Of a DNA stretch of 62,401 bases, positions 1 to 62,401 are shown piece by piece. The notes under the pieces were generated by a model, which was not told where the DNA came from, did not search any database, and saw only the letters and a program-made list of their open reading frames with translations. Position numbers and translations under genes: made by a program. This stretch comes from a bacterium (GTDB lineage Bacteria; Patescibacteriota; Gracilibacteria; JAUYGZ01): positions 1 to 62,401 of the forward strand of contig JAUYGZ010000026.1 in NCBI GenBank assembly GCA_030690415.1, written 5' to 3'. Position 1 is the stretch's first letter, and each line of letters starts with the position of its first letter.

Positions 1-154
1 GGGTATCCTCGAATTTATATTTGTTGGAATCTAAATATTTCAGAAAATGCCTGATCCCCACACTATCATTATTGAATTTTTGTATGCCGCTCTCTTCACT
101 GAAACACACATGAAAATCACGTTTTGAGATATCTATCCCTACATAATGTTTCAT
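1..154 (-). CDS. IS110-family transposase, N-terminal part (runs off window)
   Basis: Reading leftward from an ATG at 154 gives 51 codons that continue past the window edge. The product begins MKHYVGIDISKRDFHVCFSE, the N-terminal RuvC-like (DEDD) start of IS110-family transposases: the D of 'GIDIS' is the first expected catalytic acid, and the later 'FNND...GIRHFLKYL' also fits the family. IS110 enzymes move the element by RNA-guided recombination. Only the first ~50 of about 300-400 residues are visible, so intactness cannot be judged. The stretch upstream (155-398) is long and non-coding, as expected for IS110 elements that carry their guide RNA in front of the gene. Confidence 0.8.
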   Translation of the reverse strand, partial: MKHYVGIDISKRDFHVCFSEESGIQKFNNDSVGIRHFLKYLDSNKYKFEDT

Positions 155-231
155 GATGTTGAATTATTAGCTTGAGTCAGCCATAATCTCAAAAGAGAAA
201 AAGAAGAAAGAAAAGAAAGAAGAAAAAGAGA

Positions 232-398
232 AAGGTGAGTGGCTGCAGGTCGTCTCCATGGGAAGCTACAAGCAGGTTCGTGCATGATTCGGAGCTTGCC
301 TCCAACTACCTTATTCGCTTCCAGAAGCTATTCCAGGGAGACTACATGTTATGCGACGGAGCTATAACTCCAACAGCGGCTTCGTAGCTGCTCACCTT
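232..398 (-). ncRNA. Candidate IS110 bridge RNA
   Basis: On the strand of the transposase, a 167-nt stretch is closed by a perfect 8-bp stem (AAGGTGAG at 398-391 with CTCACCTT at 239-232). Inside are hairpins GGAG/CTCC at 371-358, GCTT/AAGC at 328-317 and GGAG/CTCC at 303-291. It lies 78 nt upstream of the transposase start, with a C/T-rich tract between. Known IS110-group elements encode a bridge RNA of about this size in this place. The structure is seen; the bridge-RNA function is inference. No donor or target guide can be assigned without the element's ends. Confidence 0.45.
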
Positions 399-850
399 GA
401 AAATCGTACTCCATGAGTACAGATCTAATATACGATCAGCGGTATGTGGCGGTTCCGCCCACCTCCAAGAACCCCCTCGGCTCCACCCATATGCTCCGTC
501 ATTCCGGCGGTTGCTTCGCAAATATTATACCGCCTTCATTTCCCTCCGCACATCGGATATACCGCGAACGTTGGCCTGAATCGCTCGCACTCTGCTACGC
601 AGAGGCTCGCTCTCCAGGCCAATGGCACGGCGGGTGCGGCCGCCTTCGGCAGGCCTTCCCTCCAGTTCTCCTCCGCCGCTCGCCTCACTTCGTTCGTGCT
701 CTCGGCTCCGTCCAACTGTCGGCTATACGAAATGCCTTGGCTGATAGGTACGCTCCCTCCTTCGTCCACTTCGTGGACTTCGGTTAGGCAGGTCGCGTAC
801 CATTCTATCAGCCGGCACTTACGTATAGCCGCCGGGACAATGTGATGACA
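397..850. repeat. GC-rich cluster of nested inverted repeats, no convincing gene
   Basis: About 450 bp with many self-complementary segments: GGCGGTTCCGCC near 447, CTCTGC/GCAGAG near 591-605, GGCCTG/CAGGCC flanking it at about 574-621, GTCCAC-TTC-GTGGAC at 764-778, and a large imperfect stem at 720-831. Short open frames exist in several phases on both strands, but none resembles a protein family or has a start signal, so I treat them as by-products of high GC content. It could be a REP cluster, a MITE-like element or a structured RNA. IS110 relatives are known to insert in REP-like sequences, which would fit its position beside the transposase. Confidence 0.55.
720..831. repeat. Large imperfect inverted repeat (~35-bp arms)
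   Basis: The arm at 720-753 starts CGGCTATACG and ends GGCTGATAGGTACGC. The arm at 795-831 is its imperfect reverse complement (CGGCTATACG...GGCTGATAG..GTACGC). The 41-nt loop contains the perfect small hairpin at 764-778. Confidence 0.7.
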
Positions 851-995
851 TCTCTCTTCTTCTTTCTTTAGGGGAAGGGGTCAAATTAAGGTACCCAAAG
901 AGGGGTTTTCTCTTATTTACAAGAGAGACTCAAATCATATACATTCTTAATGAGTATAAAATAGGTACACTTTAAATATATGTATACTCTTTTAG

Positions 996-1046
996 TTGGC
1001 ATAATAGGTATAAAAAAGGTATAATTTGAGTACATCTATACCTATT
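996..1046 (+). promoter_or_regulatory. Fic gene promoter with overlapping operator-like inverted repeat
   Basis: TTGGCA at 996-1001 and TATAAT at 1020-1025 are separated by 18 bp, a good sigma-70-type promoter. AATAGGTATA (1003-1012), between the -35 and -10, is the exact reverse complement of TATACCTATT (1037-1046), just after the expected transcription start. A further AGGTATA lies at 1018-1024 and TAGGTAC at 962-968. The arrangement suggests a repressor site, perhaps autoregulatory. Confidence 0.6.
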
Positions 1047-1055
1047 AGAAATATT

Positions 1056-2396
1056 ATGCGCTTTAAGTTAGAAAAACCGAAAATATCAGGAATAAAACCA
1101 GACAAAATTTCTAAAATATTTGGTACCAAAAACCGGGTAGAAATTTTGACGTTTGTAAAAAAATTCTTAGGAACAGATTACGTATATTGGGATAAATTTC
1201 GCCACAAAGAACCAACCCCTAAAGGAGCGACAAAAGAAGAACTCTGGGCAATTACAAAAATCTTCCGAGAATCACAAAGCGCAAAATCTATCGTAATAGA
1301 TAAAGATGGGAAAACCTTTACCTGGGCAAAACTCGATTATTTCGAAGAATTTTTTCATAAAATCGACATGAGCACCGGAGGTGAGCTCTTCGTAGAAAAA
1401 GGTGGGATAAAAAATGCCGACAAACAAAAACTGATATCACGAGGAATAATGGAAGAAGCAATTGCCTCATCTCAACTGGAAGGTGCTGCAACAAGCAGAA
1501 AAGCTGCAAAAATAATGTTGAGAGAAGGTCGGAAACCAAAAAATGAATCAGAGAAAATGATCGTGAATAATTATATCTCAATGAAAGCGGTAGAAGAGGA
1601 TTATAAAAACAGGGAAATGAGCATAGAACTTATTCAAGAACTTCATAGTCTGATTACTAAGGACACAGTGGATTCAGAAGGGAAAGAGCCAAGAATCAGA
1701 AAAAAAAGAGACCCCGTTTATGTAACAGATAAACTAACCGGTGATATCTATCACGAAGGGCCGGATATTGGATTTGTAAAAGCAGAATTAGAAAAGCTAA
1801 TAAAGTTTTCTAACCATGAACTAGGAAACGAAACCTTTATTCATCCGATTATCAAAGCAATAATCATCCATTTTTGGATCGGATACCTACATCCCTTTAC
1901 AGATGGAAACGGACGGTTAGCCAGATTACTTTTTTACTGGTATTTAATGAGACAAGGATATTGGGCTTTTGTATATCTCCCCATATCTAAAGCAATTAAG
2001 CTCTCAGCAAAGCAATACACGATGGCATATGTATATAGTGAGCAGGACGATAACGATATGACATATTTTATAGATTATAACATCAAAAAAATAAAATTGG
2101 CCGTTGAGGAGTTTAAGAAATATCTAGAAAAAAAATCCAAAGAAAACATTCTGATGAAGAAAAAAAGTGAAATAACCCATGGATTAAATGATAGACAAGT
2201 TCAACTACTACAATTCCTACATGGTGATCCAGACGGAAGAACGACACTTAATGTTCACATGAATATAAACCAGGTTACAAAAATGACAGCCAATAAGGAT
2301 CTCAAAGACTTAGTAAGCAAGGATTTCTTAACAAGAGATAAACAAGGAAGAAATGTATATTATTACGGCACGGAAAATATAAAGCAGCTGTTTTAA
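1056..2396 (+). CDS. Fic-domain protein (probable AMP/NMP transferase)
   Basis: 446 residues from ATG 1056. The frame is open from a TTG at 1026, but that lies next to the -10 box and upstream of the predicted transcript start, so I chose the ATG. The Fic active-site motif HPFTDGNGRLAR is at about residues 279-290, with the catalytic His and phosphate-binding GNGR. An inhibitory-helix motif, SSQLEG, at about 138-143 fits class II Fic proteins, in which the N-terminal helix blocks ATP binding. The C-terminal ~80 residues look like a winged helix. Fic proteins usually transfer AMP to a hydroxyl side chain of a target protein; the target is unknown. Lower GC than its neighbours and proximity to an IS suggest horizontal origin. 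Confidence 0.88.
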   Translation: MRFKLEKPKISGIKPDKISKIFGTKNRVEILTFVKKFLGTDYVYWDKFRHKEPTPKGATKEELWAITKIFRESQSAKSIVIDKDGKTFTWAKLDYFEEFFHKIDMSTGGELFVEKGGIKNADKQKLISRGIMEEAIASSQLEGAATSRKAAKIMLREGRKPKNESEKMIVNNYISMKAVEEDYKNREMSIELIQELHSLITKDTVDSEGKEPRIRKKRDPVYVTDKLTGDIYHEGPDIGFVKAELEKLIKFSNHELGNETFIHPIIKAIIIHFWIGYLHPFTDGNGRLARLLFYWYLMRQGYWAFVYLPISKAIKLSAKQYTMAYVYSEQDDNDMTYFIDYNIKKIKLAVEEFKKYLEKKSKENILMKKKSEITHGLNDRQVQLLQFLHGDPDGRTTLNVHMNINQVTKMTANKDLKDLVSKDFLTRDKQGRNVYYYGTENIKQLF

Positions 2397-2415
2397 ATAG
2401 ATTTTTGGATTCACG

Positions 2416-3522
2416 TCATTCACCCCCCCCCTGCCTCAAGCAATGATCCGCCAAAACAATCGCCGCCATCGCCTCCACGATCACCACCGCCCGAGGCACC
2501 ACGCAGGGATCATGGCGACCATACATTTCTAAAGTGTGCTTTTTCAAATCCTTCGTCACTGTTTGCTGCTTCTGAAAAATCGTCGATACCGGCTTAAAAA
2601 CCGTCCGAAACACAATCGGCATCCCATTGCTAATACCCCCCTGAACCCCCCCAGAATGATTCGTCTTCGTTCGAACAACTTTTTCCCCCTTCATCTGTTG
2701 TACAAAAAAAGCATCATTATGCTCTGAACCCAACATCGACAAACACCCAAACCCCGACCCGAATTCCACCCCCATCGTCGCCGGCAAACTCATCATTGCG
2801 TGAGCGAGGGTCGCCTTCAGCTTGTCAAAAATAGGATCCCCCAAACCAACCGGGACATTTTTTACCACACACTCCACCACACCTCCAATCGTGTCACCTT
2901 TTTTCTGAACAGACCGAATGCGATCAATCATCTTCTTCGCCGCCTTCGAATCCGGACAACGAACCATATTGGACTCCACTTTTTTGAGCGTAACCGTCTC
3001 CGGATCAATATCCGCCACAATATCCCCAACCTGCTTCACATAGGCAACCGGACAAATTCCCTTTTCCGAACTCCCAACTCCGAACTCCGAACTTAGCACT
3101 TTCTTCGCCACCACCCCAGCCATCACCCTTGCTACCGTCTCCCGAGCACTTGCTCTACCCCCCCCCTGCCAATTTCGAATCCCGTATTTTTGCTCATAAG
3201 TAAAATCCGCGTGACTGGGACGATAGGTATTTTTCAAACGCTCATAATCCTCCGGCCTGGCATTCTGATTCCGAACCATCAGACAAATGGGCGTCCCCAG
3301 AGTCTTCCCATTGAAAACTCCTGACAAAATCTCGACTTCATCATCCTCCTTCCTCGGTGAGACAATCGGGCTCTGTGCCGTCCTCCGACGATCTAAATCG
3401 TGCTTAAAATCCTTCACACTCAAAGACAATCCCGCGGGACACCCGTCCACCACCACCCCCACCGCTTCCCCATGGGACTCCCCGAAGGTCGTCACCCGAA
3501 ACAATTGTCCAAAAGTATTCAT
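2416..3522 (-). CDS. aroC: Chorismate synthase
   Basis: 368 residues, close to the usual family length. It converts 5-enolpyruvylshikimate-3-phosphate to chorismate, the last shared step of aromatic biosynthesis, using reduced FMN. Family motifs visible are TTFGESHG near the N-terminus, RRTAQSPIVSPRKE, TYRPSHADFTYEQKYG and the Gly/Arg-rich GGGRASARETVARV. An in-frame tract encoding SSEFGVGSSEKG (DNA 3066-3093) comes from the CCGAACT repeat family and sits between conserved blocks, so it is probably a surface-loop insertion. No other shikimate gene is in the window. The gene converges with Fic. Confidence 0.97.
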   Translation of the reverse strand: MNTFGQLFRVTTFGESHGEAVGVVVDGCPAGLSLSVKDFKHDLDRRRTAQSPIVSPRKEDDEVEILSGVFNGKTLGTPICLMVRNQNARPEDYERLKNTYRPSHADFTYEQKYGIRNWQGGGRASARETVARVMAGVVAKKVLSSEFGVGSSEKGICPVAYVKQVGDIVADIDPETVTLKKVESNMVRCPDSKAAKKMIDRIRSVQKKGDTIGGVVECVVKNVPVGLGDPIFDKLKATLAHAMMSLPATMGVEFGSGFGCLSMLGSEHNDAFFVQQMKGEKVVRTKTNHSGGVQGGISNGMPIVFRTVFKPVSTIFQKQQTVTKDLKKHTLEMYGRHDPCVVPRAVVIVEAMAAIVLADHCLRQGGGE

Positions 3523-3641
3523 GTTCAGCTTAATGTGTCTGTACTATACGGATTTCTCACCCCCTCCACAATGGTCAGGAGACAATATTAATTCTCTCCT
3601 CATGCCAACCTTTATCGTACAAATAATAAGCACACGACTAT

Positions 3642-3670
3642 TTGACACACCTGGCGACCTTTGCTAGCAT
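3642..3670 (+). promoter_or_regulatory. tuf promoter
   Basis: TTGACA at 3642-3647, a 17-bp spacer, then TAGCAT at 3665-3670 preceded by TTGC. The expected transcription start is near 3677, leaving a leader of about 26 nt before ATG 3703. The same TTGAC-N17-gcTAG pattern recurs at rplC. Confidence 0.75.
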
Positions 3671-3702
3671 TCCTCTCGCTCATATCTCTTAAACTATCGA
3701 AT

Positions 3703-4890
3703 ATGGCTCAAGATGTTTTTGTCCGAGATAAGGTCCACGTGAACGTCGGTACCATTGGACACGTTGATCACGGAAAGACGACCTTAACCGCTGCTATTAC
3801 ATCAGTTGCTGCTGCAATGGGAGGAGGTGTCGCAAAATCGTTCGCTCAAATCGACAATGCTCCTGAAGAACGGGAGCGGGGTATTACCATCTCAACTTCA
3901 CACGTTGAGTACAGCACGGACAAAAGACACTATGCTCACGTAGACTGTCCTGGTCATGCTGACTACGTCAAAAATATGATTACGGGTGCCGCTCAAATGG
4001 ACGCTGCCATCCTGGTGGTTTCCGCAGCAGACGGACCCATGCCGCAGACGCGAGAGCACATCCTGTTGGCTCGACAAGTAAACGTTCCTTTCATCGTGGT
4101 CTTCATGAACAAAGTGGACATGGTAGACGACCCCGAGCTCATTGACCTGGTGGAAATGGAAGTCCGGGAATTGCTCAATAAGTATGAATTCCCTGGAGAT
4201 GACACCCCGATCATCAAAGGATCTGCTCTCAAGGCTCTCGAAAACCCAACAGGTCCAGACGCTGAGCCCATCAAAGAACTCCTCAACGCTCTCGATACCT
4301 ACGTACCGGATCCTGTTCGGGACCTGGACAAACCTTTCCTGATGCCAGTGGAAGATGTCTTCTCCATCAAGGGTCGGGGAACGGTTGCCACCGGTCGTAT
4401 CGAGCAGGGAATCGTCAAGGTCAACGAAGAAATTGAAATGGTAGGAATCCGCGACACTCGAAAACTCATCGTCACGGGAGTAGAAATGTTTAAGAAACTC
4501 CTCGATCAGGGGCAGGCTGGAGACAACGTAGGGCTCCTTCTCCGTGGTATTGAACGGGAAGAAGTTGAACGAGGTATGGTCCTTGCCAAAGCAGGAACCA
4601 TCACGCCTCACACCGAATTTGAAGGAGAAATCTACGTCTTAAATAAAGAAGAAGGCGGACGACACACCCCATTCTTCAAGGGATACAAACCTCAGTTTTA
4701 CATCCGAACCACAGACGTAACCGGTGAAATTCACCTCCTGGAAGGCACCGAGATGGTGATGCCTGGAGACAACCTCAAGGTAAACGTTTCTCTCGGAGTC
4801 CCTGTCGCCGTCAACGACGGAACACGTTTCGCTATCCGTGAAGGAGGCCGAACAGTAGGTGCCGGTGTCGTGACCAAAATAATCAAATAA
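3703..4890 (+). CDS. tuf: Elongation factor Tu
   Basis: 395 residues from ATG 3703, starting [16 protein letters not shown]. It is the GTPase that delivers aminoacyl-tRNA to the ribosome. Motifs are G1 GHVDHGKTT, the switch region with RGITIS, G3 DCPGHADYV and G4 NKVD, followed by two beta-barrel domains and the normal end [11 protein letters not shown]. The open frame extends 14 codons upstream, but those lie over the promoter and are not conserved. rpsJ follows, as in classical str-S10 arrangements. The 3' flank carries a second copy of the terminal seven codons in different synonymous codons (4917-4940) and a terminator containing a palindromic repeat. Confidence 0.99.
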
Positions 4891-4916
4891 ACGACACTCT
4901 GAGCTCGTCGAAGAGA

Positions 4917-4940
4917 GTGGTCACAAAGATCATCAAGTAG
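4917..4940 (+). pseudogene. Remnant of a second tuf 3' end
   Basis: Eight codons read VVTKIIK-stop, identical in protein to the last eight codons of tuf (4867-4890) but using different synonymous codons at nearly every position. Between the two copies lies CTGAGCTCGTCGAAG, a piece of a dispersed repeat. This suggests the tail of a former second tuf copy, or a tail displaced by recombination or repeat insertion. Confidence 0.5.
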
Positions 4941-4963
4941 ATGACTGTGAAAGAGAATCTTTA

Positions 4964-5012
4964 ACTGCCTTCGTAGAGACAATTCATGAATTGTCTCTAC
5001 AGGCGGTTTTTT
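4964..5012 (+). terminator. tuf terminator with a palindromic repeat in its loop
   Basis: ACTGCCT (4964-4970) pairs with AGGCGGT (5001-5007, one G-U pair) and is followed by TTTTTT. The loop holds a perfect 28-bp palindrome (4973-5000) with arms GTAGAGAC and GTCTCTAC, a member of the repeat family described below. The combined hairpin is long and strong. Confidence 0.75.
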
Positions 5013-5013
5013 C

Positions 5014-5041
5014 TTGCCAAAACGAATCAACCCGCTATCAT
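5014..5041 (+). promoter_or_regulatory. Possible rpsJ promoter
   Basis: TTGCCA (5014-5019) and TATCAT (5036-5041) with a 16-bp spacer begin immediately after the tuf terminator's T-run. The match is moderate. The resulting leader would be about 130 nt. Confidence 0.4.
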
Positions 5042-5075
5042 TCAATCAATCTAGAGTTGCTTTTAGCTCTTGAGG

Positions 5076-5155
5076 CCTCCCATTAAACGGGAGGAAAATT
5101 CGCCCCAAGCTCTGAAGCAGAACCTTCAGACATCAACGGCGAATACAACGCCGTT
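5076..5155 (+). promoter_or_regulatory. Structured rpsJ leader with terminator-like hairpin
   Basis: There are three hairpins in a row: CCTCCC-N7-GGGAGG (5076-5094), CTGAAG-N6-CTTCAG (5112-5129) and AACGGCG-N7-CGCCGTT (5135-5155). The last is followed by ATTTTTATTTT and lies 25 nt before the rpsJ ATG, which looks like an attenuator. The structure is seen; regulation by a ribosomal protein (as L4 does in the E. coli S10 leader) is only an analogy. Confidence 0.5.
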
Positions 5156-5180
5156 ATTTTTATTTTCTCACTCCCAAATC

Positions 5181-5600
5181 ATGGCAGCAAAAAAAGACGA
5201 AAAAGCAGAGAAAGCTCCCAAAAAAACAACAAAAAAAACTGAAAGCAGTGCTGAAAAAGGCGCGAAAGAAACAAAAAAGGCAACATCATCCGCCAGTCAG
5301 AAGATCCGGGTCATCATCCGAGCCTTCGATCACAAGATTGCTGACGAAAGCGCCAAGACGATCATCGAAACAGCCGAACGAAGTGGATCCCTGGTAACAG
5401 GTGCTATCCCCATGCCAACCCGGATCGAAAAAATCACTGTCAACCGATCAACCTTCGTCAACAAAGACGCACGGGAACAATTTGAAATCAGAACCCACAA
5501 ACGACTCATCGACATCAGTGAACACACCCCTTCCACCATCGAAGCCCTGTCGAATCTGAATCTCCCTGCCGGGGTGGATATCGAGATCAAGATGATCTAG
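5181..5600 (+). CDS. rpsJ: Small subunit ribosomal protein S10
   Basis: 139 residues from ATG 5181, starting [15 protein letters not shown]. The first ~40 residues are a Lys/Ala/Glu-rich tail absent from typical ~102-residue S10. The core begins at [13 protein letters not shown] and includes the conserved GPIPMPT-like [17 protein letters not shown] and [16 protein letters not shown]10 belongs to the 30S head and also serves as NusE in antitermination. Here it follows tuf but is separated by 12 kb from rplC, so the classical S10 operon is split. Its stop (5598-5600) overlaps the stop of the converging SOD gene in a shared CTAG. Confidence 0.97.
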
Positions 5601-6175
5601 GAAAACCTCTCATTCACCTTTCCCCAATCAACATTCTTCACAAAAGCATCCAGGTACTGAGCCTTCTTCGTCCCGTAATCGATCATGAAAGCGTGCTCCC
5701 AACAATCGAGAGCTAAGACAACTTCCTGATCGACCGGAAGACCCACATGATGCTCATACACAATGTGATTCTGAAGTCGTCCATCGCGCTTATTCTTGCA
5801 GGTCAGAACCCAGCCCACCACCGTGGTGCCAGAAGCTTTGAGCTCATCCAGGAAAACGTCGACTGAACCAAAAGAATCAATCACCGCCTTACGCAACTCA
5901 TCGCTCATCTCTCCGCCGTCCTTGGCAAGGTTTTCGAAATACATCTGATGAAGATAAGTCCCATTATAAGGCACGACATACCGTCTCTTCAGTTCGCTGT
6001 ACTCGCCAAAGGAGTAATTCACGAGGCTCTTGTCGACCGTCCCCAGCTTTTCTTCAATCTCATTAAGCTTTTTCACATACCCCTGGTAAAGACCAAAATG
6101 AGCCTCGAGCTGCGCATCGCTAATACCATCTAAATTTCCCAGAAGATGAGAAAAATCTTGAGCCTGGTGAGTCAT
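5597..6175 (-). CDS. Fe/Mn-type superoxide dismutase
   Basis: 192 residues from ATG 6175, chosen because upstream codons run into the divergent msrA promoter region and are not SOD-like. Metal ligands can be assigned by family pattern: His in [14 protein letters not shown], His in [12 protein letters not shown], and Asp/His in LDCWEHAF. It would dismutate superoxide in the cytoplasm; no signal peptide is seen. Iron versus manganese cannot be decided by eye. It is divergent from msrA with only 79 bp between the two starts, which suggests a shared oxidative-stress control region. Confidence 0.93.
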
Positions 6176-6254
6176 GGTTGAGAAGATTAAGGGTGGAGTT
6201 GATTTCAGTGTAGCAAAAAGACTACACTCTAGACAATTCTTCACCCTGCTCACG

Positions 6255-6734
6255 ATGAATACTCAACTCGCCACCTTCGGAGCCGGATGTTTCTGGGGGG
6301 TAGAAGAAACTTTTCGCAAACTTCCTGGAGTCCTTGAAACCATGGTCGGATACGAAGGCGGTGAAACAAAAAATCCCAGCTACGAGGAGGTCTGCGCCAA
6401 GGGAACTGGACACGCCGAAGTCGTCCAGGTTGAATTCGATCCGGATAAGATCAGCTACGAAAAACTCCTCAACATATTTTGGGAGAACCACAATCCCACA
6501 ACCCCCAACCAACAGGGTCCGGATTTCGGGAGCCAATACCGATCCGTCATTTTTTTTCACAACCCTGAACAGAAAAAAAAGGCTCAAGCATCGAAGGAAA
6601 AACTGGAAGCATCCGGGAAATGGAAAAATCCTATCGTGACAGAAATCGTCACCGCAAAACCCTTTTACAAAGCCGAAGACTACCACCAACAATACCTCAT
6701 GAAGCGAGGGGAAGACTCTTGCCATATCTCATGA
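6255..6734 (+). CDS. msrA: Peptide methionine-(S)-S-oxide reductase
   Basis: 159 residues from ATG 6255. The active-site motif GAGCFWGVE lies near residue 10, followed by YEGG, the [12 protein letters not shown] block and [19 protein letters not shown], all typical of MsrA. The enzyme reduces methionine-S-sulfoxide in proteins, with Cys of GCFWG as nucleophile. No MsrB domain is fused. It ends in TGA, one of several clean UGA stops in the window. Divergent pairing with SOD supports a role in oxidant defence. Confidence 0.95.
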
Positions 6735-6816
6735 TGGACATTCCTTTTCGAGACGCCTTTTAAAAATCTGACTTTTTCAAAAAAACGATCCTCAGAAAAC
6801 ATATCAGTTTCATAGC

Positions 6817-7173
6817 CTAGGGTGCGAGGAGCTGAGCTGACTGGTGATTGAGGAGTAAAAGGACTCTGTACATCTGTTGAACAGGCTTAAATGACTTATC
6901 GAATGTGTCCCTGTCCATCACATACAATTCTGAAAAAAGCTCTCTCCATCGAAGCAGTTCTTTTCGAAGATTCCCACTCTGACTCCAGATCATCATATCG
7001 ATTAACTCGAACGCCCGTTCAAAAATCTCTCGTATACTCTCCGTGGAAAACTGATGCTGGAAAGAATTTTGTAACCGATTCACTTCATTCGCGATCATGA
7101 GAATATGCCGGTCAATACTAAAACGACGCCATTTTTCCAACGTCAGTGTTTTGTGAAGGACAAGCTGGTACAT
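6817..7173 (-). CDS. Hypothetical helical protein
   Basis: 118 residues, predicted almost entirely helical, with a Trp/Arg-rich middle (LLRWRELFSELYV) and an N-terminal LHKTLTLEKW. I do not recognise a named domain. Similar short proteins containing 'ILMIANE.NR' occur in CPR genomes, to my memory. Its start overlaps the stop of the DUF5674 gene in TGATG, so the two are very probably co-transcribed and translationally coupled. Function unknown. Confidence 0.7.
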   Translation of the reverse strand: MYQLVLHKTLTLEKWRRFSIDRHILMIANEVNRLQNSFQHQFSTESIREIFERAFELIDMMIWSQSGNLRKELLRWRELFSELYVMDRDTFDKSFKPVQQMYRVLLLLNHQSAQLLAP

Positions 7174-7511
7174 CAGGACGGCGTAATAAGCTTAAAAATA
7201 ATTTCCTCAATAATCTTTTTTACTTTCGGATCTTGAACCTCCATACCTCTATTATTTTGCGCCGGACGAATATTGATCAATGAGGTAAATTCAATTTTTT
7301 GAGGATTATCAAAAAAAATATTAACTCCCCAAAGATATTCTTGAAGTGATCCGGCCTCCAATAATAAGTCTTCAAGATCAGCATGAAGCTCTGCGTCAAG
7401 AGCCACCATGCCTCTCTCAATATCAACAACGGCCTTCACCATAGTATCAAAAAAATGACTATGGCTCGCTTGAATAACGGTTAACGGTATTGATTGTGTC
7501 ACAATAATCAT
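7173..7511 (-). CDS. DUF5674-family protein
   Basis: 112 residues from ATG 7511. An upstream in-frame ATG at 7628 would add 39 unconserved residues, and I judge it unlikely. The match to DUF5674 rests on FDTMVKAVVDIERGMVALDAE, ELHADLEDLLLEAGS, QEYLWGVNIFF and SLINIRPAQNNRGMEVQDP. The family is common in candidate phyla; its function is not established. It is the first gene of a two-gene unit with the helical protein downstream. Confidence 0.75.
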   Translation of the reverse strand: MIIVTQSIPLTVIQASHSHFFDTMVKAVVDIERGMVALDAELHADLEDLLLEAGSLQEYLWGVNIFFDNPQKIEFTSLINIRPAQNNRGMEVQDPKVKKIIEEIIFKLITPS

Positions 7512-7673
7512 TTCCTTTTTCTTATTGCAAGAGCTAAGAAATGGTAGCGTCCCGAATGATATTTTGCAACCAATGCTAGACTGGAGCTCCTTTCCAATTC
7601 TTTCACCATATACGTCCTCCTCCTTCACCCTTGTCTATTTCCTCCCAGCTTCGAAGGACAGGCCTCCAACAAG

Positions 7674-9401
7674 TCAAAGTGCTTTGATCATATAAGTACC
7701 AGCTAAAACATACCCAAATTTCCGGTAATACTCCCGTGTCCCTATCCCCGCGATCACCGCTATTTTCTGATACCCACTCTCGAACGCCATCCGCTCAGCC
7801 TCTCGCATGAGTTTCCCGCCCCATCCCTGGTGCTGCTTCTGGAGCACCCCTTCATTCTTCATCTTCTCCTTCGCCTCATTTCCCTCCCCCACCGCAATCT
7901 GCCTCCCATACACGTGAACCTCACGAATCAAAGCGGCTCCTTTCAGTTCATCAAAAAAAGTCCTCCCCGAAAACCGCAAGCGCAACAAAGCAATCAGCTT
8001 ATCCTGCTTCACATCTTCATAACTCAAAAACAGCTCCCTGCCACCACTTGCCTCATATTCTCGAACGATTAACTGCACATCAGTCGGATCAAAATCTTCT
8101 CCCTTAATTTCACGAGCCCGAATATCCCGGCACGGCGTCCCCTCTTTTTCCAACCATTGCTCCAAAATCTGACGAATGTTTGAAATTTTCGTCCCCGCTT
8201 CAATATCACCAGCCGGAATATCCCGCGCTACACGGTCTATCCGACACCACTCGGGAACCGATTTCATATTCTCGAGCAACACCTCTTCAAGCGTTTCGTC
8301 ATCATAAGGCTGATAAAGACCTTTCCGATAGCGAACTGAAAGCGATGTCCGGGGAATCACCACGCAGGGGTAAATTTTCAGATAATCCGGCTGATAATCG
8401 GAACCTTCGAAGAGCTCCCCAATCATTCGCTTATCAAGTTCAACGGTGGAACCTTCAAGGTTCGGCATCATGTGGTAGCTGATCTTGAAACCAGCATCCT
8501 TCAGCAACCGTGTCGCATCCCGAACCGCCTGCAGACCATGCCCTCGCCGCGTCAACTCCTGAACCCGATCATCCGTCGTCTGTACCCCGATCTCCACCTT
8601 CGTCACGCCAAGCCTGCGCAAACGAATCACCTCCGCTTCATCGATCCAATCCGGCCGCGTTTCGATGTTGATCCCGATACAGCGAACTGCAGCCGTTTCA
8701 TTTCCTCGAACAACATCTTCAAACTTCATGCTCCCTCCTCCTATACTTTTCACCATCAGAGTATTCACCTCATCGGATCCGTATCGACTCACAATAGTAT
8801 TTCGGGAACTCCAAACTGCGAACTCCGAACTCCGAACTATCCTATATTCATTCATCGCCTGCAAGCACCGCTTCACAAACCAGGTCTGATAAGTCTTCGG
8901 ATATGAGCTCCAGGTTCCACCAAGAATCCGAAGCTCAACCTTAGACACCTGATGTCCTGTCATCTCGAGCGCTTTGAGCCGAACAAACACCTGTGAATAG
9001 GGATCAAACCGTTGTCGAAACCCTCGCTGCGCTGCCGGCTGGCTCGGCAAATAGCTCTTTGGCATCCGTACATCCGTCGGACAATAGGTACATTTCCCCG
9101 GACAAGGAAAAGGCTTGGTCAAGACCGTCACCGGTGCCACCCCGCTCATCGTCCGTACTTTTCGTTTTTGAATAAAACCCAGAAGCTCTTCATTCGGCTC
9201 CATTTTCCCCTCCTTCAGCAGATCCTCATAGGCCTTCACAAAGTAAAGATTGTGAAAAATCCGACCTTCATGTCGCTTGATGATTCGATTTCGAAACTTC
9301 TGAAAATCAGAGCGATCTCGAAAATTCCTCCCGACAGCCTCCAATACAATGGTCCGCGCCAGGGTCTGGTGATCCTCCAGATTGATCTTCGAAAAGTCCA
9401 T
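7674..9401 (-). CDS. Elp3-like radical SAM / GNAT acetyltransferase
   Basis: 575 residues from ATG 9401. The N-terminal half is a radical SAM domain with CPGKCTYCPTD as the cluster motif. The C-terminal ~100 residues are a GNAT fold ending in GIGTREYYRKFGYVLAGTYM. Elp3 homologues modify the wobble uridine of tRNA (cm5U type) using acetyl-CoA and SAM. Bacterial and archaeal members act without the other Elongator subunits. An in-frame tract at 8804-8838, encoding RSSEFAVWSSRN, belongs to the same CCGAACT repeat family as in aroC and cca, and lies between conserved radical SAM blocks. Confidence 0.92.
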   Translation of the reverse strand: MDFSKINLEDHQTLARTIVLEAVGRNFRDRSDFQKFRNRIIKRHEGRIFHNLYFVKAYEDLLKEGKMEPNEELLGFIQKRKVRTMSGVAPVTVLTKPFPCPGKCTYCPTDVRMPKSYLPSQPAAQRGFRQRFDPYSQVFVRLKALEMTGHQVSKVELRILGGTWSSYPKTYQTWFVKRCLQAMNEYRIVRSSEFAVWSSRNTIVSRYGSDEVNTLMVKSIGGGSMKFEDVVRGNETAAVRCIGINIETRPDWIDEAEVIRLRRLGVTKVEIGVQTTDDRVQELTRRGHGLQAVRDATRLLKDAGFKISYHMMPNLEGSTVELDKRMIGELFEGSDYQPDYLKIYPCVVIPRTSLSVRYRKGLYQPYDDETLEEVLLENMKSVPEWCRIDRVARDIPAGDIEAGTKISNIRQILEQWLEKEGTPCRDIRAREIKGEDFDPTDVQLIVREYEASGGRELFLSYEDVKQDKLIALLRLRFSGRTFFDELKGAALIREVHVYGRQIAVGEGNEAKEKMKNEGVLQKQHQGWGGKLMREAERMAFESGYQKIAVIAGIGTREYYRKFGYVLAGTYMIKAL

Positions 9402-9483
9402 GAATAAGCCAAAAGACAGGAATGAGCTTATCACAGCTCAAAGAAGAAGCGAACCAAGCCAGAGAAAGCTCGTAAAAAATGTC

Positions 9484-9512
9484 TTGAAAATCGTATTACA
9501 AGAGTATATGAT
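9484..9512 (+). promoter_or_regulatory. Toxin-antitoxin promoter
   Basis: TTGAAA (9484-9489), a 17-bp spacer, then TATGAT (9507-9512). GTATTA near 9493 and TAATAC near 9520 form an inverted repeat around the -10 box, as expected for autorepression by a ribbon-helix-helix antitoxin. No ribosome binding site is visible before ATG 9540. Confidence 0.6.
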
Positions 9513-9539
9513 ATAAACATAATACATTATCAACACATC

Positions 9540-9782
9540 ATGGCCGCTTCATCCAAAACCAGAATATCCGCGTTCCTACCCGACCTCATCGTTACCACCA
9601 TGAAGCAAACCGCCGAATCAAAGGGCGTAACCCAAAGTGCCATTCTTCAGGAAGCAATGGAAATGTGGCTCAATAAAAGACTTGAAGAGGATGCGAAGGC
9701 ATTGGCAAAAATACCATTCGATGACCTTCCTTCAGAAGACGATTGGATCGCTATTCAGGCAGAAACTCTTAAAGGACTATGA
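9540..9782 (+). CDS. Ribbon-helix-helix antitoxin (MazE-like role)
   Basis: 80 residues. The N-terminal ~45 residues (KTRISAFLPDLIVTTMKQTAESKGVTQSAILQEAMEMWL) have the strand-helix-helix pattern of CopG/ribbon-helix-helix DNA-binding proteins. The acidic C-terminal part (IPFDDLPSEDDWIAIQAE) would bind and neutralise the toxin. The gene overlaps the toxin gene by 4 nt (ATGA). It likely represses the promoter at 9484-9512. Confidence 0.8.
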   Translation: MAASSKTRISAFLPDLIVTTMKQTAESKGVTQSAILQEAMEMWLNKRLEEDAKALAKIPFDDLPSEDDWIAIQAETLKGL

Positions 9783-10111
9783 TCAAACAAGGATCCATAT
9801 ATCTCACTGACCTCTCGCCAACAAAAGGACACGAACAATCTGAGTTTCGGCGCGTTTTGGTTGTTCAAAAGAATATTCTCAATCAGTTTCTCAGCACCGT
9901 CATTATCGCGCCATTGACGACAAATATGACAACTCAAGGAAAGTTGACAACCTATTTCCTTTCAAAAGAAAAAACAAAAATAGATAAGGATTCCGTTGCC
10001 CTTATTTATCAGATGAGAACGGTCGACAAAAACCGGCTAAAAAAACAAATAGGTCAAATCATGCCATCAGAAATAGAAGAAATTAAGAAAGTGATTCATG
10101 TATTATTCTGA
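9779..10111 (+). CDS. PemK/MazF-family toxin
   Basis: 110 residues. It begins IKQGSIYLTDLSPTKGHEQSEFRRVLVV, the MazF/PemK fold start, with the GHEQ..RRVLVVQ segment carrying the family's active-site Arg. Later blocks VIIAPLTTNM and DSVALIYQMRTVDKNRL also match (the Q-x-R-T-x-D-K-x-R-L signature). MazF proteins are sequence-specific mRNA endonucleases. The partner antitoxin lies immediately upstream with a 4-nt overlap. Confidence 0.92.
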   Translation: MIKQGSIYLTDLSPTKGHEQSEFRRVLVVQKNILNQFLSTVIIAPLTTNMTTQGKLTTYFLSKEKTKIDKDSVALIYQMRTVDKNRLKKQIGQIMPSEIEEIKKVIHVLF

Positions 10112-10148
10112 TCCGATAGCCCAAAAATAATCACTCACAACACCCTGG

Positions 10149-10196
10149 CTCGCCATCGGCTCCCCCTCGGCCATGAGCTCGAGGCCGAATGGCGAG
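10149..10196. repeat. Nested palindrome (REP-like)
   Basis: CTCGCCATCGGC (10149-10160) and GCCGAATGGCGAG (10184-10196) are inverted copies with one base bulged. The loop contains a second pair, CCTCG/CGAGG. Directly after it, at about 10205-10233, is a GGCTCGAG...AGTCGAAAGCT segment also found at the end of rpsQ. Confidence 0.65.
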
Positions 10197-10233
10197 GCCC
10201 TCGCTCAGGCTCGAGGAGAGCGGAGTCGAAAGC

Positions 10234-10828
10234 TCAAACCCCTCTTTGAGTTGCTTCAGAATCCTCACCTTCTTCGCTGTGATCCAATACGGAGGTTGGC
10301 ATATTCGATGCAGTAATCTCTTTGAGCACCTCATTAAGACGACCTCGAGTACCAACAGAAAGTCCTGCCAGAATATCAAGTTCTGCTCGCAGAGCCGCAA
10401 GACTGTAATGTCCTGACTCATAATTTTCCAAAAGTCTCGGCCGATCCTCTAAAGATAGCACAACCCCATCCCCAAGGGCATCCATGATCCTACGATCTTT
10501 CTCTTCAGCAGAAAGCCTTCTATCTTCGAGAAAAGGAAGAACAACAAGAGGGGGGAGTTCCAACAGCTCCCTGCTTATTATTAATGAGAGCACCAACCAC
10601 AACCTCTGGCGAATCCGATTCAAGATCAAATGCTGCTACACCACAACGAATCCCCGTTTCTTTTAAAACCCTCTCCAAAGAAGCCACAAGATGATCATAC
10701 CGCTGCTGCCAGGGAGCATCGAGAGTGTCATTGCGAAATGGCTCTTGAATTTTTTGAAAAGAGGGAAACCGACGAGTAGGCGAGCTAGCGACATCTTCTG
10801 GCCTGTTTGGCCTGTTTGCATTTTTCAT
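10234..10828 (-). pseudogene. Frameshifted hypothetical gene
   Basis: Two overlapping frames on the minus strand look like halves of one protein of about 200 residues. The first starts MKNANRPNRPEDVASSPTRR (ATG 10828) and stays protein-like to VVVGALI. The second continues with SRELLELPPLVVLPFLEDRR to the end at 10234. The switch lies near 10567-10580, within an A/T-rich run. The product is hydrophilic, mostly helical and unrecognised. It may be a true frameshift, a programmed one, or an assembly error. The 3' end abuts the palindromic repeat. Confidence 0.5.
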
Positions 10829-10859
10829 AACAATAAATTAAGGATACTCCACCATACGC

Positions 10860-11243
10860 CTATTCTTCCAACTCCGCAATAACAGATATCTCTATCGACA
10901 CTCCCTTTGGCAACCGGCTCACCTCCACCGTCTCACGAGCCGGCGGCTCGTCGGCAAAATAGGAACCATACACCTCATTCACCACCCCAAAATCATCCAT
11001 ATTCGTCAGATAGATAGTCACTTTCACCGCCTGATCAAGGGAAGATCCGGCTGCTTCAAGCACGGCCTGGAGGTTATCCATCACCCGATGCGTCTGCTCC
11101 TGGACACCTCCTGAAATCACCTCTTGCGTCACCGGATCGATCGCGATCTGGCCTGAACAAAAAACAAAACCCCCCGCCTTCACCGCCTGGCTATAAGGCC
11201 CAACGGCCTTTGGAGCCTGATCAGTAGAGATGATGGTCCTCAT
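10860..11243 (-). CDS. ridA: RidA/YjgF-family reactive imine deaminase
   Basis: 127 residues, full length. Family blocks are APKAVGPYSQAVKAGGFVFCSGQIAIDP at the N-terminus, QTHRVMDNLQAVLEAAGSSLDQAVKVTIYLTNMDDF in the middle and PPARETVEVSRLPKGVSIEI at the end, where the conserved Arg binds substrate carboxylate. RidA hydrolyses reactive enamine/imine intermediates from PLP enzymes. It is divergent from the glucan cluster and probably unrelated to it. Confidence 0.95.
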   Translation of the reverse strand: MRTIISTDQAPKAVGPYSQAVKAGGFVFCSGQIAIDPVTQEVISGGVQEQTHRVMDNLQAVLEAAGSSLDQAVKVTIYLTNMDDFGVVNEVYGSYFADEPPARETVEVSRLPKGVSIEISVIAELEE

Positions 11244-11323
11244 AAATTCAAATAATTACGTTTAGACTGTGGCCATGATAACCTAAAAACCTCATAATCT
11301 AAAAACCAGCAACCCTTGACCCC

Positions 11324-11351
11324 GTACAGACGCATAGCTATGCGTCTCTAC
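11324..11351. repeat. GTASAGAC palindrome copy
   Basis: 28-bp inverted repeat with arms GTACAGAC and GTCTCTAC around core GCATAGCTATGC. It ends 19 bp before the ROK kinase start. The identical 28-bp sequence occurs at 25022-25049. Confidence 0.85.
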
Positions 11352-11370
11352 CGCACGCCTCCCCTTCCCC

Positions 11371-12240
11371 ATGAATATCCTCGGCATCGACCTCGGCGCC
11401 ACCAAAATAGCCCTCGCCAAATACGACAGCAAAACCTGGCAGAAGATCTGCGAAACCCAAATTCCAACGGAAAACACGGTCGAGGAAGTCATCGACCAAC
11501 TCGCCAAACTCATCCATGAATACCGTGATGAAGAAACAGAAGCCATCGGCATCGGAGCCCCCGGCCCCACGATCAACGGCATCGTGGAACAATTCCCAAA
11601 TATTCCTGGAATAAAACATTTCAACCTAAAATCGATCCTGGAAAAAACACTTAAAAGCCCCTTCCACCTCCCCATCACCATCGAAAACGATGCCAACTGC
11701 TTCCTTATGGGAGCCTGGCAAAAAGGAAAATACTGCGACAACAACAATCTCATTGGCCTCACCCTGGGCACAGGAGTCGGGGGAGCAATCATCAGCGAGG
11801 GAAAACTGATCAGAGGAGAAAACGGAGCCGCGGGCGAATTCGGACACTTGCTCATCCGTGACAAACAAACCCTCGAAGAACTCATCTCCGGACCGGCGCT
11901 TGCTCGAAGATGGGAGGATCAATTCCACGAATCATCATCAGGAGAAGAAATTGTTGAGGCCGCCGAAAACGGAAATCAAAAAGCCATGAGATTCCTCGAA
12001 CACGTCGGGAAAGACCTGGGCATAGCCCTCGCCAATCTCATTCTCACCTTCAATCCCGAAGTCATCCTGATCGGTGGTTCTGCTGCGGAAGCCCTTCCTT
12101 TTTATCAAGACAGCATATCTGAAATCATAAGAAAAAATGATCAATTCACAGGGACTCAAATCCCCATCGTCCAGGCTAACGGAGAGGATTTTGCAACATT
12201 TGGATCAGCATGGCTAGCCGCAAATAATAATACGGCTTAA
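11371..12240 (+). CDS. ROK-family sugar kinase (probable glucokinase)
   Basis: 289 residues. N-terminal ATP-binding motif GIDLGATKIALA, sugar-binding/catalytic block ENDANCFLMGAW, a second phosphate motif LTLGTGVGGAII and GENGAAGEFGHLLI. The usual ROK zinc motif CxCGxxGCxE after GEFGHL is absent; RDKQTLEELISGPALARR stands there instead. It would phosphorylate glucose released by the downstream glucoamylase, which fits its place at the head of the glucan cluster. Glucose as substrate is an inference from context. Confidence 0.88.
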   Translation: MNILGIDLGATKIALAKYDSKTWQKICETQIPTENTVEEVIDQLAKLIHEYRDEETEAIGIGAPGPTINGIVEQFPNIPGIKHFNLKSILEKTLKSPFHLPITIENDANCFLMGAWQKGKYCDNNNLIGLTLGTGVGGAIISEGKLIRGENGAAGEFGHLLIRDKQTLEELISGPALARRWEDQFHESSSGEEIVEAAENGNQKAMRFLEHVGKDLGIALANLILTFNPEVILIGGSAAEALPFYQDSISEIIRKNDQFTGTQIPIVQANGEDFATFGSAWLAANNNTA

Positions 12241-12298
12241 AGAAAGCATGAAATCAATTATTTCCTCAGCCATAAGCCTAAAAAATAAGGTTTTTTTG

Positions 12299-12307
12299 TG
12301 ATATAAT
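12299..12307 (+). promoter_or_regulatory. Extended -10 promoter before the glycosyltransferase
   Basis: TGATATAAT, an extended -10 element with a perfect TATAAT at 12302-12307, lies 36 bp before the GTG start at 12344. No clear -35 is seen. Confidence 0.5.
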
Positions 12308-12343
12308 GAGAAGAATGAAACAAATATAAATAAACCAAAAAAC

Positions 12344-13624
12344 GTGAAAGTACTCATGTTTGGCTGGGAATTCCCCCCCTTCTCCTATGGAGGCCTGGGG
12401 ACAGCCTGTAGGGGCATCGTTGAGGGGCTTAGCCACCACGATGTTCACCTCACACTCGTCCTTCCCAAAGCCAACAACATCAGAACGGAAAAACTTCACA
12501 TCTCTGGAGCAGATGACCTTTTGAACGGAACCTCAAAAAAAATCATCAATAAGCTCAGGCTCATACACATCGATTCCAAGCTCAACCCTTACATGACTGC
12601 GGAAGCCTATTTGGAACAGCTCAATCCTCACCATCTTAACAATCTTAGCAGTCTTATCAGGACTAACAGTCCTCATCAGACTCCCTACGGAAAAAACCTC
12701 TTCGAAGAAATTAGTCGTTATGCCCAAAAAGCCGCGATCATCAGCAAAAATCATGAGCATGACATTATCCATATCCACGACTGGCTCACCATGCCGGCCG
12801 GCGTGATGGCAAAAAAAACCTCAGGAAAACCACTAATATCGCATATTCACGCCACAGAGTTTGATCGAACCGGAGACAACCCTCATCAGGAAGTCTACGA
12901 CATCGAACGTAAAGGTATGGAAGCTTCGGATCACATCATCGCGGTCAGCGAATTCACCAAGCAAAAAATCATCCAAAACTATGGTATCTCACCCGACAAA
13001 ATCACTGTCGTTCACAACGCCGTCCTAAAAGAAAAAGAGTACTTCAAACTCCAGCCACAAATCGAGAATCAAGATCCCGTCATCCTTTTTCTCGGCAGGA
13101 TGACTCTCCAGAAGGGCCCCGAGTACTTCCTTCACATGGCAAAACAGGTTTTGGAAAAAGAACCCAAGGCAAAATTTGTCATGGCGGGAGACGGCGACAT
13201 GATGCACCGCATGATCGAGCTTTCAACCGAGCTGAGAATAGCCAAAAATGTACTCTTCGCAGGGTACCTCAGCGGACCTGAAATCGACAAGGCCTACGCC
13301 AATGCCGATCTGTATATCATGCCATCCGTGTCCGAGCCCTTCGGAATCACTCCCCTTGAAGCCATCAAAAACGGAACCCCCGTGATGATTTCCAGGCAAT
13401 CAGGAGTAAGCGAAGTGATCCGAAATGCTCTTCGAGTCGATTTTTGGGACATTGAAGAAATGGCCAACAAAACACTTGCCGTCATCCACTATAAAAAACT
13501 AAGAGAATTTCTCATTCAGGAAAGCCAAAAAGACCTCGACCAACTCAGCTGGAAAAATCAAGCTGGACTCATCAGGGGCGTTTACCATCACGTCCAAAAG
13601 AATAGCCTTCAAGCTATTTCCTAA
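12344..13624 (+). CDS. GT4/GT5-type glycosyltransferase (glycogen synthase-like)
   Basis: 426 residues from GTG 12344. The N-terminus MFGWEFPPFSYGGLGTACRG is the nucleotide-sugar synthase start seen in glycogen/starch synthases and GT4 enzymes. The C-terminal Rossmann half has LFLGRMTLQKGPEYFL, KNVLFAGYLSG and the E-x7-E motif in SEPFGITPLEAIKNGTPV. It most likely extends or makes an alpha-glucan from ADP- or UDP-glucose. It is cytoplasmic. It sits between the ROK kinase and the GH57 gene, all on the same strand. Confidence 0.87.
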   Translation: MKVLMFGWEFPPFSYGGLGTACRGIVEGLSHHDVHLTLVLPKANNIRTEKLHISGADDLLNGTSKKIINKLRLIHIDSKLNPYMTAEAYLEQLNPHHLNNLSSLIRTNSPHQTPYGKNLFEEISRYAQKAAIISKNHEHDIIHIHDWLTMPAGVMAKKTSGKPLISHIHATEFDRTGDNPHQEVYDIERKGMEASDHIIAVSEFTKQKIIQNYGISPDKITVVHNAVLKEKEYFKLQPQIENQDPVILFLGRMTLQKGPEYFLHMAKQVLEKEPKAKFVMAGDGDMMHRMIELSTELRIAKNVLFAGYLSGPEIDKAYANADLYIMPSVSEPFGITPLEAIKNGTPVMISRQSGVSEVIRNALRVDFWDIEEMANKTLAVIHYKKLREFLIQESQKDLDQLSWKNQAGLIRGVYHHVQKNSLQAIS

Positions 13625-13672
13625 TTCCTAACAGTCCTTATCATCTTTATCGTCCTCATAGTCCTTCCCCTC

Positions 13673-14968
13673 ATGAAATCCCTCTGCTTCTACTTCCAGG
13701 TCCATCAGCCCTTCCGACTCGACCATTACAAAGTCCAGCAGATTGGTGAACACCACGAGTATTTTGACGACCTCAAAAACAAAGAAATTTTCCGAAAAGT
13801 CGCTGAGAAATGTTATCTCCCAACGAATGCTCTGCTTCTGAAGCTCTGTAAACAATACCCCGAATTCCGAGCCAGTTTCTCTCTCTCAGGAGTGTTCCTC
13901 GACCACTGTGAGCTCTGGGGAATGGACGTCCTTGATTCCTTCAAAGCACTGGCAAAAACCGACCAGATCGAATTCCTTTCAGAAACCGCCTACCACTCTC
14001 TTGCCGGCATATACTCAAAAAAAGAATTCGCGGACCAAATCACCAAACACCGGGAAATGATAAAAACACATTTCGGAATAGAACCCACTATCTTCCGGAA
14101 CACCGAACTGATCTACAGCAACGAAATCGCCGAATTTATCAGACAAATGGGATTCAAAGGCATCCTCGCGGAAGGAGCAGACCATATCCTCGACTGGCGT
14201 TCTCCAAATCATTTGTATCAGTCCCTCAGATGCGAACTTCAGAAAGAGATCAAATCCATCGCCAAAAAACACAATATCAACCAACAAAAAAAAGTTGGGA
14301 AACGAACCCGCCGCCTCACCCAGCGAGAACTCCCACTCCTCTTAAAAAATTACAAGCTCTCGGATGACATCGCGTTTCGCTTCAGCAATAAGGGCTGGAC
14401 AGAACACCCCCTCTCCTCAGAAAAATTTGGAGCCTGGATAGATGCCGCTGAAGGCGAAACGATCAACCTCTTCATGGACTATGAAACCTTCGGCGAACAC
14501 CAATGGGAGGACACCGGAATCTTCCAGTTTTTAGAGAATCTCCCAAAGGCTCTCAAAGAACGAAACATTGGATTCCGAACGCCCTCCGAAGTCATTGCCG
14601 AACTGAAACCCATTGCCGAAATAGACATGCACCTGCCAGTCTCCTGGGCCGATATGGAGCGAGACCTCTCCGCGTGGAACGGCAATAACATCCAGAAAGC
14701 TGCCCTCGAAACGATCTATGCCCTCGAACCCAAAATCGATCAACTGAAAAAACTCTCGACTCTCGACTCTCGACTCTTATCCACTCTCGATACCTGGCGC
14801 AAACTCCAAATCTCCGACCAATTTTATTACATGAGCACCAAACACTGGACCGATGGCGACGTGCACAAATACTTTTCCCCATTCGACTCACCCTACGACG
14901 CCTACATCTATTTCATGAACGCTCTCACCGACTTCGAGCAACAAATCGACTCTTCCCTAAAAAACTAA
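13673..14968 (+). CDS. GH57 glycoside hydrolase (alpha-amylase type)
   Basis: 431 residues. It starts LCFYFQVHQPFRLDHYK, the GH57 N-terminal block with the conserved HQP. The catalytic Glu is expected in FRNTELIYSNEI and the acid Asp in FMDYETFGEHQW. There is no signal peptide, so it probably acts on internal glucan. The tract LSTLDSRLLSTLDTW (DNA 14751-14790) is built from repeated CTCGACTCT units, another in-frame simple-repeat insertion. It could be an amylase or a branching/transferase enzyme. Confidence 0.9.
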   Translation: MKSLCFYFQVHQPFRLDHYKVQQIGEHHEYFDDLKNKEIFRKVAEKCYLPTNALLLKLCKQYPEFRASFSLSGVFLDHCELWGMDVLDSFKALAKTDQIEFLSETAYHSLAGIYSKKEFADQITKHREMIKTHFGIEPTIFRNTELIYSNEIAEFIRQMGFKGILAEGADHILDWRSPNHLYQSLRCELQKEIKSIAKKHNINQQKKVGKRTRRLTQRELPLLLKNYKLSDDIAFRFSNKGWTEHPLSSEKFGAWIDAAEGETINLFMDYETFGEHQWEDTGIFQFLENLPKALKERNIGFRTPSEVIAELKPIAEIDMHLPVSWADMERDLSAWNGNNIQKAALETIYALEPKIDQLKKLSTLDSRLLSTLDTWRKLQISDQFYYMSTKHWTDGDVHKYFSPFDSPYDAYIYFMNALTDFEQQIDSSLKN

Positions 14969-15010
14969 AACCCTACCTTCCTACTTTCCTACAACCTACT
15001 CCCTCTCCCC

Positions 15011-16996
15011 ATGCCTCGCGCTGCAAATCTCGGTAACGGCTCCCTCCTCGTCACCCTAGACGATCACGGCCTGATGAGAGACCTCTACTTTCCCTTCGTG
15101 GGGATGGAAGACCAAACCGCTTATCGTCACTTCCATCGAGTCGGCATCTATGACATCGAACAGCACGTCATGTCCTGGCTTCATGAAGCGGACTGGCAAA
15201 ACCATATCAGTTACGAAGGCGATTCACTGATCTGCCTCACCGAACTGAAGAATGAGAAACTGGGATTGACGGTAAAATTTAGAGATGGAGTGCACATGCA
15301 GGAAGACATCTTTATAAGAGAAATCGATATCATCAACCATTGGGATACAGAACGAACCATAAAAATCTTCTTTAATCAGGACATCTCCCTCTATGGAGAC
15401 AAATTCCAGGAAACAGCCCTTTTCGCTCCTGAAATCACCAACCCGCGCAAGAATGGAGCAATCATCCACTACCGCAAAAGACGATACTTCCTCTTCAACG
15501 GATACACCGACCGATACGGAGTGGAAGAATTTTCCATTGGAAAATCCAGCTATCAACAATTCGAAGGCACATGGAGAGACGCTGAAGACGGAAAGCTGGA
15601 CATGAATGCCATTGAACAAGGAGCCGTTGATTCCACTGTTGGGTTCACTCATGTTATGAAAGCTCAATCATCATCCCGACAGTACTACTGGATGTGCGCG
15701 GGAAAGACCCACCATGAAGTGGAAAATCTCAACACCATGGTCCTCATGAGCACCCCCTCACATCTTCTGAATACCACCCAGCAATACTGGATCAACTGGA
15801 GCAACCAAAAAGAAATCGGGTGTGTTCGCATCAACGAACGCATCACAACCCTGATGAAACGAAGTCTTCTCCTGATTCGAACTCAAATCGATCAGGGAGG
15901 CGCCATCATGGCGGCAAATGACTCCGATATCGTGGCCTTCAACAAAGACACCTATACCTATATGTGGCCACGAGATGGAGCACTCGTTGCCCACGGGCTG
16001 GACAGCGCAGGCTATCTGGAAGTCACCAGACGATTTTTTCGATTCTGCTCCGAGATCATCACCGAAGAGGGTTACTTCCTACACAAATACAATCCTGACG
16101 GCTCCGTAGGAAGCTCCTGGCATCCCTGGTACCGGGACGGAAAAGCCATTTTACCGATCCAGGAAGACGAAACAGCTCTCGTCATCTACGCCCTCAATCA
16201 CCATTACGAGCAGTTTCAGGACATTGAGTTTATCAGACCCATGTACCACGACTTCATCAAACCCACCTCGGAATTTCTGGAAAGCTTTATCTCCGAAAGC
16301 ACCGGACTACCTTCCCCCTCCTACGACCTCTGGGAAGAACACATGGGCATTCACACCTGGACAACTGCGTCTACTATCGCGGGCCTAAGAGCAGCCCATC
16401 GACTAGCCCTCCTCATGGGCCATGACGAGAAAGCGGATCGCTATCTCAAGCGGGTCAACAGTCTCACAGAGGCCCTGAAAAAACACCTCTGGAATGAGGA
16501 AAAACAATGCTTTTACAAGTTCCTAAAGGTCGACGAAAAAGGCGAAATCATAGCTCGAAGCGATATCGTAGACGCAAGCACCCTGGGAGTCTCCCTCTTC
16601 GGAGTTCTTCCATCAGATGACCCCATGATCATCAAAAACAATGAAACCGTCAAAAAACACCTTTGGGTTCAAAACGAAGTCGGAGGTATCGCTCGATTTG
16701 AAAATGACTGGTATCAGCGAACAGAATCCGCGCCGGGCATTCCCGGAAACCCATGGGTGATCACCACCCTCTGGTATGCCATGTGGGTCACCGACAAAGC
16801 CAAATGTCATGAGGATTTACAGGAAGCCCTGGACCTGATCAACTGGGTCGCTGACAAAGCCACCTCCACCGGCGTTCTCCCGGAACAATTCGACTTCCGG
16901 ACCGGAGCCCCCCTTTCCGTCTCTCCTCTCACCTGGAGTCACGCGACCTTCGTCGAGGCTGTTCTCAAGTACTGTCACAAACTTGAAGATGTATAG
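15011..16996 (+). CDS. GH15 glucoamylase-like glucan hydrolase
   Basis: 661 residues with the bacterial GH15 layout: an N-terminal beta-sandwich (about 1-270) and an (alpha/alpha)6 barrel. The catalytic acid is expected in YDLWEEHMGIHTWTTAST and the base in GVLPEQFDFRTGAPLSVSPL. The family block YTYMWPRDGALVAHGLD is clear. No signal peptide is seen. It should release glucose from alpha-glucan for the ROK kinase upstream. Spacing to GH57 is 42 bp, filled by a CTACCTTCCTACTTTCCTAC leader. Confidence 0.92.
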   Translation: MPRAANLGNGSLLVTLDDHGLMRDLYFPFVGMEDQTAYRHFHRVGIYDIEQHVMSWLHEADWQNHISYEGDSLICLTELKNEKLGLTVKFRDGVHMQEDIFIREIDIINHWDTERTIKIFFNQDISLYGDKFQETALFAPEITNPRKNGAIIHYRKRRYFLFNGYTDRYGVEEFSIGKSSYQQFEGTWRDAEDGKLDMNAIEQGAVDSTVGFTHVMKAQSSSRQYYWMCAGKTHHEVENLNTMVLMSTPSHLLNTTQQYWINWSNQKEIGCVRINERITTLMKRSLLLIRTQIDQGGAIMAANDSDIVAFNKDTYTYMWPRDGALVAHGLDSAGYLEVTRRFFRFCSEIITEEGYFLHKYNPDGSVGSSWHPWYRDGKAILPIQEDETALVIYALNHHYEQFQDIEFIRPMYHDFIKPTSEFLESFISESTGLPSPSYDLWEEHMGIHTWTTASTIAGLRAAHRLALLMGHDEKADRYLKRVNSLTEALKKHLWNEEKQCFYKFLKVDEKGEIIARSDIVDASTLGVSLFGVLPSDDPMIIKNNETVKKHLWVQNEVGGIARFENDWYQRTESAPGIPGNPWVITTLWYAMWVTDKAKCHEDLQEALDLINWVADKATSTGVLPEQFDFRTGAPLSVSPLTWSHATFVEAVLKYCHKLEDV

Positions 16997-17099
16997 GAAT
17001 CCCATGAAAAGTACTCTTTGCAAGTGAGACCAATACCCAAAAAACTCCAATTATGAGTAGAATAAGTCGAATACTTTTTTTATTCTTAATTGTTTTTTT

Positions 17100-17321
17100 A
17101 TGTCAGAGAATAAAGGTGGACTGGGCATGCTTGCCTGGATCCTAGTTATCATCGGAGGTATCAACTGGGGCCTCGTCGGTATCGGCGGATTTGTCGGTGG
17201 CAACTGGAATGTCGTCAACCTCCTCCTCGGCTCATGGCCGCAAGTCGAGTGGGTTGTCTACATCCTCGTCGGTCTGTCAGCAGTATGGGGCCTCTTTACG
17301 TGCAATAGCTGTAAGAAATAA
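17100..17321 (+). CDS. DUF378 small membrane protein (copy 1)
   Basis: 73 residues with two transmembrane helices: LAWILVIIGGINWGLVGI and VEWVVYILVGLSAVWGLF. The central FVGGNWNVVNLLLG is the DUF378 signature. The tail has two Cys (TCNSCKK). DUF378 proteins have no established role. A near-identical copy follows 41 bp downstream. Confidence 0.85.
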   Translation: MSENKGGLGMLAWILVIIGGINWGLVGIGGFVGGNWNVVNLLLGSWPQVEWVVYILVGLSAVWGLFTCNSCKK

Positions 17322-17362
17322 CCCTTTCATTCAGTATTTTTTCAAGTCCTTAAACCACACTT

Positions 17363-17602
17363 ATGAAAGAAAAATGCACATCAGGTATGATTGCCTGGAC
17401 ACTCCTCATTATCGGAGGTATCAACTGGGGTCTCGTCGGCATCAGCGGATTTGTCGGTGGCAACTGGAATGTCGTCAACCTCCTCCTCGGCTCCTGGCCT
17501 CAGGTCGAATGGATCGTGTACATTGTGGTAGGACTCTCAGCCATTTGGGGGGTTCTCTCCATGAGCGGATGTTGTGGAGGCAAGTGCTCATCTGAAAAAT
17601 AA
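17363..17602 (+). CDS. DUF378 small membrane protein (copy 2)
   Basis: 79 residues, tandem paralogue of the preceding gene. The middle of the two genes is almost identical at DNA level across the first membrane helix and the FVGGNWNVVNLLLG block, while the start and the Cys-rich end (GCCGGKCSSEK) differ. Recent duplication or gene conversion is likely. A strong terminator follows. Confidence 0.85.
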   Translation: MKEKCTSGMIAWTLLIIGGINWGLVGISGFVGGNWNVVNLLLGSWPQVEWIVYIVVGLSAIWGVLSMSGCCGGKCSSEK

Positions 17603-17625
17603 ATCCTCTCAAAACATCAAAAGTG

Positions 17626-17653
17626 AAAAAACGCCATTCATGGCGTTTTTTTT
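17626..17653 (+). terminator. Terminator after the DUF378 pair
   Basis: AACGCCA-TTCA-TGGCGTT followed by a T-run (TTTTTTTT with the stem end), with A-residues before it. It insulates the DUF378 genes from the ribosomal operon promoter that begins two bases later. Confidence 0.9.
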
Positions 17654-17654
17654 C

Positions 17655-17790
17655 TTGACGACATTCAGAGAGGTTGCTAGATTGTCTTGGCTCCCTAAAA
17701 GGGGCTTACGTTTCAGCTGAACGGTTCGTTTGACCTCGAAACCTCGGGGGAGATCCAAAACAGCGCTTAAAACCTCTAAACAAGACAACT
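17655..17790 (+). promoter_or_regulatory. S10-spc operon promoter and leader
   Basis: TTGACG (17655-17660), 17 bp, TAGATT (17678-17683). The roughly 100-nt leader before the rplC ATG contains GCTCC/GGGGC (about 17690-17707) and GTTTCAGCTGAAC, so it is partly structured. It may be the counterpart of the L4-controlled S10 leader of other bacteria, though the sequence alone does not show this. Confidence 0.65.
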
Positions 17791-18378
17791 ATGCCAGGAC
17801 TCATTGGCAAAAAAGTTGGTATGACACGCGTGATCCAGGACGACGGCCAAGTAGTGCCGGTCACTGTGATATCCGTGCCAGATGCGACGGTCACTCATGT
17901 CAAGACCGTTGATAAGGACGGATATAACGCCGTTATTCTTGGTATTGATCCTTTAAAAAAACCGACCAAGACGAAGAAGTTTCGTACCCTCAAAGAATTC
18001 CGGTTCGATGAATGTCCCGAGAAAGCCAGCAGCGTCATGATTGATATCCTCAGCGAAATTCAGGAAATCAGCGTCAGCGCTGCCACAAAAGGAAGAGGAT
18101 TCACTGGTGTGGTCAAAAGACACAATTTCAGAGGACAGCCGGGATCCCATGGACACGCGAGCAAAAACAGCGGAGGGGGAAGAATCCCCGGATCTGTTGG
18201 AGCCTGTGCGAAACCCGGAAGAATCCGAAAAGGAAAGAAACTCCCCGGACAATACGGAAACGACATGCAAACACGCCATCAGGTACCGGTTGTTAAACTC
18301 GACATCGAAAACAAACTCCTTGCCATAAAAGGCGCCATTCCAGGTCCTAAAGGAAACACCGTTTATATCAAATTCTAA
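17791..18378 (+). CDS. rplC: Large subunit ribosomal protein L3
   Basis: 195 residues, slightly shorter than typical L3. It starts MPGLIGKKVGMTRV and has the long central loop HGHASKNSGGGRIPGSVG followed by KGKKLPGQYGNDMQT, which reaches toward the peptidyl transferase centre. First gene of the operon here because rpsJ is located elsewhere. The leader before the ATG is AAACAAGACAACT, with no Shine-Dalgarno sequence. Confidence 0.97.
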   Translation: MPGLIGKKVGMTRVIQDDGQVVPVTVISVPDATVTHVKTVDKDGYNAVILGIDPLKKPTKTKKFRTLKEFRFDECPEKASSVMIDILSEIQEISVSAATKGRGFTGVVKRHNFRGQPGSHGHASKNSGGGRIPGSVGACAKPGRIRKGKKLPGQYGNDMQTRHQVPVVKLDIENKLLAIKGAIPGPKGNTVYIKF

Positions 18379-18396
18379 ACTCCTCCTTTCGAAACC

Positions 18397-19023
18397 ATGA
18401 AATTCGATTTGTATACCCAATCCGGAGAAAAAAAGGGAACCCTTGAGGGCAGCGATGCGATATTCGGTATCGAACCGAATATGATCCTGATTACCCAAGC
18501 CTTCAATCGACAACACGACAATGCCAGACAAGCAAACGCTCACACCAAAACCCGAGGTGAAATCAGTTATTCAACCAAAAAAATAGTCAGACAGAAAGGT
18601 ACCGGAGGAGCTCGTCACGGAGCCAAAAGCGCCAATCTCTTCCGAAAAGGCGGAGTAACCTTCGGCCCCCGATCAAATCGGAATTGGAAAACCGATATGC
18701 CAAGGAAGCAGAGAAGAAAGGCTCTATTCTCAGCACTGAGCATCAAAGCGAAGGATCAGGCTATCTTCTGCCTTGATAAGTACGAAGGAGAAATGAAGAC
18801 CAAACCCTTTGCCGAATTGCTCACAAAGCTCCCGATCAAAAAGAACGTCCTGATCATCATTCCTGAAAAAACACCAGTACTGGAAAAATCAGCCAACAAC
18901 CTCACAAATACCAAAACTATTCTCGCCAACTACCTGAATATCGCTGACTGCCTGAAGTACGATTCTCTCATGTTTGTCGGAGACGCCCTCAAAAAAACAG
19001 AAGAAACTTTTTTGAAAGCCTAA
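18397..19023 (+). CDS. rplD: Large subunit ribosomal protein L4
   Basis: 208 residues. The conserved extended loop KIVRQKGTGGARHGAK with GGVTFGPRSNRNW is present; it lines the exit tunnel. In other bacteria L4 also represses the S10 operon by binding its leader; whether it does so here is unknown. It lies 18 bp after rplC and is preceded by CTCCTCCTTTCGAAACC. Confidence 0.97.
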   Translation: MKFDLYTQSGEKKGTLEGSDAIFGIEPNMILITQAFNRQHDNARQANAHTKTRGEISYSTKKIVRQKGTGGARHGAKSANLFRKGGVTFGPRSNRNWKTDMPRKQRRKALFSALSIKAKDQAIFCLDKYEGEMKTKPFAELLTKLPIKKNVLIIIPEKTPVLEKSANNLTNTKTILANYLNIADCLKYDSLMFVGDALKKTEETFLKA

Positions 19024-19091
19024 TTCCTATCTCCCCTCCTCCTTATTTTCATAACAGCCATAACAATCCTAATAGTCCTTCCCCCACACCC

Positions 19092-19385
19092 ATGTCCCGA
19101 ATTATCATCAAAAAAGCGATAACGACTGAAAAAAGCCATAAAAACCAGGATAGGAGCATTTGGACCTTCCAGGTTGCTGGTGACGCCAACAAGCACGAAA
19201 TTAAGGACGCTATTGAAATGTTGTTCGACGTCAAAGTGGCCACTATCAATACCAGTAACCAACGAGCAAAGATACGACAAATCGGAAAATCTCGAATCCA
19301 TACGAAAAGAAAACCGAATAAAATCGCCCGGGTAAGCCTGAAGGACAAAAAAGCGAAGATCGACCTCACCAAGATCAAAAAATAA
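19092..19385 (+). CDS. rplW: Large subunit ribosomal protein L23
   Basis: 97 residues, normal length. It begins SRIIIKKAITTEKSHKNQ, with the family's TEK motif, and has the RAKIRQIGKSRIHTKRKPNK loop of the tunnel-exit protein that docks SRP and trigger factor. The 68-bp spacer upstream is strongly pyrimidine-rich (CCTATCTCCCCTCCTCC) and holds no ribosome binding site. Confidence 0.96.
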   Translation: MSRIIIKKAITTEKSHKNQDRSIWTFQVAGDANKHEIKDAIEMLFDVKVATINTSNQRAKIRQIGKSRIHTKRKPNKIARVSLKDKKAKIDLTKIKK

Positions 19386-19419
19386 TATCCTACTTTCCTA
19401 CCTTCATACCTCCTGAACT

Positions 19420-20265
19420 ATGGCCCTCATTAAGTACAAACCGACTACTCCTGGACGACGAGGCATGACCGGCTATACTTTCGAGGAACTCACAACCAAT
19501 AAGCCCTTAAAAAGGCTGACAAAGCGTCTCAAGAGGAATGCCGGAAGAAACAACCGAGGAATCATTACTACTCGACACCGTGGGGGAGGAGCCGTGAAGA
19601 AGTACAGGGAAACCGACTTTAAACAGATGAAAAACCATGGCATCGTCGGAACTGTCAGTAGCATAGAATATGATCCTGTTCGAACCGCCTACATCATGTT
19701 GGTCACCTACAAAAATGGAGACAAGTGCTACCACCTCTGCCCTGAAGGAATCAAAGCTGGAAGCGAAATTATTACCGCTGAAAAAGCAAAAATACGAACC
19801 GGGAACCGCATGCAGCTCAAAAACATCCCTGTAGGCTTTGACATCTACAACCTTGAGCTTAAGCTCGACAAAGGGGGGCAAGCCGTACGCTCTGCTGGGA
19901 CAAGCGCAAAAATTCTGGGAATTGACGGAGACTACGCGCAAGTTCAACTCCCTTCCAAAGAAATCCGTCTCATCCTGAAAGAGTGCTATGCAAGCGTTGG
20001 CCGAATATCAAATATTGATCACAACCAGATGAATATCGGAAAGGCCGGGCGAACGAGACGAATGGGTCGAAGACCACAAGTCCGTGGAAAGGTAATGAAC
20101 CCCAACGACCATCCGCATGGAGGAGGTGAGGGGAGAAACTCCATCGGTCTCAAGTACCCCAAAACACCCTGGGGACGTCCCGCCCTCGGAGTCAAAACCC
20201 GCCGACGAAAAGACAGTAACAGACTGGTCATGAAGACCCGAAAAGGCAAACTGAACATAAAATAA
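19420..20265 (+). CDS. rplB: Large subunit ribosomal protein L2
   Basis: 281 residues, full length. The RNA-binding core and the C-terminal VRGKVMNPNDHPHGGGEGRN, with the universally conserved His near the peptidyl transferase centre, are intact. The start MALIKYKPTTPGRRGMTGY is typical. The leader is CCTACTTTCCTACCTTC-like, without a Shine-Dalgarno sequence. Confidence 0.98.
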   Translation: MALIKYKPTTPGRRGMTGYTFEELTTNKPLKRLTKRLKRNAGRNNRGIITTRHRGGGAVKKYRETDFKQMKNHGIVGTVSSIEYDPVRTAYIMLVTYKNGDKCYHLCPEGIKAGSEIITAEKAKIRTGNRMQLKNIPVGFDIYNLELKLDKGGQAVRSAGTSAKILGIDGDYAQVQLPSKEIRLILKECYASVGRISNIDHNQMNIGKAGRTRRMGRRPQVRGKVMNPNDHPHGGGEGRNSIGLKYPKTPWGRPALGVKTRRRKDSNRLVMKTRKGKLNIK

Positions 20266-20333
20266 TACTCTTCCTCACTCTCCATCGCTTGCGTGAGCGA
20301 TTCGAAAGCTGACTCCTTCATCCTTCTCCCCCT

Positions 20334-20606
20334 ATGGCCCGTTCATCCAAAAAAGGCCCTTACGTAGACCCCAGGCTGATCAAAAAAATCGGGCAGCTCG
20401 GCGGACAAAAGAGAGTGATCAAAACCTGGTCACGAAGCTGCGACATCTCTCCTGAATTTGTTGGCCACACCTTCGCAGTCCACAATGGTAAACAGCACAT
20501 CCCTGTTTTCGTCACAGAAAACATGGTAGGCCACAAACTCGGCGAATTCGCCCCTACTCGACGATTCAAGGTCCACGGCGGAAAGAAACTCAAGGCAACA
20601 ACCTAA
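20334..20606 (+). CDS. rpsS: Small subunit ribosomal protein S19
   Basis: 90 residues. Family blocks [43 protein letters not shown] and [13 protein letters not shown] are complete. It sits in the 30S head with S13. The 68-bp spacer before it carries a small hairpin, ATCGCT-TGCGTG-AGCGAT near 20286-20303, then a C/T-rich run up to the ATG. Confidence 0.98.
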
Positions 20607-20629
20607 AACCCACCACCTATCCTCTTCCT

Positions 20630-21124
20630 ATGCGCGCTTCTCTCAAAAATGCCCGAATCTCCCCCAAAAAAATGAACCTAGTCGCTGGTTTGGTCCGAGG
20701 GAAAATGGCTACTGAAGCACTGGATCAACTGAGATTCACGCCAAAGAAAGGGGCTCAAATTCTGGCTAAAGTCATCACTTCCGCCGTTGCTAACGCAACC
20801 AATAACAGGGCTCAGGATGCGGAGAAGCTCGTGATTAAATCCATTATCGTCAACAAAGGAGTTACCTACAAAAGAGGTATTGCAGTCTCAAGAGGCCGAT
20901 ACCACCCTATCCTAAAGAGAAACACCAACCTTTCCGTGGAAGTAGCCGTGATCGAGACTAAAGAAACTGATACTCATAAATCTTCTCAGAAGGCATCTGC
21001 TCCAAGCGCTGAAGTGAAAACACCTGAAGAAACAACAACCGAAATAAAAGCCACCGCTAAAAAACCAGCCGCTAAAAAAACAGTAAGCAAGAAAAAACCA
21101 GTAACCAGGAACCAGGAACTCTAA
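20630..21124 (+). CDS. rplV: Large subunit ribosomal protein L22 with C-terminal tail
   Basis: 164 residues. The ~110-residue L22 core runs from MRASLKNARISPKKMNLVAGL to VSRGRYHPILKRNTNLSVEVAV. The last ~50 residues are a low-complexity tail rich in Lys, Thr, Ala and Glu (TAKKPAAKKTVSKKKPV), ending in a CCAGTAACCAGGAACCAGGAA repeat region. The tail is probably disordered and on the ribosome surface. Confidence 0.96.
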   Translation: MRASLKNARISPKKMNLVAGLVRGKMATEALDQLRFTPKKGAQILAKVITSAVANATNNRAQDAEKLVIKSIIVNKGVTYKRGIAVSRGRYHPILKRNTNLSVEVAVIETKETDTHKSSQKASAPSAEVKTPEETTTEIKATAKKPAAKKTVSKKKPVTRNQEL

Positions 21125-21152
21125 ACTCTCTACTACCTACTTTCCTCAACTC

Positions 21153-21797
21153 ATGGGACAAAAAGTAAGCCCCAAAACAATTCGACTCAACATCACCCAC
21201 AAATGGCCTGCAAAATGGTATGCCAGAAAACGGAAGTACTCCCAACTGGTCGTAAGAGATATTCTCCTCCGAAAACAGATCGCGGAAATCCTGCCGGATT
21301 CCGGGATCTCAAAGATTGAGATCGAACGATCGAACAAAAACCTTATTGTCACTATCCACACAGCAAAACCGGGGATCATCATTGGGAAAAAAGGAGATAG
21401 TATAGACGAACTCAAGAAAAAACTCAGTCAGAAATTCGGAGAGCACATTGAAATCAACATTCAGGAAGTCAAAAAACCAGATTTGGACGCCCAAATCATA
21501 GGAGACAGCATCGCCTACCAGATCGAGCGACGAGGGTCCTACCGGAGAGCCGCCAAGCAAGCTGTCCAGAAAAGTATGGATGCTGGCGCCATTGGGGTCA
21601 AAATCTTCATCGGAGGTCGTCTCAATGGTGTCGATATAGCCCGAAGCGAATTCTTCAAAGAAGGCAATATCCCCCTTCACACCTTCCGAGCTGATATTGA
21701 CTACGCCAAATCAACTGCCATCACGACCTACGGAGCTATTGGTATCAAAGTATGGATCTACAAGGGTAATATCTACAAACACGACAAAATCGATTAA
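21153..21797 (+). CDS. rpsC: Small subunit ribosomal protein S3
   Basis: 214 residues. The N-terminal MGQKVSPKTIRLNI is followed by a KH domain with the GxxG loop in IIIGKKGDSIDELKKKL, and the C-terminal domain contains RRGSYRRAAKQAVQKSMDAGA and IGVKVW-like IGIKVWIYKG. It is part of the mRNA entry site. The leader is CTACTACCTACTTTCCTC. Confidence 0.98.
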   Translation: MGQKVSPKTIRLNITHKWPAKWYARKRKYSQLVVRDILLRKQIAEILPDSGISKIEIERSNKNLIVTIHTAKPGIIIGKKGDSIDELKKKLSQKFGEHIEINIQEVKKPDLDAQIIGDSIAYQIERRGSYRRAAKQAVQKSMDAGAIGVKIFIGGRLNGVDIARSEFFKEGNIPLHTFRADIDYAKSTAITTYGAIGIKVWIYKGNIYKHDKID

Positions 21798-21841
21798 TAA
21801 GACTCTCATTTTTCACTAGCACCTTATAACCAGAACCCAGA

Positions 21842-22261
21842 ATGCTCACGCCCAAGAAGCAAAAATATCGAAAAGCTATGCGAAACCGAAATGGCATAAA
21901 AGGAAAAGCCTATCGGGGAGGACAAGTGGCATTCGGTGACTTTGGACTCAAGGCTCTTGTGAAAGGTGAGATTAACTCACGACAAATTGAAGCGGCTAGA
22001 CGAGCCATGACCCGATCAATCAAAAGAGGGGGAAAAATCTGGGTCCGCATCTTCCCTCACAAACCCATTACCCAAAAAGCTGCTGAAGTACCCATGGGAT
22101 CCGGAAAAGGAAATGTAGAGTACTTCGTCGCCACCGTAAAACCCGGAACCATTCTCTTCGAAATGACAGGAGTAACAGAAAAAATAGCTAGAGAAGCCTT
22201 TGATCTCGCAGCACAGAAACTGCCTGTTGTCTGCCGATTCGCCAAGCCGCCGATCAGATAA
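21842..22261 (+). CDS. rplP: Large subunit ribosomal protein L16
   Basis: 139 residues, normal length. It starts [20 protein letters not shown] and has [23 protein letters not shown], the typical region near the A-site of the 50S subunit. There are no insertions. It precedes rpmC by 20 bp in the standard spc-type order. Confidence 0.97.
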
Positions 22262-22281
22262 TTCTTCATTCTTCATTCTTC

Positions 22282-22506
22282 ATGACCTTCACTGACCTCA
22301 AAGAACTCCACTCCATGGACCTAAAACACCTCAAAAAAGAGGCTCAAAAGGTCATCCACTTCCTCAACGGAATTGCCTTCGAAAACAGCCATGGAAACCT
22401 CAAAGACACTTCCCAGCTCAGCAAAGCCAGGAAACACTTGGCACGAATCCGAACCCTCCAAACCAAGCGAAAAGTGGAGACCCCCATGCCACCAAAAGCA
22501 GCCTAA
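22282..22506 (+). CDS. rpmC: Large subunit ribosomal protein L29
   Basis: 74 residues, two helices with the conserved KARKHLARIRTLQTKRK end. The start follows a direct repeat of ATTCTTC (three units) reaching right to the ATG, one of the clearest examples of the repetitive pyrimidine leaders in this genome. Confidence 0.94.
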   Translation: MTFTDLKELHSMDLKHLKKEAQKVIHFLNGIAFENSHGNLKDTSQLSKARKHLARIRTLQTKRKVETPMPPKAA

Positions 22507-22535
22507 CTGACTCTCTCACCACTAAACCAGAAACC

Positions 22536-22886
22536 ATGCGAACTATCACTGGCACCGTCAGCTCAACAAAAATGGCCAACACCGTGGTCGTCACCGTCCA
22601 TAAGTACAAACGCCATCCCAAGTACGAAAAACAGTACCGCCAAACCAAGAAGTTTTACGCGCACGATGAGAATAACACCTGCCAAGAAGGAGATACGGTG
22701 ACTATTGCAGAGCACCCCCCTATCTCAAAACTCAAACGATGGAAAGTCACGGAAATCAACGGCACACCTATCGATTCACTCCAAAAAACAAAACAGAAAG
22801 CTGAAAATCAACCTGCGACGCCTGAAGTCAAAGAGCCCGAAACCGAAACTCTCAACGCCCTGGCTCGAGCGAAGTCGAAAGCTTAA
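22536..22886 (+). CDS. rpsQ: Small subunit ribosomal protein S17 with repeat-derived tail
   Basis: 116 residues versus about 85 usually. The OB-fold core runs from [19 protein letters not shown] to the [15 protein letters not shown] block. The remaining ~35 residues are a charged tail. Its last codons (DNA 22858-22886, protein LARAKSKA) are written by GGCTCGAGCGAAGTCGAAAGC, a dispersed repeat also seen near 10205-10233. The repeat supplies the stop region of the gene. Confidence 0.96.
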
Positions 22887-22905
22887 CCCTCAACTCTCAA
22901 CCGAA

Positions 22906-23274
22906 ATGCTACAACAAGAATCCATCGCCAATGTCACCGACAACACGGGAGCCAAAAAAGCCTATGTCATTAAGGTATTAGGTGGCTCCAAGCGGCGCTA
23001 TGCTCGAATCGGAGACATCATCGTTGTCTCCATCAAGTCAGCATCTCCACGAGGAACAGTTAAACGAAAATCCATCCAGAAAGCTGTTGTGGTACGAACG
23101 AAACGAACCATAAGACGAAAAGACGGATCAAGCCTCCGGTTTGATGACAACGCGGTCGTCATCATCGACGGAGATGGCAACCCGAAAGGAACCCGTGTCT
23201 TCGGCCCCATCGCCCGAGAACTCCGTGAAAAAGGCTACCAAAAAATCATTTCATTGGCTCCAGAAGTCATTTAA
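22906..23274 (+). CDS. rplN: Large subunit ribosomal protein L14
   Basis: 122 residues, the exact standard length, from ATG 22906 ([19 protein letters not shown]). Upstream codons in the same frame overlap rpsQ and are not L14. Conserved blocks [32 protein letters not shown] and [14 protein letters not shown] are present. L14 contacts 16S rRNA at an intersubunit bridge. The leader is TCAACTCTCAACC. Confidence 0.98.
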
Positions 23275-23300
23275 AAATCTACCACCAATAACCAGACCAC

Positions 23301-23609
23301 ATGAAACTGAAAGTTGGAGATTCCATCATCGTCATCGCCGGAAAGAACAAAGGAAAAACCGGAAAGATTACGGCAACCAATGAGGAAAAGAACACCGTGA
23401 TCGTCGAAAAGGTGAACATGAAAGTGAAACACCACAAAAAAACGATGGCTGCGCCCGGTCAAAAGATCGAATCAGAAGCTCCCCTCCATGCCTCAAACGT
23501 GATGATCATTGATCCAAAAACCAATAAAAGAAGTCGGATCGGATACCGAATCCTCAAAACAGGGAAGAAAGAACGCTTCTCAAAAGCGAGTGGAGAAGCC
23601 CTCAACTAA
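23301..23609 (+). CDS. rplX: Large subunit ribosomal protein L24
   Basis: 102 residues with an N-terminal KOW motif (VGDSIIVIAGKNKGKTGKI) and the central VEKVNMKVKHHKKT. It helps start 50S assembly near the tunnel exit. Position between rplN and rplE is canonical. The leader is CCACCAATAACCAGACCAC, with no Shine-Dalgarno sequence. Confidence 0.97.
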   Translation: MKLKVGDSIIVIAGKNKGKTGKITATNEEKNTVIVEKVNMKVKHHKKTMAAPGQKIESEAPLHASNVMIIDPKTNKRSRIGYRILKTGKKERFSKASGEALN

Positions 23610-23648
23610 ACGATCATCACCCCCCCCATACAACCTACAACCCCACCA

Positions 23649-24248
23649 ATGAAAGACTTCATCGACCAACTCAACAAAGTAATCTACCCAAAAGTTCAGA
23701 AAGAGCTCGGGATAGAGAACCCCATGGCTACCCCACGACTACACAAAATAGTAGTCAACGTGGGTATTGGATCTCGACTCAAGAACACAAAGGATTACAG
23801 TGATATTGTAGACAATGTGGCTTCCATTACAGGACAACGCCCCGTGGTCACGATGGCAAAAAAAGCAATCTCAAACTTTAAGCTGCGAGAAGGGACTCCG
23901 AGTGGGGTCGTTGCCACTCTCCGCAGAAAGAAAATGTACGACTTCTTCAATCGCATGGTCAACGTAGCCTTCCCCCGTATCCGTGACTTCCAGGGATTCA
24001 GTGACAAGGCTTTCGACGGTCAGGGTAACTACAGCATTGGAATCCGAGACTGCAGTATCTTCCCCGAAATGAATCCAGATGACCTCAGTCATGTTCATGG
24101 AGTAAGCATTAGTATTATCACCACCGCAAAAGATAACGAGTCCGCTAAAGCCCTCCTGAAAGCCCTCAATTTCCCCTTCAGGAAACCGATCAAAAAAGAG
24201 AAACAAGATGAAGAAGCTGCTTCGCCTGAAGAAGCTCCTCAAAAATAA
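23649..24248 (+). CDS. rplE: Large subunit ribosomal protein L5
   Basis: 199 residues. The family core includes NPMATPRLHKIVVNVGIG, ITGQRPVVTMAKKAISNFKLREG and FPRIRDFQGFSDKAFDGQGNYSIGI. It binds 5S rRNA. The final ~20 residues (KKEKQDEEAASPEEAPQK) are a charged tail beyond the typical end. Confidence 0.97.
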   Translation: MKDFIDQLNKVIYPKVQKELGIENPMATPRLHKIVVNVGIGSRLKNTKDYSDIVDNVASITGQRPVVTMAKKAISNFKLREGTPSGVVATLRRKKMYDFFNRMVNVAFPRIRDFQGFSDKAFDGQGNYSIGIRDCSIFPEMNPDDLSHVHGVSISIITTAKDNESAKALLKALNFPFRKPIKKEKQDEEAASPEEAPQK

Positions 24249-24305
24249 AGAAAAAAGTAATATTACCTTACTGAAGTCAAACCCCACTCCCTACTCCCTA
24301 TAACC

Positions 24306-24530
24306 ATGGCAAAAAAATCTCTCATCTCGAAATCACTAAAGGCCCGGGAAAAACACCTGGAAGCAATTCAGGCGGGACGAAAACCAAAATTCCCAACACG
24401 AGTCTACAATAGATGCGCACTCTGTGGACGCCCGCGGGGTTACATAAGAAAATTCGACATGTGCCGTATCTGTATACGACAACTGGCCTCAAATGATATG
24501 ATCATGGGTCTCCGAAAATCATCATGGTAA
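24306..24530 (+). CDS. rpsN: Small subunit ribosomal protein S14, zinc-binding type
   Basis: 74 residues. [20 protein letters not shown] carries the C-x2-C...C-x2-C zinc site of the short S14 form. The N-terminal ~20 residues before [14 protein letters not shown] are longer than in the 61-residue form. The leader is CCTACTCCCTATAACC. Confidence 0.96.
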
Positions 24531-24560
24531 TCATAAATACACACCTTTCACCCCATCCCC

Positions 24561-24588
24561 GTAGAGACAATTCATGAATTATCTCTAA
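24561..24588. repeat. GTAGAGAC palindrome copy between rpsN and rpsH
   Basis: Arms GTAGAGAC and (A/G)TCTCTA(C/A) around AATTCATGAATT. The right arm has two changes. The core is the same as the copy in the tuf terminator. It lies in the 89-bp spacer. Confidence 0.8.
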
Positions 24589-24619
24589 GTCCTACAGCCT
24601 ACCCCCTACCCCCTCTCTC

Positions 24620-25003
24620 ATGAACACAGACCCCATTGCAGACCTTCTCACCAGAATTCGCAATGCTAACATGGCTCAGCACGAAGTGACGACCGTGCCC
24701 TCATCTAAAATAAAACGGGAAATTCTCCGGGTCATGAAAGAAAAAGCCTTCATTAAGGATTTTCAGGAATCAAAAAGCGAAGGCCCTCAGAAAACCCTCA
24801 GCATTCAACTGCTACCAGGAAAGAAATTGAACCTTAAGCGAATATCAAGACCAGGTCAAAGAATCTACAAAACTTCACAGGAGCTCTTCCCGGTGCTCAG
24901 AGGATATGGATTCTCTATTGTCTCCACATCACAAGGCATTATGACCGGAGACGAAGCAAGAAAAAAAAGAATTGGCGGCGAAATCATCTGCGAAATCCAC
25001 TAA
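24620..25003 (+). CDS. rpsH: Small subunit ribosomal protein S8
   Basis: 127 residues. NTDPIADLLTRIRNANMA at the start and ISTSQGIMT-type IVSTSQGIMTGDEARKKRIGGEIICEI at the end are diagnostic. S8 binds the central domain of 16S rRNA and in other bacteria represses the spc operon. The leader CCTACCCCCTACCCCCTCTCTC reaches the ATG. Confidence 0.97.
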   Translation: MNTDPIADLLTRIRNANMAQHEVTTVPSSKIKREILRVMKEKAFIKDFQESKSEGPQKTLSIQLLPGKKLNLKRISRPGQRIYKTSQELFPVLRGYGFSIVSTSQGIMTGDEARKKRIGGEIICEIH

Positions 25004-25021
25004 AACCACTCCCTACTTCTC

Positions 25022-25049
25022 GTACAGACGCATAGCTATGCGTCTCTAC
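25022..25049. repeat. GTASAGAC palindrome copy between rpsH and rplF
   Basis: Identical over 28 bp to 11324-11351: arms GTACAGAC/GTCTCTAC, core GCATAGCTATGC. It is followed by CCCCACGCA and then a CAACTCTCAACTCTCAAC repeat leading to the rplF start. Confidence 0.85.
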
Positions 25050-25098
25050 CCCACGCACACCCACCAACTCTCAACTCTCAACTTCCTACTCCCTCTCT

Positions 25099-25644
25099 AT
25101 GTCTCGAATCGGAAAACTCCCTATCGGCGTCCCAAACGGAATTACAGTCACCATTGCAGGCCAAAGCATAACTGTAAAAGGTCCTAAGGGAGAACTAAAC
25201 TTCCAAGCTCACAAGAATATCAGTGTAAAGTTTAATGACGACACCATTCTTGTCGCCCGCCCTGACGACTCAAAAGAAAACCGGTCTCTTCATGGGACAA
25301 CCCGAGCAATCCTGAACAACATGGTAAAAGGAGTAAAAGAAGGTTTTCAAAAGAAACTCGAAGTAAAAGGAGTGGGATATCGTTTTAACATCAGTGGAAA
25401 GAAGCTCGGACTTTCTCTGGGCTACTCACACCCGATTGACTTTCCAATCCCCGAAGGAATTTCCATTCTTGCTGACGAAGAAAATAAGAACATGATGATC
25501 ATCCAAGGGATTGATAAACAACTGGTTGGAGAAACAGCAGCCAGAATTCGGGCCTTCAGAAAACCAGAACCTTATAAAGGAAAAGGAATCCGATACTCCG
25601 ACGAATACGTCAAACTGAAGCAAGGTAAAAAAGCTGCTAAATAA
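25099..25644 (+). CDS. rplF: Large subunit ribosomal protein L6
   Basis: 181 residues, two L6 repeats. It starts MSRIGKLPIGVPNGITVTI, and the end has AARIRAFRKPEPYKGKGIRY. L6 lies near the factor-binding site. The leader is made of TCAACTCTCAACTTCC and CTACTCCC units. Confidence 0.98.
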   Translation: MSRIGKLPIGVPNGITVTIAGQSITVKGPKGELNFQAHKNISVKFNDDTILVARPDDSKENRSLHGTTRAILNNMVKGVKEGFQKKLEVKGVGYRFNISGKKLGLSLGYSHPIDFPIPEGISILADEENKNMMIIQGIDKQLVGETAARIRAFRKPEPYKGKGIRYSDEYVKLKQGKKAAK

Positions 25645-25653
25645 TCACTTTTT

Positions 25654-25998
25654 ATGAAAACGACCAAATCATTCTCACGAACCCGGAGAAAACGAAGAAT
25701 CCGGTCAAAAGTCTCCGGAGTCGCTAACCGACCACGCTTGGTCGTATTCCGAAGCAATAACCACATCACCGCCCAGCTGATTGATGACACCAATGGAAAA
25801 ACACTTGTCTCCGCTCACGACATGAAGATCAAGAAAGGAAACAAAACCGAACGAGCCCAGCAAGTCGGCTCAGAAATTGGTAAAACTGCTGCATCACAAA
25901 ATATCGAAAAATGCACTTTCGACCGAAACGGATACAAATACCATGGAAGAATTAAAGCACTCGCAGACGCAGCCCGAGAAGCAGGTCTTCAATTCTAA
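25654..25998 (+). CDS. rplR: Large subunit ribosomal protein L18
   Basis: 114 residues. RLVVFRSNNHITAQLIDD and the end FDRNGYKYHGRIKALADAAREAGLQF are typical of this 5S rRNA-binding protein. It is only 9 bp after rplF. Confidence 0.97.
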   Translation: MKTTKSFSRTRRKRRIRSKVSGVANRPRLVVFRSNNHITAQLIDDTNGKTLVSAHDMKIKKGNKTERAQQVGSEIGKTAASQNIEKCTFDRNGYKYHGRIKALADAAREAGLQF

Positions 25999-26026
25999 TC
26001 TCTAAACCCTAAACTCTCAACCATTT

Positions 26027-26644
26027 ATGGCCAAGAAGCAAGCCCCCCGCGGAAAACGAATGATGAAAGAAAAAAAAGAATTCGATGAAGAAGTTCTTCA
26101 GGTCGATCGGGTTACCCGTGTCGTAAAAGGAGGACGTCGTCTCAGTTTTCGAGCAACCGTTATTATCGGAAACCGAAATGGGAAGGTAGCCATTGGAATG
26201 GGGAAATCTACTGAAGTCGCCACGGCTATCAAGAAAGCCGTATCACAAGCCAAAAAGAATATTATTCAAGTACCCATCGTCAACGAAACCATTCCTCATG
26301 ACATACGTGTAAAATTCAAAGCGAACCGACTCCTGATGATTCCTGCCTCAGCTGGTACGGGTATCAAAGCCGGAAGCTCGACACGAAAAATTCTGGAATT
26401 AGCAGGAGTGAAGAATATCCTCTCCAAACGCATGGGATCCAACAACAGAGTTAACCTGGCAAAAGCAACCATAAAAGGATTGTTAATGCTTTCGGAAAAA
26501 GTGAATCCAGACGACATCAGGGCAAAAGCCGAGAACAAAAGACCTCATGTAAAACCTGATCAAAAAAAACCAACCGTTTCAGCGGTAAAAAATGAAAACA
26601 GTGAGGCTATACCAAAAGATGAGAAAACTGAAACTCAAGAATAG
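26027..26644 (+). CDS. rpsE: Small subunit ribosomal protein S5
   Basis: 205 residues. The dsRBD-like N-terminal domain contains VTRVVKGGRRLSFRATVIIG and GMGKSTEVATAIKKAVSQAKK. The C-terminal half has PASAGTGIKAGSSTRKILELAGVKNILSK. A charged ~40-residue tail follows the normal end. rpmD (L30), which normally follows rpsE, is absent; rplO comes next after 48 bp. Confidence 0.98.
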   Translation: MAKKQAPRGKRMMKEKKEFDEEVLQVDRVTRVVKGGRRLSFRATVIIGNRNGKVAIGMGKSTEVATAIKKAVSQAKKNIIQVPIVNETIPHDIRVKFKANRLLMIPASAGTGIKAGSSTRKILELAGVKNILSKRMGSNNRVNLAKATIKGLLMLSEKVNPDDIRAKAENKRPHVKPDQKKPTVSAVKNENSEAIPKDEKTETQE

Positions 26645-26647
26645 AAA

Positions 26648-26688
26648 TCTTTTTCCTACTTCCTACTTTCCTACTTTCCTACTTTTCT
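26648..26688. repeat. CTACTTTC simple repeat before rplO
   Basis: Four imperfect units of CTACTTTC fill the spacer between rpsE and rplO, ending 5 bp before the rplO start. The same kind of run precedes rplB, rpsC and the GH15 gene. Confidence 0.8.
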
Positions 26689-26692
26689 AGAA

Positions 26693-27217
26693 ATGAAACT
26701 CAACGAACTCTCCAAATATAAGACGACCTCCAAACGCCTCGGACGAGGACGCGCCACGGGCAAGGGAAAAACCTCTGGACGAGGAACAAAGGGGCAAAAA
26801 GCCAGAACTGGGAAAAAGATCAGAGCAGGATTTGAAGGAGGTCAGACCCCCATTTTTCAACGACTTCCCAAATACCGAGGGTTCACCAACCCAAATCACA
26901 TCAACTATCAAGTCATCAATGTAAGCGACCTCGAGTCTTTGAGCGAGAAAAAAGTGGATATGGAAACACTCCTCAGCCACCGACTCATAACGAGAAAGAG
27001 TATGCCGGTGAAGCTTTTGGGAAATGGCGAGCTGAGTAAAGCCTTCACAGTCGAGCTCGATCAGGCCAGCAAAAGTGCCATTGAAAAGATCACCAAAGCC
27101 GGAGGGAGCTTTATCTCTACCATGAAACCCAGCAAAAAAGCAGACAAAGCCACAGCTAAACCAAGCAAGTCAACTCCAACACCTCAAGAAAGCACCGTGG
27201 AAGAAGTAGAATCCTAG
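26693..27217 (+). CDS. rplO: Large subunit ribosomal protein L15
   Basis: 174 residues. The Gly/Arg/Lys-rich N-terminal extension (LGRGRATGKGKTSGRGTKGQ) and FEGGQTPIFQRLPKYRGF are diagnostic. The last ~30 residues are Lys/Thr/Ser-rich and acidic at the end, beyond the usual family length of about 145. It directly precedes secY, the normal spc order. Confidence 0.97.
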   Translation: MKLNELSKYKTTSKRLGRGRATGKGKTSGRGTKGQKARTGKKIRAGFEGGQTPIFQRLPKYRGFTNPNHINYQVINVSDLESLSEKKVDMETLLSHRLITRKSMPVKLLGNGELSKAFTVELDQASKSAIEKITKAGGSFISTMKPSKKADKATAKPSKSTPTPQESTVEEVES

Positions 27218-27238
27218 CAACATAACAGTCCTTCCTTT

Positions 27239-28540
27239 ATGAGAAAATTCATCCAAATCTGGCAGAACAAAAGCCTCAGAAAAAAAATCCTCTTCACGCT
27301 GTTTGCCATCCTAGTTTACCGTTTCGCATCCGCAATCAGCGTCCCTGGAGTGAATTTGGAAGCCATTAAAACAGTCTTTGACCAGAACCAGATTTTAGGG
27401 GTGTTTTCGGTCTTTACCGGAGGAAGCGCTGAAAACTTCTCCATCATGCTGATGGGAGTTTCACCGTATATCAACGCATCCATCATCATGCAGCTCATGA
27501 CGGTGGTTATTCCCAAACTAGAAAGCCTCAAGCATGAAGGCGCACAAGGTCAACGTGTCATCAACCGATGGACCCGATACCTTACCCTACCACTCGCCAT
27601 TCTCCAGAGCTATGGAATGATCCTGCTCCTCAACACATCTGCCGCCCAAGCAGGAGCGGTACTCATCGATGATATCACCAATATTATGAGCATTCTTCCT
27701 CTGATGATCAGCGTCACCACCGGAACCATTTTTCTGATGTGGTTAGGTGAACTCATTACCGAAAGAGGGATCAGCAATGGAATATCCCTGATCATTTTTG
27801 CCGGTATCGTGGCAACTGTCCCCTCGGTCATCGGCCAAACCCTGGGTCTGGCAGCCTTTGACGAAACGAAATACCTGCCCTTCATTCTCATCACCATTAT
27901 TACGCTTCTCCTGACGGTTCTGGTGATCCTAGTAGCGGAAGCATATCGAAACGTACCCATTACCTACGGAGGATCGGGACAGAAGGGTGTGACCAAAGGA
28001 GGAATCCCTATAAAAATCAACCAGGCCGGTATGATTCCTATTATCTTTGCCTTTTCTCTCATCACCTTCCCGACCCTGGTAGCTCAATTTTTCCGTGGAA
28101 ATTCCGTCGCGGACTGGATCATCGTAAACTTTGGAGGCTCAGAATTGGGAGGACTCTACATGGCATCACTGTTCATATTCGTGATGGCCTTTACCTTCTT
28201 CTACGTCTCGATCACCTTCAATCCCGAACAAGTCGCTGAAAACATTCAAAAACGAGGCGGCTACATTCCGGGCGTTCGTCCTGGAAAAGAGACCATCACT
28301 TATCTATCCAGAGTTTCCAATCGGCTCAACCTCTGGGGAGGTCTTTTCATCGGTTTTCTCGCGGCAGGTCCTCTGCTCCTCCAAAAAATCTTCCAAGACA
28401 TCAATCTGGGGACCGCGCAGCTCCTTATGTCGGGAAGTGGTATCATTATCATTGTGGGAGTCATCCTGGAGCTTTCTCGTCAGGTTGACACCCAACTGAT
28501 GCAGGAAGACTACGATAAATACCTCAAAACAGCAGGGTAG
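27239..28540 (+). CDS. secY: Protein translocase subunit SecY
   Basis: 433 residues with ten expected transmembrane helices. Conserved parts include VPGVNLEAIKTVFDQNQILG, SPYINASIIMQLM, TYGGSGQKGVTKGGIPIKINQAGMIPIIFA and NIQKRGGYIPGVRPG. It forms the channel through which the many signal-peptide proteins of this window are exported. adk and map, which usually follow, are found 15 kb away on the other strand. Confidence 0.98.
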   Translation: MRKFIQIWQNKSLRKKILFTLFAILVYRFASAISVPGVNLEAIKTVFDQNQILGVFSVFTGGSAENFSIMLMGVSPYINASIIMQLMTVVIPKLESLKHEGAQGQRVINRWTRYLTLPLAILQSYGMILLLNTSAAQAGAVLIDDITNIMSILPLMISVTTGTIFLMWLGELITERGISNGISLIIFAGIVATVPSVIGQTLGLAAFDETKYLPFILITIITLLLTVLVILVAEAYRNVPITYGGSGQKGVTKGGIPIKINQAGMIPIIFAFSLITFPTLVAQFFRGNSVADWIIVNFGGSELGGLYMASLFIFVMAFTFFYVSITFNPEQVAENIQKRGGYIPGVRPGKETITYLSRVSNRLNLWGGLFIGFLAAGPLLLQKIFQDINLGTAQLLMSGSGIIIIVGVILELSRQVDTQLMQEDYDKYLKTAG

Positions 28541-28574
28541 AAGGCAAGAAAGCTATCGGTAATGCCTGATCACT

Positions 28575-28823
28575 ATGCGATTTATCTACTTCATTCTTCT
28601 CTTCGCAGCCGGACTTGGAATGATTATTTACCGTGAAAAAATACAGCGTTTCACGGGGAACATCGCCTTTGCGGAAAAATGGTTGGGAGAAGGCGGAACC
28701 TTCAATCTCTATCTATTCTTCGGCATATTCTTGATCTTTATCTCCGTCGCCTACGTCACGGGAACTCTTGATACCTTCATATCATCAACAGCAGGCAGGT
28801 TTATTTTGGTACCGGGACAATAA
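28575..28823 (+). CDS. Small two-helix membrane protein
   Basis: 82 residues with predicted membrane segments FIYFILLFAAGLGMIIY and LYLFFGIFLIFISVAYVTG, connected by a short polar loop with WLGEGGT. No family recognised. It lies 34 bp after secY and probably belongs to the operon's end; function unknown. Confidence 0.7.
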   Translation: MRFIYFILLFAAGLGMIIYREKIQRFTGNIAFAEKWLGEGGTFNLYLFFGIFLIFISVAYVTGTLDTFISSTAGRFILVPGQ

Positions 28824-28827
28824 ATAA

Positions 28828-28864
28828 TGGTAGAGCTTCATTGACGAGACTCGAACCTCGAACC
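28828..28864 (-). pseudogene. tRNA 3'-half remnant
   Basis: On the minus strand, CGAGGTTCGAGTCTCG reads as a T-arm, and the segment ends in GCTCTACCA like a tRNA acceptor end with CCA. It aligns with the 3' half of the adjacent tRNA-Ala (AATGGTRGAGCT... GACTCGAACC on the plus strand). No 5' half is found, so it looks like a degraded partial copy. Confidence 0.5.
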
Positions 28865-28902
28865 AAATGGTGCGACACCATGAGCGAACGAAGTGAGTCG
28901 AA

Positions 28903-28979
28903 TGGTGGAGCTGAAGGGACTCGAACCCTTGACCCCCTGCGTGCAAAGCAGGTGCTCTAGCCAACTGAGCTACAGCCCC
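28903..28979 (-). tRNA. tRNA-Ala (UGC), with encoded CCA
   Basis: The acceptor strands GGGGCTG and CAGCTCC pair with the G3-U70 wobble that identifies tRNA-Ala. Anticodon loop TTTGCAC gives anticodon TGC, flanked by CCTGC/GCAGG. The T-arm contains GGTTCGAGTC. Discriminator A and CCA are encoded in the DNA. It lies on the minus strand downstream of mfd. Confidence 0.95.
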
Positions 28980-29068
28980 AAGAAAGACAACCTTTAACAA
29001 AGGCTGAACCAATGTAACTATTTTTAGAAAGCCTGTAAAGGCTTCTTCACGATTGAGAAAAGCTTCAA

Positions 29069-32000
29069 TCACTTCTTCCCCAATTTCTCCTGCTTATCAC
29101 TCTTTGCCTTTTCTTTTCTTTCCACAACCTCCTTCTCCAGAGCCAAAAGACTCTCTCTCAACCCTTGAATCCACTTGAAACCCAGGTCCTTCCACGCAAT
29201 CTTCAGTGTTATTCCTGAAATCTGCCAGCGATCATTGTACTGAAGCAAATGGCCAATCTGCATCGGCTCCATGTTTTTCCCCATGGTCAGGACCAGCTCC
29301 CGTTGATTGACGGTACTGAAGGCAGTGCGAAGAGCGATAATCGACGCATTTCGAGCCAGAATCTTCAGCTCGAGCACAGTAAAGAGATTCTTCACCTCCT
29401 TAGGCATTTCACCGTATTCATCATCAAATTCCTCTCTCAGCTCTTTCAAATCATCCAGACGGGTCGCGGAAGACAGTCGCTGGTACGCATTAATCTTTTC
29501 CCGACTCTCTTCTATGTATCCTTCGGAGATAAAAGCTGTAATAGGCAAATCAATAGTGATTTTCTCCAGGTCTTCCAGCTCCTGCGTCACAACCTTTCCT
29601 GCTTTCAGCTCCGCCACCATCTGCTGGAGCAACCGAACAAAGTGACTCACTCCCACCACCGAAATAGCACCACTCTGGCTTACCCCCAGAACATCCCCCG
29701 CCCCTCGGATCTCCAGATCATGCATCGCGATCTGAAACCCTGCTCCCAACTCATTAGCCTCGACAATGGCCCTCAGACGACGCTTGGCATCAGGCTGAAG
29801 CTTTTGCGCGTGGTAAAGGAAATACGCGTAAGCTTGAAGCTTTCCCCTTCCAATACGCCCTCGCAGCTGATACAGCTGGGAAAGTCCAAACTGCTCTGCA
29901 CTGTTCACGATCAGGGTATTGGCATTGGGGAGATCGATCCCATTTTCAATGATAGTGGAAGAGACCAGGATATCGTATTTACCATCCTTGAAGGCCATAA
30001 TACGCTCCTCCAAATCGGAAGCCCTTAGCTTGCCGTGAGCCACCACAATCCGGAGCTTAGGGAAGAGTATCTTAAGCTTTTCTGCCATAGATCCGATCGT
30101 CTGAACCCGATTATGAAGAAAATAAACCTGTCCTCCACGTGCCACTTCCCGATCAACGGCCTCCTTGATGAGAGTGTCGCCAAAACGCCGAACCTCAGTG
30201 ATAATGGGTAAACGACCCGGTGGAGGCGTGGTAATTATAGTGATATCCCGAAACTTATTCAGACTCATATGCAAGGTCCTGGGAATAGGCGTTGCCGTCA
30301 GCGTCAAAATATCGATAGAAGCTCTCATTTCTTTGAGGCGTTCCTTTTGCTTGACCCCGAATCGTTGCTCCTCATCAATGATCACCAGACCCAGGTCTTT
30401 AAAGAGGATATCCGGCTGGAGAAGCCGATGAGTCCCCACCACAATATCCAGTCTCCCCTGAGCCATATCCTTGAGAATCTTCTTTTGCTCGGCATGACTC
30501 CGAAAACGAGAAAGCATTTCAATCCTGACTCCAAAAGGCTCCATGCGCTCTTTGAAGGTCTTAAAGTGCTGATCCGTAAGAATAGTTATCGGTGTAATAA
30601 CAGCCACCTGCTTGCCCCCTCTCACCGCCTTAAAAGCAGCCCGAAGGGCAACCTCAGTCTTCCCAAAGCCAACATCTCCACACACCAGACGATCCATAGG
30701 CCTCTCACCCTCCATATCCCTTTTGACGTCAATAATAGCCCTCATCTGACCCGGGGTCTCCTGATACGGAAAAGTCCGCTCAAACTGTTCCATCTCCTTA
30801 TCATCGGCAAAAAACTGGTGGCCCTTGGCCATTTCCCGCTGGGAATACAGTAACAAAAGCTCCTTGGCAATAGACTCCGCTTCTTTTTTAACCTTACTGG
30901 TAACCATAGACCATTCACCTGATCCCAGGCGAGTCAGCCGAGGTTCTGAATTTCCCACTCCAACATACTTATTGACCTTCTCCGCCTGATCAATGGGAAC
31001 ATACAGCTTATCATTCGCCGCATACTCGATCTTGAGATACTCGCGAGTCATATGATCTATCGTCTGCTGCTCGATACCGAGAAAGCGACCAATACCATGA
31101 TCCACATGCACAACATAATCCCCCTCTTTCAGAGATCGTAAGAACTCCAGATTCACTTTTCTCTGGACCTTCGTAACCTTTTTTCGGATCTGCCGAAAAT
31201 CAAAGATTTCCCGATCCGTCAGCACTGCTATCTTGAGATCAGGGTTTTGAAAGGACTGAGGTATATAAGGAAGATTTTCTGCGTCTTCCAGATGTAAAAA
31301 GCAACTCTCATCAATCACCTCTTGAGCAGAATCTGAATGGAAAGCAACAGAGGACCCCTCACGGGTCGAATAGCGAATTTTTTCTTCTTTCAGGAGCCCC
31401 TTGAGCTCTGCCAGATGCTTAGTGAAAATCATAACTTTCCACGAAGCCCTCTGTTTCTCACGAAGGTCATTGAGAAAATCAAAAACCTCCTGAAACTTGA
31501 GGATGGAGAGATAATACAGATAAAAATAATGATGATCCTCCTCTTCCGGAAAAGCCGTAAACTTGACGAGCGCGGGAAAATGATTCGGAGAAGTCTGAAC
31601 CGATTTCTGAGGAGATTTCTTAGACGATTTTGTTGAAGAAGCCGAAATGGGAACGAATTCTTTTTTTGATTCTTCTTCAAAAACCTTCATTCTATCCCCG
31701 AATTCAACCGATAAATCCACTTCATCATCCACCAGAAGATCCTGAGCCGTGAGAAATTCGAGAAGAGAGGATTTCTCTCGGGCCAGATGAAGAGGAACTA
31801 CGGAAACCGACTCATGCTTCCGCGAAACCATTTGGGTCTCCTGATCAAACTCGTAAAGCCCTGCGATTTCAGCCCCGTCCAGCTCAACCTTAAGAGGTGA
31901 CCTGAGCGTGGGGACAAAAATATTAAGGATTCCTCCCTGCTTATGATAAGTCCCGGGGACCAGGAACTCATCCGCGCAAAACTCATACCCCATCTCCAGA

Positions 32001-32461
32001 AGACGGTTGATGACTTCCATACTATCCAAAATCTCTCCGGTCTTGAGCTCAAGCGTCGATTGACGAATATCCTTGAGAGAAGGAAAAACTCCCAAAAAAG
32101 AGGCGGGATCCATTACCACCACCTTGCGTTCATCCCGAAGGATCGTGTACAGACGAAGCATTTTCTCAAGATCCGCCAGGCTTTCGCCAGGCTGCTGAAC
32201 GAAATTGTGTACCGGCAAAGAGCTCCAAAACCGAAAATTGGAGCAAACCTTATCAGCCTCAGAAGACTCCTCAATAATCCAAAAGAAATTACGTAAACCA
32301 TCCTCAGGTCTCTCAAGCAGCTCAGCATTGGTATGCTGCATCAGTTCAGACAAAAAATACGCTTTGGCACTCAGATTACCAGTACCCGAAAGTGTCAAGC
32401 GGCGATGCTCGAGCAAGTGGTCAATTTGCTTTCGATGAACGTTTTTTGGGAAGAACTGCAT
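29069..32461 (-). CDS. mfd: Transcription-repair coupling factor Mfd
   Basis: 1130 residues, full length. N-terminal UvrB-like region, then the RNA polymerase-interacting CarD-like domain around GDYVVHVDHGIGRFLGIEQQ. The RecG-like motor has Walker A GDVGFGKTEVALRAAFKA, Walker B DEEQRFGVKQKERLK, TATPIPRTLHMSL and QLRGRIGRG. The C-terminal TRCF domain follows. It displaces RNA polymerase stalled at DNA lesions and recruits nucleotide excision repair. No uvrA/B/C gene is in this window. It lies just downstream of dnaN on the same strand. Confidence 0.98.
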   Translation of the reverse strand: MQFFPKNVHRKQIDHLLEHRRLTLSGTGNLSAKAYFLSELMQHTNAELLERPEDGLRNFFWIIEESSEADKVCSNFRFWSSLPVHNFVQQPGESLADLEKMLRLYTILRDERKVVVMDPASFLGVFPSLKDIRQSTLELKTGEILDSMEVINRLLEMGYEFCADEFLVPGTYHKQGGILNIFVPTLRSPLKVELDGAEIAGLYEFDQETQMVSRKHESVSVVPLHLAREKSSLLEFLTAQDLLVDDEVDLSVEFGDRMKVFEEESKKEFVPISASSTKSSKKSPQKSVQTSPNHFPALVKFTAFPEEEDHHYFYLYYLSILKFQEVFDFLNDLREKQRASWKVMIFTKHLAELKGLLKEEKIRYSTREGSSVAFHSDSAQEVIDESCFLHLEDAENLPYIPQSFQNPDLKIAVLTDREIFDFRQIRKKVTKVQRKVNLEFLRSLKEGDYVVHVDHGIGRFLGIEQQTIDHMTREYLKIEYAANDKLYVPIDQAEKVNKYVGVGNSEPRLTRLGSGEWSMVTSKVKKEAESIAKELLLLYSQREMAKGHQFFADDKEMEQFERTFPYQETPGQMRAIIDVKRDMEGERPMDRLVCGDVGFGKTEVALRAAFKAVRGGKQVAVITPITILTDQHFKTFKERMEPFGVRIEMLSRFRSHAEQKKILKDMAQGRLDIVVGTHRLLQPDILFKDLGLVIIDEEQRFGVKQKERLKEMRASIDILTLTATPIPRTLHMSLNKFRDITIITTPPPGRLPIITEVRRFGDTLIKEAVDREVARGGQVYFLHNRVQTIGSMAEKLKILFPKLRIVVAHGKLRASDLEERIMAFKDGKYDILVSSTIIENGIDLPNANTLIVNSAEQFGLSQLYQLRGRIGRGKLQAYAYFLYHAQKLQPDAKRRLRAIVEANELGAGFQIAMHDLEIRGAGDVLGVSQSGAISVVGVSHFVRLLQQMVAELKAGKVVTQELEDLEKITIDLPITAFISEGYIEESREKINAYQRLSSATRLDDLKELREEFDDEYGEMPKEVKNLFTVLELKILARNASIIALRTAFSTVNQRELVLTMGKNMEPMQIGHLLQYNDRWQISGITLKIAWKDLGFKWIQGLRESLLALEKEVVERKEKAKSDKQEKLGKK

Positions 32462-32626
32462 CAGTCAGACACAAAGAGGGAAACTCAATTCAGCATTGAG
32501 TTCGGCCACAAATAAAAAATGATATACGCTAAAAAGGTGCGCTTTGCTTGCTAAGACAGCTTAAGAATAACAGAAAGGAGCTGAAATGCAATAAAAACAC
32601 GACATTTTCATGGAAAGACCAAAAAA

Positions 32627-33733
32627 TCACTGCAGCTTGAGAGGCATAATAATATGCACAAAATCATCCTTTCCAACCGGCTTAAATGCCGCCGGAGACT
32701 TGCTGTCATTGATCCCGAGCTCCACTTGCTCTGAGCCGAGATGTGACAAGATATCCAGGACAAACTCGGAGTTCAGAGCGATGGTCCCCGGATCCCCATC
32801 AAGAGCAATGGGCAGCTCTCCCTCCTCCTCCCCGACCTGAGTGGCAGGAGTCGAGATCCGAAGCTTATCTTTCTGAAAATCAAACAAGACTTTATTGTTA
32901 TTTTCTTTGGCAAAAAGATTAACGCGCTTCACAGCCAAAGACTGGTCATTAGTATACAAACTCGTCGTCGTCTTCAGACTTCGAGGCAAGATCTGCTGAT
33001 AATTGGGGAAATTGCCCTCAATCAATCGGGAATAGAGCTCCAGGTTCCCGATTTCAAACTGCACCTGATTTTTCCCCAAGACGACTCTTACCTTTTCCAC
33101 CCCCTCCTTGGACACAAGCCGGGCAAATTCCTGAATTGCTCGAGTAGGGACAATCGCTGACATCGCCTGAACAACCGGCTGAGAAAGCTGAATTTTCTTT
33201 TCACTCAGTCGAAAACTATCGGTCGCCACCAGAGTGAGGGTTTTCCCCTCGACATCGAAATAGACCCCTGCCAAAACCGGCCGGGTATTGGTCGAGGAAG
33301 CGGCAAAGCTCACCTGACTAACAGACTCGGGAAGCCCTTCCGATTCCAATTCGAAAGAAACGATCTCTTCAATCGAAGAAATCGTAGGATACTCTTCAGC
33401 CGCGATACATTTAATCTTGGTCTTGGAACCGGCTGAATTCATGGCCAGGGTAAGGCCATCTTGTACCGAACACTCGATCTGATCATCCTTAAGAAGATTC
33501 ACATAACCCGAAAACAACTTCGCGGGAACAGTCACTCCTCCCTCATTAACGACCTCAGCCTCCATCCAATAATTGACTGCCATTTCCAGATTCGTTGCTG
33601 AAAAATACACTCTCTTGCCTTCACAGCGAATCAGGATGTTATTCAGGACCGGCAAAGTCACATTAGAATCGATCACATGCGTCACCACGTCCAGAGCATG
33701 TCCAAGAGCATCACGGGAACATTTAAACTTCAT
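32627..33733 (-). CDS. dnaN: DNA polymerase III beta subunit (sliding clamp)
   Basis: 368 residues, three clamp domains. It starts MKFKCSRDALGHALDVVTHV with LPVLNNILIRCEG, and has the domain-2 block TRPVLAGVYFDVEGKTLTLVATDSFRLSEKK. The C-terminal FVHIIMPLKLQ is the usual 'MP(V/M)(R/K)L' end that forms part of the partner-binding pocket. It tethers the replicative polymerase to DNA. dnaA is not adjacent, so this is not obviously an origin region. Confidence 0.98.
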   Translation of the reverse strand: MKFKCSRDALGHALDVVTHVIDSNVTLPVLNNILIRCEGKRVYFSATNLEMAVNYWMEAEVVNEGGVTVPAKLFSGYVNLLKDDQIECSVQDGLTLAMNSAGSKTKIKCIAAEEYPTISSIEEIVSFELESEGLPESVSQVSFAASSTNTRPVLAGVYFDVEGKTLTLVATDSFRLSEKKIQLSQPVVQAMSAIVPTRAIQEFARLVSKEGVEKVRVVLGKNQVQFEIGNLELYSRLIEGNFPNYQQILPRSLKTTTSLYTNDQSLAVKRVNLFAKENNNKVLFDFQKDKLRISTPATQVGEEEGELPIALDGDPGTIALNSEFVLDILSHLGSEQVELGINDSKSPAAFKPVGKDDFVHIIMPLKLQ

Positions 33734-33755
33734 ACAGATGATTAAGACTACAATC

Positions 33756-33784
33756 AGCGTACCAACTTACATCGCCTTTGACAA
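33756..33784 (-). promoter_or_regulatory. dnaN promoter
   Basis: On the minus strand TTGTCA (33784-33779), a 17-bp spacer and TACGCT (33761-33756), 23 bp upstream of the dnaN start. The -10 is imperfect. Confidence 0.45.
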
Positions 33785-33838
33785 CTGCCATAAATAACAC
33801 ATTCAGATACTTGGATCGCAGTAGACTCTGATATTATC

Positions 33839-34696
33839 ATGACACTACAAACAACTATGAGTATCTCGCTCTTTCTCCGCATCGCCTTCCTCTCATCTCT
33901 GCCTGTAACAGAGCACCGGTTTGCAATTCCCCTCTTTCTCAGCTGCAATAAACTGATCGAATCAAACGGCGGAGGCGCTTTGGAAAGCGCGGAAGCTCTC
34001 CCATCCTGGCTCCCTGAAATAATCTTCAGAGCCCTCGACGCTATCGCAAATTGCAGCGGCATGACCGCAGCCACTCCTATCTGGTTTATCTTCACGGCTG
34101 GAGTTATTGGCAATATGATCCCTATTTTCTTTGTTCTCTGGTTCCTTCCCCACCTGACCAAATGGCTTCACGATCACATGGCTCCTCGGATAAATCGCTT
34201 CGTCATCTGGCTGCACGAAATATTTGTAAAAAATAATCGCCTTCATCTGCTCTACCTTTCCGTGATACTCCTGACACTAATAGCCGAAATCACCATTTTT
34301 TGGCTCGGGATAAACGCTTTTATCTGGCATGCCATGGTACTGGTAGCCATACCGCTCTGGGCCTATATCATGTTCATCATTGCCAAAAAGGCTTATCACA
34401 CGGCCCTCGAAGAAACGAGTATCATCCACTGGTTTTATGACAAGGTCAGCAAGGAACACAGTGAGAAATTCTATCGGTGGGGTGCTATCGTCGTGGTTTT
34501 AATCGCCGGCCTCCCTATCCCGGGCACGGGAAGCTGGACAGCCGCACTGGTCGCGTTTCTCTTCAATATGCCCTATTGGAAATCAGTCTGGTACGTCTTC
34601 CTCGGTGTCCTCATGGCCGGCGTCATCATCACCGCCATCTCAACAGGGCTCCTTCACGGAGTTGACGTCATCTCAGGCCTCACCTCTTTTCAGTAA
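33839..34696 (+). CDS. COG2426-type small multidrug export membrane protein
   Basis: 285 residues (an ATG at 33854 would give 280). Four or more hydrophobic segments are visible: TPIWFIFTAGVIGNMIPIFFVLWF, LLYLSVILLTLIAEITIFWL, MVLVAIPLWAYIMFIIA and VVVLIAGLPIPGTGSWTAALVAFLF. The last holds the PxPGTGxWT signature of the family (Sm_multidrug_ex). The early TEHRFAIPL corresponds to the family's E-x-R-x-x-IP motif. An extra ~40-residue polar stretch (ESNGGGALESAEALPS) separates it from the next helix and is unusual. The export role is by family name only. Confidence 0.75.
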   Translation: MTLQTTMSISLFLRIAFLSSLPVTEHRFAIPLFLSCNKLIESNGGGALESAEALPSWLPEIIFRALDAIANCSGMTAATPIWFIFTAGVIGNMIPIFFVLWFLPHLTKWLHDHMAPRINRFVIWLHEIFVKNNRLHLLYLSVILLTLIAEITIFWLGINAFIWHAMVLVAIPLWAYIMFIIAKKAYHTALEETSIIHWFYDKVSKEHSEKFYRWGAIVVVLIAGLPIPGTGSWTAALVAFLFNMPYWKSVWYVFLGVLMAGVIITAISTGLLHGVDVISGLTSFQ

Positions 34697-34721
34697 CGAA
34701 ATTCTTATGCCACTATCAGGT

Positions 34722-35018
34722 TCATTTACCAAGGGAACGTGCTTTCACCACCTTCCTCTGACTCGTCTGCCCCCGCACAACTGAAACCTGGCTTTTGGAG
34801 ACCCCAAACACCTTCGCCAAATAATCACATAAAGCCTTATTCGCCTTCCCTTTTTCAGGAACCGCGACAACTTTTATTTTCAACACCTCCTCTCCTTCAG
34901 CTCCTATCAAAACTCCGGCCAACTCCGTTTTTTGAGCTTTGGGAATAACCTTCACGTTCAGATAGACCATACCCTCCTGTGCTAAATCATGCCGATATGA
35001 ATCGAATTCTTTATCCAT
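34722..35018 (-). CDS. DUF167/YggU-family protein
   Basis: 98 residues. VIPKAQKTELAGVL, LKIKVVAVPEKGKANKALCDYLAKVFGVSKSQVSVVRGQTSQRKVV is the DUF167 core, including the PEKGKAN and G-x-T/S-R/K motifs. The role of the family is not settled. The N-terminal 16 residues before MVYLNVKV are probably a short extension; ATG at 34970 is an alternative start. Confidence 0.85.
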   Translation of the reverse strand: MDKEFDSYRHDLAQEGMVYLNVKVIPKAQKTELAGVLIGAEGEEVLKIKVVAVPEKGKANKALCDYLAKVFGVSKSQVSVVRGQTSQRKVVKARSLGK

Positions 35019-35035
35019 AAAAAAAAACTTTCAGA

Positions 35036-35875
35036 TCAATCAATATCATGCAGCAGCTTTGGTGGTTCCTTTCGCCTATCTTCAATCCTCTTTATATCCT
35101 CTTCGGGTTTCAACTCTTCTGGCTTTATACCCCTCTTGAGTAAAGCCCTTCGAGTCACCCTACTGTTTTCCACCACCTCCTTTTCCAATTTCGACTGACC
35201 AAGAAGATTCTTCTCTTTGATATTATGATCCGTCATCGCTAACGCAAAGTCTTTTGCTCTCAGCTCAACCGTCTGATCAAAATCTGCCAAAGCTCTCTTC
35301 AAAGGGATATTCCTCTTCTGCTTTAAGGCTCTAATCCCAATTCCTCCATATAATGCCTGAATGTGTTTATCCTTAAAGCTCGCGAACTCAGTCGGCAGAC
35401 TTATCCCTCTTTCATAGATTGTCTGCTCTATCTTCCCCTCCGTCTCCTGAAGCTTTTGACGAGCCTCCAATCGCTTATCTTCCAACTGCAACTGATCTTC
35501 GAGTTCCTGACGCCTGGTTTGAACCGCAAAATACGTTTGAGCAAAAGCCACCTTAGACTTTCTCGAATCACCATTCTGAGCGATCAGATAGCAGGCGTAA
35601 CGAGTAAGAAGAACATCCCGAACCTCTCGCAAAGTTTCTCTTTGGCTTCCTGTAGCGATTTTTATCATTTTGTCGGCTCCGACAAAATGATATTCAACAG
35701 CCAGTCCGCTCTCTTTACATGCACTCTTCGCCTTTTTAATAACCCCCACAAACTTCCTCCATTCCTTATATCCCAAAAGAGGCATCAATTCTCGAGCCGA
35801 CCAATACTCAAGCCCGTCCTGAAAATGCTTTATAGATTCTAATCGCTTATACACTTCACTGATCTCTTTATTCAT
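35036..35875 (-). CDS. dinD: DNA damage-inducible protein D (DinD-like)
   Basis: 279 residues. It starts with a BRO-N-like domain (FQDGLEYWSARELMPLLGYKEWRKF) and the family continues through AKSACKESG, TRYACYLIAQNGDSRKSKVAFAQTYFAVQTRRQE and the C-terminal RALLKRGIKPEELKPEEDIKRIE. E. coli DinD is LexA-controlled and inhibits RecA filament activities. I see no LexA box in the short upstream region. It is 17 bp upstream of the DUF167 gene, on the same strand. Confidence 0.9.
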   Translation of the reverse strand: MNKEISEVYKRLESIKHFQDGLEYWSARELMPLLGYKEWRKFVGVIKKAKSACKESGLAVEYHFVGADKMIKIATGSQRETLREVRDVLLTRYACYLIAQNGDSRKSKVAFAQTYFAVQTRRQELEDQLQLEDKRLEARQKLQETEGKIEQTIYERGISLPTEFASFKDKHIQALYGGIGIRALKQKRNIPLKRALADFDQTVELRAKDFALAMTDHNIKEKNLLGQSKLEKEVVENSRVTRRALLKRGIKPEELKPEEDIKRIEDRRKEPPKLLHDID

Positions 35876-35948
35876 CTCAAAGGATTATTTATATATACAA
35901 AATTACTCTTCAAGAAAAAGATTTGCAAGAAAAAAACTTCAAAGAAAA

Positions 35949-36620
35949 CTATCTCAACTTCCCCCTCCTCCATTTCTCAATTTCCGCGTGATTCCCGGAC
36001 AAGAGCACATCAGGCACCTTCAGGCCCTGAAACTCAGCAGGCTTGGTATAGTGAGGATACTCCCGTTTTCCACCAAACTCCTTGGAAAAAGAATCAAACT
36101 GATGTGAGCCTTCTTTCCCCAGGACACCTGGTAATAATCGAATCACCGAATCCATGACGACCATCGCGGGAAGCTCGCCCCCCGTGAGAACATAATCCCC
36201 AATCGAAATTTCTTCATCAATCAACTCATCCCGAACCCTCTGATCTACCCCCTCATAACGCCCACAAAGCAGCACAATCTCATCATAATGAACAAACCGC
36301 TCTGCAGTCCGTTGAGTGAACTTCCGCCCCTGTGGCGTCAAATATACCCTACGAATTTTTTTCATTTTTTCTTCATTTCCTCGTTTCCTCGTTTTTTCGA
36401 TGCTGTCAAAAGCCTCGAAAAGCGGTTCACAACGCATTAACATACCATCTCCACCGCCGTAGGGCGTATCGTCCACCTGCCGATGCTTTCCCAGACCAAA
36501 ATCACGAATCTGAATCAAATCGATCTCGGCTTTTTTTTCTTCAATCGCCCGACCAATAATCGATTCTCGCTGGAAATCTGAGAAGAGCTCCGGAAACAAA
36601 GTTAAAACATGAAAAATCAT
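35949..36620 (-). CDS. trmD: tRNA (guanine-N1)-methyltransferase TrmD
   Basis: 223 residues. It methylates G37 of tRNAs and thereby prevents +1 frameshifts. Motifs include [48 protein letters not shown] and the trefoil-knot SAM site [17 protein letters not shown]. An in-frame tract encoding [14 protein letters not shown] (DNA about 36362-36402) is written by the GAGGAAACGAGGAAATGAAG simple repeat that is otherwise intergenic here. It lies in the loop before [12 protein letters not shown], where other TrmD proteins are shorter. Confidence 0.96.
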
Positions 36621-36661
36621 GCTATGATAAGAAAAGAATCAGACAGAATTATAGCATAATC

Positions 36662-37060
36662 ATGAGCAATACAGCGCTCAAAACCAAAGCCAACAACACT
36701 CACGAGAGACTCTTCGAAGTATACCGACTCGTCATCGACAAATGCTACCGCATGAGCCTCCTCAAAGACCAGATACAATTGTCGGACCTCATGTCAGACA
36801 TGAACCAAAGCTCCGAAGAGCTCATCACAGAGCTCGACAACAACCTTGTCCAAGCTCTTCTCCCCCGTATCGAGCGAACTCTGAATAAGAGCCTCTTCGA
36901 CATGTACCAGATCCTCTACACTATCGACGTCGACGAAACCATGATCAAAGAAAAAATCATGGACATCAAAAACACCAGCCTCATCCCCTCCATTATTGCT
37001 TTTGCTATTATTGATCGCCTAAAAACCCTCTATCACCACCACCTCACAATCAGCGCATGA
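36662..37060 (+). CDS. Hypothetical helical protein upstream of cca
   Basis: 132 residues, predicted all-helical, no signal peptide or known motif. It overlaps cca by 4 nt (ATGA), so translation is probably coupled. Divergent from trmD by 41 bp. I do not recognise the family. Confidence 0.65.
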   Translation: MSNTALKTKANNTHERLFEVYRLVIDKCYRMSLLKDQIQLSDLMSDMNQSSEELITELDNNLVQALLPRIERTLNKSLFDMYQILYTIDVDETMIKEKIMDIKNTSLIPSIIAFAIIDRLKTLYHHHLTISA

Positions 37061-38202
37061 AAGACATTCAACAGATCGTCCACCACTACCAGGACCTTCT
37101 GGACATCAAGCTATATTTAGTCGGTGGCTCAGTCCGGGACAAACTCCTGAATATTCCCCACACAGATCTTGATTTCACCACCCCTACGCAACCGGACGAC
37201 ATCGAAGCAGCGGTCAAAAAAGCAGGATTCAAACCCTTCATCATTGGCAAGCGTTTTGGAACAGTAGCATTCAAAGACCTTCATTCCTTCTTTCAACTCT
37301 CGACTCTCGATCCTCGACCCTCGACTCCGAACTCCGAACTCCGAACTCCCAACTCCGAACTCATAGAAATCACCACTTTTCGCACCGAAACCTACGGAAA
37401 AACCAGAAAACCTCAGGTCGAATTCGTCCAAGATATCACCGCGGACCTCTCCCGAAGAGATTTCACCGTCAATGCGATGGCAATAGACGATGAAGGAAGA
37501 CTGATCGACCCCTTCGAAGGCTATGCCGACCTGAAGGCCGAAAAAATCCGGTTCGTCGGGAATCCATCAGTCCGTATCAACGAAGACCCCCTCAGGATGC
37601 TCAGAGCCTGTCGGCTTTCAGCACAGTTTGACTTCGTCCCCACCACCGAAACAAAACTCCGAATCACCCAAAATGCTCACAAAATCCTAAATATTTCAAA
37701 AGAGCGCTGGACCTCAGAAATGGACAAAATACTCACATCACGACACCCCCACAGAGGACTGGACATGCTCGTGCAAACAGAACTGCTCCGCTATATCCTG
37801 CCCGAGATCTGGATCCAGTACCACTACGACCAAAATTCCCCCTACCATCGGCTCAGCCTTTTTGAACACACGAAAAAAACCGTCCAAATGGTCGAAAACG
37901 ACATCAATATTCGCTGGGCGGCTCTCCTCCATGACGTCGGAAAACCCTTCACACGCGCCGACAAAACCATCAGCAAACATCTCTTTAATATTACGGGATT
38001 GAAAGAATCCGTCAAACGCCTCTGGAAACGGGATACGCAAGCGAATTATCCCCACCACGCGGAGCTGGGTGCTGAATTCGTCGAAAAAATCGGGAAACAC
38101 CTCAGATGGTCAACAAAAAGAATAGAAACCACCAAAAAAATGGTGCTTAATCACCTTAAAGGGGGTTCGCCAATTGGCGAAGCCGACAGCAACTCGAGAT
38201 AA
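37057..38202 (+). CDS. cca: CCA-adding enzyme / poly(A) polymerase-family nucleotidyltransferase with HD domain
   Basis: 381 residues. The N-terminal nucleotidyltransferase head has LVGGSVRDKLLNIPHTDLDFTT (G-G-x-V-R-D and DxD), and the family's RRDFTVNAMA and DPLRMLRACRLSAQF blocks follow. Later WAALLHDVGKPFTR is the HD motif. Between head strands, an in-frame block (DNA 37293-37362, residues STLDPRPSTPNSELRTPNSE) is made of CTCGACC and CCGAACT repeats. The C-terminus GGSPIGEADSNSR is encoded by a palindromic repeat, so the normal tail may have been lost. tRNA-Ala here encodes its own CCA, so the enzyme may act mainly in repair. Confidence 0.9.
   Translation: MKDIQQIVHHYQDLLDIKLYLVGGSVRDKLLNIPHTDLDFTTPTQPDDIEAAVKKAGFKPFIIGKRFGTVAFKDLHSFFQLSTLDPRPSTPNSELRTPNSELIEITTFRTETYGKTRKPQVEFVQDITADLSRRDFTVNAMAIDDEGRLIDPFEGYADLKAEKIRFVGNPSVRINEDPLRMLRACRLSAQFDFVPTTETKLRITQNAHKILNISKERWTSEMDKILTSRHPHRGLDMLVQTELLRYILPEIWIQYHYDQNSPYHRLSLFEHTKKTVQMVENDINIRWAALLHDVGKPFTRADKTISKHLFNITGLKESVKRLWKRDTQANYPHHAELGAEFVEKIGKHLRWSTKRIETTKKMVLNHLKGGSPIGEADSNSR
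38164..38184. repeat. GGTTCGCCAATTGGCGAAGCC palindrome at the cca 3' end
   Basis: Near-perfect 21-bp palindrome (one G-U-type mismatch) inside the last codons of cca. It lies between the converging cca and rpsI stops and may also act as a two-way terminator. Confidence 0.75.
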
Positions 38203-38206
38203 GCGC

Positions 38207-38602
38207 CTAACGCTTCGCCCACTGTGGAGAACGTCGAGCCTTCTTAAGGCCCGGCTTCTTTCGTTCAACCTTACGGGAATCCCGGGTCAAATACCCAGCT
38301 CGCTTGAGGACGGGACGAAAAGCCAAATCCATTTCCACCAAGCTCTTAGCAATACCGTGTCGAATTGCTTGTGCCTGACCCGTTACACCTCCTCCAGCTA
38401 CCTTCACAACAAGATTCACATTGGGAACCTGTTCGAGGAGCTTCAGAGGCTCCAGGATTGATCCCATCTGAGTCTCAACTGTAAAGTATTCCTGTGCTGA
38501 TTTTCCATTCACTTCAATCGTTCCTTTCCCTTGGGGATACAACCAAACCCGGGCTACGGAAGTTTTTCGTTTACCGGTAGAATAGTAGTACTGATCAGCC
38601 AT
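38207..38602 (-). CDS. rpsI: Small subunit ribosomal protein S9
   Basis: 131 residues from ATG 38602 (MADQYYYSTGKRKTSVARVWL). The longer in-frame start at 38695 would translate a simple-repeat spacer and is rejected. VAGGGVTGQAQAIRHGIAKSLVEM and the basic end KKPGLKKARRSPQWAKR, which contacts P-site tRNA, are intact. Last gene of the inverted alpha-operon half. Confidence 0.97.
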   Translation of the reverse strand: MADQYYYSTGKRKTSVARVWLYPQGKGTIEVNGKSAQEYFTVETQMGSILEPLKLLEQVPNVNLVVKVAGGGVTGQAQAIRHGIAKSLVEMDLAFRPVLKRAGYLTRDSRKVERKKPGLKKARRSPQWAKR

Positions 38603-38611
38603 GATAATGAA

Positions 38612-38703
38612 GCAAAGAAATGAAGAAACGAGGAAATGAAGAAGCAAGGAAGTAAAGAAACGAGGAAAAAATTCTTTGTTTCCTCGTTTCTTCATTTCTT
38701 TGC
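38612..38703. repeat. Perfect 25-bp inverted repeat built of simple repeats, rplM-rpsI spacer
   Basis: The arm at 38612-38636 (GCAAAGAAATGAAGAAACGA then GGAAA) is the exact reverse complement of 38679-38703. Between them is further GAAGCAAGGAAGTAAAG-type repeat. The arms begin at the rplM stop codon and end 9 bp before rpsI, so nearly the whole spacer could fold into a hairpin in the transcript. Confidence 0.85.
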
Positions 38704-39134
38704 TAGAGCTTTAGCTCCTCCGGCTTCTGAGCCTCATGAGGATGCTCAGACCCGGAATACACATGCAGCTTGGTCATAAAACGATCGCGCAGCTTATTCT
38801 TCGGAAGCATCCCCCTGACTGCCTCCTCCAAGACTCGCTCCGGACGCTTCTCCATAACCCTTCGAAGGGAAACAAACTTCAGATGTCCAGGATAGCCACT
38901 GTGAGAATAGTAGTGTTTCTGGTCCATTTTGGCTCCTGTAATCCGAATTTTCTCAGCGTTCAGCAGAATGACATAGTCTCCCATATCCATATGAGGGGTA
39001 AACTGAGGCTTATTCTTTCCTCGAAGGATATCAGCCACCGCGGTAGCCAATCGACCGAGAGTCATCCCATCGGAATCAATAACAAACCATTTCTTATCCT
39101 GCTGCATCTCGTGTGTCGGCGTGGAGGTTTTCAT
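38703..39134 (-). CDS. rplM: Large subunit ribosomal protein L13
   Basis: 143 residues from ATG 39134. WFVIDSDGMTLGRLATAVADILRGK and YYSHSGYPGHLKF are diagnostic. The conserved PERVLEEAVRGMLPKNKLR block is complete. Upstream in-frame codons overlap the rplQ region and are not L13. It is paired with rpsI as in most bacteria. Confidence 0.97.
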   Translation of the reverse strand: MKTSTPTHEMQQDKKWFVIDSDGMTLGRLATAVADILRGKNKPQFTPHMDMGDYVILLNAEKIRITGAKMDQKHYYSHSGYPGHLKFVSLRRVMEKRPERVLEEAVRGMLPKNKLRDRFMTKLHVYSGSEHPHEAQKPEELKL

Positions 39135-39144
39135 ATCAAGAAAA

Positions 39145-39492
39145 TTAAACAAATTCAACAAGTGACATCTCTGCCATATCCCCTGGCCGCAATCCAACCT
39201 TCGTGGTCCTCAGATAACCGCTCTGAGCAGTAACCTTCGGCAATTGAGCCATAAAGGCCTTCTGTGCCGGCTCAGTGAAGAGATGACGCTTGATTTCACG
39301 AATAGCATTCATGGGTTCAGCTCCTTTGGCATGCGTAATAAGCTGCTCATAAAAAGAAACCAACGCCTTTGCCTTTGGAGTAGTGGTCTTCACATGGCCG
39401 TGAAGAGCCAGTGAAGTCGCCAGGTTGCGAAGCAACGACTTACGATGATCAGCAGTTCTGCTCAATTTTGCGCCTTTTTTTCGATGTCTCAT
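39145..39492 (-). CDS. rplQ: Large subunit ribosomal protein L17
   Basis: 115 residues. It begins MRHRKKGAKLSRTADHRKSLLRNLATSL, the L17 start, and the end GYLRTTKVGLRPGDMAEMSLVEFV matches the family. It follows rpoA, the classical end of the alpha operon. Confidence 0.97.
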   Translation of the reverse strand: MRHRKKGAKLSRTADHRKSLLRNLATSLALHGHVKTTTPKAKALVSFYEQLITHAKGAEPMNAIREIKRHLFTEPAQKAFMAQLPKVTAQSGYLRTTKVGLRPGDMAEMSLVEFV

Positions 39493-39524
39493 AAGAAGAA
39501 AAATTATTCAGTTGGGAGGGTATA

Positions 39525-40496
39525 CTAATCCTCAATAAGAGCCAAGTCTCTCTTTGCCAATGCGTCACGCACCTCGTCCATGGCCTTCTTTCCAAAACCT
39601 CTGAGATTACCCAGCTTGCTATCGGTACACTGAGTCAATTGTTCGATAGAACCAATACCACCATTAATTAAAGCATTCAGGGTGCGAGGACTCAGATTCA
39701 AAATCTCAATAGGTGTGTACTCGGTACGAGTTGCCTTCTCTTCTTCAACCTGTTGCTTCGCCATAATATCGTGTGCGGTACTCATGAACTCGGCATCAGC
39801 AGGAGTCCCCGTGGTATTGAAGTAGCCAAAGTACGAGCTCAGAATATCAGCAGCAAACTTGAGAGCTTCTGCAGCATCAAAAGAGCCATTGGAAACAATT
39901 TCTAATTCGAGTTTATCGAGATTGGTCATTTGCCCAACACGAGTGCTCTGCACATCGAAACGAACCTTCCGAACAGGAGAGTAAATCGCGTCCGTTAAAA
40001 TCAAATCAGGATCGGTATTCTGAGCATGTTCAACAGCCTCATAACCAACGCCTTTTTGAAGAAAAATCCGGCAGTCAAAAGACGCCTTTTTTTTGTCAAT
40101 CGAGGTAATAACGTAATCCGGATTGAGAACCTCAACTCCCGTGGGACAGGTAATCTGAGCAGCGGTCACATCACCTACGTGGTTACTGACTTTGAGATCA
40201 CAAGTAATTGGCTCTTTTGAAGCCATTTTGAAAACAACTCCCTTGAGATTTAAAATAAGATCGAGGACACTATCCTTCACGCCCGGGATAGCGGAATATT
40301 CATGCTTTGCTCCATCGATCTTCACTCCCGTCATGGCCGCTCCAGGGACAGAAGAGAGCAATACTCGTCGAAGAGCGTTTCCAAGTGTCATCCCATAGCC
40401 GGGGGGAAGAGGGTCAATGGTAATCAGGACATGGTTATCTCCCAGTTTATCGATTTGGACCTGAGGAATTCCAATTTCTGATTGAATGATGTGCAT
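39525..40496 (-). CDS. rpoA: RNA polymerase alpha subunit
   Basis: 323 residues from ATG 40496. The N-terminal dimerisation domain has PLPPGYGMTLGNALRRVLLSS, and the C-terminal domain has the two helix-hairpin-helix parts LSPRTLNALINGGIGSIEQL and LGNLRGFGKKAMDEV. An upstream in-frame ATG at 40598 would overlap rpsD and is rejected. The presence of a normal alpha-CTD means UP elements and activator contacts are possible. Confidence 0.98.
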   Translation of the reverse strand: MHIIQSEIGIPQVQIDKLGDNHVLITIDPLPPGYGMTLGNALRRVLLSSVPGAAMTGVKIDGAKHEYSAIPGVKDSVLDLILNLKGVVFKMASKEPITCDLKVSNHVGDVTAAQITCPTGVEVLNPDYVITSIDKKKASFDCRIFLQKGVGYEAVEHAQNTDPDLILTDAIYSPVRKVRFDVQSTRVGQMTNLDKLELEIVSNGSFDAAEALKFAADILSSYFGYFNTTGTPADAEFMSTAHDIMAKQQVEEEKATRTEYTPIEILNLSPRTLNALINGGIGSIEQLTQCTDSKLGNLRGFGKKAMDEVRDALAKRDLALIED

Positions 40497-40548
40497 GGGG
40501 GAGAAATTAGGAGGTAGGAGAGGCGAGGGAGGAAAGAGCTTCCGAAAA

Positions 40549-41172
40549 CTATCGGGAATAGTATTCAACGATTTTTTGGGTATCCACAATCTGTTCAAAA
40601 TCGTCAGAAGCGGGTTCCCCGGCCATTTCCAAAGCCAGATCTTTCACCTGAACTTTGAGCCAGCGAGCAGGCTTATAACCCTTATTTTCCTCAAGAATAC
40701 CAGGATACAGCTTAGAATTTTTGAGCTTTGGCCGAAGCTCTACCTTGTCACCGATACAAACCCGGTAGGAAGGAATATTGACACGTCGTCCATTAACCAA
40801 AAAATGTCCATGACTGGCGAGCTGACGAGCCTGAAACCGTGTCAAAGCAAGCCCTCCACGGTACAAAACATTATCCAGACGCGTCTCCAGAAGCTTCATG
40901 AGATTGTCAGCAGTGACACCCTGCATACGGATAGCCTCGTCAAAAGTCCGCTTGAACTGCTTTTCAGTCAGTCCAAACATCAGACGAAGCTTCTGCTTTT
41001 CCCGAAGCTGGATAGCAAACCCGGATTTCTTACCTCCTCTTCCACCCTGAGCTCCTACATGCCCCGGAGGATTTGGTCGCTTCTCGAGAATTTTCCCATA
41101 CTTTGGCCGACCAAACAGATCTAGTCCATAGCTTCGACACAAACGCGCTTTTGGTCCTCGGTAACGTGACAT
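40549..41172 (-). CDS. rpsD: Small subunit ribosomal protein S4
   Basis: 207 residues. It starts MSRYRGPKARLCRSYGLDLF. The S4 RNA-binding domain includes RLDNVLYRGGLALTRFQARQLASHGHFLVNGRRVNIPSY. The four zinc-type Cys of some S4 proteins are not present; a single Cys remains in the N-terminal region (LCRS). In E. coli S4 represses the alpha operon. Confidence 0.98.
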   Translation of the reverse strand: MSRYRGPKARLCRSYGLDLFGRPKYGKILEKRPNPPGHVGAQGGRGGKKSGFAIQLREKQKLRLMFGLTEKQFKRTFDEAIRMQGVTADNLMKLLETRLDNVLYRGGLALTRFQARQLASHGHFLVNGRRVNIPSYRVCIGDKVELRPKLKNSKLYPGILEENKGYKPARWLKVQVKDLALEMAGEPASDDFEQIVDTQKIVEYYSR

Positions 41173-41256
41173 AGAAGAGGGTAAAATGAAGAGTTGAAAA
41201 TGAAAAAAATTTTGCCGTATTTCTTTTTTACATTTTGAATTTTTAATTTTGAATTT

Positions 41257-41643
41257 TTATACTCTTCGACGCTTTTTCGGTCGGCATCCATTGTGAGGAA
41301 CGCCAGTCTGATCAACGATCAACATAACTTCAAAACTTTTTGCGAGTCCACGAATACCCTGCTCTCGTCCGGGACCAATTCCCTTGACGAAAACCTGGAC
41401 TTTTTCAACAGCAAAAGTCTCCAGCTTTTCAGCCAGCTTCTCCGCGGCGACCTGAGCGGCGTAAGGAGTGGACTTCTTGGTTCCTTTGAAACCACTGGCT
41501 CCAGCACTGCTGCGTGCGAGAACCCCACCATTCAGATCCGTGGCAGTTAAAAGGGTATTGTTGTACCCCGCAAGAATGTAGATACACCCTTCGGGTACCG
41601 ATCGCTTCTTCTTTTTCGACGCAGTCTTGGTAGCCTCAGCCAT
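41257..41643 (-). CDS. rpsK: Small subunit ribosomal protein S11
   Basis: 128 residues. The family region GCIYILAGYNNTLLTATDLNG, SSAGASGFKGTKKSTPYAAQ and GIGPGREQGIRGL, then TGVPHNGCRPKKRRRV, is complete. A Lys-rich N-terminal ~15 residues precedes the core. S11 lies in the mRNA exit platform. Confidence 0.98.
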   Translation of the reverse strand: MAEATKTASKKKKRSVPEGCIYILAGYNNTLLTATDLNGGVLARSSAGASGFKGTKKSTPYAAQVAAEKLAEKLETFAVEKVQVFVKGIGPGREQGIRGLAKSFEVMLIVDQTGVPHNGCRPKKRRRV

Positions 41644-41691
41644 AGTGAGAAAAAATTTGAGATTTAAAAAAGAGAAATGAACTCAAAAGGT

Positions 41692-42066
41692 TTATTTGGA
41701 CTCAATCTTTTTATTCGCCACGGTATGTCTCTTCCCACGCTTGGTTCGAGCATTGGTCTTCGTACGCTGTCCACGGGCAGGAAGATTCTTGCGGTGTCGG
41801 AAACCTCTATAAGAGCCGATGTCCTGAAGTCGCTTAATATCCAATTGTCGCTTTCTTCTCAAATCTCCCTCCACCATATTAAGCTCAAGCTCCTTTCGAA
41901 TGGCATTCTCCTGATCTACGGTAAGATCTTTGGCTTTGGTTTCAGGATCAATCCCCGCTTTTATCAGTATTTCAAGACTCAAAGGACGTCCGATCCCATA
42001 AACGTAGGTCAGCGCAATGGCGATCCGTTTTTCATTCGGGAGATTAACACCTGAGATTCGAGCCAT
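41692..42066 (-). CDS. rpsM: Small subunit ribosomal protein S13
   Basis: 124 residues, standard. [26 protein letters not shown] at the start, [26 protein letters not shown] near the end. It bridges the 30S head to the 50S subunit. Position after rpmJ and before rpsK is canonical. Confidence 0.98.
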
Positions 42067-42107
42067 AAAAAAATGTAAAATTCAAATTGAAAAATGAAAA
42101 TTAACCC

Positions 42108-42260
42108 CTACCCTTGCCGTTGCTTGTGACGAGGATTTCTTCCGCAAATAATCCGTTTGATGGGCTTGCGAACCTGATGTCTCCCACGACGAATAGAACC
42201 ACGGCGAACAATGACCTGACAAAACTCACAAATTTTCTTCACGGAAGCACGTACTTTCAT
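42108..42260 (-). CDS. rpmJ: Large subunit ribosomal protein L36 with an internal insertion
   Basis: 50 residues from ATG 42260: the N-terminus [20 protein letters not shown] and the end NPRHKQRQG are typical of L36, which is usually 37-38 residues. About 12 extra, mostly basic residues ([12 protein letters not shown]) sit between the two halves of the zinc ribbon. Ligand positions C-x2-C (CEFC), then C (IICG) and H (RHKQ), remain. It lies between infA and rpsM, its canonical place, 14 bp after infA. Confidence 0.93.
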
Positions 42261-42274
42261 AATCAGAGAATGAA

Positions 42275-42637
42275 TTAAGGAGTGTGGACCACTTCTTCTG
42301 GAGCCTCAACCGGAGAAAGATTAGATTCAGAGGTAATTTCCCCTTCTCCCTCAGAACTTTCCAAAATCTCAGAATCAGGATCAAGGGGGGCGTTCGGATC
42401 ACGCTTCTCTTTCCCTCGGTAGACAATTCTGCCTTTCGTGAGGTCAAAAGGAGTCAATTCGAGGATGACATCATCTCCTGGAAGGATCTTAATATAATTA
42501 AGTCGCATTTTCCCGGAGATATGTGCGTTGACTTCGTGCCCCTCAAAGCCTTCGTCGGTGATCCTCACAATAAAATGAGCATTCGGCAGAGCTTTTATCA
42601 CCACGCCGGTTGCTCGAATATTCTCTTGCTTGGCCAC
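42275..42637 (-). CDS. infA: Translation initiation factor IF-1 with acidic tail
   Basis: 120 residues from GTG 42637; IF-1 is usually ~72. The OB-fold core runs from [20 protein letters not shown] through [20 protein letters not shown] to [10 protein letters not shown]. The last ~40 residues are acidic and Ser-rich ([16 protein letters not shown]). IF-1 sits in the ribosomal A site, so a long acidic tail is noteworthy. It precedes rpmJ as usual. Confidence 0.95.
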
Positions 42638-42758
42638 GAAAAGGGATTACGGAACTCAGAGCCTACAAAGCTTAAATAAAGAGGTAAAACAACACAAGAC
42701 GAATTTTTTGGGAACTGGAAATAGAGATTGACAATATATTATTTTATTATAATTAGAA

Positions 42759-43523
42759 CTATTCTTCCGTCAACACCAGCGGACCATCAGCCGTAATCGC
42801 CACAGAATGCTCAAAATGAGCTGAAATAGAACCATCGACAGACACCATGGTCCATTTGTCCTTGAGAGATTTCACCCTCCAATCCCCCACATTCACAATC
42901 GGCTCAATAGCAATCACCATGCCCTCTTGCAAGACGGGTCCGTCGTTTTTATTGCCAAAATTAGGCACCTCAGGAGCCTCATGAACCTCATAGCCAACCC
43001 CATGCCCGATCAGCTCTCGCACCACCCCATACCCCTGCCGTTCAACGAATTTTTGAATTGTAGAGCCTATCGCCCCCACATGATTCCCCACCACGGCTTG
43101 CCTGATCCCAACATCCAAAGACTGCTTGGTTGTCTTCAGCAAATGCTGAAGCTCCAGACTAATCTGACCTACCTGGACGGTAATCGCAGAATCGGTGATC
43201 AAACCCTGATATTTCACACCAAAATCAAGGCCAACAAGATCACCTTCCTTGAGAAAATACTCAAAAGACGGAATCCCATGAACACAAGCCTCATTCACGG
43301 ATGTACACAGAGCAGAGGGAAACCCATGATACCCCTTAAAAGGTCCCTCAACACCCCGTTCGGCCAATAATCGCTCCGCGTACTCATTCAACTCGCCAGT
43401 CGACACTCCAGGCTTTACTTTTTCCGCTGTTTTGTGAAGGATTTCATACAAAATCTTCCCGCCCTCGCGTAAAATTCGAATTTCTTCCGGAGATTTGATC
43501 GATATTGTGGAGTTTTTGCTCAT
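42759..43523 (-). CDS. map: Methionine aminopeptidase, type I
   Basis: 254 residues from ATG 43523 (MSKNSTISIKSPEEIRIL). Metal ligands are seen in family blocks: His in HGFPSALCTSVNEACVHGIP, Asp in GLDFGVKYQGLITDSAIT, His in GHGVGYEVHEAP, Glu in IAIEPIVN and Glu in FEHSVAI. It removes N-terminal Met. The frame stays open upstream into a palindromic spacer, but that part is not conserved. Confidence 0.97.
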   Translation of the reverse strand: MSKNSTISIKSPEEIRILREGGKILYEILHKTAEKVKPGVSTGELNEYAERLLAERGVEGPFKGYHGFPSALCTSVNEACVHGIPSFEYFLKEGDLVGLDFGVKYQGLITDSAITVQVGQISLELQHLLKTTKQSLDVGIRQAVVGNHVGAIGSTIQKFVERQGYGVVRELIGHGVGYEVHEAPEVPNFGNKNDGPVLQEGMVIAIEPIVNVGDWRVKSLKDKWTMVSVDGSISAHFEHSVAITADGPLVLTEE

Positions 43524-43616
43524 AAAGCATTGGATTGTCGAATTGCTGAAATAAGAAAATGGGGGTCTGGGGCGAAAAACTGGTCTCTCGGATGATATAG
43601 GGTACAGGGCATGCGA

Positions 43617-43672
43617 TCCGCCGCGGCGGATTTTTCCCCCAGCGCTTTTGGTCCTTTTGGCGACAAAAGGAC
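43617..43672. repeat. Two palindromes between adk and map
   Basis: TCCGCCGCGGCGGA (43617-43630) is a perfect palindrome also found at 58647-58660. GTCCTTTTG-GCGA-CAAAAGGAC (43651-43672) is a perfect 9-bp hairpin just after the adk stop. Neither is followed by a T-run in the direction of transcription, so processing or REP function is as likely as termination. Confidence 0.75.
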
Positions 43673-43686
43673 AAAGAATGAAACAA

Positions 43687-44310
43687 CTAAACCATTCCCT
43701 CCAACTCCACCGCCACCTCCTCCACCTCCCTCTCCCCACTCACCTCCAACAGCCGACCCTCTTCTCGATACCAGTCAATAACCGGCTGCGTCTCGATATG
43801 GTAGGTTTCAAGCCGAGTCTTAATGGCTTCTGGTGTGTCATCAGCTCGCTGGTACACATCCTCCTCGCCGCACTCCGCACAAGCAGCTTCCTTGCCCGCG
43901 TAAATCTTCCCCGTCGATTTCGACATCCATCGATTTCCAAGGCGTTTCAAAGCTTCTTCATCTGAAATCTGGATCAAAATCGCCGTAGGCTTTCTCCCAA
44001 ATTGATCCACCACCTTCTCAAAAAGATCCTTTTGGCTCATTTTTCTAGGCAAGCCGTCAAAAATCACCGCTTGCGTCAAATCAGTCCTCTTCAAAAAATC
44101 CTCCACAATCTCAATCACCACCTGATCCGGCACCAGATTTCCCGCCTCAATGATACCCTTAATTTTATTGCCTAACTCCGAAGCTCCGGCCACCAGGGAA
44201 CGTAACTCTTTCCCGGTCTCAAAAATGACATAGCCCATTCTTTCAGCCAGCATCCTTGCCTGAGTCCCTTTTCCGGACCCCTGAACGCCGAAAAGAATCA
44301 AATCCTTCAT
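43687..44310 (-). CDS. adk: Adenylate kinase
   Basis: 207 residues. P-loop GVQGSGKGTQARMLAERMGY, the NMP-binding part and the FDGLPRKMSQ block are clear. The LID contains CAEC and then DVYQRADDTPEAIKTRLETY; two Cys are visible, so zinc binding is uncertain. It interconverts ATP+AMP and 2 ADP. It is the first gene of the inverted alpha half; normally it follows secY. Confidence 0.97.
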   Translation of the reverse strand: MKDLILFGVQGSGKGTQARMLAERMGYVIFETGKELRSLVAGASELGNKIKGIIEAGNLVPDQVVIEIVEDFLKRTDLTQAVIFDGLPRKMSQKDLFEKVVDQFGRKPTAILIQISDEEALKRLGNRWMSKSTGKIYAGKEAACAECGEEDVYQRADDTPEAIKTRLETYHIETQPVIDWYREEGRLLEVSGEREVEEVAVELEGMV

Positions 44311-44373
44311 AAGGAGTATAATAAAGCCTCAACAGCATAGGGAATAAGGCTGAAAACTGCAATATCTTAAGCA

Positions 44374-45108
44374 CTAGCCACCCTGCGTCAGCTTCGCAAT
44401 ATTGCCATAAAAATCCACAGCATAAAAACCAATGGTGTAGGTCGTACTGGACTGCAATCCGCGAATATAAGTCCCCACCCGATATTGGTCATATAAGGGG
44501 AATAATATACCGGTCTGAAGGTCTCCCTGTCCGTCACAAGGAAAAGCCTGAAACCCTATACAGACTGTATAATGGTCGAAAAACTGGTCGACCGCCTTCC
44601 CCCAGGTCATTTCACGACTGGTCCGCTCGTCCCGCTCAACCAAAGTGACCGGATTGACGTTTCGAGGAGGAAGCGTATCGATCCAAAAGGAATTGGAAAG
44701 GGTCTCGGTGACCACGCCATTACTATCACTCAGGACCGCGCGAAGAACACCCTGCTTTTCAAGCTCGCCTCCCAGGAATGATTCCTGAAGCAGCTGCCAA
44801 AGCACGCTGATTTGAACCCTCCCCGCAGGCAGGCTATCCAAAGGGACCCCCGACAGCAAAGCAGTCAACTCATGCTCCTGCCCCCCCTCCTGAAAAAACA
44901 GCTGAAGATGAGAAGTCTGACTATGCGTGATCGAAAGACTCACCTCCACAATCCCACGAGACCATTGCGCATCATGAGACTTTCGCTGAGACACTGCGGC
45001 AAAGCTCATTGTCGATTGTGCGAAGACAAACTGAGTCCCCTGGAAAACGAGCAAAACCAACACAAGAGCAAGAGCCGTTCGGGTAAACAAAACCATACAA
45101 GAATTCAA
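44374..45108 (-). CDS. Exported Fn3-like protein
   Basis: 244 residues (ATG 45096 gives a cleaner signal peptide start). The signal peptide is TALALVLVLLVFQGTQFVFA. The mature part is beta-rich; the C-terminal ~100 residues (FWIDTLPPRNVNPVTL ... TTYTIGFYAVDFYGNIAKL) look like a fibronectin type III domain. No anchor is seen, so it may be secreted or held by a partner. It is 10 bp downstream of the cohesin/hydrolase gene and likely in its operon. Confidence 0.7.
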   Translation of the reverse strand: MNSCMVLFTRTALALVLVLLVFQGTQFVFAQSTMSFAAVSQRKSHDAQWSRGIVEVSLSITHSQTSHLQLFFQEGGQEHELTALLSGVPLDSLPAGRVQISVLWQLLQESFLGGELEKQGVLRAVLSDSNGVVTETLSNSFWIDTLPPRNVNPVTLVERDERTSREMTWGKAVDQFFDHYTVCIGFQAFPCDGQGDLQTGILFPLYDQYRVGTYIRGLQSSTTYTIGFYAVDFYGNIAKLTQGG

Positions 45109-45118
45109 ACATCAGAAA

Positions 45119-48100
45119 CTACTTTCTTCTTCCTTTCTTCTCCAACCTTTTTTTCTCCGCCTTTTCCCCATAATGTCGGCGTATCCTCTTATAAATCCTC
45201 CACAATACAGAGAGAATAATAATGAGAAGCACGAGCAAGAGCGGCCAGAAAAAATAGCCATAGTTTTCCGCGCGAAAAAAGGTCGCACAATCCAGAGGAC
45301 AAGTCACGGCATCTTCGTCAAAGCCACAAAATCCATTCCCACAAAGACACCCTGTAGTATCAGCCACCTTTCTCTCATCCAAACTCTTCCCAATGAGGAT
45401 ATAGCGATCATCACGAGTACAGGAAGCTTCCGCAAGGGAAAAGTACTGCTGATGACCGAGGAGAGCCACATTCTCGAGATACTGACCAATATCCTGAGAA
45501 ATCAACTGGCCTATGACCTTTCGGGTAGGAGCCTCCACGATCAGACCGACGTGATCCGCCCCCAACTCCCAAAAATTCTTGCACTGCTGGTCCAGATAGG
45601 CTCCTCCCACATGCTGCGCACTGGCGATAGAAACAATTCCATCATTCTTTCCTCCCAAATTGAGAAACATCCCCGCCCCTACACTCGTAATCCCCAGATC
45701 AACCTGAAACTCCCGATCTCCCGCAATCGAGAAATACTCTATGCCGGGAACCTGTGGAATTTGTGGACGATCCATAAGCAGCTCCTGCGTACTGGTGTCT
45801 TCCAGTCCAAAAAGGGAAATGTTTCCCGTCGAGAGCATATAATTGTAGAGCTGCAAAAGTACCCCCTTGGTCTCAACCTTATCATTTGGGGTCCCGATCA
45901 TGATGAGCTTCCTCGTTTTTTCAAGAAAGCTGAACCGGCCGGGAGTGATGGCGTTTTCTCGATAGGCATAGTCCAGCGCTTCCTGAGTGATCAACCCTCC
46001 CAAACTATGCGCCACCAAATAAAGCACATCGTACTCATCCGCATGAGCCTCAAGCTGATAGGCAAATTCTTTGGCAGACGTGGCAATTTTATCATTAAAA
46101 GGATATCCAAAAGTCCAGACCTGCCAAGGCTGTCTCGTGTCTCGAATATCGCTAATAAAGGGATCCCAAATACCGGGATCGCTATTCAAACCATGGATCA
46201 ACACCACCGCCGCCCTGTCTCCCGACAGAGGATCATAGACCTTCTCAAAATAACTCTTCCCGGGATCTCTCTGAACAATCCCCATGGTAGCCAAAACAAT
46301 CCGACCCTGATCGTCCACGAACCGTTGATAATCAATTTCTTGCTCCAGCACAAGCCGATCTGTCCGGTTTACGGATTCACCTAATAAGAACCAGACCTTC
46401 GAAGAAGGATCTAAAATAAACATCTGCACTCCGGCATCGGGAATATGAACATCTTTTGAATAAGGAAGACTAAGGAGGACCCGCTCTTCCTGATTCTCCA
46501 GAAGTGGACCGGAACGGGTCACCACGATGGGAGCTGAAAGAACTTTGAGGGAAGGATGGATGTATCCATCAAACCCCCCTGGAAAGAAGTCCACGGAATA
46601 ACTCCTGCCGGAAGGCTCCCCTAGAGGAGCAACATGATACCGGTCGGAAAAGCTTCGGAATGAATTTTCCAGATCACTCCGGTCTACAGGTGTTACTTCA
46701 ACACGCTGAATCTCAGCCAGTTTCACTCCTTGACGAATAATTTCATCTTGCTGACAAGTGATCTGATCTGTCACAGTCACCAACACATCTTCACACTCCC
46801 CTCCAACACACTTCACCGCTCTCACATCGGAAAAATTATCCGGAAGACTGAGGGTCGTTTGATAAGGGCCTGGATCACAGTCGAGCTGAAAAGGCCCATC
46901 AATGATTTCAAAATCAGGTGGAGGCTCATAAGGGAAAGCCAGTCGCTGAATATCAGGAGTCTGAGCTAGCCGATCATGACAAGCCAGGGTCTCAACATCC
47001 ACAGAAACGAGATGAACCCCTCCAGCCTCCTCAGGAATCTGAACCAAACCGGTATTATTCAAAAGATCATTCATCTGAACCACAAACCACCCCACGGTAT
47101 CGGATTCCGCGAGCCCCGTGTACACCGCATCGATAGTCCGACTCACGACATCTTGCTGTAGCGCCTGTTCTGTCTCAGTGGGAGGGATACACACATCCAC
47201 CAGAACCTGACAGGATGTATCACACACCAAAGAACCGGGAGGCTCACATTGTTCACCCGATTCAACGATACCGTTTCCGCAGGAGGGAGTGGTTGGGGGA
47301 AGAGATGGTGGCGGTTCGGCAGATGGAGGAGGAGTCTGCTCCCCCTGGAGCCCCTGTTCATTAAAGCTATACTCATAGGTATTCATTACATTACCCACCA
47401 AATCACTGGCATCCACTGAAACATGCACCGGAACACCGTCAAGAAAATCCTCGGGAGGATCGATCATAATGATATAATAAAACGCATCTCCCATGACCGT
47501 TACTCCGGGATCGCCAATGTGGTACTCCACGCCATTGATCGTAATCACGACCGTCGATAAATCCACCCCTGCCATATTATCCCGAAGATGGATCACGACA
47601 TTACTGTCTAATGGGACATTTCTCGTTCCGGGATTAGGGATGACGATATAAGCGTATGCAGGAACCGTGTCATCGACACAGGACCCCAGCTCAAAGGTAT
47701 AGCTGCCATTCGTCACGCCAGTGAGTAAATCATCACTCTCCAAACTCGCGACGTTACTGTCCCTGGAAGCCCCTGGTGTAAAATCAAAACGCAGAGTCGT
47801 ACTCGTCACTCCCGGCTTGCTCCGAAAAATAATGGACCCGAAGACAGTAGAAGCGGCTCCAGTACTATTGTACGGATGGAGGACACTAAAACCAGTCATT
47901 AATATCCGACCGGCGGAAGTATCAATCTGATTTCCAGGATACATCTCATAAAGAGATCCTTCCTGAACCTCCTGAATCTCAATCTCATTGGGGTTGAAAA
48001 GAACCACCGCGTCCGCGGCATTACTCATCTGTCCCTGAGTATCAATCAGCATATTCACCACCGAATCACACTCCTGTCGAAAAGTCTGAGCAGCGGGAGA

Positions 48101-48211
48101 AAGAGAAAATATAGCCGCCTGTGCCGAGGCAACAGAAAAAACCCCAGTAATAAAAGTCACAGCCCCCACGAACGCCGCAAGAAGGAATTGTTTTCTCAGA
48201 AATGAAAGCAT
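45119..48211 (-). CDS. Membrane-anchored surface protein: cohesin-like domain plus lipase-like hydrolase
   Basis: 1030 residues from ATG 48211; earlier in-frame codons translate a simple repeat. Order: signal peptide (to about residue 32), a cohesin-like beta-sandwich (about 33-178, 'IFSLSPAAQTF...AADAVVLFNPNEIEI...GRILMTG...GSIIF...SNVAS'), an Ig-like domain (about 182-290), a Pro-rich linker, a Cys-rich CGNGIVESGEQCE motif, a long middle, then an alpha/beta hydrolase (about 665-930). The hydrolase has oxyanion region VVLIHGLNSD, nucleophile elbow VAHSLGGL (Ser near 736), and candidate Asp in KNDGIVS and His in GADHVGLI. After CGNGFCGFDEDAVTCPLDC comes a membrane helix and a basic tail, so the body faces outside. 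The natural partner is the dockerin protein encoded just upstream. Confidence 0.75.
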   Translation of the reverse strand: MLSFLRKQFLLAAFVGAVTFITGVFSVASAQAAIFSLSPAAQTFRQECDSVVNMLIDTQGQMSNAADAVVLFNPNEIEIQEVQEGSLYEMYPGNQIDTSAGRILMTGFSVLHPYNSTGAASTVFGSIIFRSKPGVTSTTLRFDFTPGASRDSNVASLESDDLLTGVTNGSYTFELGSCVDDTVPAYAYIVIPNPGTRNVPLDSNVVIHLRDNMAGVDLSTVVITINGVEYHIGDPGVTVMGDAFYYIIMIDPPEDFLDGVPVHVSVDASDLVGNVMNTYEYSFNEQGLQGEQTPPPSAEPPPSLPPTTPSCGNGIVESGEQCEPPGSLVCDTSCQVLVDVCIPPTETEQALQQDVVSRTIDAVYTGLAESDTVGWFVVQMNDLLNNTGLVQIPEEAGGVHLVSVDVETLACHDRLAQTPDIQRLAFPYEPPPDFEIIDGPFQLDCDPGPYQTTLSLPDNFSDVRAVKCVGGECEDVLVTVTDQITCQQDEIIRQGVKLAEIQRVEVTPVDRSDLENSFRSFSDRYHVAPLGEPSGRSYSVDFFPGGFDGYIHPSLKVLSAPIVVTRSGPLLENQEERVLLSLPYSKDVHIPDAGVQMFILDPSSKVWFLLGESVNRTDRLVLEQEIDYQRFVDDQGRIVLATMGIVQRDPGKSYFEKVYDPLSGDRAAVVLIHGLNSDPGIWDPFISDIRDTRQPWQVWTFGYPFNDKIATSAKEFAYQLEAHADEYDVLYLVAHSLGGLITQEALDYAYRENAITPGRFSFLEKTRKLIMIGTPNDKVETKGVLLQLYNYMLSTGNISLFGLEDTSTQELLMDRPQIPQVPGIEYFSIAGDREFQVDLGITSVGAGMFLNLGGKNDGIVSIASAQHVGGAYLDQQCKNFWELGADHVGLIVEAPTRKVIGQLISQDIGQYLENVALLGHQQYFSLAEASCTRDDRYILIGKSLDERKVADTTGCLCGNGFCGFDEDAVTCPLDCATFFRAENYGYFFWPLLLVLLIIILSVLWRIYKRIRRHYGEKAEKKRLEKKGRRK

Positions 48212-48212
48212 G

Positions 48213-48255
48213 AAAGGAAGGTAGGAAAGTAGGAAGGTAGGAAGGTAGGAAGGTA
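48213..48255. repeat. CTACCTTC simple repeat before the cohesin/hydrolase gene
   Basis: On the coding (minus) strand about five CCTACCTT/CCTACTTT units lead directly to the ATG at 48211. This is the same leader type seen in the ribosomal operon. Confidence 0.85.
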
Positions 48256-48308
48256 GGGGTTCCCATTTCCCCACCACTATACACCAGCAAAGCACAAGAA
48301 AAAAACAC

Positions 48309-50249
48309 CTAAATCACCTCCCCACGCTGATAAATATTCGCCACGGCAATACTGAGATCCAGTCCATTTACCAGCCCATCATTATTCAAATCAGCGTCAA
48401 TAAGGGCCGTGTAAAGAGCCAAACACACCGCTGAGAAATCAAGACCGTTCACGTAGTCATCCTTGGAGCGGTGCACATCACCCGCCAGGAGAAAGAAAGC
48501 CCCCCCCAGGGTAAAATCCAAGAGCAGATCTCCCCCGGGAGAAAGCGTCAAACCGTTAAGCCGTTTTGTGAGATGGGATAGCCCTTTGAGCAAAGCCAGA
48601 TATCCCCCTGGCCCCAAAGGTCGATTATCAAGAAATACCTTCCCATCGGAAGCGGTCTGAATGTTCTCCTGAAGAACCGATGTCGTAGCTCCTTCTTCGT
48701 AGACATTCAACACACTCGCTAAACCCCAATTACCGGTCCTGGGAAACCGTTTTTCCGGATAGGCCGTGAGAGACAGGTCAGTCACATTGTGAACAGTGAA
48801 TTGAATATCAGGAGCAGTCAGCAGAGCTTCCGTATACCCCACCACGTCGGTTACCCGGGAATACCCCAGATATACTCCATCAGCCAAAAACTGCGTCAGC
48901 GTAAGCTGCGTGCTCTGACGGGTAGACGGGATAAGCTGGAAATTCCCTCCATCCTTGCCCAAATACACCTCGACTGAATTGGCCCCGCCATTAGGAAGAG
49001 AATCAAAAACAATTGTCAGCGGAACATCAACCCCCTGGATAACATCCGGTGTAAACTGCAGCAAATGACTTTCGGGAAGTCTTTCGACCTGACACAACCG
49101 ACTACAACCATCGAAACTCACCTGATTACCATCATCACAGGTCTCAGGATCCTCAACCTGCCCATCTCCACACTCCACCGCCGCCGGAACCGTCCGAATA
49201 ATCTCAAAGAGCAAAGATTCTGAATCAGGACTAATCACTGCGCCATCCTGGGAAGTACTCAAGGCCACAAGACTGTAAACCCCATCCCCCATCGAAGTAG
49301 AATCAAATGAAAGCGACCAGGCTCCCAGATCATCCGCCTGAACAAGAAAGGCAATGGATGTCGGCCCCTCTACAATCACCGTCACGAAACTGCGCTGGTA
49401 CGAATAACCTGAAGCGGTGACCTGTTCTCCCTGGGAATAGGTTTGTCGTGGCATAAAAGCGGTAGGAGGAAGATTAATGTTCGCGATCTGGGCGCTGAAA
49501 TCAGGAATGATCGTGTAATCAAACTCGAAGGGAATCGAATACCGTCCCTCCGGATCCTGTCCGAGAAAACGGAAAGTCCGGTCCCCCTGCTCCAATCCAG
49601 AATAGGTCTTCGCGAAGACCCCATCCTGACCAGGGGTAATAACCCCCATAGAAACGCCATCCAAAGAAAAATACACGGAAGCATTTGGACCCGGATACGC
49701 GAGACCTATGACCGTAATCGTGGCTGGCGGTGGCGGCTCCTCAGGAGGAGTCGGTGGTGACGGAGGCGGAGGCTCTACAGTAGGAGGTGGAGGATTCCCG
49801 CGGGGGCGGCCATCGCCGGCACCTCCACCGAGCACCACCGGCCCAACAACATAGTCATAATCATTCCCATCAAGAACCTTCACCCGTGCGATATAAGTCT
49901 CCGGCGCCAATCCAAGATAGGTCGCCAAAAAATCACCGGGGGCATGGCTTTGAAGACCGAAATAATTCAATCCACCGTCCGAAGAAAGCTCGACGTCAAT
50001 CTGAGTAATTGCCAGAGGAATATACCCGGGAGATACAAAGTCCCAGTGCCAATGAACCTCTAAAGTGGTGTCCCCTACCGCGACTAAGGAAAGCTGGGGA
50101 GGCGTGGTCATGACGCGAATCGAAATCCCCACGTCAGCTCCCTTAGCCAAGGGAAACAAAGACGCGAAAAACAGCATGACAATCAGCATCGACGCCATCA
50201 ACCTCACAAAACGCCACTCCATCATTCTGTATCGACCAGTAAATGCCAT
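48309..50249 (-). CDS. Secreted dockerin-bearing protein
   Basis: 646 residues (ATG 50225 or 50222 are alternative starts). The signal peptide contains LMASMLIVMLFFASLFPLAKG. It is followed by an Fn3-like domain (TTPPQLSLVAVGDTTLEVHW), a Pro-rich linker, Ig-like domains, and a CGDGQVEDPETCDDGN Cys-rich (DUF4215-type) motif near the middle. The C-terminal ~60 residues are a dockerin: repeat 2 DLNNDGLVNGLDLS is a canonical Ca-binding loop (D1,N3,D5,N9,D12), while repeat 1 DVHRSKDDYVNGLDFS is expanded by two residues. No membrane anchor or enzyme domain is seen. It probably binds the cohesin-like domain of the next gene. Confidence 0.8.
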   Translation of the reverse strand: MAFTGRYRMMEWRFVRLMASMLIVMLFFASLFPLAKGADVGISIRVMTTPPQLSLVAVGDTTLEVHWHWDFVSPGYIPLAITQIDVELSSDGGLNYFGLQSHAPGDFLATYLGLAPETYIARVKVLDGNDYDYVVGPVVLGGGAGDGRPRGNPPPPTVEPPPPSPPTPPEEPPPPATITVIGLAYPGPNASVYFSLDGVSMGVITPGQDGVFAKTYSGLEQGDRTFRFLGQDPEGRYSIPFEFDYTIIPDFSAQIANINLPPTAFMPRQTYSQGEQVTASGYSYQRSFVTVIVEGPTSIAFLVQADDLGAWSLSFDSTSMGDGVYSLVALSTSQDGAVISPDSESLLFEIIRTVPAAVECGDGQVEDPETCDDGNQVSFDGCSRLCQVERLPESHLLQFTPDVIQGVDVPLTIVFDSLPNGGANSVEVYLGKDGGNFQLIPSTRQSTQLTLTQFLADGVYLGYSRVTDVVGYTEALLTAPDIQFTVHNVTDLSLTAYPEKRFPRTGNWGLASVLNVYEEGATTSVLQENIQTASDGKVFLDNRPLGPGGYLALLKGLSHLTKRLNGLTLSPGGDLLLDFTLGGAFFLLAGDVHRSKDDYVNGLDFSAVCLALYTALIDADLNNDGLVNGLDLSIAVANIYQRGEVI

Positions 50250-50401
50250 ACTCGGCTCAGGAAAAAGAAAAACGCCATCATACTATGAAAGAGTTTCCAG
50301 CCTCAAACGAGCATTTCTTATTGCGTGGAGAGGAAGATGTGGATCAGTAGATTTTGGGCATAAATAATAGAATGGGCCTAAATGACTGACAAGATAATAA
50401 T

Positions 50402-50449
50402 TTGACTCTATCCAAATTTTGAAGTAATATTATTTGGGTACAGCCAAAT
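50402..50449 (+). promoter_or_regulatory. ATPase promoter with CCAAAT/ATTTGG operator-like repeats
   Basis: TTGACT (50402-50407), 17 bp, TAATAT (50425-50430). ATTTGG (50432-50437) and CCAAAT (50444-50449) form an inverted repeat over the start site, and a further CCAAAT lies at 50412-50417 inside the spacer. A repressor site is likely. No Shine-Dalgarno sequence precedes ATG 50456. Confidence 0.6.
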
Positions 50450-50455
50450 GTATAC

Positions 50456-51673
50456 ATGGACCATATTATCACCAATTATCGCCGTCTCCTTAAACAGTTA
50501 GCAGTGCCCTATCAAAGAAAATGGTACAGCGATTTTTCCCTCGAGCACCGGATGACAGGAATCGTGGGCGGAAGAGGTGTCGGGAAAACAACATTTTTGC
50601 TCGATTTTCTGAGGAAGAACTATGGAGAGTCTGAGAAAGCCCTCTATATCTCGGCAGATGACCTCTATTTTTCTTCTCATTCTCTTGTCGAAGTTGCCAC
50701 TCAATTTCACGACCAGCAGGCTGGAGAACTTTTGGTGATCGATGAAATCCATCGCTACACGGGCTGGGATCAGGAACTCAAAAACATCTATGACTTTTTC
50801 CCCAGGATGAAGATTCTCTTTTCGGGAAGTTCAAGTATCGATCTCATCAAAGGCCGCTACGATCTCTCGAGAAGAGCTGTCCTGAGACATCTTCATGGAT
50901 TTTCTTTTCGGGAATTTTTGGAGTTCAAAACAGGGAAACAATTCCCTGCTCTGTCTCTCAATGATCTCAAGAACCCCCATCGCCGCTTTCACATTGCGGA
51001 CACATTGTATCAAACACCAAAATTACTCGGCTATCTGAAGAGCTACCTGAAAGAAGGATATTATCCTCTGTTCACAGAGACAAGAAACTATGAGGCCTAC
51101 CGTGATCTTTTGATGAGCATCATTGACAAAACGATTTACGAAGATATCAGTAGTTTTTATTCCCTCAAGACCTCCAGTCTCGATATCTTCAAAAAAATAC
51201 TGAGCTTCATCTCCTGCTCTGATCCCGGGAGTATCAATATTAATAAACTCGCAAAAAGCCTGAGAAAAGATCACACGACGCTATCCAATTATCTTGAAAT
51301 GCTGCGGGAAACAAAGTTGCTGAGATATCTCATCAATGACCGACACGGACACGCGCTCATCAGAAACGCGGAAAAAATGTACATCGACAACCCAAATCTG
51401 AGCTATGCCATCAATGAAACCATTGGGAAATCAACCCCCATCGGGACGATCAGGGAGCTCTTCATCATCAGTCAACTCCAGGACGCGGGGCATCCCGTCT
51501 TCGCTTCCAAAAAAGGAGATCTTATTTGTGAAAAAAGCATCTTTGAGATCGGAGGAAAAAACAAAAAGTGGGACAGGCTGAAAAAAGCGGAAAATCACTA
51601 TTTGATCAAAGATGATATCGTCATGGGAGAGAAAAATGAGATACCGCTCTATCTCTTTGGTTTTCTCTCATAA
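50456..51673 (+). CDS. AAA-type ATPase with DUF4143-like C-terminus
   Basis: 405 residues. Walker A GGRGVGKTTFLLDFL, Walker B ELLVIDEIHRYTGW, sensor-like ILFSGSSSIDLIKG, then the family's RRAVLRHLHGFSFREFLEF. The C-terminal part has a winged-helix segment (INKLAKSLRKDHTTLSNYLEML) and a DUF4143-like end. Members are widespread, often horizontally acquired, and have no clear cellular role. It is the only plus-strand gene in its neighbourhood and has its own regulated-looking promoter. Confidence 0.87.
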   Translation: MDHIITNYRRLLKQLAVPYQRKWYSDFSLEHRMTGIVGGRGVGKTTFLLDFLRKNYGESEKALYISADDLYFSSHSLVEVATQFHDQQAGELLVIDEIHRYTGWDQELKNIYDFFPRMKILFSGSSSIDLIKGRYDLSRRAVLRHLHGFSFREFLEFKTGKQFPALSLNDLKNPHRRFHIADTLYQTPKLLGYLKSYLKEGYYPLFTETRNYEAYRDLLMSIIDKTIYEDISSFYSLKTSSLDIFKKILSFISCSDPGSININKLAKSLRKDHTTLSNYLEMLRETKLLRYLINDRHGHALIRNAEKMYIDNPNLSYAINETIGKSTPIGTIRELFIISQLQDAGHPVFASKKGDLICEKSIFEIGGKNKKWDRLKKAENHYLIKDDIVMGEKNEIPLYLFGFLS

Positions 51674-51696
51674 GCCCATGTGAAAACGAACACTCC

Positions 51697-51724
51697 GTAG
51701 AGACACATTGCAATGCGTCTCTAC
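51697..51724. repeat. GTAGAGAC palindrome copy after the ATPase
   Basis: Arms GTAGAGAC and GTCTCTAC with core ACATTGCAATGC, followed by CCCCACAAACCCTACAAACC. It lies between the ATPase gene and the BRO-like gene. Confidence 0.85.
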
Positions 51725-51795
51725 CCCACAAACCCTACAAACCCTAACGTGAAGGGTCAGCTACAGAAGGCTTACTCCAAGCGTTGTCCTTAACT

Positions 51796-52284
51796 TCACG
51801 AGGAGATGAAGTCCAAAATTAACTTTGCCTTTTTCCATTCTCGAAACAACAGCCTGAGTTGTTCCAATCCTTTTTGCTCATATAGAGCCTTCATTCTTTC
51901 CTGAGCTAATTCAGGATTTTCTATTTCTTCCATTCGTTCATAGCCAACTTTGGCCAGCCATCTCTTAAATGGTTCGGCTTTGGGTGATGGAATTGATTGG
52001 ATAATCCGAAAAATACCCTCTGTACTTGCACAATCAGTTTCCCGCATTTTCCCATCGGAAGCTTCCAATTTCAACCGGTGACAAAATGTCACCACTTCAC
52101 TCCCTTCTTCCCGAAGCCTTTGCGAAAGCTTATTCCAATATTTTCTAGCAGCTTGAGAGTCAGGACTATCAGTCAAAGCTCCGCAAACATCCACCACAGA
52201 ATAAAACCATTCATCGTGGTGCCACGTTCGGCGTATCTGTTGTGATTGGAATAATACCAACCTGTTATTCTGTGCATCTTTCAT
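51796..52284 (-). CDS. BRO-N domain protein, C-terminus possibly truncated
   Basis: 162 residues from ATG 52284. The BRO-N block LVLFQSQQIRRTWHHDEWFYSVVDVCGALTDS is followed by ARKYWNKLSQRLREEG and TEGIFRIIQSIPSPKAEPFKRWLAKVGYERMEE, which is typical. Related proteins usually continue for ~100 more residues after 'ALYEQKG'; here the ending is LRLLFREWKKAKLILDFISS. It may be a 3'-truncated relic. BRO-N proteins are phage antirepressor-like and DNA-binding. A longer in-frame start is rejected. Confidence 0.8.
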   Translation of the reverse strand: MKDAQNNRLVLFQSQQIRRTWHHDEWFYSVVDVCGALTDSPDSQAARKYWNKLSQRLREEGSEVVTFCHRLKLEASDGKMRETDCASTEGIFRIIQSIPSPKAEPFKRWLAKVGYERMEEIENPELAQERMKALYEQKGLEQLRLLFREWKKAKLILDFISS

Positions 52285-52336
52285 AATGTAAAAAGTTAAA
52301 AACAAATAAGAACAAGGAAACGAGGAAATGACCCGT

Positions 52337-52389
52337 CCTCCGTAGCAGTTGAGAAGCTGCTGAAGCAGCAAACACAGCTACTGCGGAGG
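52337..52389. repeat. CCTCCGTAGC / GCTACTGCGGAGG hairpin repeat
   Basis: Outer arms CCTCCGTAGC (52337-52346) and GCTACTGCGGAGG (52377-52389) enclose a second hairpin, GCTGC-TGAA-GCAGC (52356-52369). It lies upstream of the BRO-like gene, with copies of the GAGGAAATGA-type repeat on each side. Confidence 0.75.
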
Positions 52390-52436
52390 GTGGAAGAAAC
52401 GAGGATGTTCTATAAATTCTCGAGAGAATACATAGA

Positions 52437-52847
52437 TTAATTAGAGCGACTGTTTCTGCGAATTGTTGAGGAGAGTGCCTTAAGCTGTTTCATAATCAGA
52501 ACAGCAGCTCCTAAAAATATCAGCTGCTTCTCTCTATCCATATAGCCATCATCACAAGCTGCATCAATTCCCGCAACAACTTCATCCAGAGAGCCAACGG
52601 CAATATTCAAAAAATGGCTATTTGATTTTCCGGTATATCGATCTGAACCTTCAGCAATATTGAGAACAATTGAATCCAAAGCTCTCCACAACTGAGCCCT
52701 CAGACAATATCGCTCATCTTGGGGAAAATGTTCCTGAGTATATTTTTTTAAATTTTTCCGAAATTCCCTTGCGTCATGATAGACCGGAAATTTTCGAAAC
52801 CGAAAAATCTCATTAATCTCTTTTTCATCATCCATGTCCAAATTCAT
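52437..52847 (-). CDS. Four-helix bundle protein (S23/IVP-like)
   Basis: 136 residues. FPVYHDAREFRKNLKKYTQEHFPQDERYCLRAQLWRALDSIVLNIAEG followed by SNSHFLNIAVGSLDEVVAGIDAA matches the family of four-helix bundle proteins first found in 23S rRNA intervening sequences. The role is unknown; a scaffold or oligomeric ring is known for homologues. No rRNA gene is nearby. Confidence 0.88.
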   Translation of the reverse strand: MNLDMDDEKEINEIFRFRKFPVYHDAREFRKNLKKYTQEHFPQDERYCLRAQLWRALDSIVLNIAEGSDRYTGKSNSHFLNIAVGSLDEVVAGIDAACDDGYMDREKQLIFLGAAVLIMKQLKALSSTIRRNSRSN

Positions 52848-52920
52848 TAGTGCTCATAAAACCATATACAGGTCATCATACATCAAAAGAATGGTCAAAC
52901 ATTATGACTTGATATCTATA

Positions 52921-53056
52921 TTCCTCATTTCCTCATTTCCTCGTTTCCTCCCTTCCTCATTTCTTCATTTCTTCATTTCCTCGTTTCTTCATTTCCTCCC
53001 TTCCCCATTTCCTCCTTTCCTCATTTCCTCATTTCTTCATTTCCTCGTTTCTTCAT
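52921..53056. repeat. ~135-bp TTTCCTCA/TTTCTTCA octamer array
   Basis: About 17 imperfect octamers of TTTCCTCA, TTTCTTCA, TTTCCTCG and CTTCCTCA type, plus-strand orientation. The array provides the TGA stop codon of the gene at 53053-54063. Sequence reads as low-complexity codons in any frame; no gene is called across it. It is the largest of several related simple repeats in the window. Confidence 0.9.
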
Positions 53057-54063
53057 TTCCTCTTCTTCTTCCCCTTCCTCGCCAACACCCACACCAACAC
53101 GATCATCAAAACAAGAAACCCTCCGATGTAAGGAGCAAGCTCTTTCACAATAGCAATGATAGGAGGAGTCACGACGATTTCTTTTTCTATAATCTTTTCA
53201 ATAGCACCCGGCTCGTCTCCCGTGTAGGGAAGATAATATTGAAAATCAATAATCTCACTCACCAGTTGCTCTCCCTTTTCTCCGGTTTTAGGGGAATCAT
53301 AAAGCTTCAGGATAGCCCGATATTCTTTCTCTCCATAATTATCACCCAGATCGCCCAATGGGATTTGTACGTTTGAGACAACATTGGGGAAAGAAACAAA
53401 GGTGTCCCGAAGAAGCTTGATGGGAGACGAAGGATCGTTGATATCAAAAATAGAAATTTCTGCCAGAACATCAAAAAAAGTATTTCCCGTATTGTTATAC
53501 TTCGTGAAAAAATTGACGGTATTTCGGGCCCTTTCCTGCGACTCCGATCGAAACTCCTCCAAATCTCCACTTCGGATTTCTTCTCCTCCCAGGACTTTGA
53601 TGAAAACGACCGAATTAATCGCTCCTGAAACTCCAACCATGGCACTCATTTCTGCTTCAACAGGGGCAAAAGTGACCATACCAAAGTGACTCCCATATTG
53701 GGCATTTTCAGGTACATTAATCCGCACGGCAACTTTTGAGCTTTCTCCCTGGACTGCGGTGAATCGATCTTTCACTTGAATCCACTGATCAAGAGATTGC
53801 GAAGGATCGGCAAGCTGATCTGGATTGATCGGCTGGGTAGAGCCGGTCGGGGTGTAAACAAAATCGTGGACATTAACCGAAAAATCCCCTGTTTCTGACC
53901 CATTCGTAAAGCTGATAACATATTCCCGACTTTCACCACGCTCTAATTCAAAGGTCTGGCGGGCAGGAGATATTGTCATGCTAAAAGCACTCGCCTGCGA
54001 ACACAGACTAACAGAGAAAGCAAAAACAAAGAGAGACAAAAAAAGGTTTCGAACAATATTCAT
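53053..54063 (-). CDS. DUF916-like membrane-anchored surface protein (set A, second partner)
   Basis: 336 residues. Signal peptide LFLSLFVFAFSVSLCSQASA, then a beta-sandwich starting FSMTISPARQTFELERGESREYVISFTNG with NVPENAQYGSHFGMVTFAPV, similar to the DUF916 peptidoglycan-binding/WxL-interacting domain. A second beta domain follows. The end has a membrane helix (IGGFLVLMIVLVWVLA) and basic tail RKGKKKRK. The topology is outside body with a C-terminal anchor. It is 16 bp after its paralogue. The stop codon is supplied by the octamer array. Confidence 0.75.
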   Translation of the reverse strand: MNIVRNLFLSLFVFAFSVSLCSQASAFSMTISPARQTFELERGESREYVISFTNGSETGDFSVNVHDFVYTPTGSTQPINPDQLADPSQSLDQWIQVKDRFTAVQGESSKVAVRINVPENAQYGSHFGMVTFAPVEAEMSAMVGVSGAINSVVFIKVLGGEEIRSGDLEEFRSESQERARNTVNFFTKYNNTGNTFFDVLAEISIFDINDPSSPIKLLRDTFVSFPNVVSNVQIPLGDLGDNYGEKEYRAILKLYDSPKTGEKGEQLVSEIIDFQYYLPYTGDEPGAIEKIIEKEIVVTPPIIAIVKELAPYIGGFLVLMIVLVWVLARKGKKKRK

Positions 54064-54079
54064 AAGTAATAAAAAAAAA

Positions 54080-55006
54080 TTATTTCTTCCTCCCTAGGAA
54101 AAAAGAAATCAGCACTAAAGTCAAACCAATGAACAAGGCAAAGCCCTGAAATATGGGACTATATAAAAACTGAAAACGTTTTCGCTCACGATAAGGCTGA
54201 AGAGGTGAAAGAACCTTTTCCTTTGAGATCAAACGGGTTTCTTCGAGAAAAACAACAGGAGCACGATCTAAAAGATCTCCCTGACGAGTCCTGATCAGCA
54301 ACTCGGCAGAAGAAAAATCCTCTGAACGCAGAGCCTTTCCGCTTCTATTCACCAGATTAAGATGTTTTGGAAATTCGGGAAAAACGGGGGAAGCTTCACC
54401 GTCGAAGTTCTCTATTTCATTTCCTTCTTCGTCATACACGACCAGCTCCGGAATAACGACAAAGAAACGGGTGGCTTCATTTTGAAAATTAAACTGAACG
54501 GCCTGAATATCAGTAATGCTTCCCTCATCCATCCTGAGACTCGTCTCCAGGAGTTTCCCTTTGGGGGCTCCTTTTTCCCCATAGCTCAAATAGACGAGAG
54601 CCCCCAGCTCATAGCTCACGGTAGCGCCCTCATCCCCTCTCTTCCGGACACTGACCAGATAATAATAATCACCTTCTTCAAGATTGTCGGGGACGGAGAC
54701 CGTGACAGGCAGATACTGTTCCTGTTCTGGCTCAAAAAAAAGTTCCTGGGTTTCAAAAGAAAACACATTCAACAAATCCTCCTTCTCGAGACGTCGCCCT
54801 TCTTCATCGTATAAAAAGGGAACGGAAATAAGCTCATAATATCCACCGCTCTGGCTGCGAAAAGAGAGATCAAAAGAAAACAGTTCCCCTGCATTCACGT
54901 CAAAAACCAATGACGAAGGGGAAAGCATATCACCTGAAGCGTTCGCCTCAGATAGGTTCAAGAGAACCAAGAGAAAGACAAAAATAACTCTGACAACGTA
55001 GTTCAT
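54080..55006 (-). CDS. DUF916-like membrane-anchored surface protein (set A, first partner)
   Basis: 308 residues. Signal peptide VIFVFLLVLLNLSEANA. The N-terminal beta domain (LSPSSLVFDVNAGELFSFDLSF ... VSVPDNLEEGDYYYLVSV) has the same plan as the next gene, followed by a second beta domain. There is a C-terminal membrane helix (GFALFIGLTLVLISFFLG) and RKK tail. It lies downstream of the probable surface-protein gene at 55111, separated by a terminator, so read-through expression would be lower. Confidence 0.72.
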   Translation of the reverse strand: MNYVVRVIFVFLLVLLNLSEANASGDMLSPSSLVFDVNAGELFSFDLSFRSQSGGYYELISVPFLYDEEGRRLEKEDLLNVFSFETQELFFEPEQEQYLPVTVSVPDNLEEGDYYYLVSVRKRGDEGATVSYELGALVYLSYGEKGAPKGKLLETSLRMDEGSITDIQAVQFNFQNEATRFFVVIPELVVYDEEGNEIENFDGEASPVFPEFPKHLNLVNRSGKALRSEDFSSAELLIRTRQGDLLDRAPVVFLEETRLISKEKVLSPLQPYRERKRFQFLYSPIFQGFALFIGLTLVLISFFLGRKK

Positions 55007-55046
55007 GGGAAAAAAATATTCTCTCCCAGAATACCAAAACTCTTCA

Positions 55047-55084
55047 CAAAAAAAAGCCGACCCGATAAATCGGGACGGCTTTTA
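55047..55084 (-). terminator. Strong terminator after the surface-protein gene
   Basis: On the minus strand AAAAGCCG-TCCCG-ATTTAT-CGGGT-CGGCTTTTTTTT: a stem of about 10 bp with one mismatch and a T8 tail. The A-rich other side makes it nearly two-way. Confidence 0.9.
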
Positions 55085-55110
55085 GGGAGAACATCAACAC
55101 GAACCAGCTT

Positions 55111-55836
55111 TTAGCTGCCAGATCCATCAGCAGTAGCGGTATAAATAACCGTACAGGCATACAGACCAGCAGGCTGTGAGCCAGCAACACCAATAAAGTA
55201 ATCCAAATTGGCATTAATTTTTACCGTTTGTTCGACAGCGGTATCAAAAACAACTTGTGGTGAACCATCTGGAGGAACAGCGCCCCAGAGGGCCGTAGCA
55301 CCTTCAGTGTCAGTAGTTCCCCACTGAGTATCTTCATCAGCTCCACGAAGAGCAACATTAGTAGTAGCATCAGTCAAGCGAAGTGCCAGACCAGTCTCGG
55401 TAGCCGCAACAAGACCAGTCCCATCATTAGCCGCCTGCGCGTCAGCAACATCAGAAACAGAATCAGTAATAAAGTCAGTCGCATTATCGAGACAATCTGC
55501 AGCTGCTGCCGTATTGGTGAAATGAGCCGTTACGTTCGCGCCATTGGTGATATTGGTTCGAAGACCAAGCAAAGTATCGGCAGGACTAAACGAAGACGCA
55601 TAGCCTGAAGTATTATTCAGACTTACCTTGGAAGCCTGATCATTTTTTCCAAAAGGACAATCTCCACCTGCAGTAGCAGTACAGTCTGCAGAGGCATTTT
55701 CAAGCGATAACTCAAGAAACGTTGGGACTTCGACCTCGGTAGCAGGTGATTGCGTTGTCTGTGCAAAAGCTGGAACAATGGTCGCCAATGCGACAAGAGA
55801 TATCCCCGCTCCAAGAGCGGCAAATTTCTTAACCAT
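55111..55836 (-). CDS. Probable major secreted surface protein (WxL-like end)
   Basis: 241 residues. Signal peptide FAALGAGISLVALATIVPAFA, then an acidic Ala/Thr/Asn-rich beta protein with very few Lys. Four Cys occur, two at ADCTATAGGDC. It ends AGSQPAGLYACTVIYTATA, resembling the end of the giant protein at 58852 (SYPIPAGTYSGVIEINATV) and the last strands of WxL-type domains; no WxL tripeptide is seen. No anchor is present, so it is presumably held by its DUF916-like neighbours. A near-consensus promoter, long leader and immediate terminator suggest high, separate expression. Confidence 0.72.
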   Translation of the reverse strand: MVKKFAALGAGISLVALATIVPAFAQTTQSPATEVEVPTFLELSLENASADCTATAGGDCPFGKNDQASKVSLNNTSGYASSFSPADTLLGLRTNITNGANVTAHFTNTAAAADCLDNATDFITDSVSDVADAQAANDGTGLVAATETGLALRLTDATTNVALRGADEDTQWGTTDTEGATALWGAVPPDGSPQVVFDTAVEQTVKINANLDYFIGVAGSQPAGLYACTVIYTATADGSGS

Positions 55837-56080
55837 AACAAATAAATTAAAAAAATAGACAAAATTTGAACGTTAAGGCCAGTCCAGGCCGCTCTTTTTT
55901 AAGCTCGAGCAGAGCATGTATTTTATGTAAATAGTAAGGGAAGAATCCACCGATACCTCGACCAGAGCATCCGGCCTTCAAGAAACGAAGGGAAGGAATT
56001 TTCCTTTCTTACAAGATAAGTAAACGTCGGTCTTTCAAAGGACACTCAGAAGGCAGAGATATTTCTCCAGCCTTCATACC

Positions 56081-56109
56081 ATTATACTCTCTGTGAAAAG
56101 CAAAGTCAA
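56081..56109 (-). promoter_or_regulatory. Strong promoter of the surface-protein gene
   Basis: On the minus strand TTGACT (56109-56104), exactly 17 bp, TATAAT (56086-56081): the best sigma-70 consensus in the window. The expected start near 56075 gives an unusually long untranslated leader of about 240 nt. Confidence 0.75.
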
Positions 56110-56135
56110 GACAAGGATTTACAGCTCCTCAAGCT

Positions 56136-56190
56136 GTCATTGCGAGGACCGCAGGGGGGAGATTGCTTCGTCGTACCTCCTCGCAATGAC
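56136..56190. repeat. GTCATTGCGAGG...CCTCGCAATGAC repeat
   Basis: Inverted arms GTCATTGCGAGG and CCTCGCAATGAC separated by about 31 bp containing GGGAGATTGCTTCGTCG. This motif is a widespread bacterial interspersed repeat, common to unrelated phyla. Confidence 0.85.
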
Positions 56191-56419
56191 AATGTGTGAG
56201 AAGTTAAAAGTTCTTAGTGCCTTTTTAGCAAAAAATACTGGACCATAAAAGTCTTTTCCCTTGCAAGGGCGAATGATTAAGGGGTTGATAACATTTTTTG
56301 TTCAAGAAAGATTCAGATGTCAAAAAGGCCGCTTCTCTTGGATAATCATAGTTTCTTCCTTTACAGAGCAGAGAAGAACTTATTAAATAAAGGTCGTTAT
56401 CATCTCGTTATTCTTTCTT

Positions 56420-56674
56420 ATGAAAAAACTCATCATTGTCATTATCATAGGTCTTATCGCGATCGCCTTAATCATGAACTACCGAAAGGCACCGGAAAAA
56501 ATGGAACCGGCTACTGATGCGGAAAACATTGGAGTCGAAGTGAAAGTCGGCGAACCGGGAATGGAAAATGCGACAAGTAAAGACTCAGAAAATATCGGCA
56601 TCAACATTATGGTTGGTGAAGAAGGGCGTGAATCAGACTCGACAAACGTCGGGGTCGGAGTAGAGGTCAAATAA
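56420..56674 (+). CDS. Small membrane-anchored protein with triple ENIGV repeat
   Basis: 84 residues. An N-terminal hydrophobic anchor (KKLIIVIIIGLIAIALIM) is followed by three related segments: ENIGVEVKVGEPG, ENIGINIMVGEEG and TNVGVGVEVK. The rest is acidic. No family recognised. A strong terminator follows 20 bp after the stop. Confidence 0.7.
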   Translation: MKKLIIVIIIGLIAIALIMNYRKAPEKMEPATDAENIGVEVKVGEPGMENATSKDSENIGINIMVGEEGRESDSTNVGVGVEVK

Positions 56675-56694
56675 ACACTTCAAAATAACGTTTA

Positions 56695-56724
56695 AAACCC
56701 CCCGATGATTATCGGGGGTTTTTT
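56695..56724 (+). terminator. Terminator after the ENIGV protein gene
   Basis: AAAACCCCCCGAT-GATT-ATCGGGGGTTTTTT, an 8-bp GC-rich core plus A/T pairs and a T-run. Effective in both directions by sequence. Confidence 0.9.
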
Positions 56725-56773
56725 GTACGCCCATGCCCCACCCCTGTAAATCACCCCCATAAAACACACACCC

Positions 56774-56844
56774 GTACAGACGTCTTGTTATTTTGTAGAG
56801 ACGCCCCGGCGGGGCGTCTCTACAAAATAACAAATTGTCTCTAC
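56774..56844. repeat. Nested GTAGAGAC palindrome (one copy inside another)
   Basis: The outer copy has arms GTACAGAC (56774) and GTCTCTAC (to 56844) with core TTGTTATTTT/AAAATAACAA. Exactly in its centre sits a complete second copy (56795-56823), arms GTAGAGAC/GTCTCTAC, core GCCCCGGCGGGGC. The rest of the gene-free stretch 56725-57056 is C-rich and contains CCCTACAAACCCCACAAACC repeats. Confidence 0.85.
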
Positions 56845-57056
56845 CCCGCACAGCCCTACCAACCCTACAAACCCCACAAACCCCACGCAACCCCACACCA
56901 TCCTGGCCTACGGGGTTGTGCCGGATTGTCTGCCCATTTTGGAACCCAGCCAAATTGAACATTGAATATTAAATTTGGCCCTGTGAGATAACACACCGAA
57001 ACTTCTGGCATATACCGCTGGAATAAGCTAACTTAGAGCCAACCAGCTAAACGCAT

Positions 57057-57278
57057 ATGATAACTTTCGCACCAGCAAAAACAACACCTGAAATGCAGAA
57101 AAACTGCGTGGGATATTCAGTGATTTCGCTCCCCAATGGAAACATAGTCGGCATAGGGGAAAACAGTATGATTGCGATGAATAACGCCAAAGCTGCATGC
57201 CCCGACCTTGATGAGGAAAAAGTCTTAATATCGCACATTCATGGAAGAATCGTCATCGGTCCTTTTACCATACGTTGA
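57057..57278 (+). CDS. Small DUF5678-like protein
   Basis: 73 residues. NCVGYSVISLPNGNIVGIGENSMIAMNNAKAACPDLDEEKVLISHI has the plan of short DUF5678-type proteins ('G.wva...g.ivasG.s..eA...Ak'). The match is by eye only. It overlaps the next gene by 38 bp in another frame. Such a pair, a small protein plus a retropepsin-like protease, suggests an operon whose second member is now broken. Confidence 0.55.
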   Translation: MITFAPAKTTPEMQKNCVGYSVISLPNGNIVGIGENSMIAMNNAKAACPDLDEEKVLISHIHGRIVIGPFTIR

Positions 57279-57411
57279 AGGAAGACCACAAATAACAGCA
57301 CAACTAAAATCAGACGGGGGAAAATCCAGATTTTTTGAATTTCTCGTCGACAGTGGGGCCGATATGAGCACGGTTTCCAAATACGATGCTGCGACGATGA
57401 ACACCCCGTAG
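57241..57411 (+). pseudogene. Retropepsin-like aspartic protease truncated by a palindromic repeat
   Basis: 56 codons from ATG 57241. FFEFLVDSGADMSTVSKYDA contains the D-S/T-G-A-D active-site motif of retropepsin-like proteases. After MNTP the frame runs into the GTAGAGAC palindrome, whose TAG (57409-57411) is the stop. Family members are ~100-130 residues with a second conserved region (hydrophobic-G), which is missing. Nothing resembling the lost 3' part is found before the next gene. Confidence 0.65.
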
Positions 57412-57436
57412 AGACGCCCCGGCGGGGCGTCTCTAC
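57408..57436. repeat. GTAGAGAC palindrome copy that ends the protease gene
   Basis: Arms GTAGAGAC and GTCTCTAC, core GCCCCGGCGGGGC, flanked by CCCC and GGGG. It is followed by a half copy (ACGTCTCTAC). The core is the same as in the inner nested copy at 56795-56823. Confidence 0.85.
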
Positions 57437-57470
57437 GGGGGCAAAACGTCTCTACAAACGCAACCCTACG

Positions 57471-58517
57471 TCACCCCTTCTTCCTCTTCCTCCAACACAA
57501 GCCCGCCATCACAGCGATCAGGAGAATAGCTGAGCCAAAAAAGACGATTTTGATCAGAGTGACCCAATCCGCTCGAAGAAGCGTAAAGGCCTGTTGAACA
57601 TTTCCAATAGGTAGTTCTTCAGCAAAATACGTTTCCTTCATCTGCTTATCCCAGAGCTCATACTTCAGGGTCAAAGGAACCTGGGCATTGAGATACTGAT
57701 TGGGGAAACGATGAGATACCGTAGCCTGCTCTCCCGGAAAGATCCGCTTGGACTTTCCACCGCTCTTATAATAGATCTCACCAGACTCATCGGTGATCGT
57801 AATAAGAGGTTGAACAGAAACATAGCGGAGAGCGTTACTGATAAAATCAACAGACAGCTCAGTCTCCTCGCCCAAATCTTTCAAAATCATCTTCGAAATC
57901 TGATACTCAGCGACTTCTGGGGCAACACCATGCAGCCCTTCCCCCCCATCTTCCACCGAAGCCAACAAAAGCGTCCCTACACTCTGTCGAACAAACACCG
58001 CGCCGGCAGAAAATTGGCTCCCTGGAGAAGAAAAATAGAAATTCAAGCTGGCGTAATAGTCAGCCACCTCGACCCCTTCCGGAACCACAATCGTACAGGG
58101 AAAGTCACGAGACTCTCCCGCGGGGAGCGTGAAGGTAAGATCCCCTGCCGGTCGAACCCAGGAAGCCAGAGATCGCTGGACATTTCCCTTCGATTCCGGA
58201 GGCAAAAAGGTCACATTGTGATCCCGGGAGATCTGAACATCGAAGGCTTCGAAAGTGATCTGATAATCACCAGAGCTCAGATTACTGATGTGGATACTCC
58301 GTTCGTAGCTCTTCCCGGACTGGAGCTGATACTCCATGATCAACGGATTCAGGCTAATAGTCCCTTGACCCGTTTGAGCCATGGCCCCATGCATTGAACC
58401 CCATCCCAGCAGCATCAGCGCAGTGCTCAGCAGAACGAGTCGTCCGTAGCTCCAGGTGGAGCGAAGGATGAGGCTGAGTTTTCGTGCGGGACGAGATAGG
58501 GAGGTAAAGAGGGTCAT
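57471..58517 (-). CDS. DUF916-like membrane-anchored surface protein (set B)
   Basis: 348 residues from ATG 58517; upstream in-frame codons translate repeats. The signal region LLSTALMLLGWGSMHGAMAQ precedes a DUF916-like beta domain beginning LNPLIMEYQLQSGKSYERSIHISNLSSGDYQITFEA with VPEGVEVADYYASLNFYF. A second beta domain follows, then a membrane helix (IVFFGSAILLIAVMAGLCW) and RKRKKG tail. Same architecture as the two set A proteins. It follows the giant surface protein at 58852, its likely partner. Confidence 0.75.
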   Translation of the reverse strand: MTLFTSLSRPARKLSLILRSTWSYGRLVLLSTALMLLGWGSMHGAMAQTGQGTISLNPLIMEYQLQSGKSYERSIHISNLSSGDYQITFEAFDVQISRDHNVTFLPPESKGNVQRSLASWVRPAGDLTFTLPAGESRDFPCTIVVPEGVEVADYYASLNFYFSSPGSQFSAGAVFVRQSVGTLLLASVEDGGEGLHGVAPEVAEYQISKMILKDLGEETELSVDFISNALRYVSVQPLITITDESGEIYYKSGGKSKRIFPGEQATVSHRFPNQYLNAQVPLTLKYELWDKQMKETYFAEELPIGNVQQAFTLLRADWVTLIKIVFFGSAILLIAVMAGLCWRKRKKG

Positions 58518-58518
58518 G

Positions 58519-58706
58519 ATGTGTTGTAGGGAAGTAGGAAGGTAGGTTTTTAGGTGGTAGGTGGTAGGTGGTAGGTTGTAGGTTGTAGGAGGTGAAGAAG
58601 AGAGAGAGTGCAGAATTTTCCGAAGCCGGAGTTGGCGGAGGGCGAGTCCGCCGCGGCGGACGAGGGAGGAGAGTCCCCTCTCCTTGAGGAGAGGGTCAGG
58701 GTGAGG
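58519..58706. repeat. Repeat cluster in the leader of the set B partner gene
   Basis: From the start codon outward: CTACTTCCC/CTACCTTC and CTACCACC simple repeats (58519-58593), the TCCGCCGCGGCGGA palindrome (58647-58660), and a CCCTCTCC-TTGA-GGAGAGGG hairpin followed by TCAGGGTGAGG (58676-58706), a repeat type common in many bacteria. No gene is seen in 58518-58851. Confidence 0.8.
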
Positions 58707-58851
58707 CGGAAGGAGGCGAAGGAAGCCCCCAGCATTCCCCACAGCATCTGGCCCCCCTCGGGGCCCTCCACGCAATCTCACGATCTGGGAAGTAAAGTTT
58801 TTCATTTTATTATTTTTTCTTTTTTAATTTTACATTTTGCATTTTAACTCC

Positions 58852-61800
58852 CTACGGAATCACCGTCGCGTTAATCTCAATTACGCCCGAATAGGTCCCC
58901 GCAGGGATGGGATAACTTCCCTCAAGCTCGAGCTGCAACTGCAAAACAGAATTATACGGCGATCCGGCACTTGTCTTCAGAGTCGCGTCATTGATCATCG
59001 TGTCATAGGCATCCGGGAATCCACCGAATTTTGCGTTTGGAGACGTGTCATCGCTTCCCCACCAGCTGCTGTTATAGGCATTCGCGTCTCCGGTTGACTT
59101 CAGACGGAACCCTAATGCCGATGAAGGACTAGACCAAATCGCTGAATTCGGCGTTCCGCTGATCCAATCCAGAAGATCGGGGAAATCCTCGCCGGAAGGA
59201 TCTCTCTGCATCGTGGTATCCGGATCAGTATTCTGCTTCTTGATCTGAACGGTGTACCCTGTCTGAGAATTCGTGCTTACCCCAAGAGTATTTTCTTCAG
59301 ATGCCAAGGTATCCATCGGCACCGTTCCAAAGAGGAAGTCACTCATGGCTGATAAAGTCAGGAACAGATACGTGATGTCCTGAGCTCCGTCCGTGCCATC
59401 GGTCGTGATACTGTTCGTGGTGTAGGTTTGAACATTGGTCGCTCCATCTGTGACACGAATTCGAACCTGATTTACTCCATCGGCCAAAGTTGCGAGATAA
59501 CTCCAGGTTGAGAAATTCGTTCCCGTATTCGTCGCGCTCGCCCAAATGCCACCATTATTGATACTCACCTCCACGAGCGTCACGCCGGAATCACCCGTGC
59601 CAACATCCGTCGCCGTACCGATCAGCGTAACCGTATCGGTATCCTGACTGAAGTCCGCTCCTGGGTCATCTCCTCCAACTCCATCATGATCATAAGTGAT
59701 CGTCCCTGTGGGTGGCGTATTGTCGAAGATCCAGTGAGGACTGACATCACCATCATCATTATTTCCACTATTCGTCGAGGTTCCAAGCGCATAAATATCA
59801 TTGCTGTCAGCATTTCCATAGGAAACATCCACATTGCTCACCGTCTGATCCCCTGCCGTCACATCGAAAGTCCAGGTCGAGAGATCAGAAGAAGTCAGTG
59901 TGATCTGAGTCCCTCCTGCCTGACCATCGATATCCAACGTATTGGCAATGATCTGAGTCACCCCACCCTGGAAATCAAGCACCTTGCTCGGTGTCACGGA
60001 AGTGAAGTCGTAGAAAGTATTCGCACCCGTAATACGGGAAGTCTGACCATTATCATCGAAGGTAATCTCACCGTTATTGTGCGTAAACCCGGTTGAGCCG
60101 GGAACATTATCCCAACCTCCACTCACCGTGAAAGCGGCCGTATTGGAAGCCGAAATATTCCCATCAGTAGCAATCGCCACATCGTTGGCAACAGAGACTA
60201 CCGGATCACTGGTATTGAGATCCAGACCCCCGTCAGTAACGGTCAAAGAACCTTCGATGGTGACTGTTCCCCGAGGTCTGACCGCATTGGACCCGCCGGC
60301 TCCCGTATTTTCGATTTCGAGATTGTTAAGCGTGATACTGGTCGGATCACCGAAGAAATTATTCGGATGCAAATCCTGGTTCGAAGTGCCGATAAACCTG
60401 ATGGTTCCTCCATTATGGGTAAAGGTACTGCCGAAATCATTGTAACCGTTGAGATTTCCGGTGATATTAAGCGTCGTGGAAGGAGCGGTAAATGAGCCAT
60501 TATCAATGGTAAAATCTCCATTCAAATCCGTGCCATTATTTCCAAAACTCAGATTACCGGTGCTCACGCTTCCAGTACCACCAGAGAAATTTCCGCCATC
60601 CCAGACGGAGAGAGTCCCTGCCGACACCGTGAAACTTCCAGGTGAGAAAGTCCCCCCTCCGACCACCAGATCATTTTGAATCTCAAGATTATTATTCACC
60701 AGAGTAAGCGTATCGAATCCCCTGACTGACAAATTGTAAAAAGCATTCCCGGCACCTGTTCCACCAGAATCGAGCGTGATAGCGCTGAAAAACCAGTGAA
60801 AATCCACCGTGCTCGTCCCATAGTTAAAAGTGCCGCTGTTAGCCCAATCCCCCTCCACCGTGATCGTATTCCCATCCGCCGTCATCGTCCCGTCAATCCG
60901 CAGATCCCCTGTCAGGACATTCCCCGAGCTCGCCGAATCAGGCCGATACGCGTCTCCGGTGGCAATCAGCAGAGCATTATTCGTATGCCCTCCCTCGCTA
61001 TCCGTATCCAGATCATTCGTGGTGTTCGCGACATCGAAGAAAATATCTTCGTCAGCCGAGACGGAACTGTCATAGCTGGAAATATTCGCGTTCGTAATCG
61101 TCTGATTATCATCGCTACCCAGCGTCAACCGCTCCTCGATCAGCTGAACATTCGTCACGGTAGTCCCCACCCCATCCCAGACCGTCACCGCCGCCGCTTC
61201 CTGGGCTTCAGCCACGCCATTCACAAACACCGTCAGGACATCCCCCGGATTCACTGATGCTGTCGTCGTCAGGGTCCATTGGCCGGAAGCTGGCGTACCC
61301 GTCGTCCCAGCACTCGCGTCAAGCGTTCCATTGATCGCCACCTTCACCGACTCGCTATCCGCGCAATTGGTACTGTTGTCAGCCTGCTTGCAGGTCCCGG
61401 AAATCGTGAGGGTCGTAGCCAGGGGGCCTGCTCCTGAATTTCTCAAGCCTTCAATACGGTACAAATCAGTCGTATCATTAGCCAGTGCTCCTCCATCATC
61501 CGCAGCGTTCACCAGCTTCACCCGAACTCCGTTCGTCAGAGAGCTTCCCACCGTCTTAAAAGTCAGCCCATCAACCTGAGTGCTCGTGAAGGTCACTCCA
61601 CCCGAACAACTTGAGGTAATTCCAGCCAACGTGGTCGCGTTGGGACAAATTCGCACGCCATTGCTACCATTCGAATTCGGAATATATAAGGCATGGAATG
61701 CCGCCAGATTCGTCGAAGAAAAATTACTCATCACCGTCTTCGTCGCGTCAGCGTCATAGGTCTCTCCCGTCAGATCCACATCGGTATTCGTATACTGCAG

Positions 61801-62401
61801 ATCTGAATGCAGCCCTATCACCAATCGATTCGGCGTCACCGTTGTGTCCGTAAAACGCTTGTAAAAATCATAAGTCCCCGTATCCGTCGGCTGCGCGGCG
61901 ATCGTCAGCCCTGCAGGGATATTCACATACGAATGAGGTCGATTCATGCAGTGAACCGTATTAACTCCATCTTCACCGGCTGCGAGGGTACGGGTCACAG
62001 ACCCTCCTCCACTCGTATCGGCAACTCCCGTGATGATCACGGCATGCCCACCCACGGGGCAAACACCGGGAGAAGCGACGGTCAGAACCGCGGCGTTAAG
62101 AACGGAAAAGTTATTGAAGGTATAATTAGACGGCTGGCCGGTGATGAAGAGGGGGGTGACGGCAGTGGTCACCTGAGTCGCGTTATTGACGATCAGGCTG
62201 GCCGAAAGAGTGTCATCCGAGTCATCGAGATAAAGTGTGCCGGCTCCACCAACGGTAGCCGCTGCGGCCCCGCCAGTACCACCATTGGCGAGATAGGTAA
62301 TCGTTGAATTATCCGTACCATAATACACCGCAATTCTTCCCCCACCACCGCCGCCACCATCCCAACTAGATGCATTAAACCCCGCTCCGCCAACAGCAGA
62401 A
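58852..62401 (-). CDS. Giant surface adhesin-like protein (5' end outside window)
   Basis: At least 1183 codons, open to the window edge; the start lies beyond 62401. The first visible residues are Gly-rich (WDGGGGGGGRIAVYYG), typical of large bacterial surface proteins. The middle has repeated beta units such as WANSGTFNYGTSTVDF, FTHNGGTIRFIG and FTHNNGEITFDDNG, suggesting a beta-helix. Next is an Ig-like domain (TGTITYDHDGVGG ... VNQVRIRVTDGATNV). The C-terminal ~150 residues, ending IPAGTYSGVIEINATVIP, resemble the end of the 55111 protein. No C-terminal anchor is present, so attachment probably depends on the adjacent DUF916-like protein. Confidence 0.8.
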   Translation of the reverse strand, partial: SAVGGAGFNASSWDGGGGGGGRIAVYYGTDNSTITYLANGGTGGAAAATVGGAGTLYLDDSDDTLSASLIVNNATQVTTAVTPLFITGQPSNYTFNNFSVLNAAVLTVASPGVCPVGGHAVIITGVADTSGGGSVTRTLAAGEDGVNTVHCMNRPHSYVNIPAGLTIAAQPTDTGTYDFYKRFTDTTVTPNRLVIGLHSDLQYTNTDVDLTGETYDADATKTVMSNFSSTNLAAFHALYIPNSNGSNGVRICPNATTLAGITSSCSGGVTFTSTQVDGLTFKTVGSSLTNGVRVKLVNAADDGGALANDTTDLYRIEGLRNSGAGPLATTLTISGTCKQADNSTNCADSESVKVAINGTLDASAGTTGTPASGQWTLTTTASVNPGDVLTVFVNGVAEAQEAAAVTVWDGVGTTVTNVQLIEERLTLGSDDNQTITNANISSYDSSVSADEDIFFDVANTTNDLDTDSEGGHTNNALLIATGDAYRPDSASSGNVLTGDLRIDGTMTADGNTITVEGDWANSGTFNYGTSTVDFHWFFSAITLDSGGTGAGNAFYNLSVRGFDTLTLVNNNLEIQNDLVVGGGTFSPGSFTVSAGTLSVWDGGNFSGGTGSVSTGNLSFGNNGTDLNGDFTIDNGSFTAPSTTLNITGNLNGYNDFGSTFTHNGGTIRFIGTSNQDLHPNNFFGDPTSITLNNLEIENTGAGGSNAVRPRGTVTIEGSLTVTDGGLDLNTSDPVVSVANDVAIATDGNISASNTAAFTVSGGWDNVPGSTGFTHNNGEITFDDNGQTSRITGANTFYDFTSVTPSKVLDFQGGVTQIIANTLDIDGQAGGTQITLTSSDLSTWTFDVTAGDQTVSNVDVSYGNADSNDIYALGTSTNSGNNDDGDVSPHWIFDNTPPTGTITYDHDGVGGDDPGADFSQDTDTVTLIGTATDVGTGDSGVTLVEVSINNGGIWASATNTGTNFSTWSYLATLADGVNQVRIRVTDGATNVQTYTTNSITTDGTDGAQDITYLFLTLSAMSDFLFGTVPMDTLASEENTLGVSTNSQTGYTVQIKKQNTDPDTTMQRDPSGEDFPDLLDWISGTPNSAIWSSPSSALGFRLKSTGDANAYNSSWWGSDDTSPNAKFGGFPDAYDTMINDATLKTSAGSPYNSVLQLQLELEGSYPIPAGTYSGVIEINATVIP

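Follow-up and report, generated by a model that had tools for sequence, protein, structure and literature searches.

A putative non-covalent surface display system of WxLIP-like anchors and pilin-like partners in a gracilibacterium, a candidate diverged form of the Pam pilus

The locus described here probably specifies a system of two parts for non-covalent display on the cell surface, which would be a diverged version of the CPR "Pam pilus". One part consists of three membrane anchors (P1, P2 and P3) that resemble the WxL-interacting proteins (WxLIPs) of Gram-positive bacteria, the other of two secreted proteins, the small P4 and a giant, which share a pilin-like C-terminal domain. The architecture of the locus, the homology of both halves to families outside it, the phylum-wide pairing of the two halves and the adjacency of anchor genes to PamR were established by sequence comparison, and the mode of action proposed below is conditional. 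Patescibacteria are ultrasmall and mostly episymbiotic, and the results bear on how such cells fix very large proteins on their surface. They also link the experimentally studied WxLIP family of Gram-positive bacteria to NCBI's models of the Pam pilus.

The window, i.e., the stretch of DNA analyzed, is the whole contig C8 of 62,401 bases from a genome of 1.45 Mb with a completeness of 98.8%. All five ORFs were recovered on the minus strand at the positions of the initial annotation (Table 1). The order of a secreted protein followed by its anchor occurs twice, once as giant and P3 and once as P4, P2 and P1. A search for related loci yielded a single other genome, Candidatus Gracilibacteria bin_em_oilr2.006 (JARGOK010000001.1; G001). 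Here, the gene order giant, P3, P4, P2, P1 is kept; the P1 orthologue is 39% identical to P1, and orthologues were found for P2, P3 and P4 as well.

Table 1. Features of the locus and its conserved neighbours (positions in the window)
Feature	Position	Strand	Remarks
P1, WxLIP-like membrane anchor	53053..54063	-	16 nt downstream of P2
P2, WxLIP-like membrane anchor	54080..55006	-	104 nt downstream of P4
P4, small secreted anchorless protein	55111..55836	-	Orthologue in G001; hhalign match to domains from outside the class
P3, WxLIP-like (DUF916-like) membrane anchor	57471..58805	-	Directly downstream of the giant; orthologue in G001
Giant secreted protein, C-terminal 1182 aa	58852..62401	-	Frame open to the contig end
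Pilin-like C-terminal domain of the giant (wider CPR_Pam_pilin_C family)	58855..59406	-	hhalign, AlphaFold2, PDB neighbours
Secreted DUF4215 protein with dockerin-like C-terminal repeat	48309..50249	-	Conserved neighbour; association less certain
Large secreted protein with C-terminal membrane helix and alpha/beta-hydrolase domain	45119..48295	-	Conserved neighbour; association less certain

According to the initial annotation, the three anchors share a signal peptide, two beta domains, a C-terminal membrane helix and a basic tail. Hydropathy analysis revealed a hydrophobic stretch at the N terminus of P1 and P2; these two and P3 have a hydrophobic helix at the C terminus together with a basic end. 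Each of the three has two beta-rich regions, and profile comparisons identified them as paralogues (P1-P2 92.9%, P1-P3 96.9%, P2-P3 94.9%). The common build was thus retained apart from the N terminus of P3, which is ambiguous by hydropathy and obscured by an uncertain start. The P3 ORF opens with about 95 residues (58517-58805) that precede a signal-like stretch, and the real start is uncertain because these residues are repeat-like (HPDPLLKERG, PTTYNLPPTTYHL). Translation may start either at the ATG at 58517 or at an upstream start that carries the repeat-like insertion. The P3 orthologue of G001 begins with MKHF and the corresponding stretch in the window with MKNF, as if the repeat had been inserted in frame.

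Direct scans of the five window proteins with Pfam and NCBIfam gave no match above cut-off. P1 matched PF06030 (WxLIP_PGBD) weakly (E 0.17), but over nearly the whole model (23-119 of 121). In contrast to the window anchors, anchor relatives in 13 of 145 genomes of the class passed the curated cut-off of this family. Among 24 aligned class members, 17 matched PF06030 and 2 matched PF11797 (DUF3324). The window anchors and their G001 orthologues could be aligned with the members over cut-off (hhalign 99.7%, E 6e-27; reversed control 1.0%), and P1, P2 and P3 were also recognized by DUF916-like proteins of other classes (hhalign 99.7, 97.5 and 99.4%, respectively; reversed controls below 1%). In the PDB, the anchor-family profile retrieved EfmWxLIP1 (9i25, 9i1y) with an E of 7e-8 across both domains. 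A second alignment, composed almost entirely of anchors from outside the class and overlapping little in members with the first, found the same protein, again across both domains (E 9.7e-7), and no other significant PDB match. Comparison with annotated DUF916-DUF3324 proteins of Enterococcus and Lactobacillus gave 97.7 and 97.8%, the latter with the outside-class anchors, and the alignment of the family profile with these proteins covered both domains. The DUF916-like nature that had been proposed for the anchors is thus supported, and P1-P3 were filed as putative diverged WxLIP relatives with a second domain that is weakly recognized by Pfam.

WxLIPs consist of DUF916 (PF06030), DUF3324 (PF11797) and a transmembrane helix (PMC10599100). 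The window anchors share with them the signal peptide, the two beta domains, the C-terminal helix and the basic end, and they are likewise encoded downstream of a small or large anchorless secreted partner. In contrast to WxLIPs, they are below the Pfam cut-off, their DUF3324 region is weakly recognizable, and their partners are not WxL proteins.

Both secreted proteins lack a C-terminal helix, in agreement with their initial description as anchorless proteins next to anchors. The mature P4 is essentially one pilin-like domain. The giant is repetitive and beta-rich and contains one Big_13-like region. It is truncated, with its 5' part lying beyond the contig, because C8 ends at base 62401. The syntenic orthologue in G001 (G001:C3:815645-855709) is one open frame of 13,354 codons, and the giant of the window probably exceeds 10,000 aa when whole. 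The G001 protein (L114, L115, L050 1-8710) is rich in G, T, S and D and its hydrophobic N-terminal stretch gives way to a strongly acidic region.

The C-terminal domain connects these two proteins with a family that is found beyond the class. Against the domains of other classes, hhalign gave 97.8% for the domain of the giant (E 7e-13, 145 columns) and 92.9% for P4 (E 4e-7, 169 columns), with reversed controls of 0.2% in both cases; the relationship between P4 and the giant is visible at the profile level only. The related "PAG-x-Y" endings that had been noticed in both proteins were confirmed, and the Tyr of this ending occupies the only column without variation in an alignment of 52 relatives. 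The pilin-like domain ends 0-4 residues from the C terminus of the protein in every listed match except one. The domain was modelled with AlphaFold2 using the 52 sequences (pLDDT 82.6, pTM 0.81), which replaced a poor model from 17 sequences (pTM 0.59). The best PDB neighbours were CfaB-type and other chaperone-usher pilins (best E 1.5e-3, probability 1.00, TM 0.45/0.54). No PDB fold matched the model at an E of 1e-3 or better, and TM reached at best 0.46 by query and 0.57 by target. The model is therefore only suggestive of a pilin-type fold for the C-terminal domain of the giant/P4 family. The predicted fold is closest, with weak similarity, to the class 5 and archaic chaperone-usher pilins (CfaB, CsuE, CooA), but neither an usher nor a separate periplasmic chaperone was seen at the window locus.

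The initial annotation had described a WxL-like surface system, and the domain was compared with the WxL family. The W-x-L motif is absent from P4 and from the last 210 residues of the giant. None of the 52 domain relatives matched PF13731 (WxL), compared to 5 of 7 genuine WxL proteins of the same class. The domain profile gave only 0.3% against the WxL proteins of Firmicutes (hhalign), whereas the positive control, the WxL proteins of the class, gave 97.5%. WxL membership of the giant and P4 was dropped because both the Pfam and the Firmicutes profile tests were negative; instead, the domain belongs with CPR_Pam_pilin_C (see below). PDB searches with the class WxL proteins and with an Enterococcus WxL protein yielded nothing useful, and no WxL chain was found there by sequence. 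Nevertheless, the locus could in principle be homologous to the Firmicutes cluster of small WxL, large WxL and WxLIP genes, with WxL domains altered beyond recognition. The plan is the same, as the WxLIP gene lies downstream of the WxL gene in Enterococcus and Lactobacillus (PMC10599100). In addition, the last 30 or so residues of the domain resemble the class WxL proteins (hhalign 83.8%), and iterative HMM searches ran from the partner domain to true WxL proteins. This link looked like drift through the C-terminal strand, and in view of the negative family tests we consider a true WxL system improbable. In summary, the pilin-like domain resembles WxL proteins in being C-terminal and anchorless, in occurring in small and large versions and in adjoining a DUF916 protein, but differs from them in the motif, the PF13731 match and the Firmicutes profile similarity, all of which it lacks.

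Genuine PF13731 WxL proteins with DUF916-like proteins were observed in four genomes of the same class (L062 in G052, L063/L064 in G073, L065 in G143 and L066 in G012). The class WxL genes mostly lie near DUF916-like genes. The class includes TGA-recoded members, and some of the WxL genes are in such genomes. No report of WxL proteins in Patescibacteria was found in the limited set of papers searched. In pCCh of Clavibacter phaseoli (L119, 3242-5056), the gene directly upstream of a DUF916 gene encodes a small protein that looks secreted and ends in VDAGDYSSTITLSLFE, and the pairing of a secreted and a DUF916 protein may thus also exist in Actinomycetota.

The relationship to the Pam pilus was analyzed with the models of NCBIfam 20.0 (NF058581 CPR_Pam_pilin_C, NF058579 PamT, NF058578 PamR). 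CPR_Pam_pilin_C was matched by 37 and PamT by 13 of the 52 domain relatives. For the domain of the giant, NF058581 was the only NCBIfam family listed, with an E of 0.041 and 14 bits compared to a cut-off of 55. P4 did not match NF058581, neither window domain matched PamT, and no match to PamR or NF058581 was present in the 98.8% complete window genome. For this reason, the window system is described as diverged and Pam-type, but is not counted as a member of the Pam family. Elsewhere, all 14 PamR places over cut-off are within 1.6 kb of a DUF916-like anchor gene and on the same strand, and in G420 the domain protein, the anchor and PamR are consecutive. A scan of 26 anchors, all but one of which came from outside the class (25), yielded no match to an NCBIfam model. 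Because of this adjacency and the missing matches, the DUF916-like protein appears, at the level of gene neighbourhoods, to be a regular part of Pam loci that NCBIfam has not modelled, and the anchors would supply the membrane half of Pam. The Pam names were not found in any relevant paper of the same limited set. Taken together, the domain of the giant and P4 lies in a wider family that takes in the NF058581 matches, and DUF916-like genes adjoin PamR in other genomes; on the other hand, the window domains are far under the NCBI cut-off, and one of them is carried by a giant whose length probably exceeds 10,000 aa.

The name given by NCBI, which designates the domain a pilin subunit, raises the possibility that the locus builds a pilus. 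P4-type proteins would polymerize by donor-strand exchange, the giant would be the terminal adhesin, and the anchors would be tethered chaperones or assembly bases, analogous to PapD and FimC, which are two-Ig-domain chaperones. The structural neighbours of the domain are donor-strand pilins, and in several genomes small pilin-like genes occur in series, for example as three consecutive genes in both G329 and G297. However, the window has one small pilin-like gene and no series, pilins do not usually reach the size of the giant (about 13,000 aa), the anchor profiles found EfmWxLIP1 and no PapD-type chaperones in the PDB, and PamR is undetected in the genome. Pilus assembly is therefore a rather unlikely explanation. 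Pam is already known through the NCBI models, and the best reading of the window locus remains a diverged Pam-type system with WxLIP-like anchors.

Next, the distribution of domain and anchor was quantified. Among 140 genomes of the class, the domain occurs in 31, and 30 of these also have the anchor, which is present in 52 of the 140 overall (p 2e-15). Without the genomes that had supplied the seeds, the anchor was found in 18 of 19 domain genomes compared to 40 of 128 (p 5e-10). The anchor is within 10 kb at 40 of 57 domain places, or 19 of 31 without seed genomes. The other 17 places in the class are not near an anchor, which is partly due to short contigs. The search was then extended to 380 genomes of the phylum, using profiles for which only the class had supplied sequences. 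The domain was detected in 119 genomes, the anchor in 181 and both in 116 (p 1e-45); in the other 65 anchor genomes, no partner domain was detected. The p-values overstate independence because the counted genomes are related by descent. Outside the class, 110 of 113 domain genomes also have the anchor. Among the 141 domain places listed there, at least 100 have a listed anchor no more than 10 kb away, and for at least 53 the distance is no more than 400 bp. Without exception, the listed pairs within 400 bp (53/53) have both genes on the same strand and the anchor downstream. The co-occurrence of the two protein classes that had been anticipated is thus very strong. The link between the two halves predicts a specific anchor-partner interface for roughly one in three of the genomes sampled from the phylum.

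These results also bear on the possibility that the anchors and the giant are beta-sandwich adhesins without any relation to each other, which do no more than share an island of surface proteins. Further surface proteins are indeed encoded close by (48309 and 45119), and docking itself is deduced from sequence. However, order, strand and spacing are conserved throughout the phylum, and the pairing statistics render independent surface proteins very improbable.

In the favoured Pam-type reading, each secreted protein would be exported by Sec. P1-P3 would be held in the membrane by their C-terminal helix and would expose a tandem pair of beta-sandwich domains that share homology with WxL-interacting proteins. 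The secreted protein would dock with its C-terminal domain on the DUF916-like product of the next gene downstream, and P1-P3 would capture the ends of P4 and the giant in this way, most likely by beta-strand complementation. The latter is suggested because pilin-type folds are typically strand-incomplete and a hairpin of WxLIP is predicted to insert into WxL. In the WxL systems, WxLIP is the partner of anchorless WxL proteins, both small and large, and the hairpin would fill a gap of the WxL protein (PMC10599100, PMC9772566). The WxL literature places the WxLIP helix in the host membrane; for the anchors, a location in the bacterium's own membrane is considered more likely, because of the basic end and the gene pairing. 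The giant would be held at the surface without a covalent link and project outwards, and it is probably an adhesin for another cell. The initial proposal of a new, non-covalent, WxL-like display system is thus kept in one respect, as non-covalent display is still the best reading, but the system is Pam-type with WxLIP-like anchors and not WxL. A more general and more tentative idea is that DUF916-like proteins might be membrane-tethered strand donors with two Ig domains, fixing a pilin domain of incomplete fold to the cell surface, and that WxL/WxLIP, Pam and chaperone-usher pili might share this one trick. If so, the same trick would keep a protein with over 10,000 residues in place in this lineage.

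The surroundings of the locus are partly conserved. In G001, P1 is followed by counterparts of the 48309 and 45119 genes, in this order. Other genes intervene in the window: an AAA-ATPase-like gene and a pair of small genes (50456-52847) lie between P1 and the dockerin-like gene, and they are absent from this position in G001. The 48309 protein matches DUF4215 (Pfam, 5.4e-7), and its G001 orthologue matches Dockerin_1 (E 0.0028). The 45119 protein matches Abhydrolase_6 (5e-4) and has a C-terminal helix by hydropathy. Its N-terminal region (47681-48133) looked like a cohesin, which was not supported by Pfam and PDB searches. The spacer between P3 and P4 contains two identical copies (56795-56823 and 57408-57436) of a REP/MITE-like palindrome of 29 nt, GTAGAGACGCCCCGGCGGGGCGTCTCTAC. 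In addition, an 84-aa ORF with an N-terminal hydrophobic helix is present on the plus strand (56420-56674), possibly encoding a small membrane protein.
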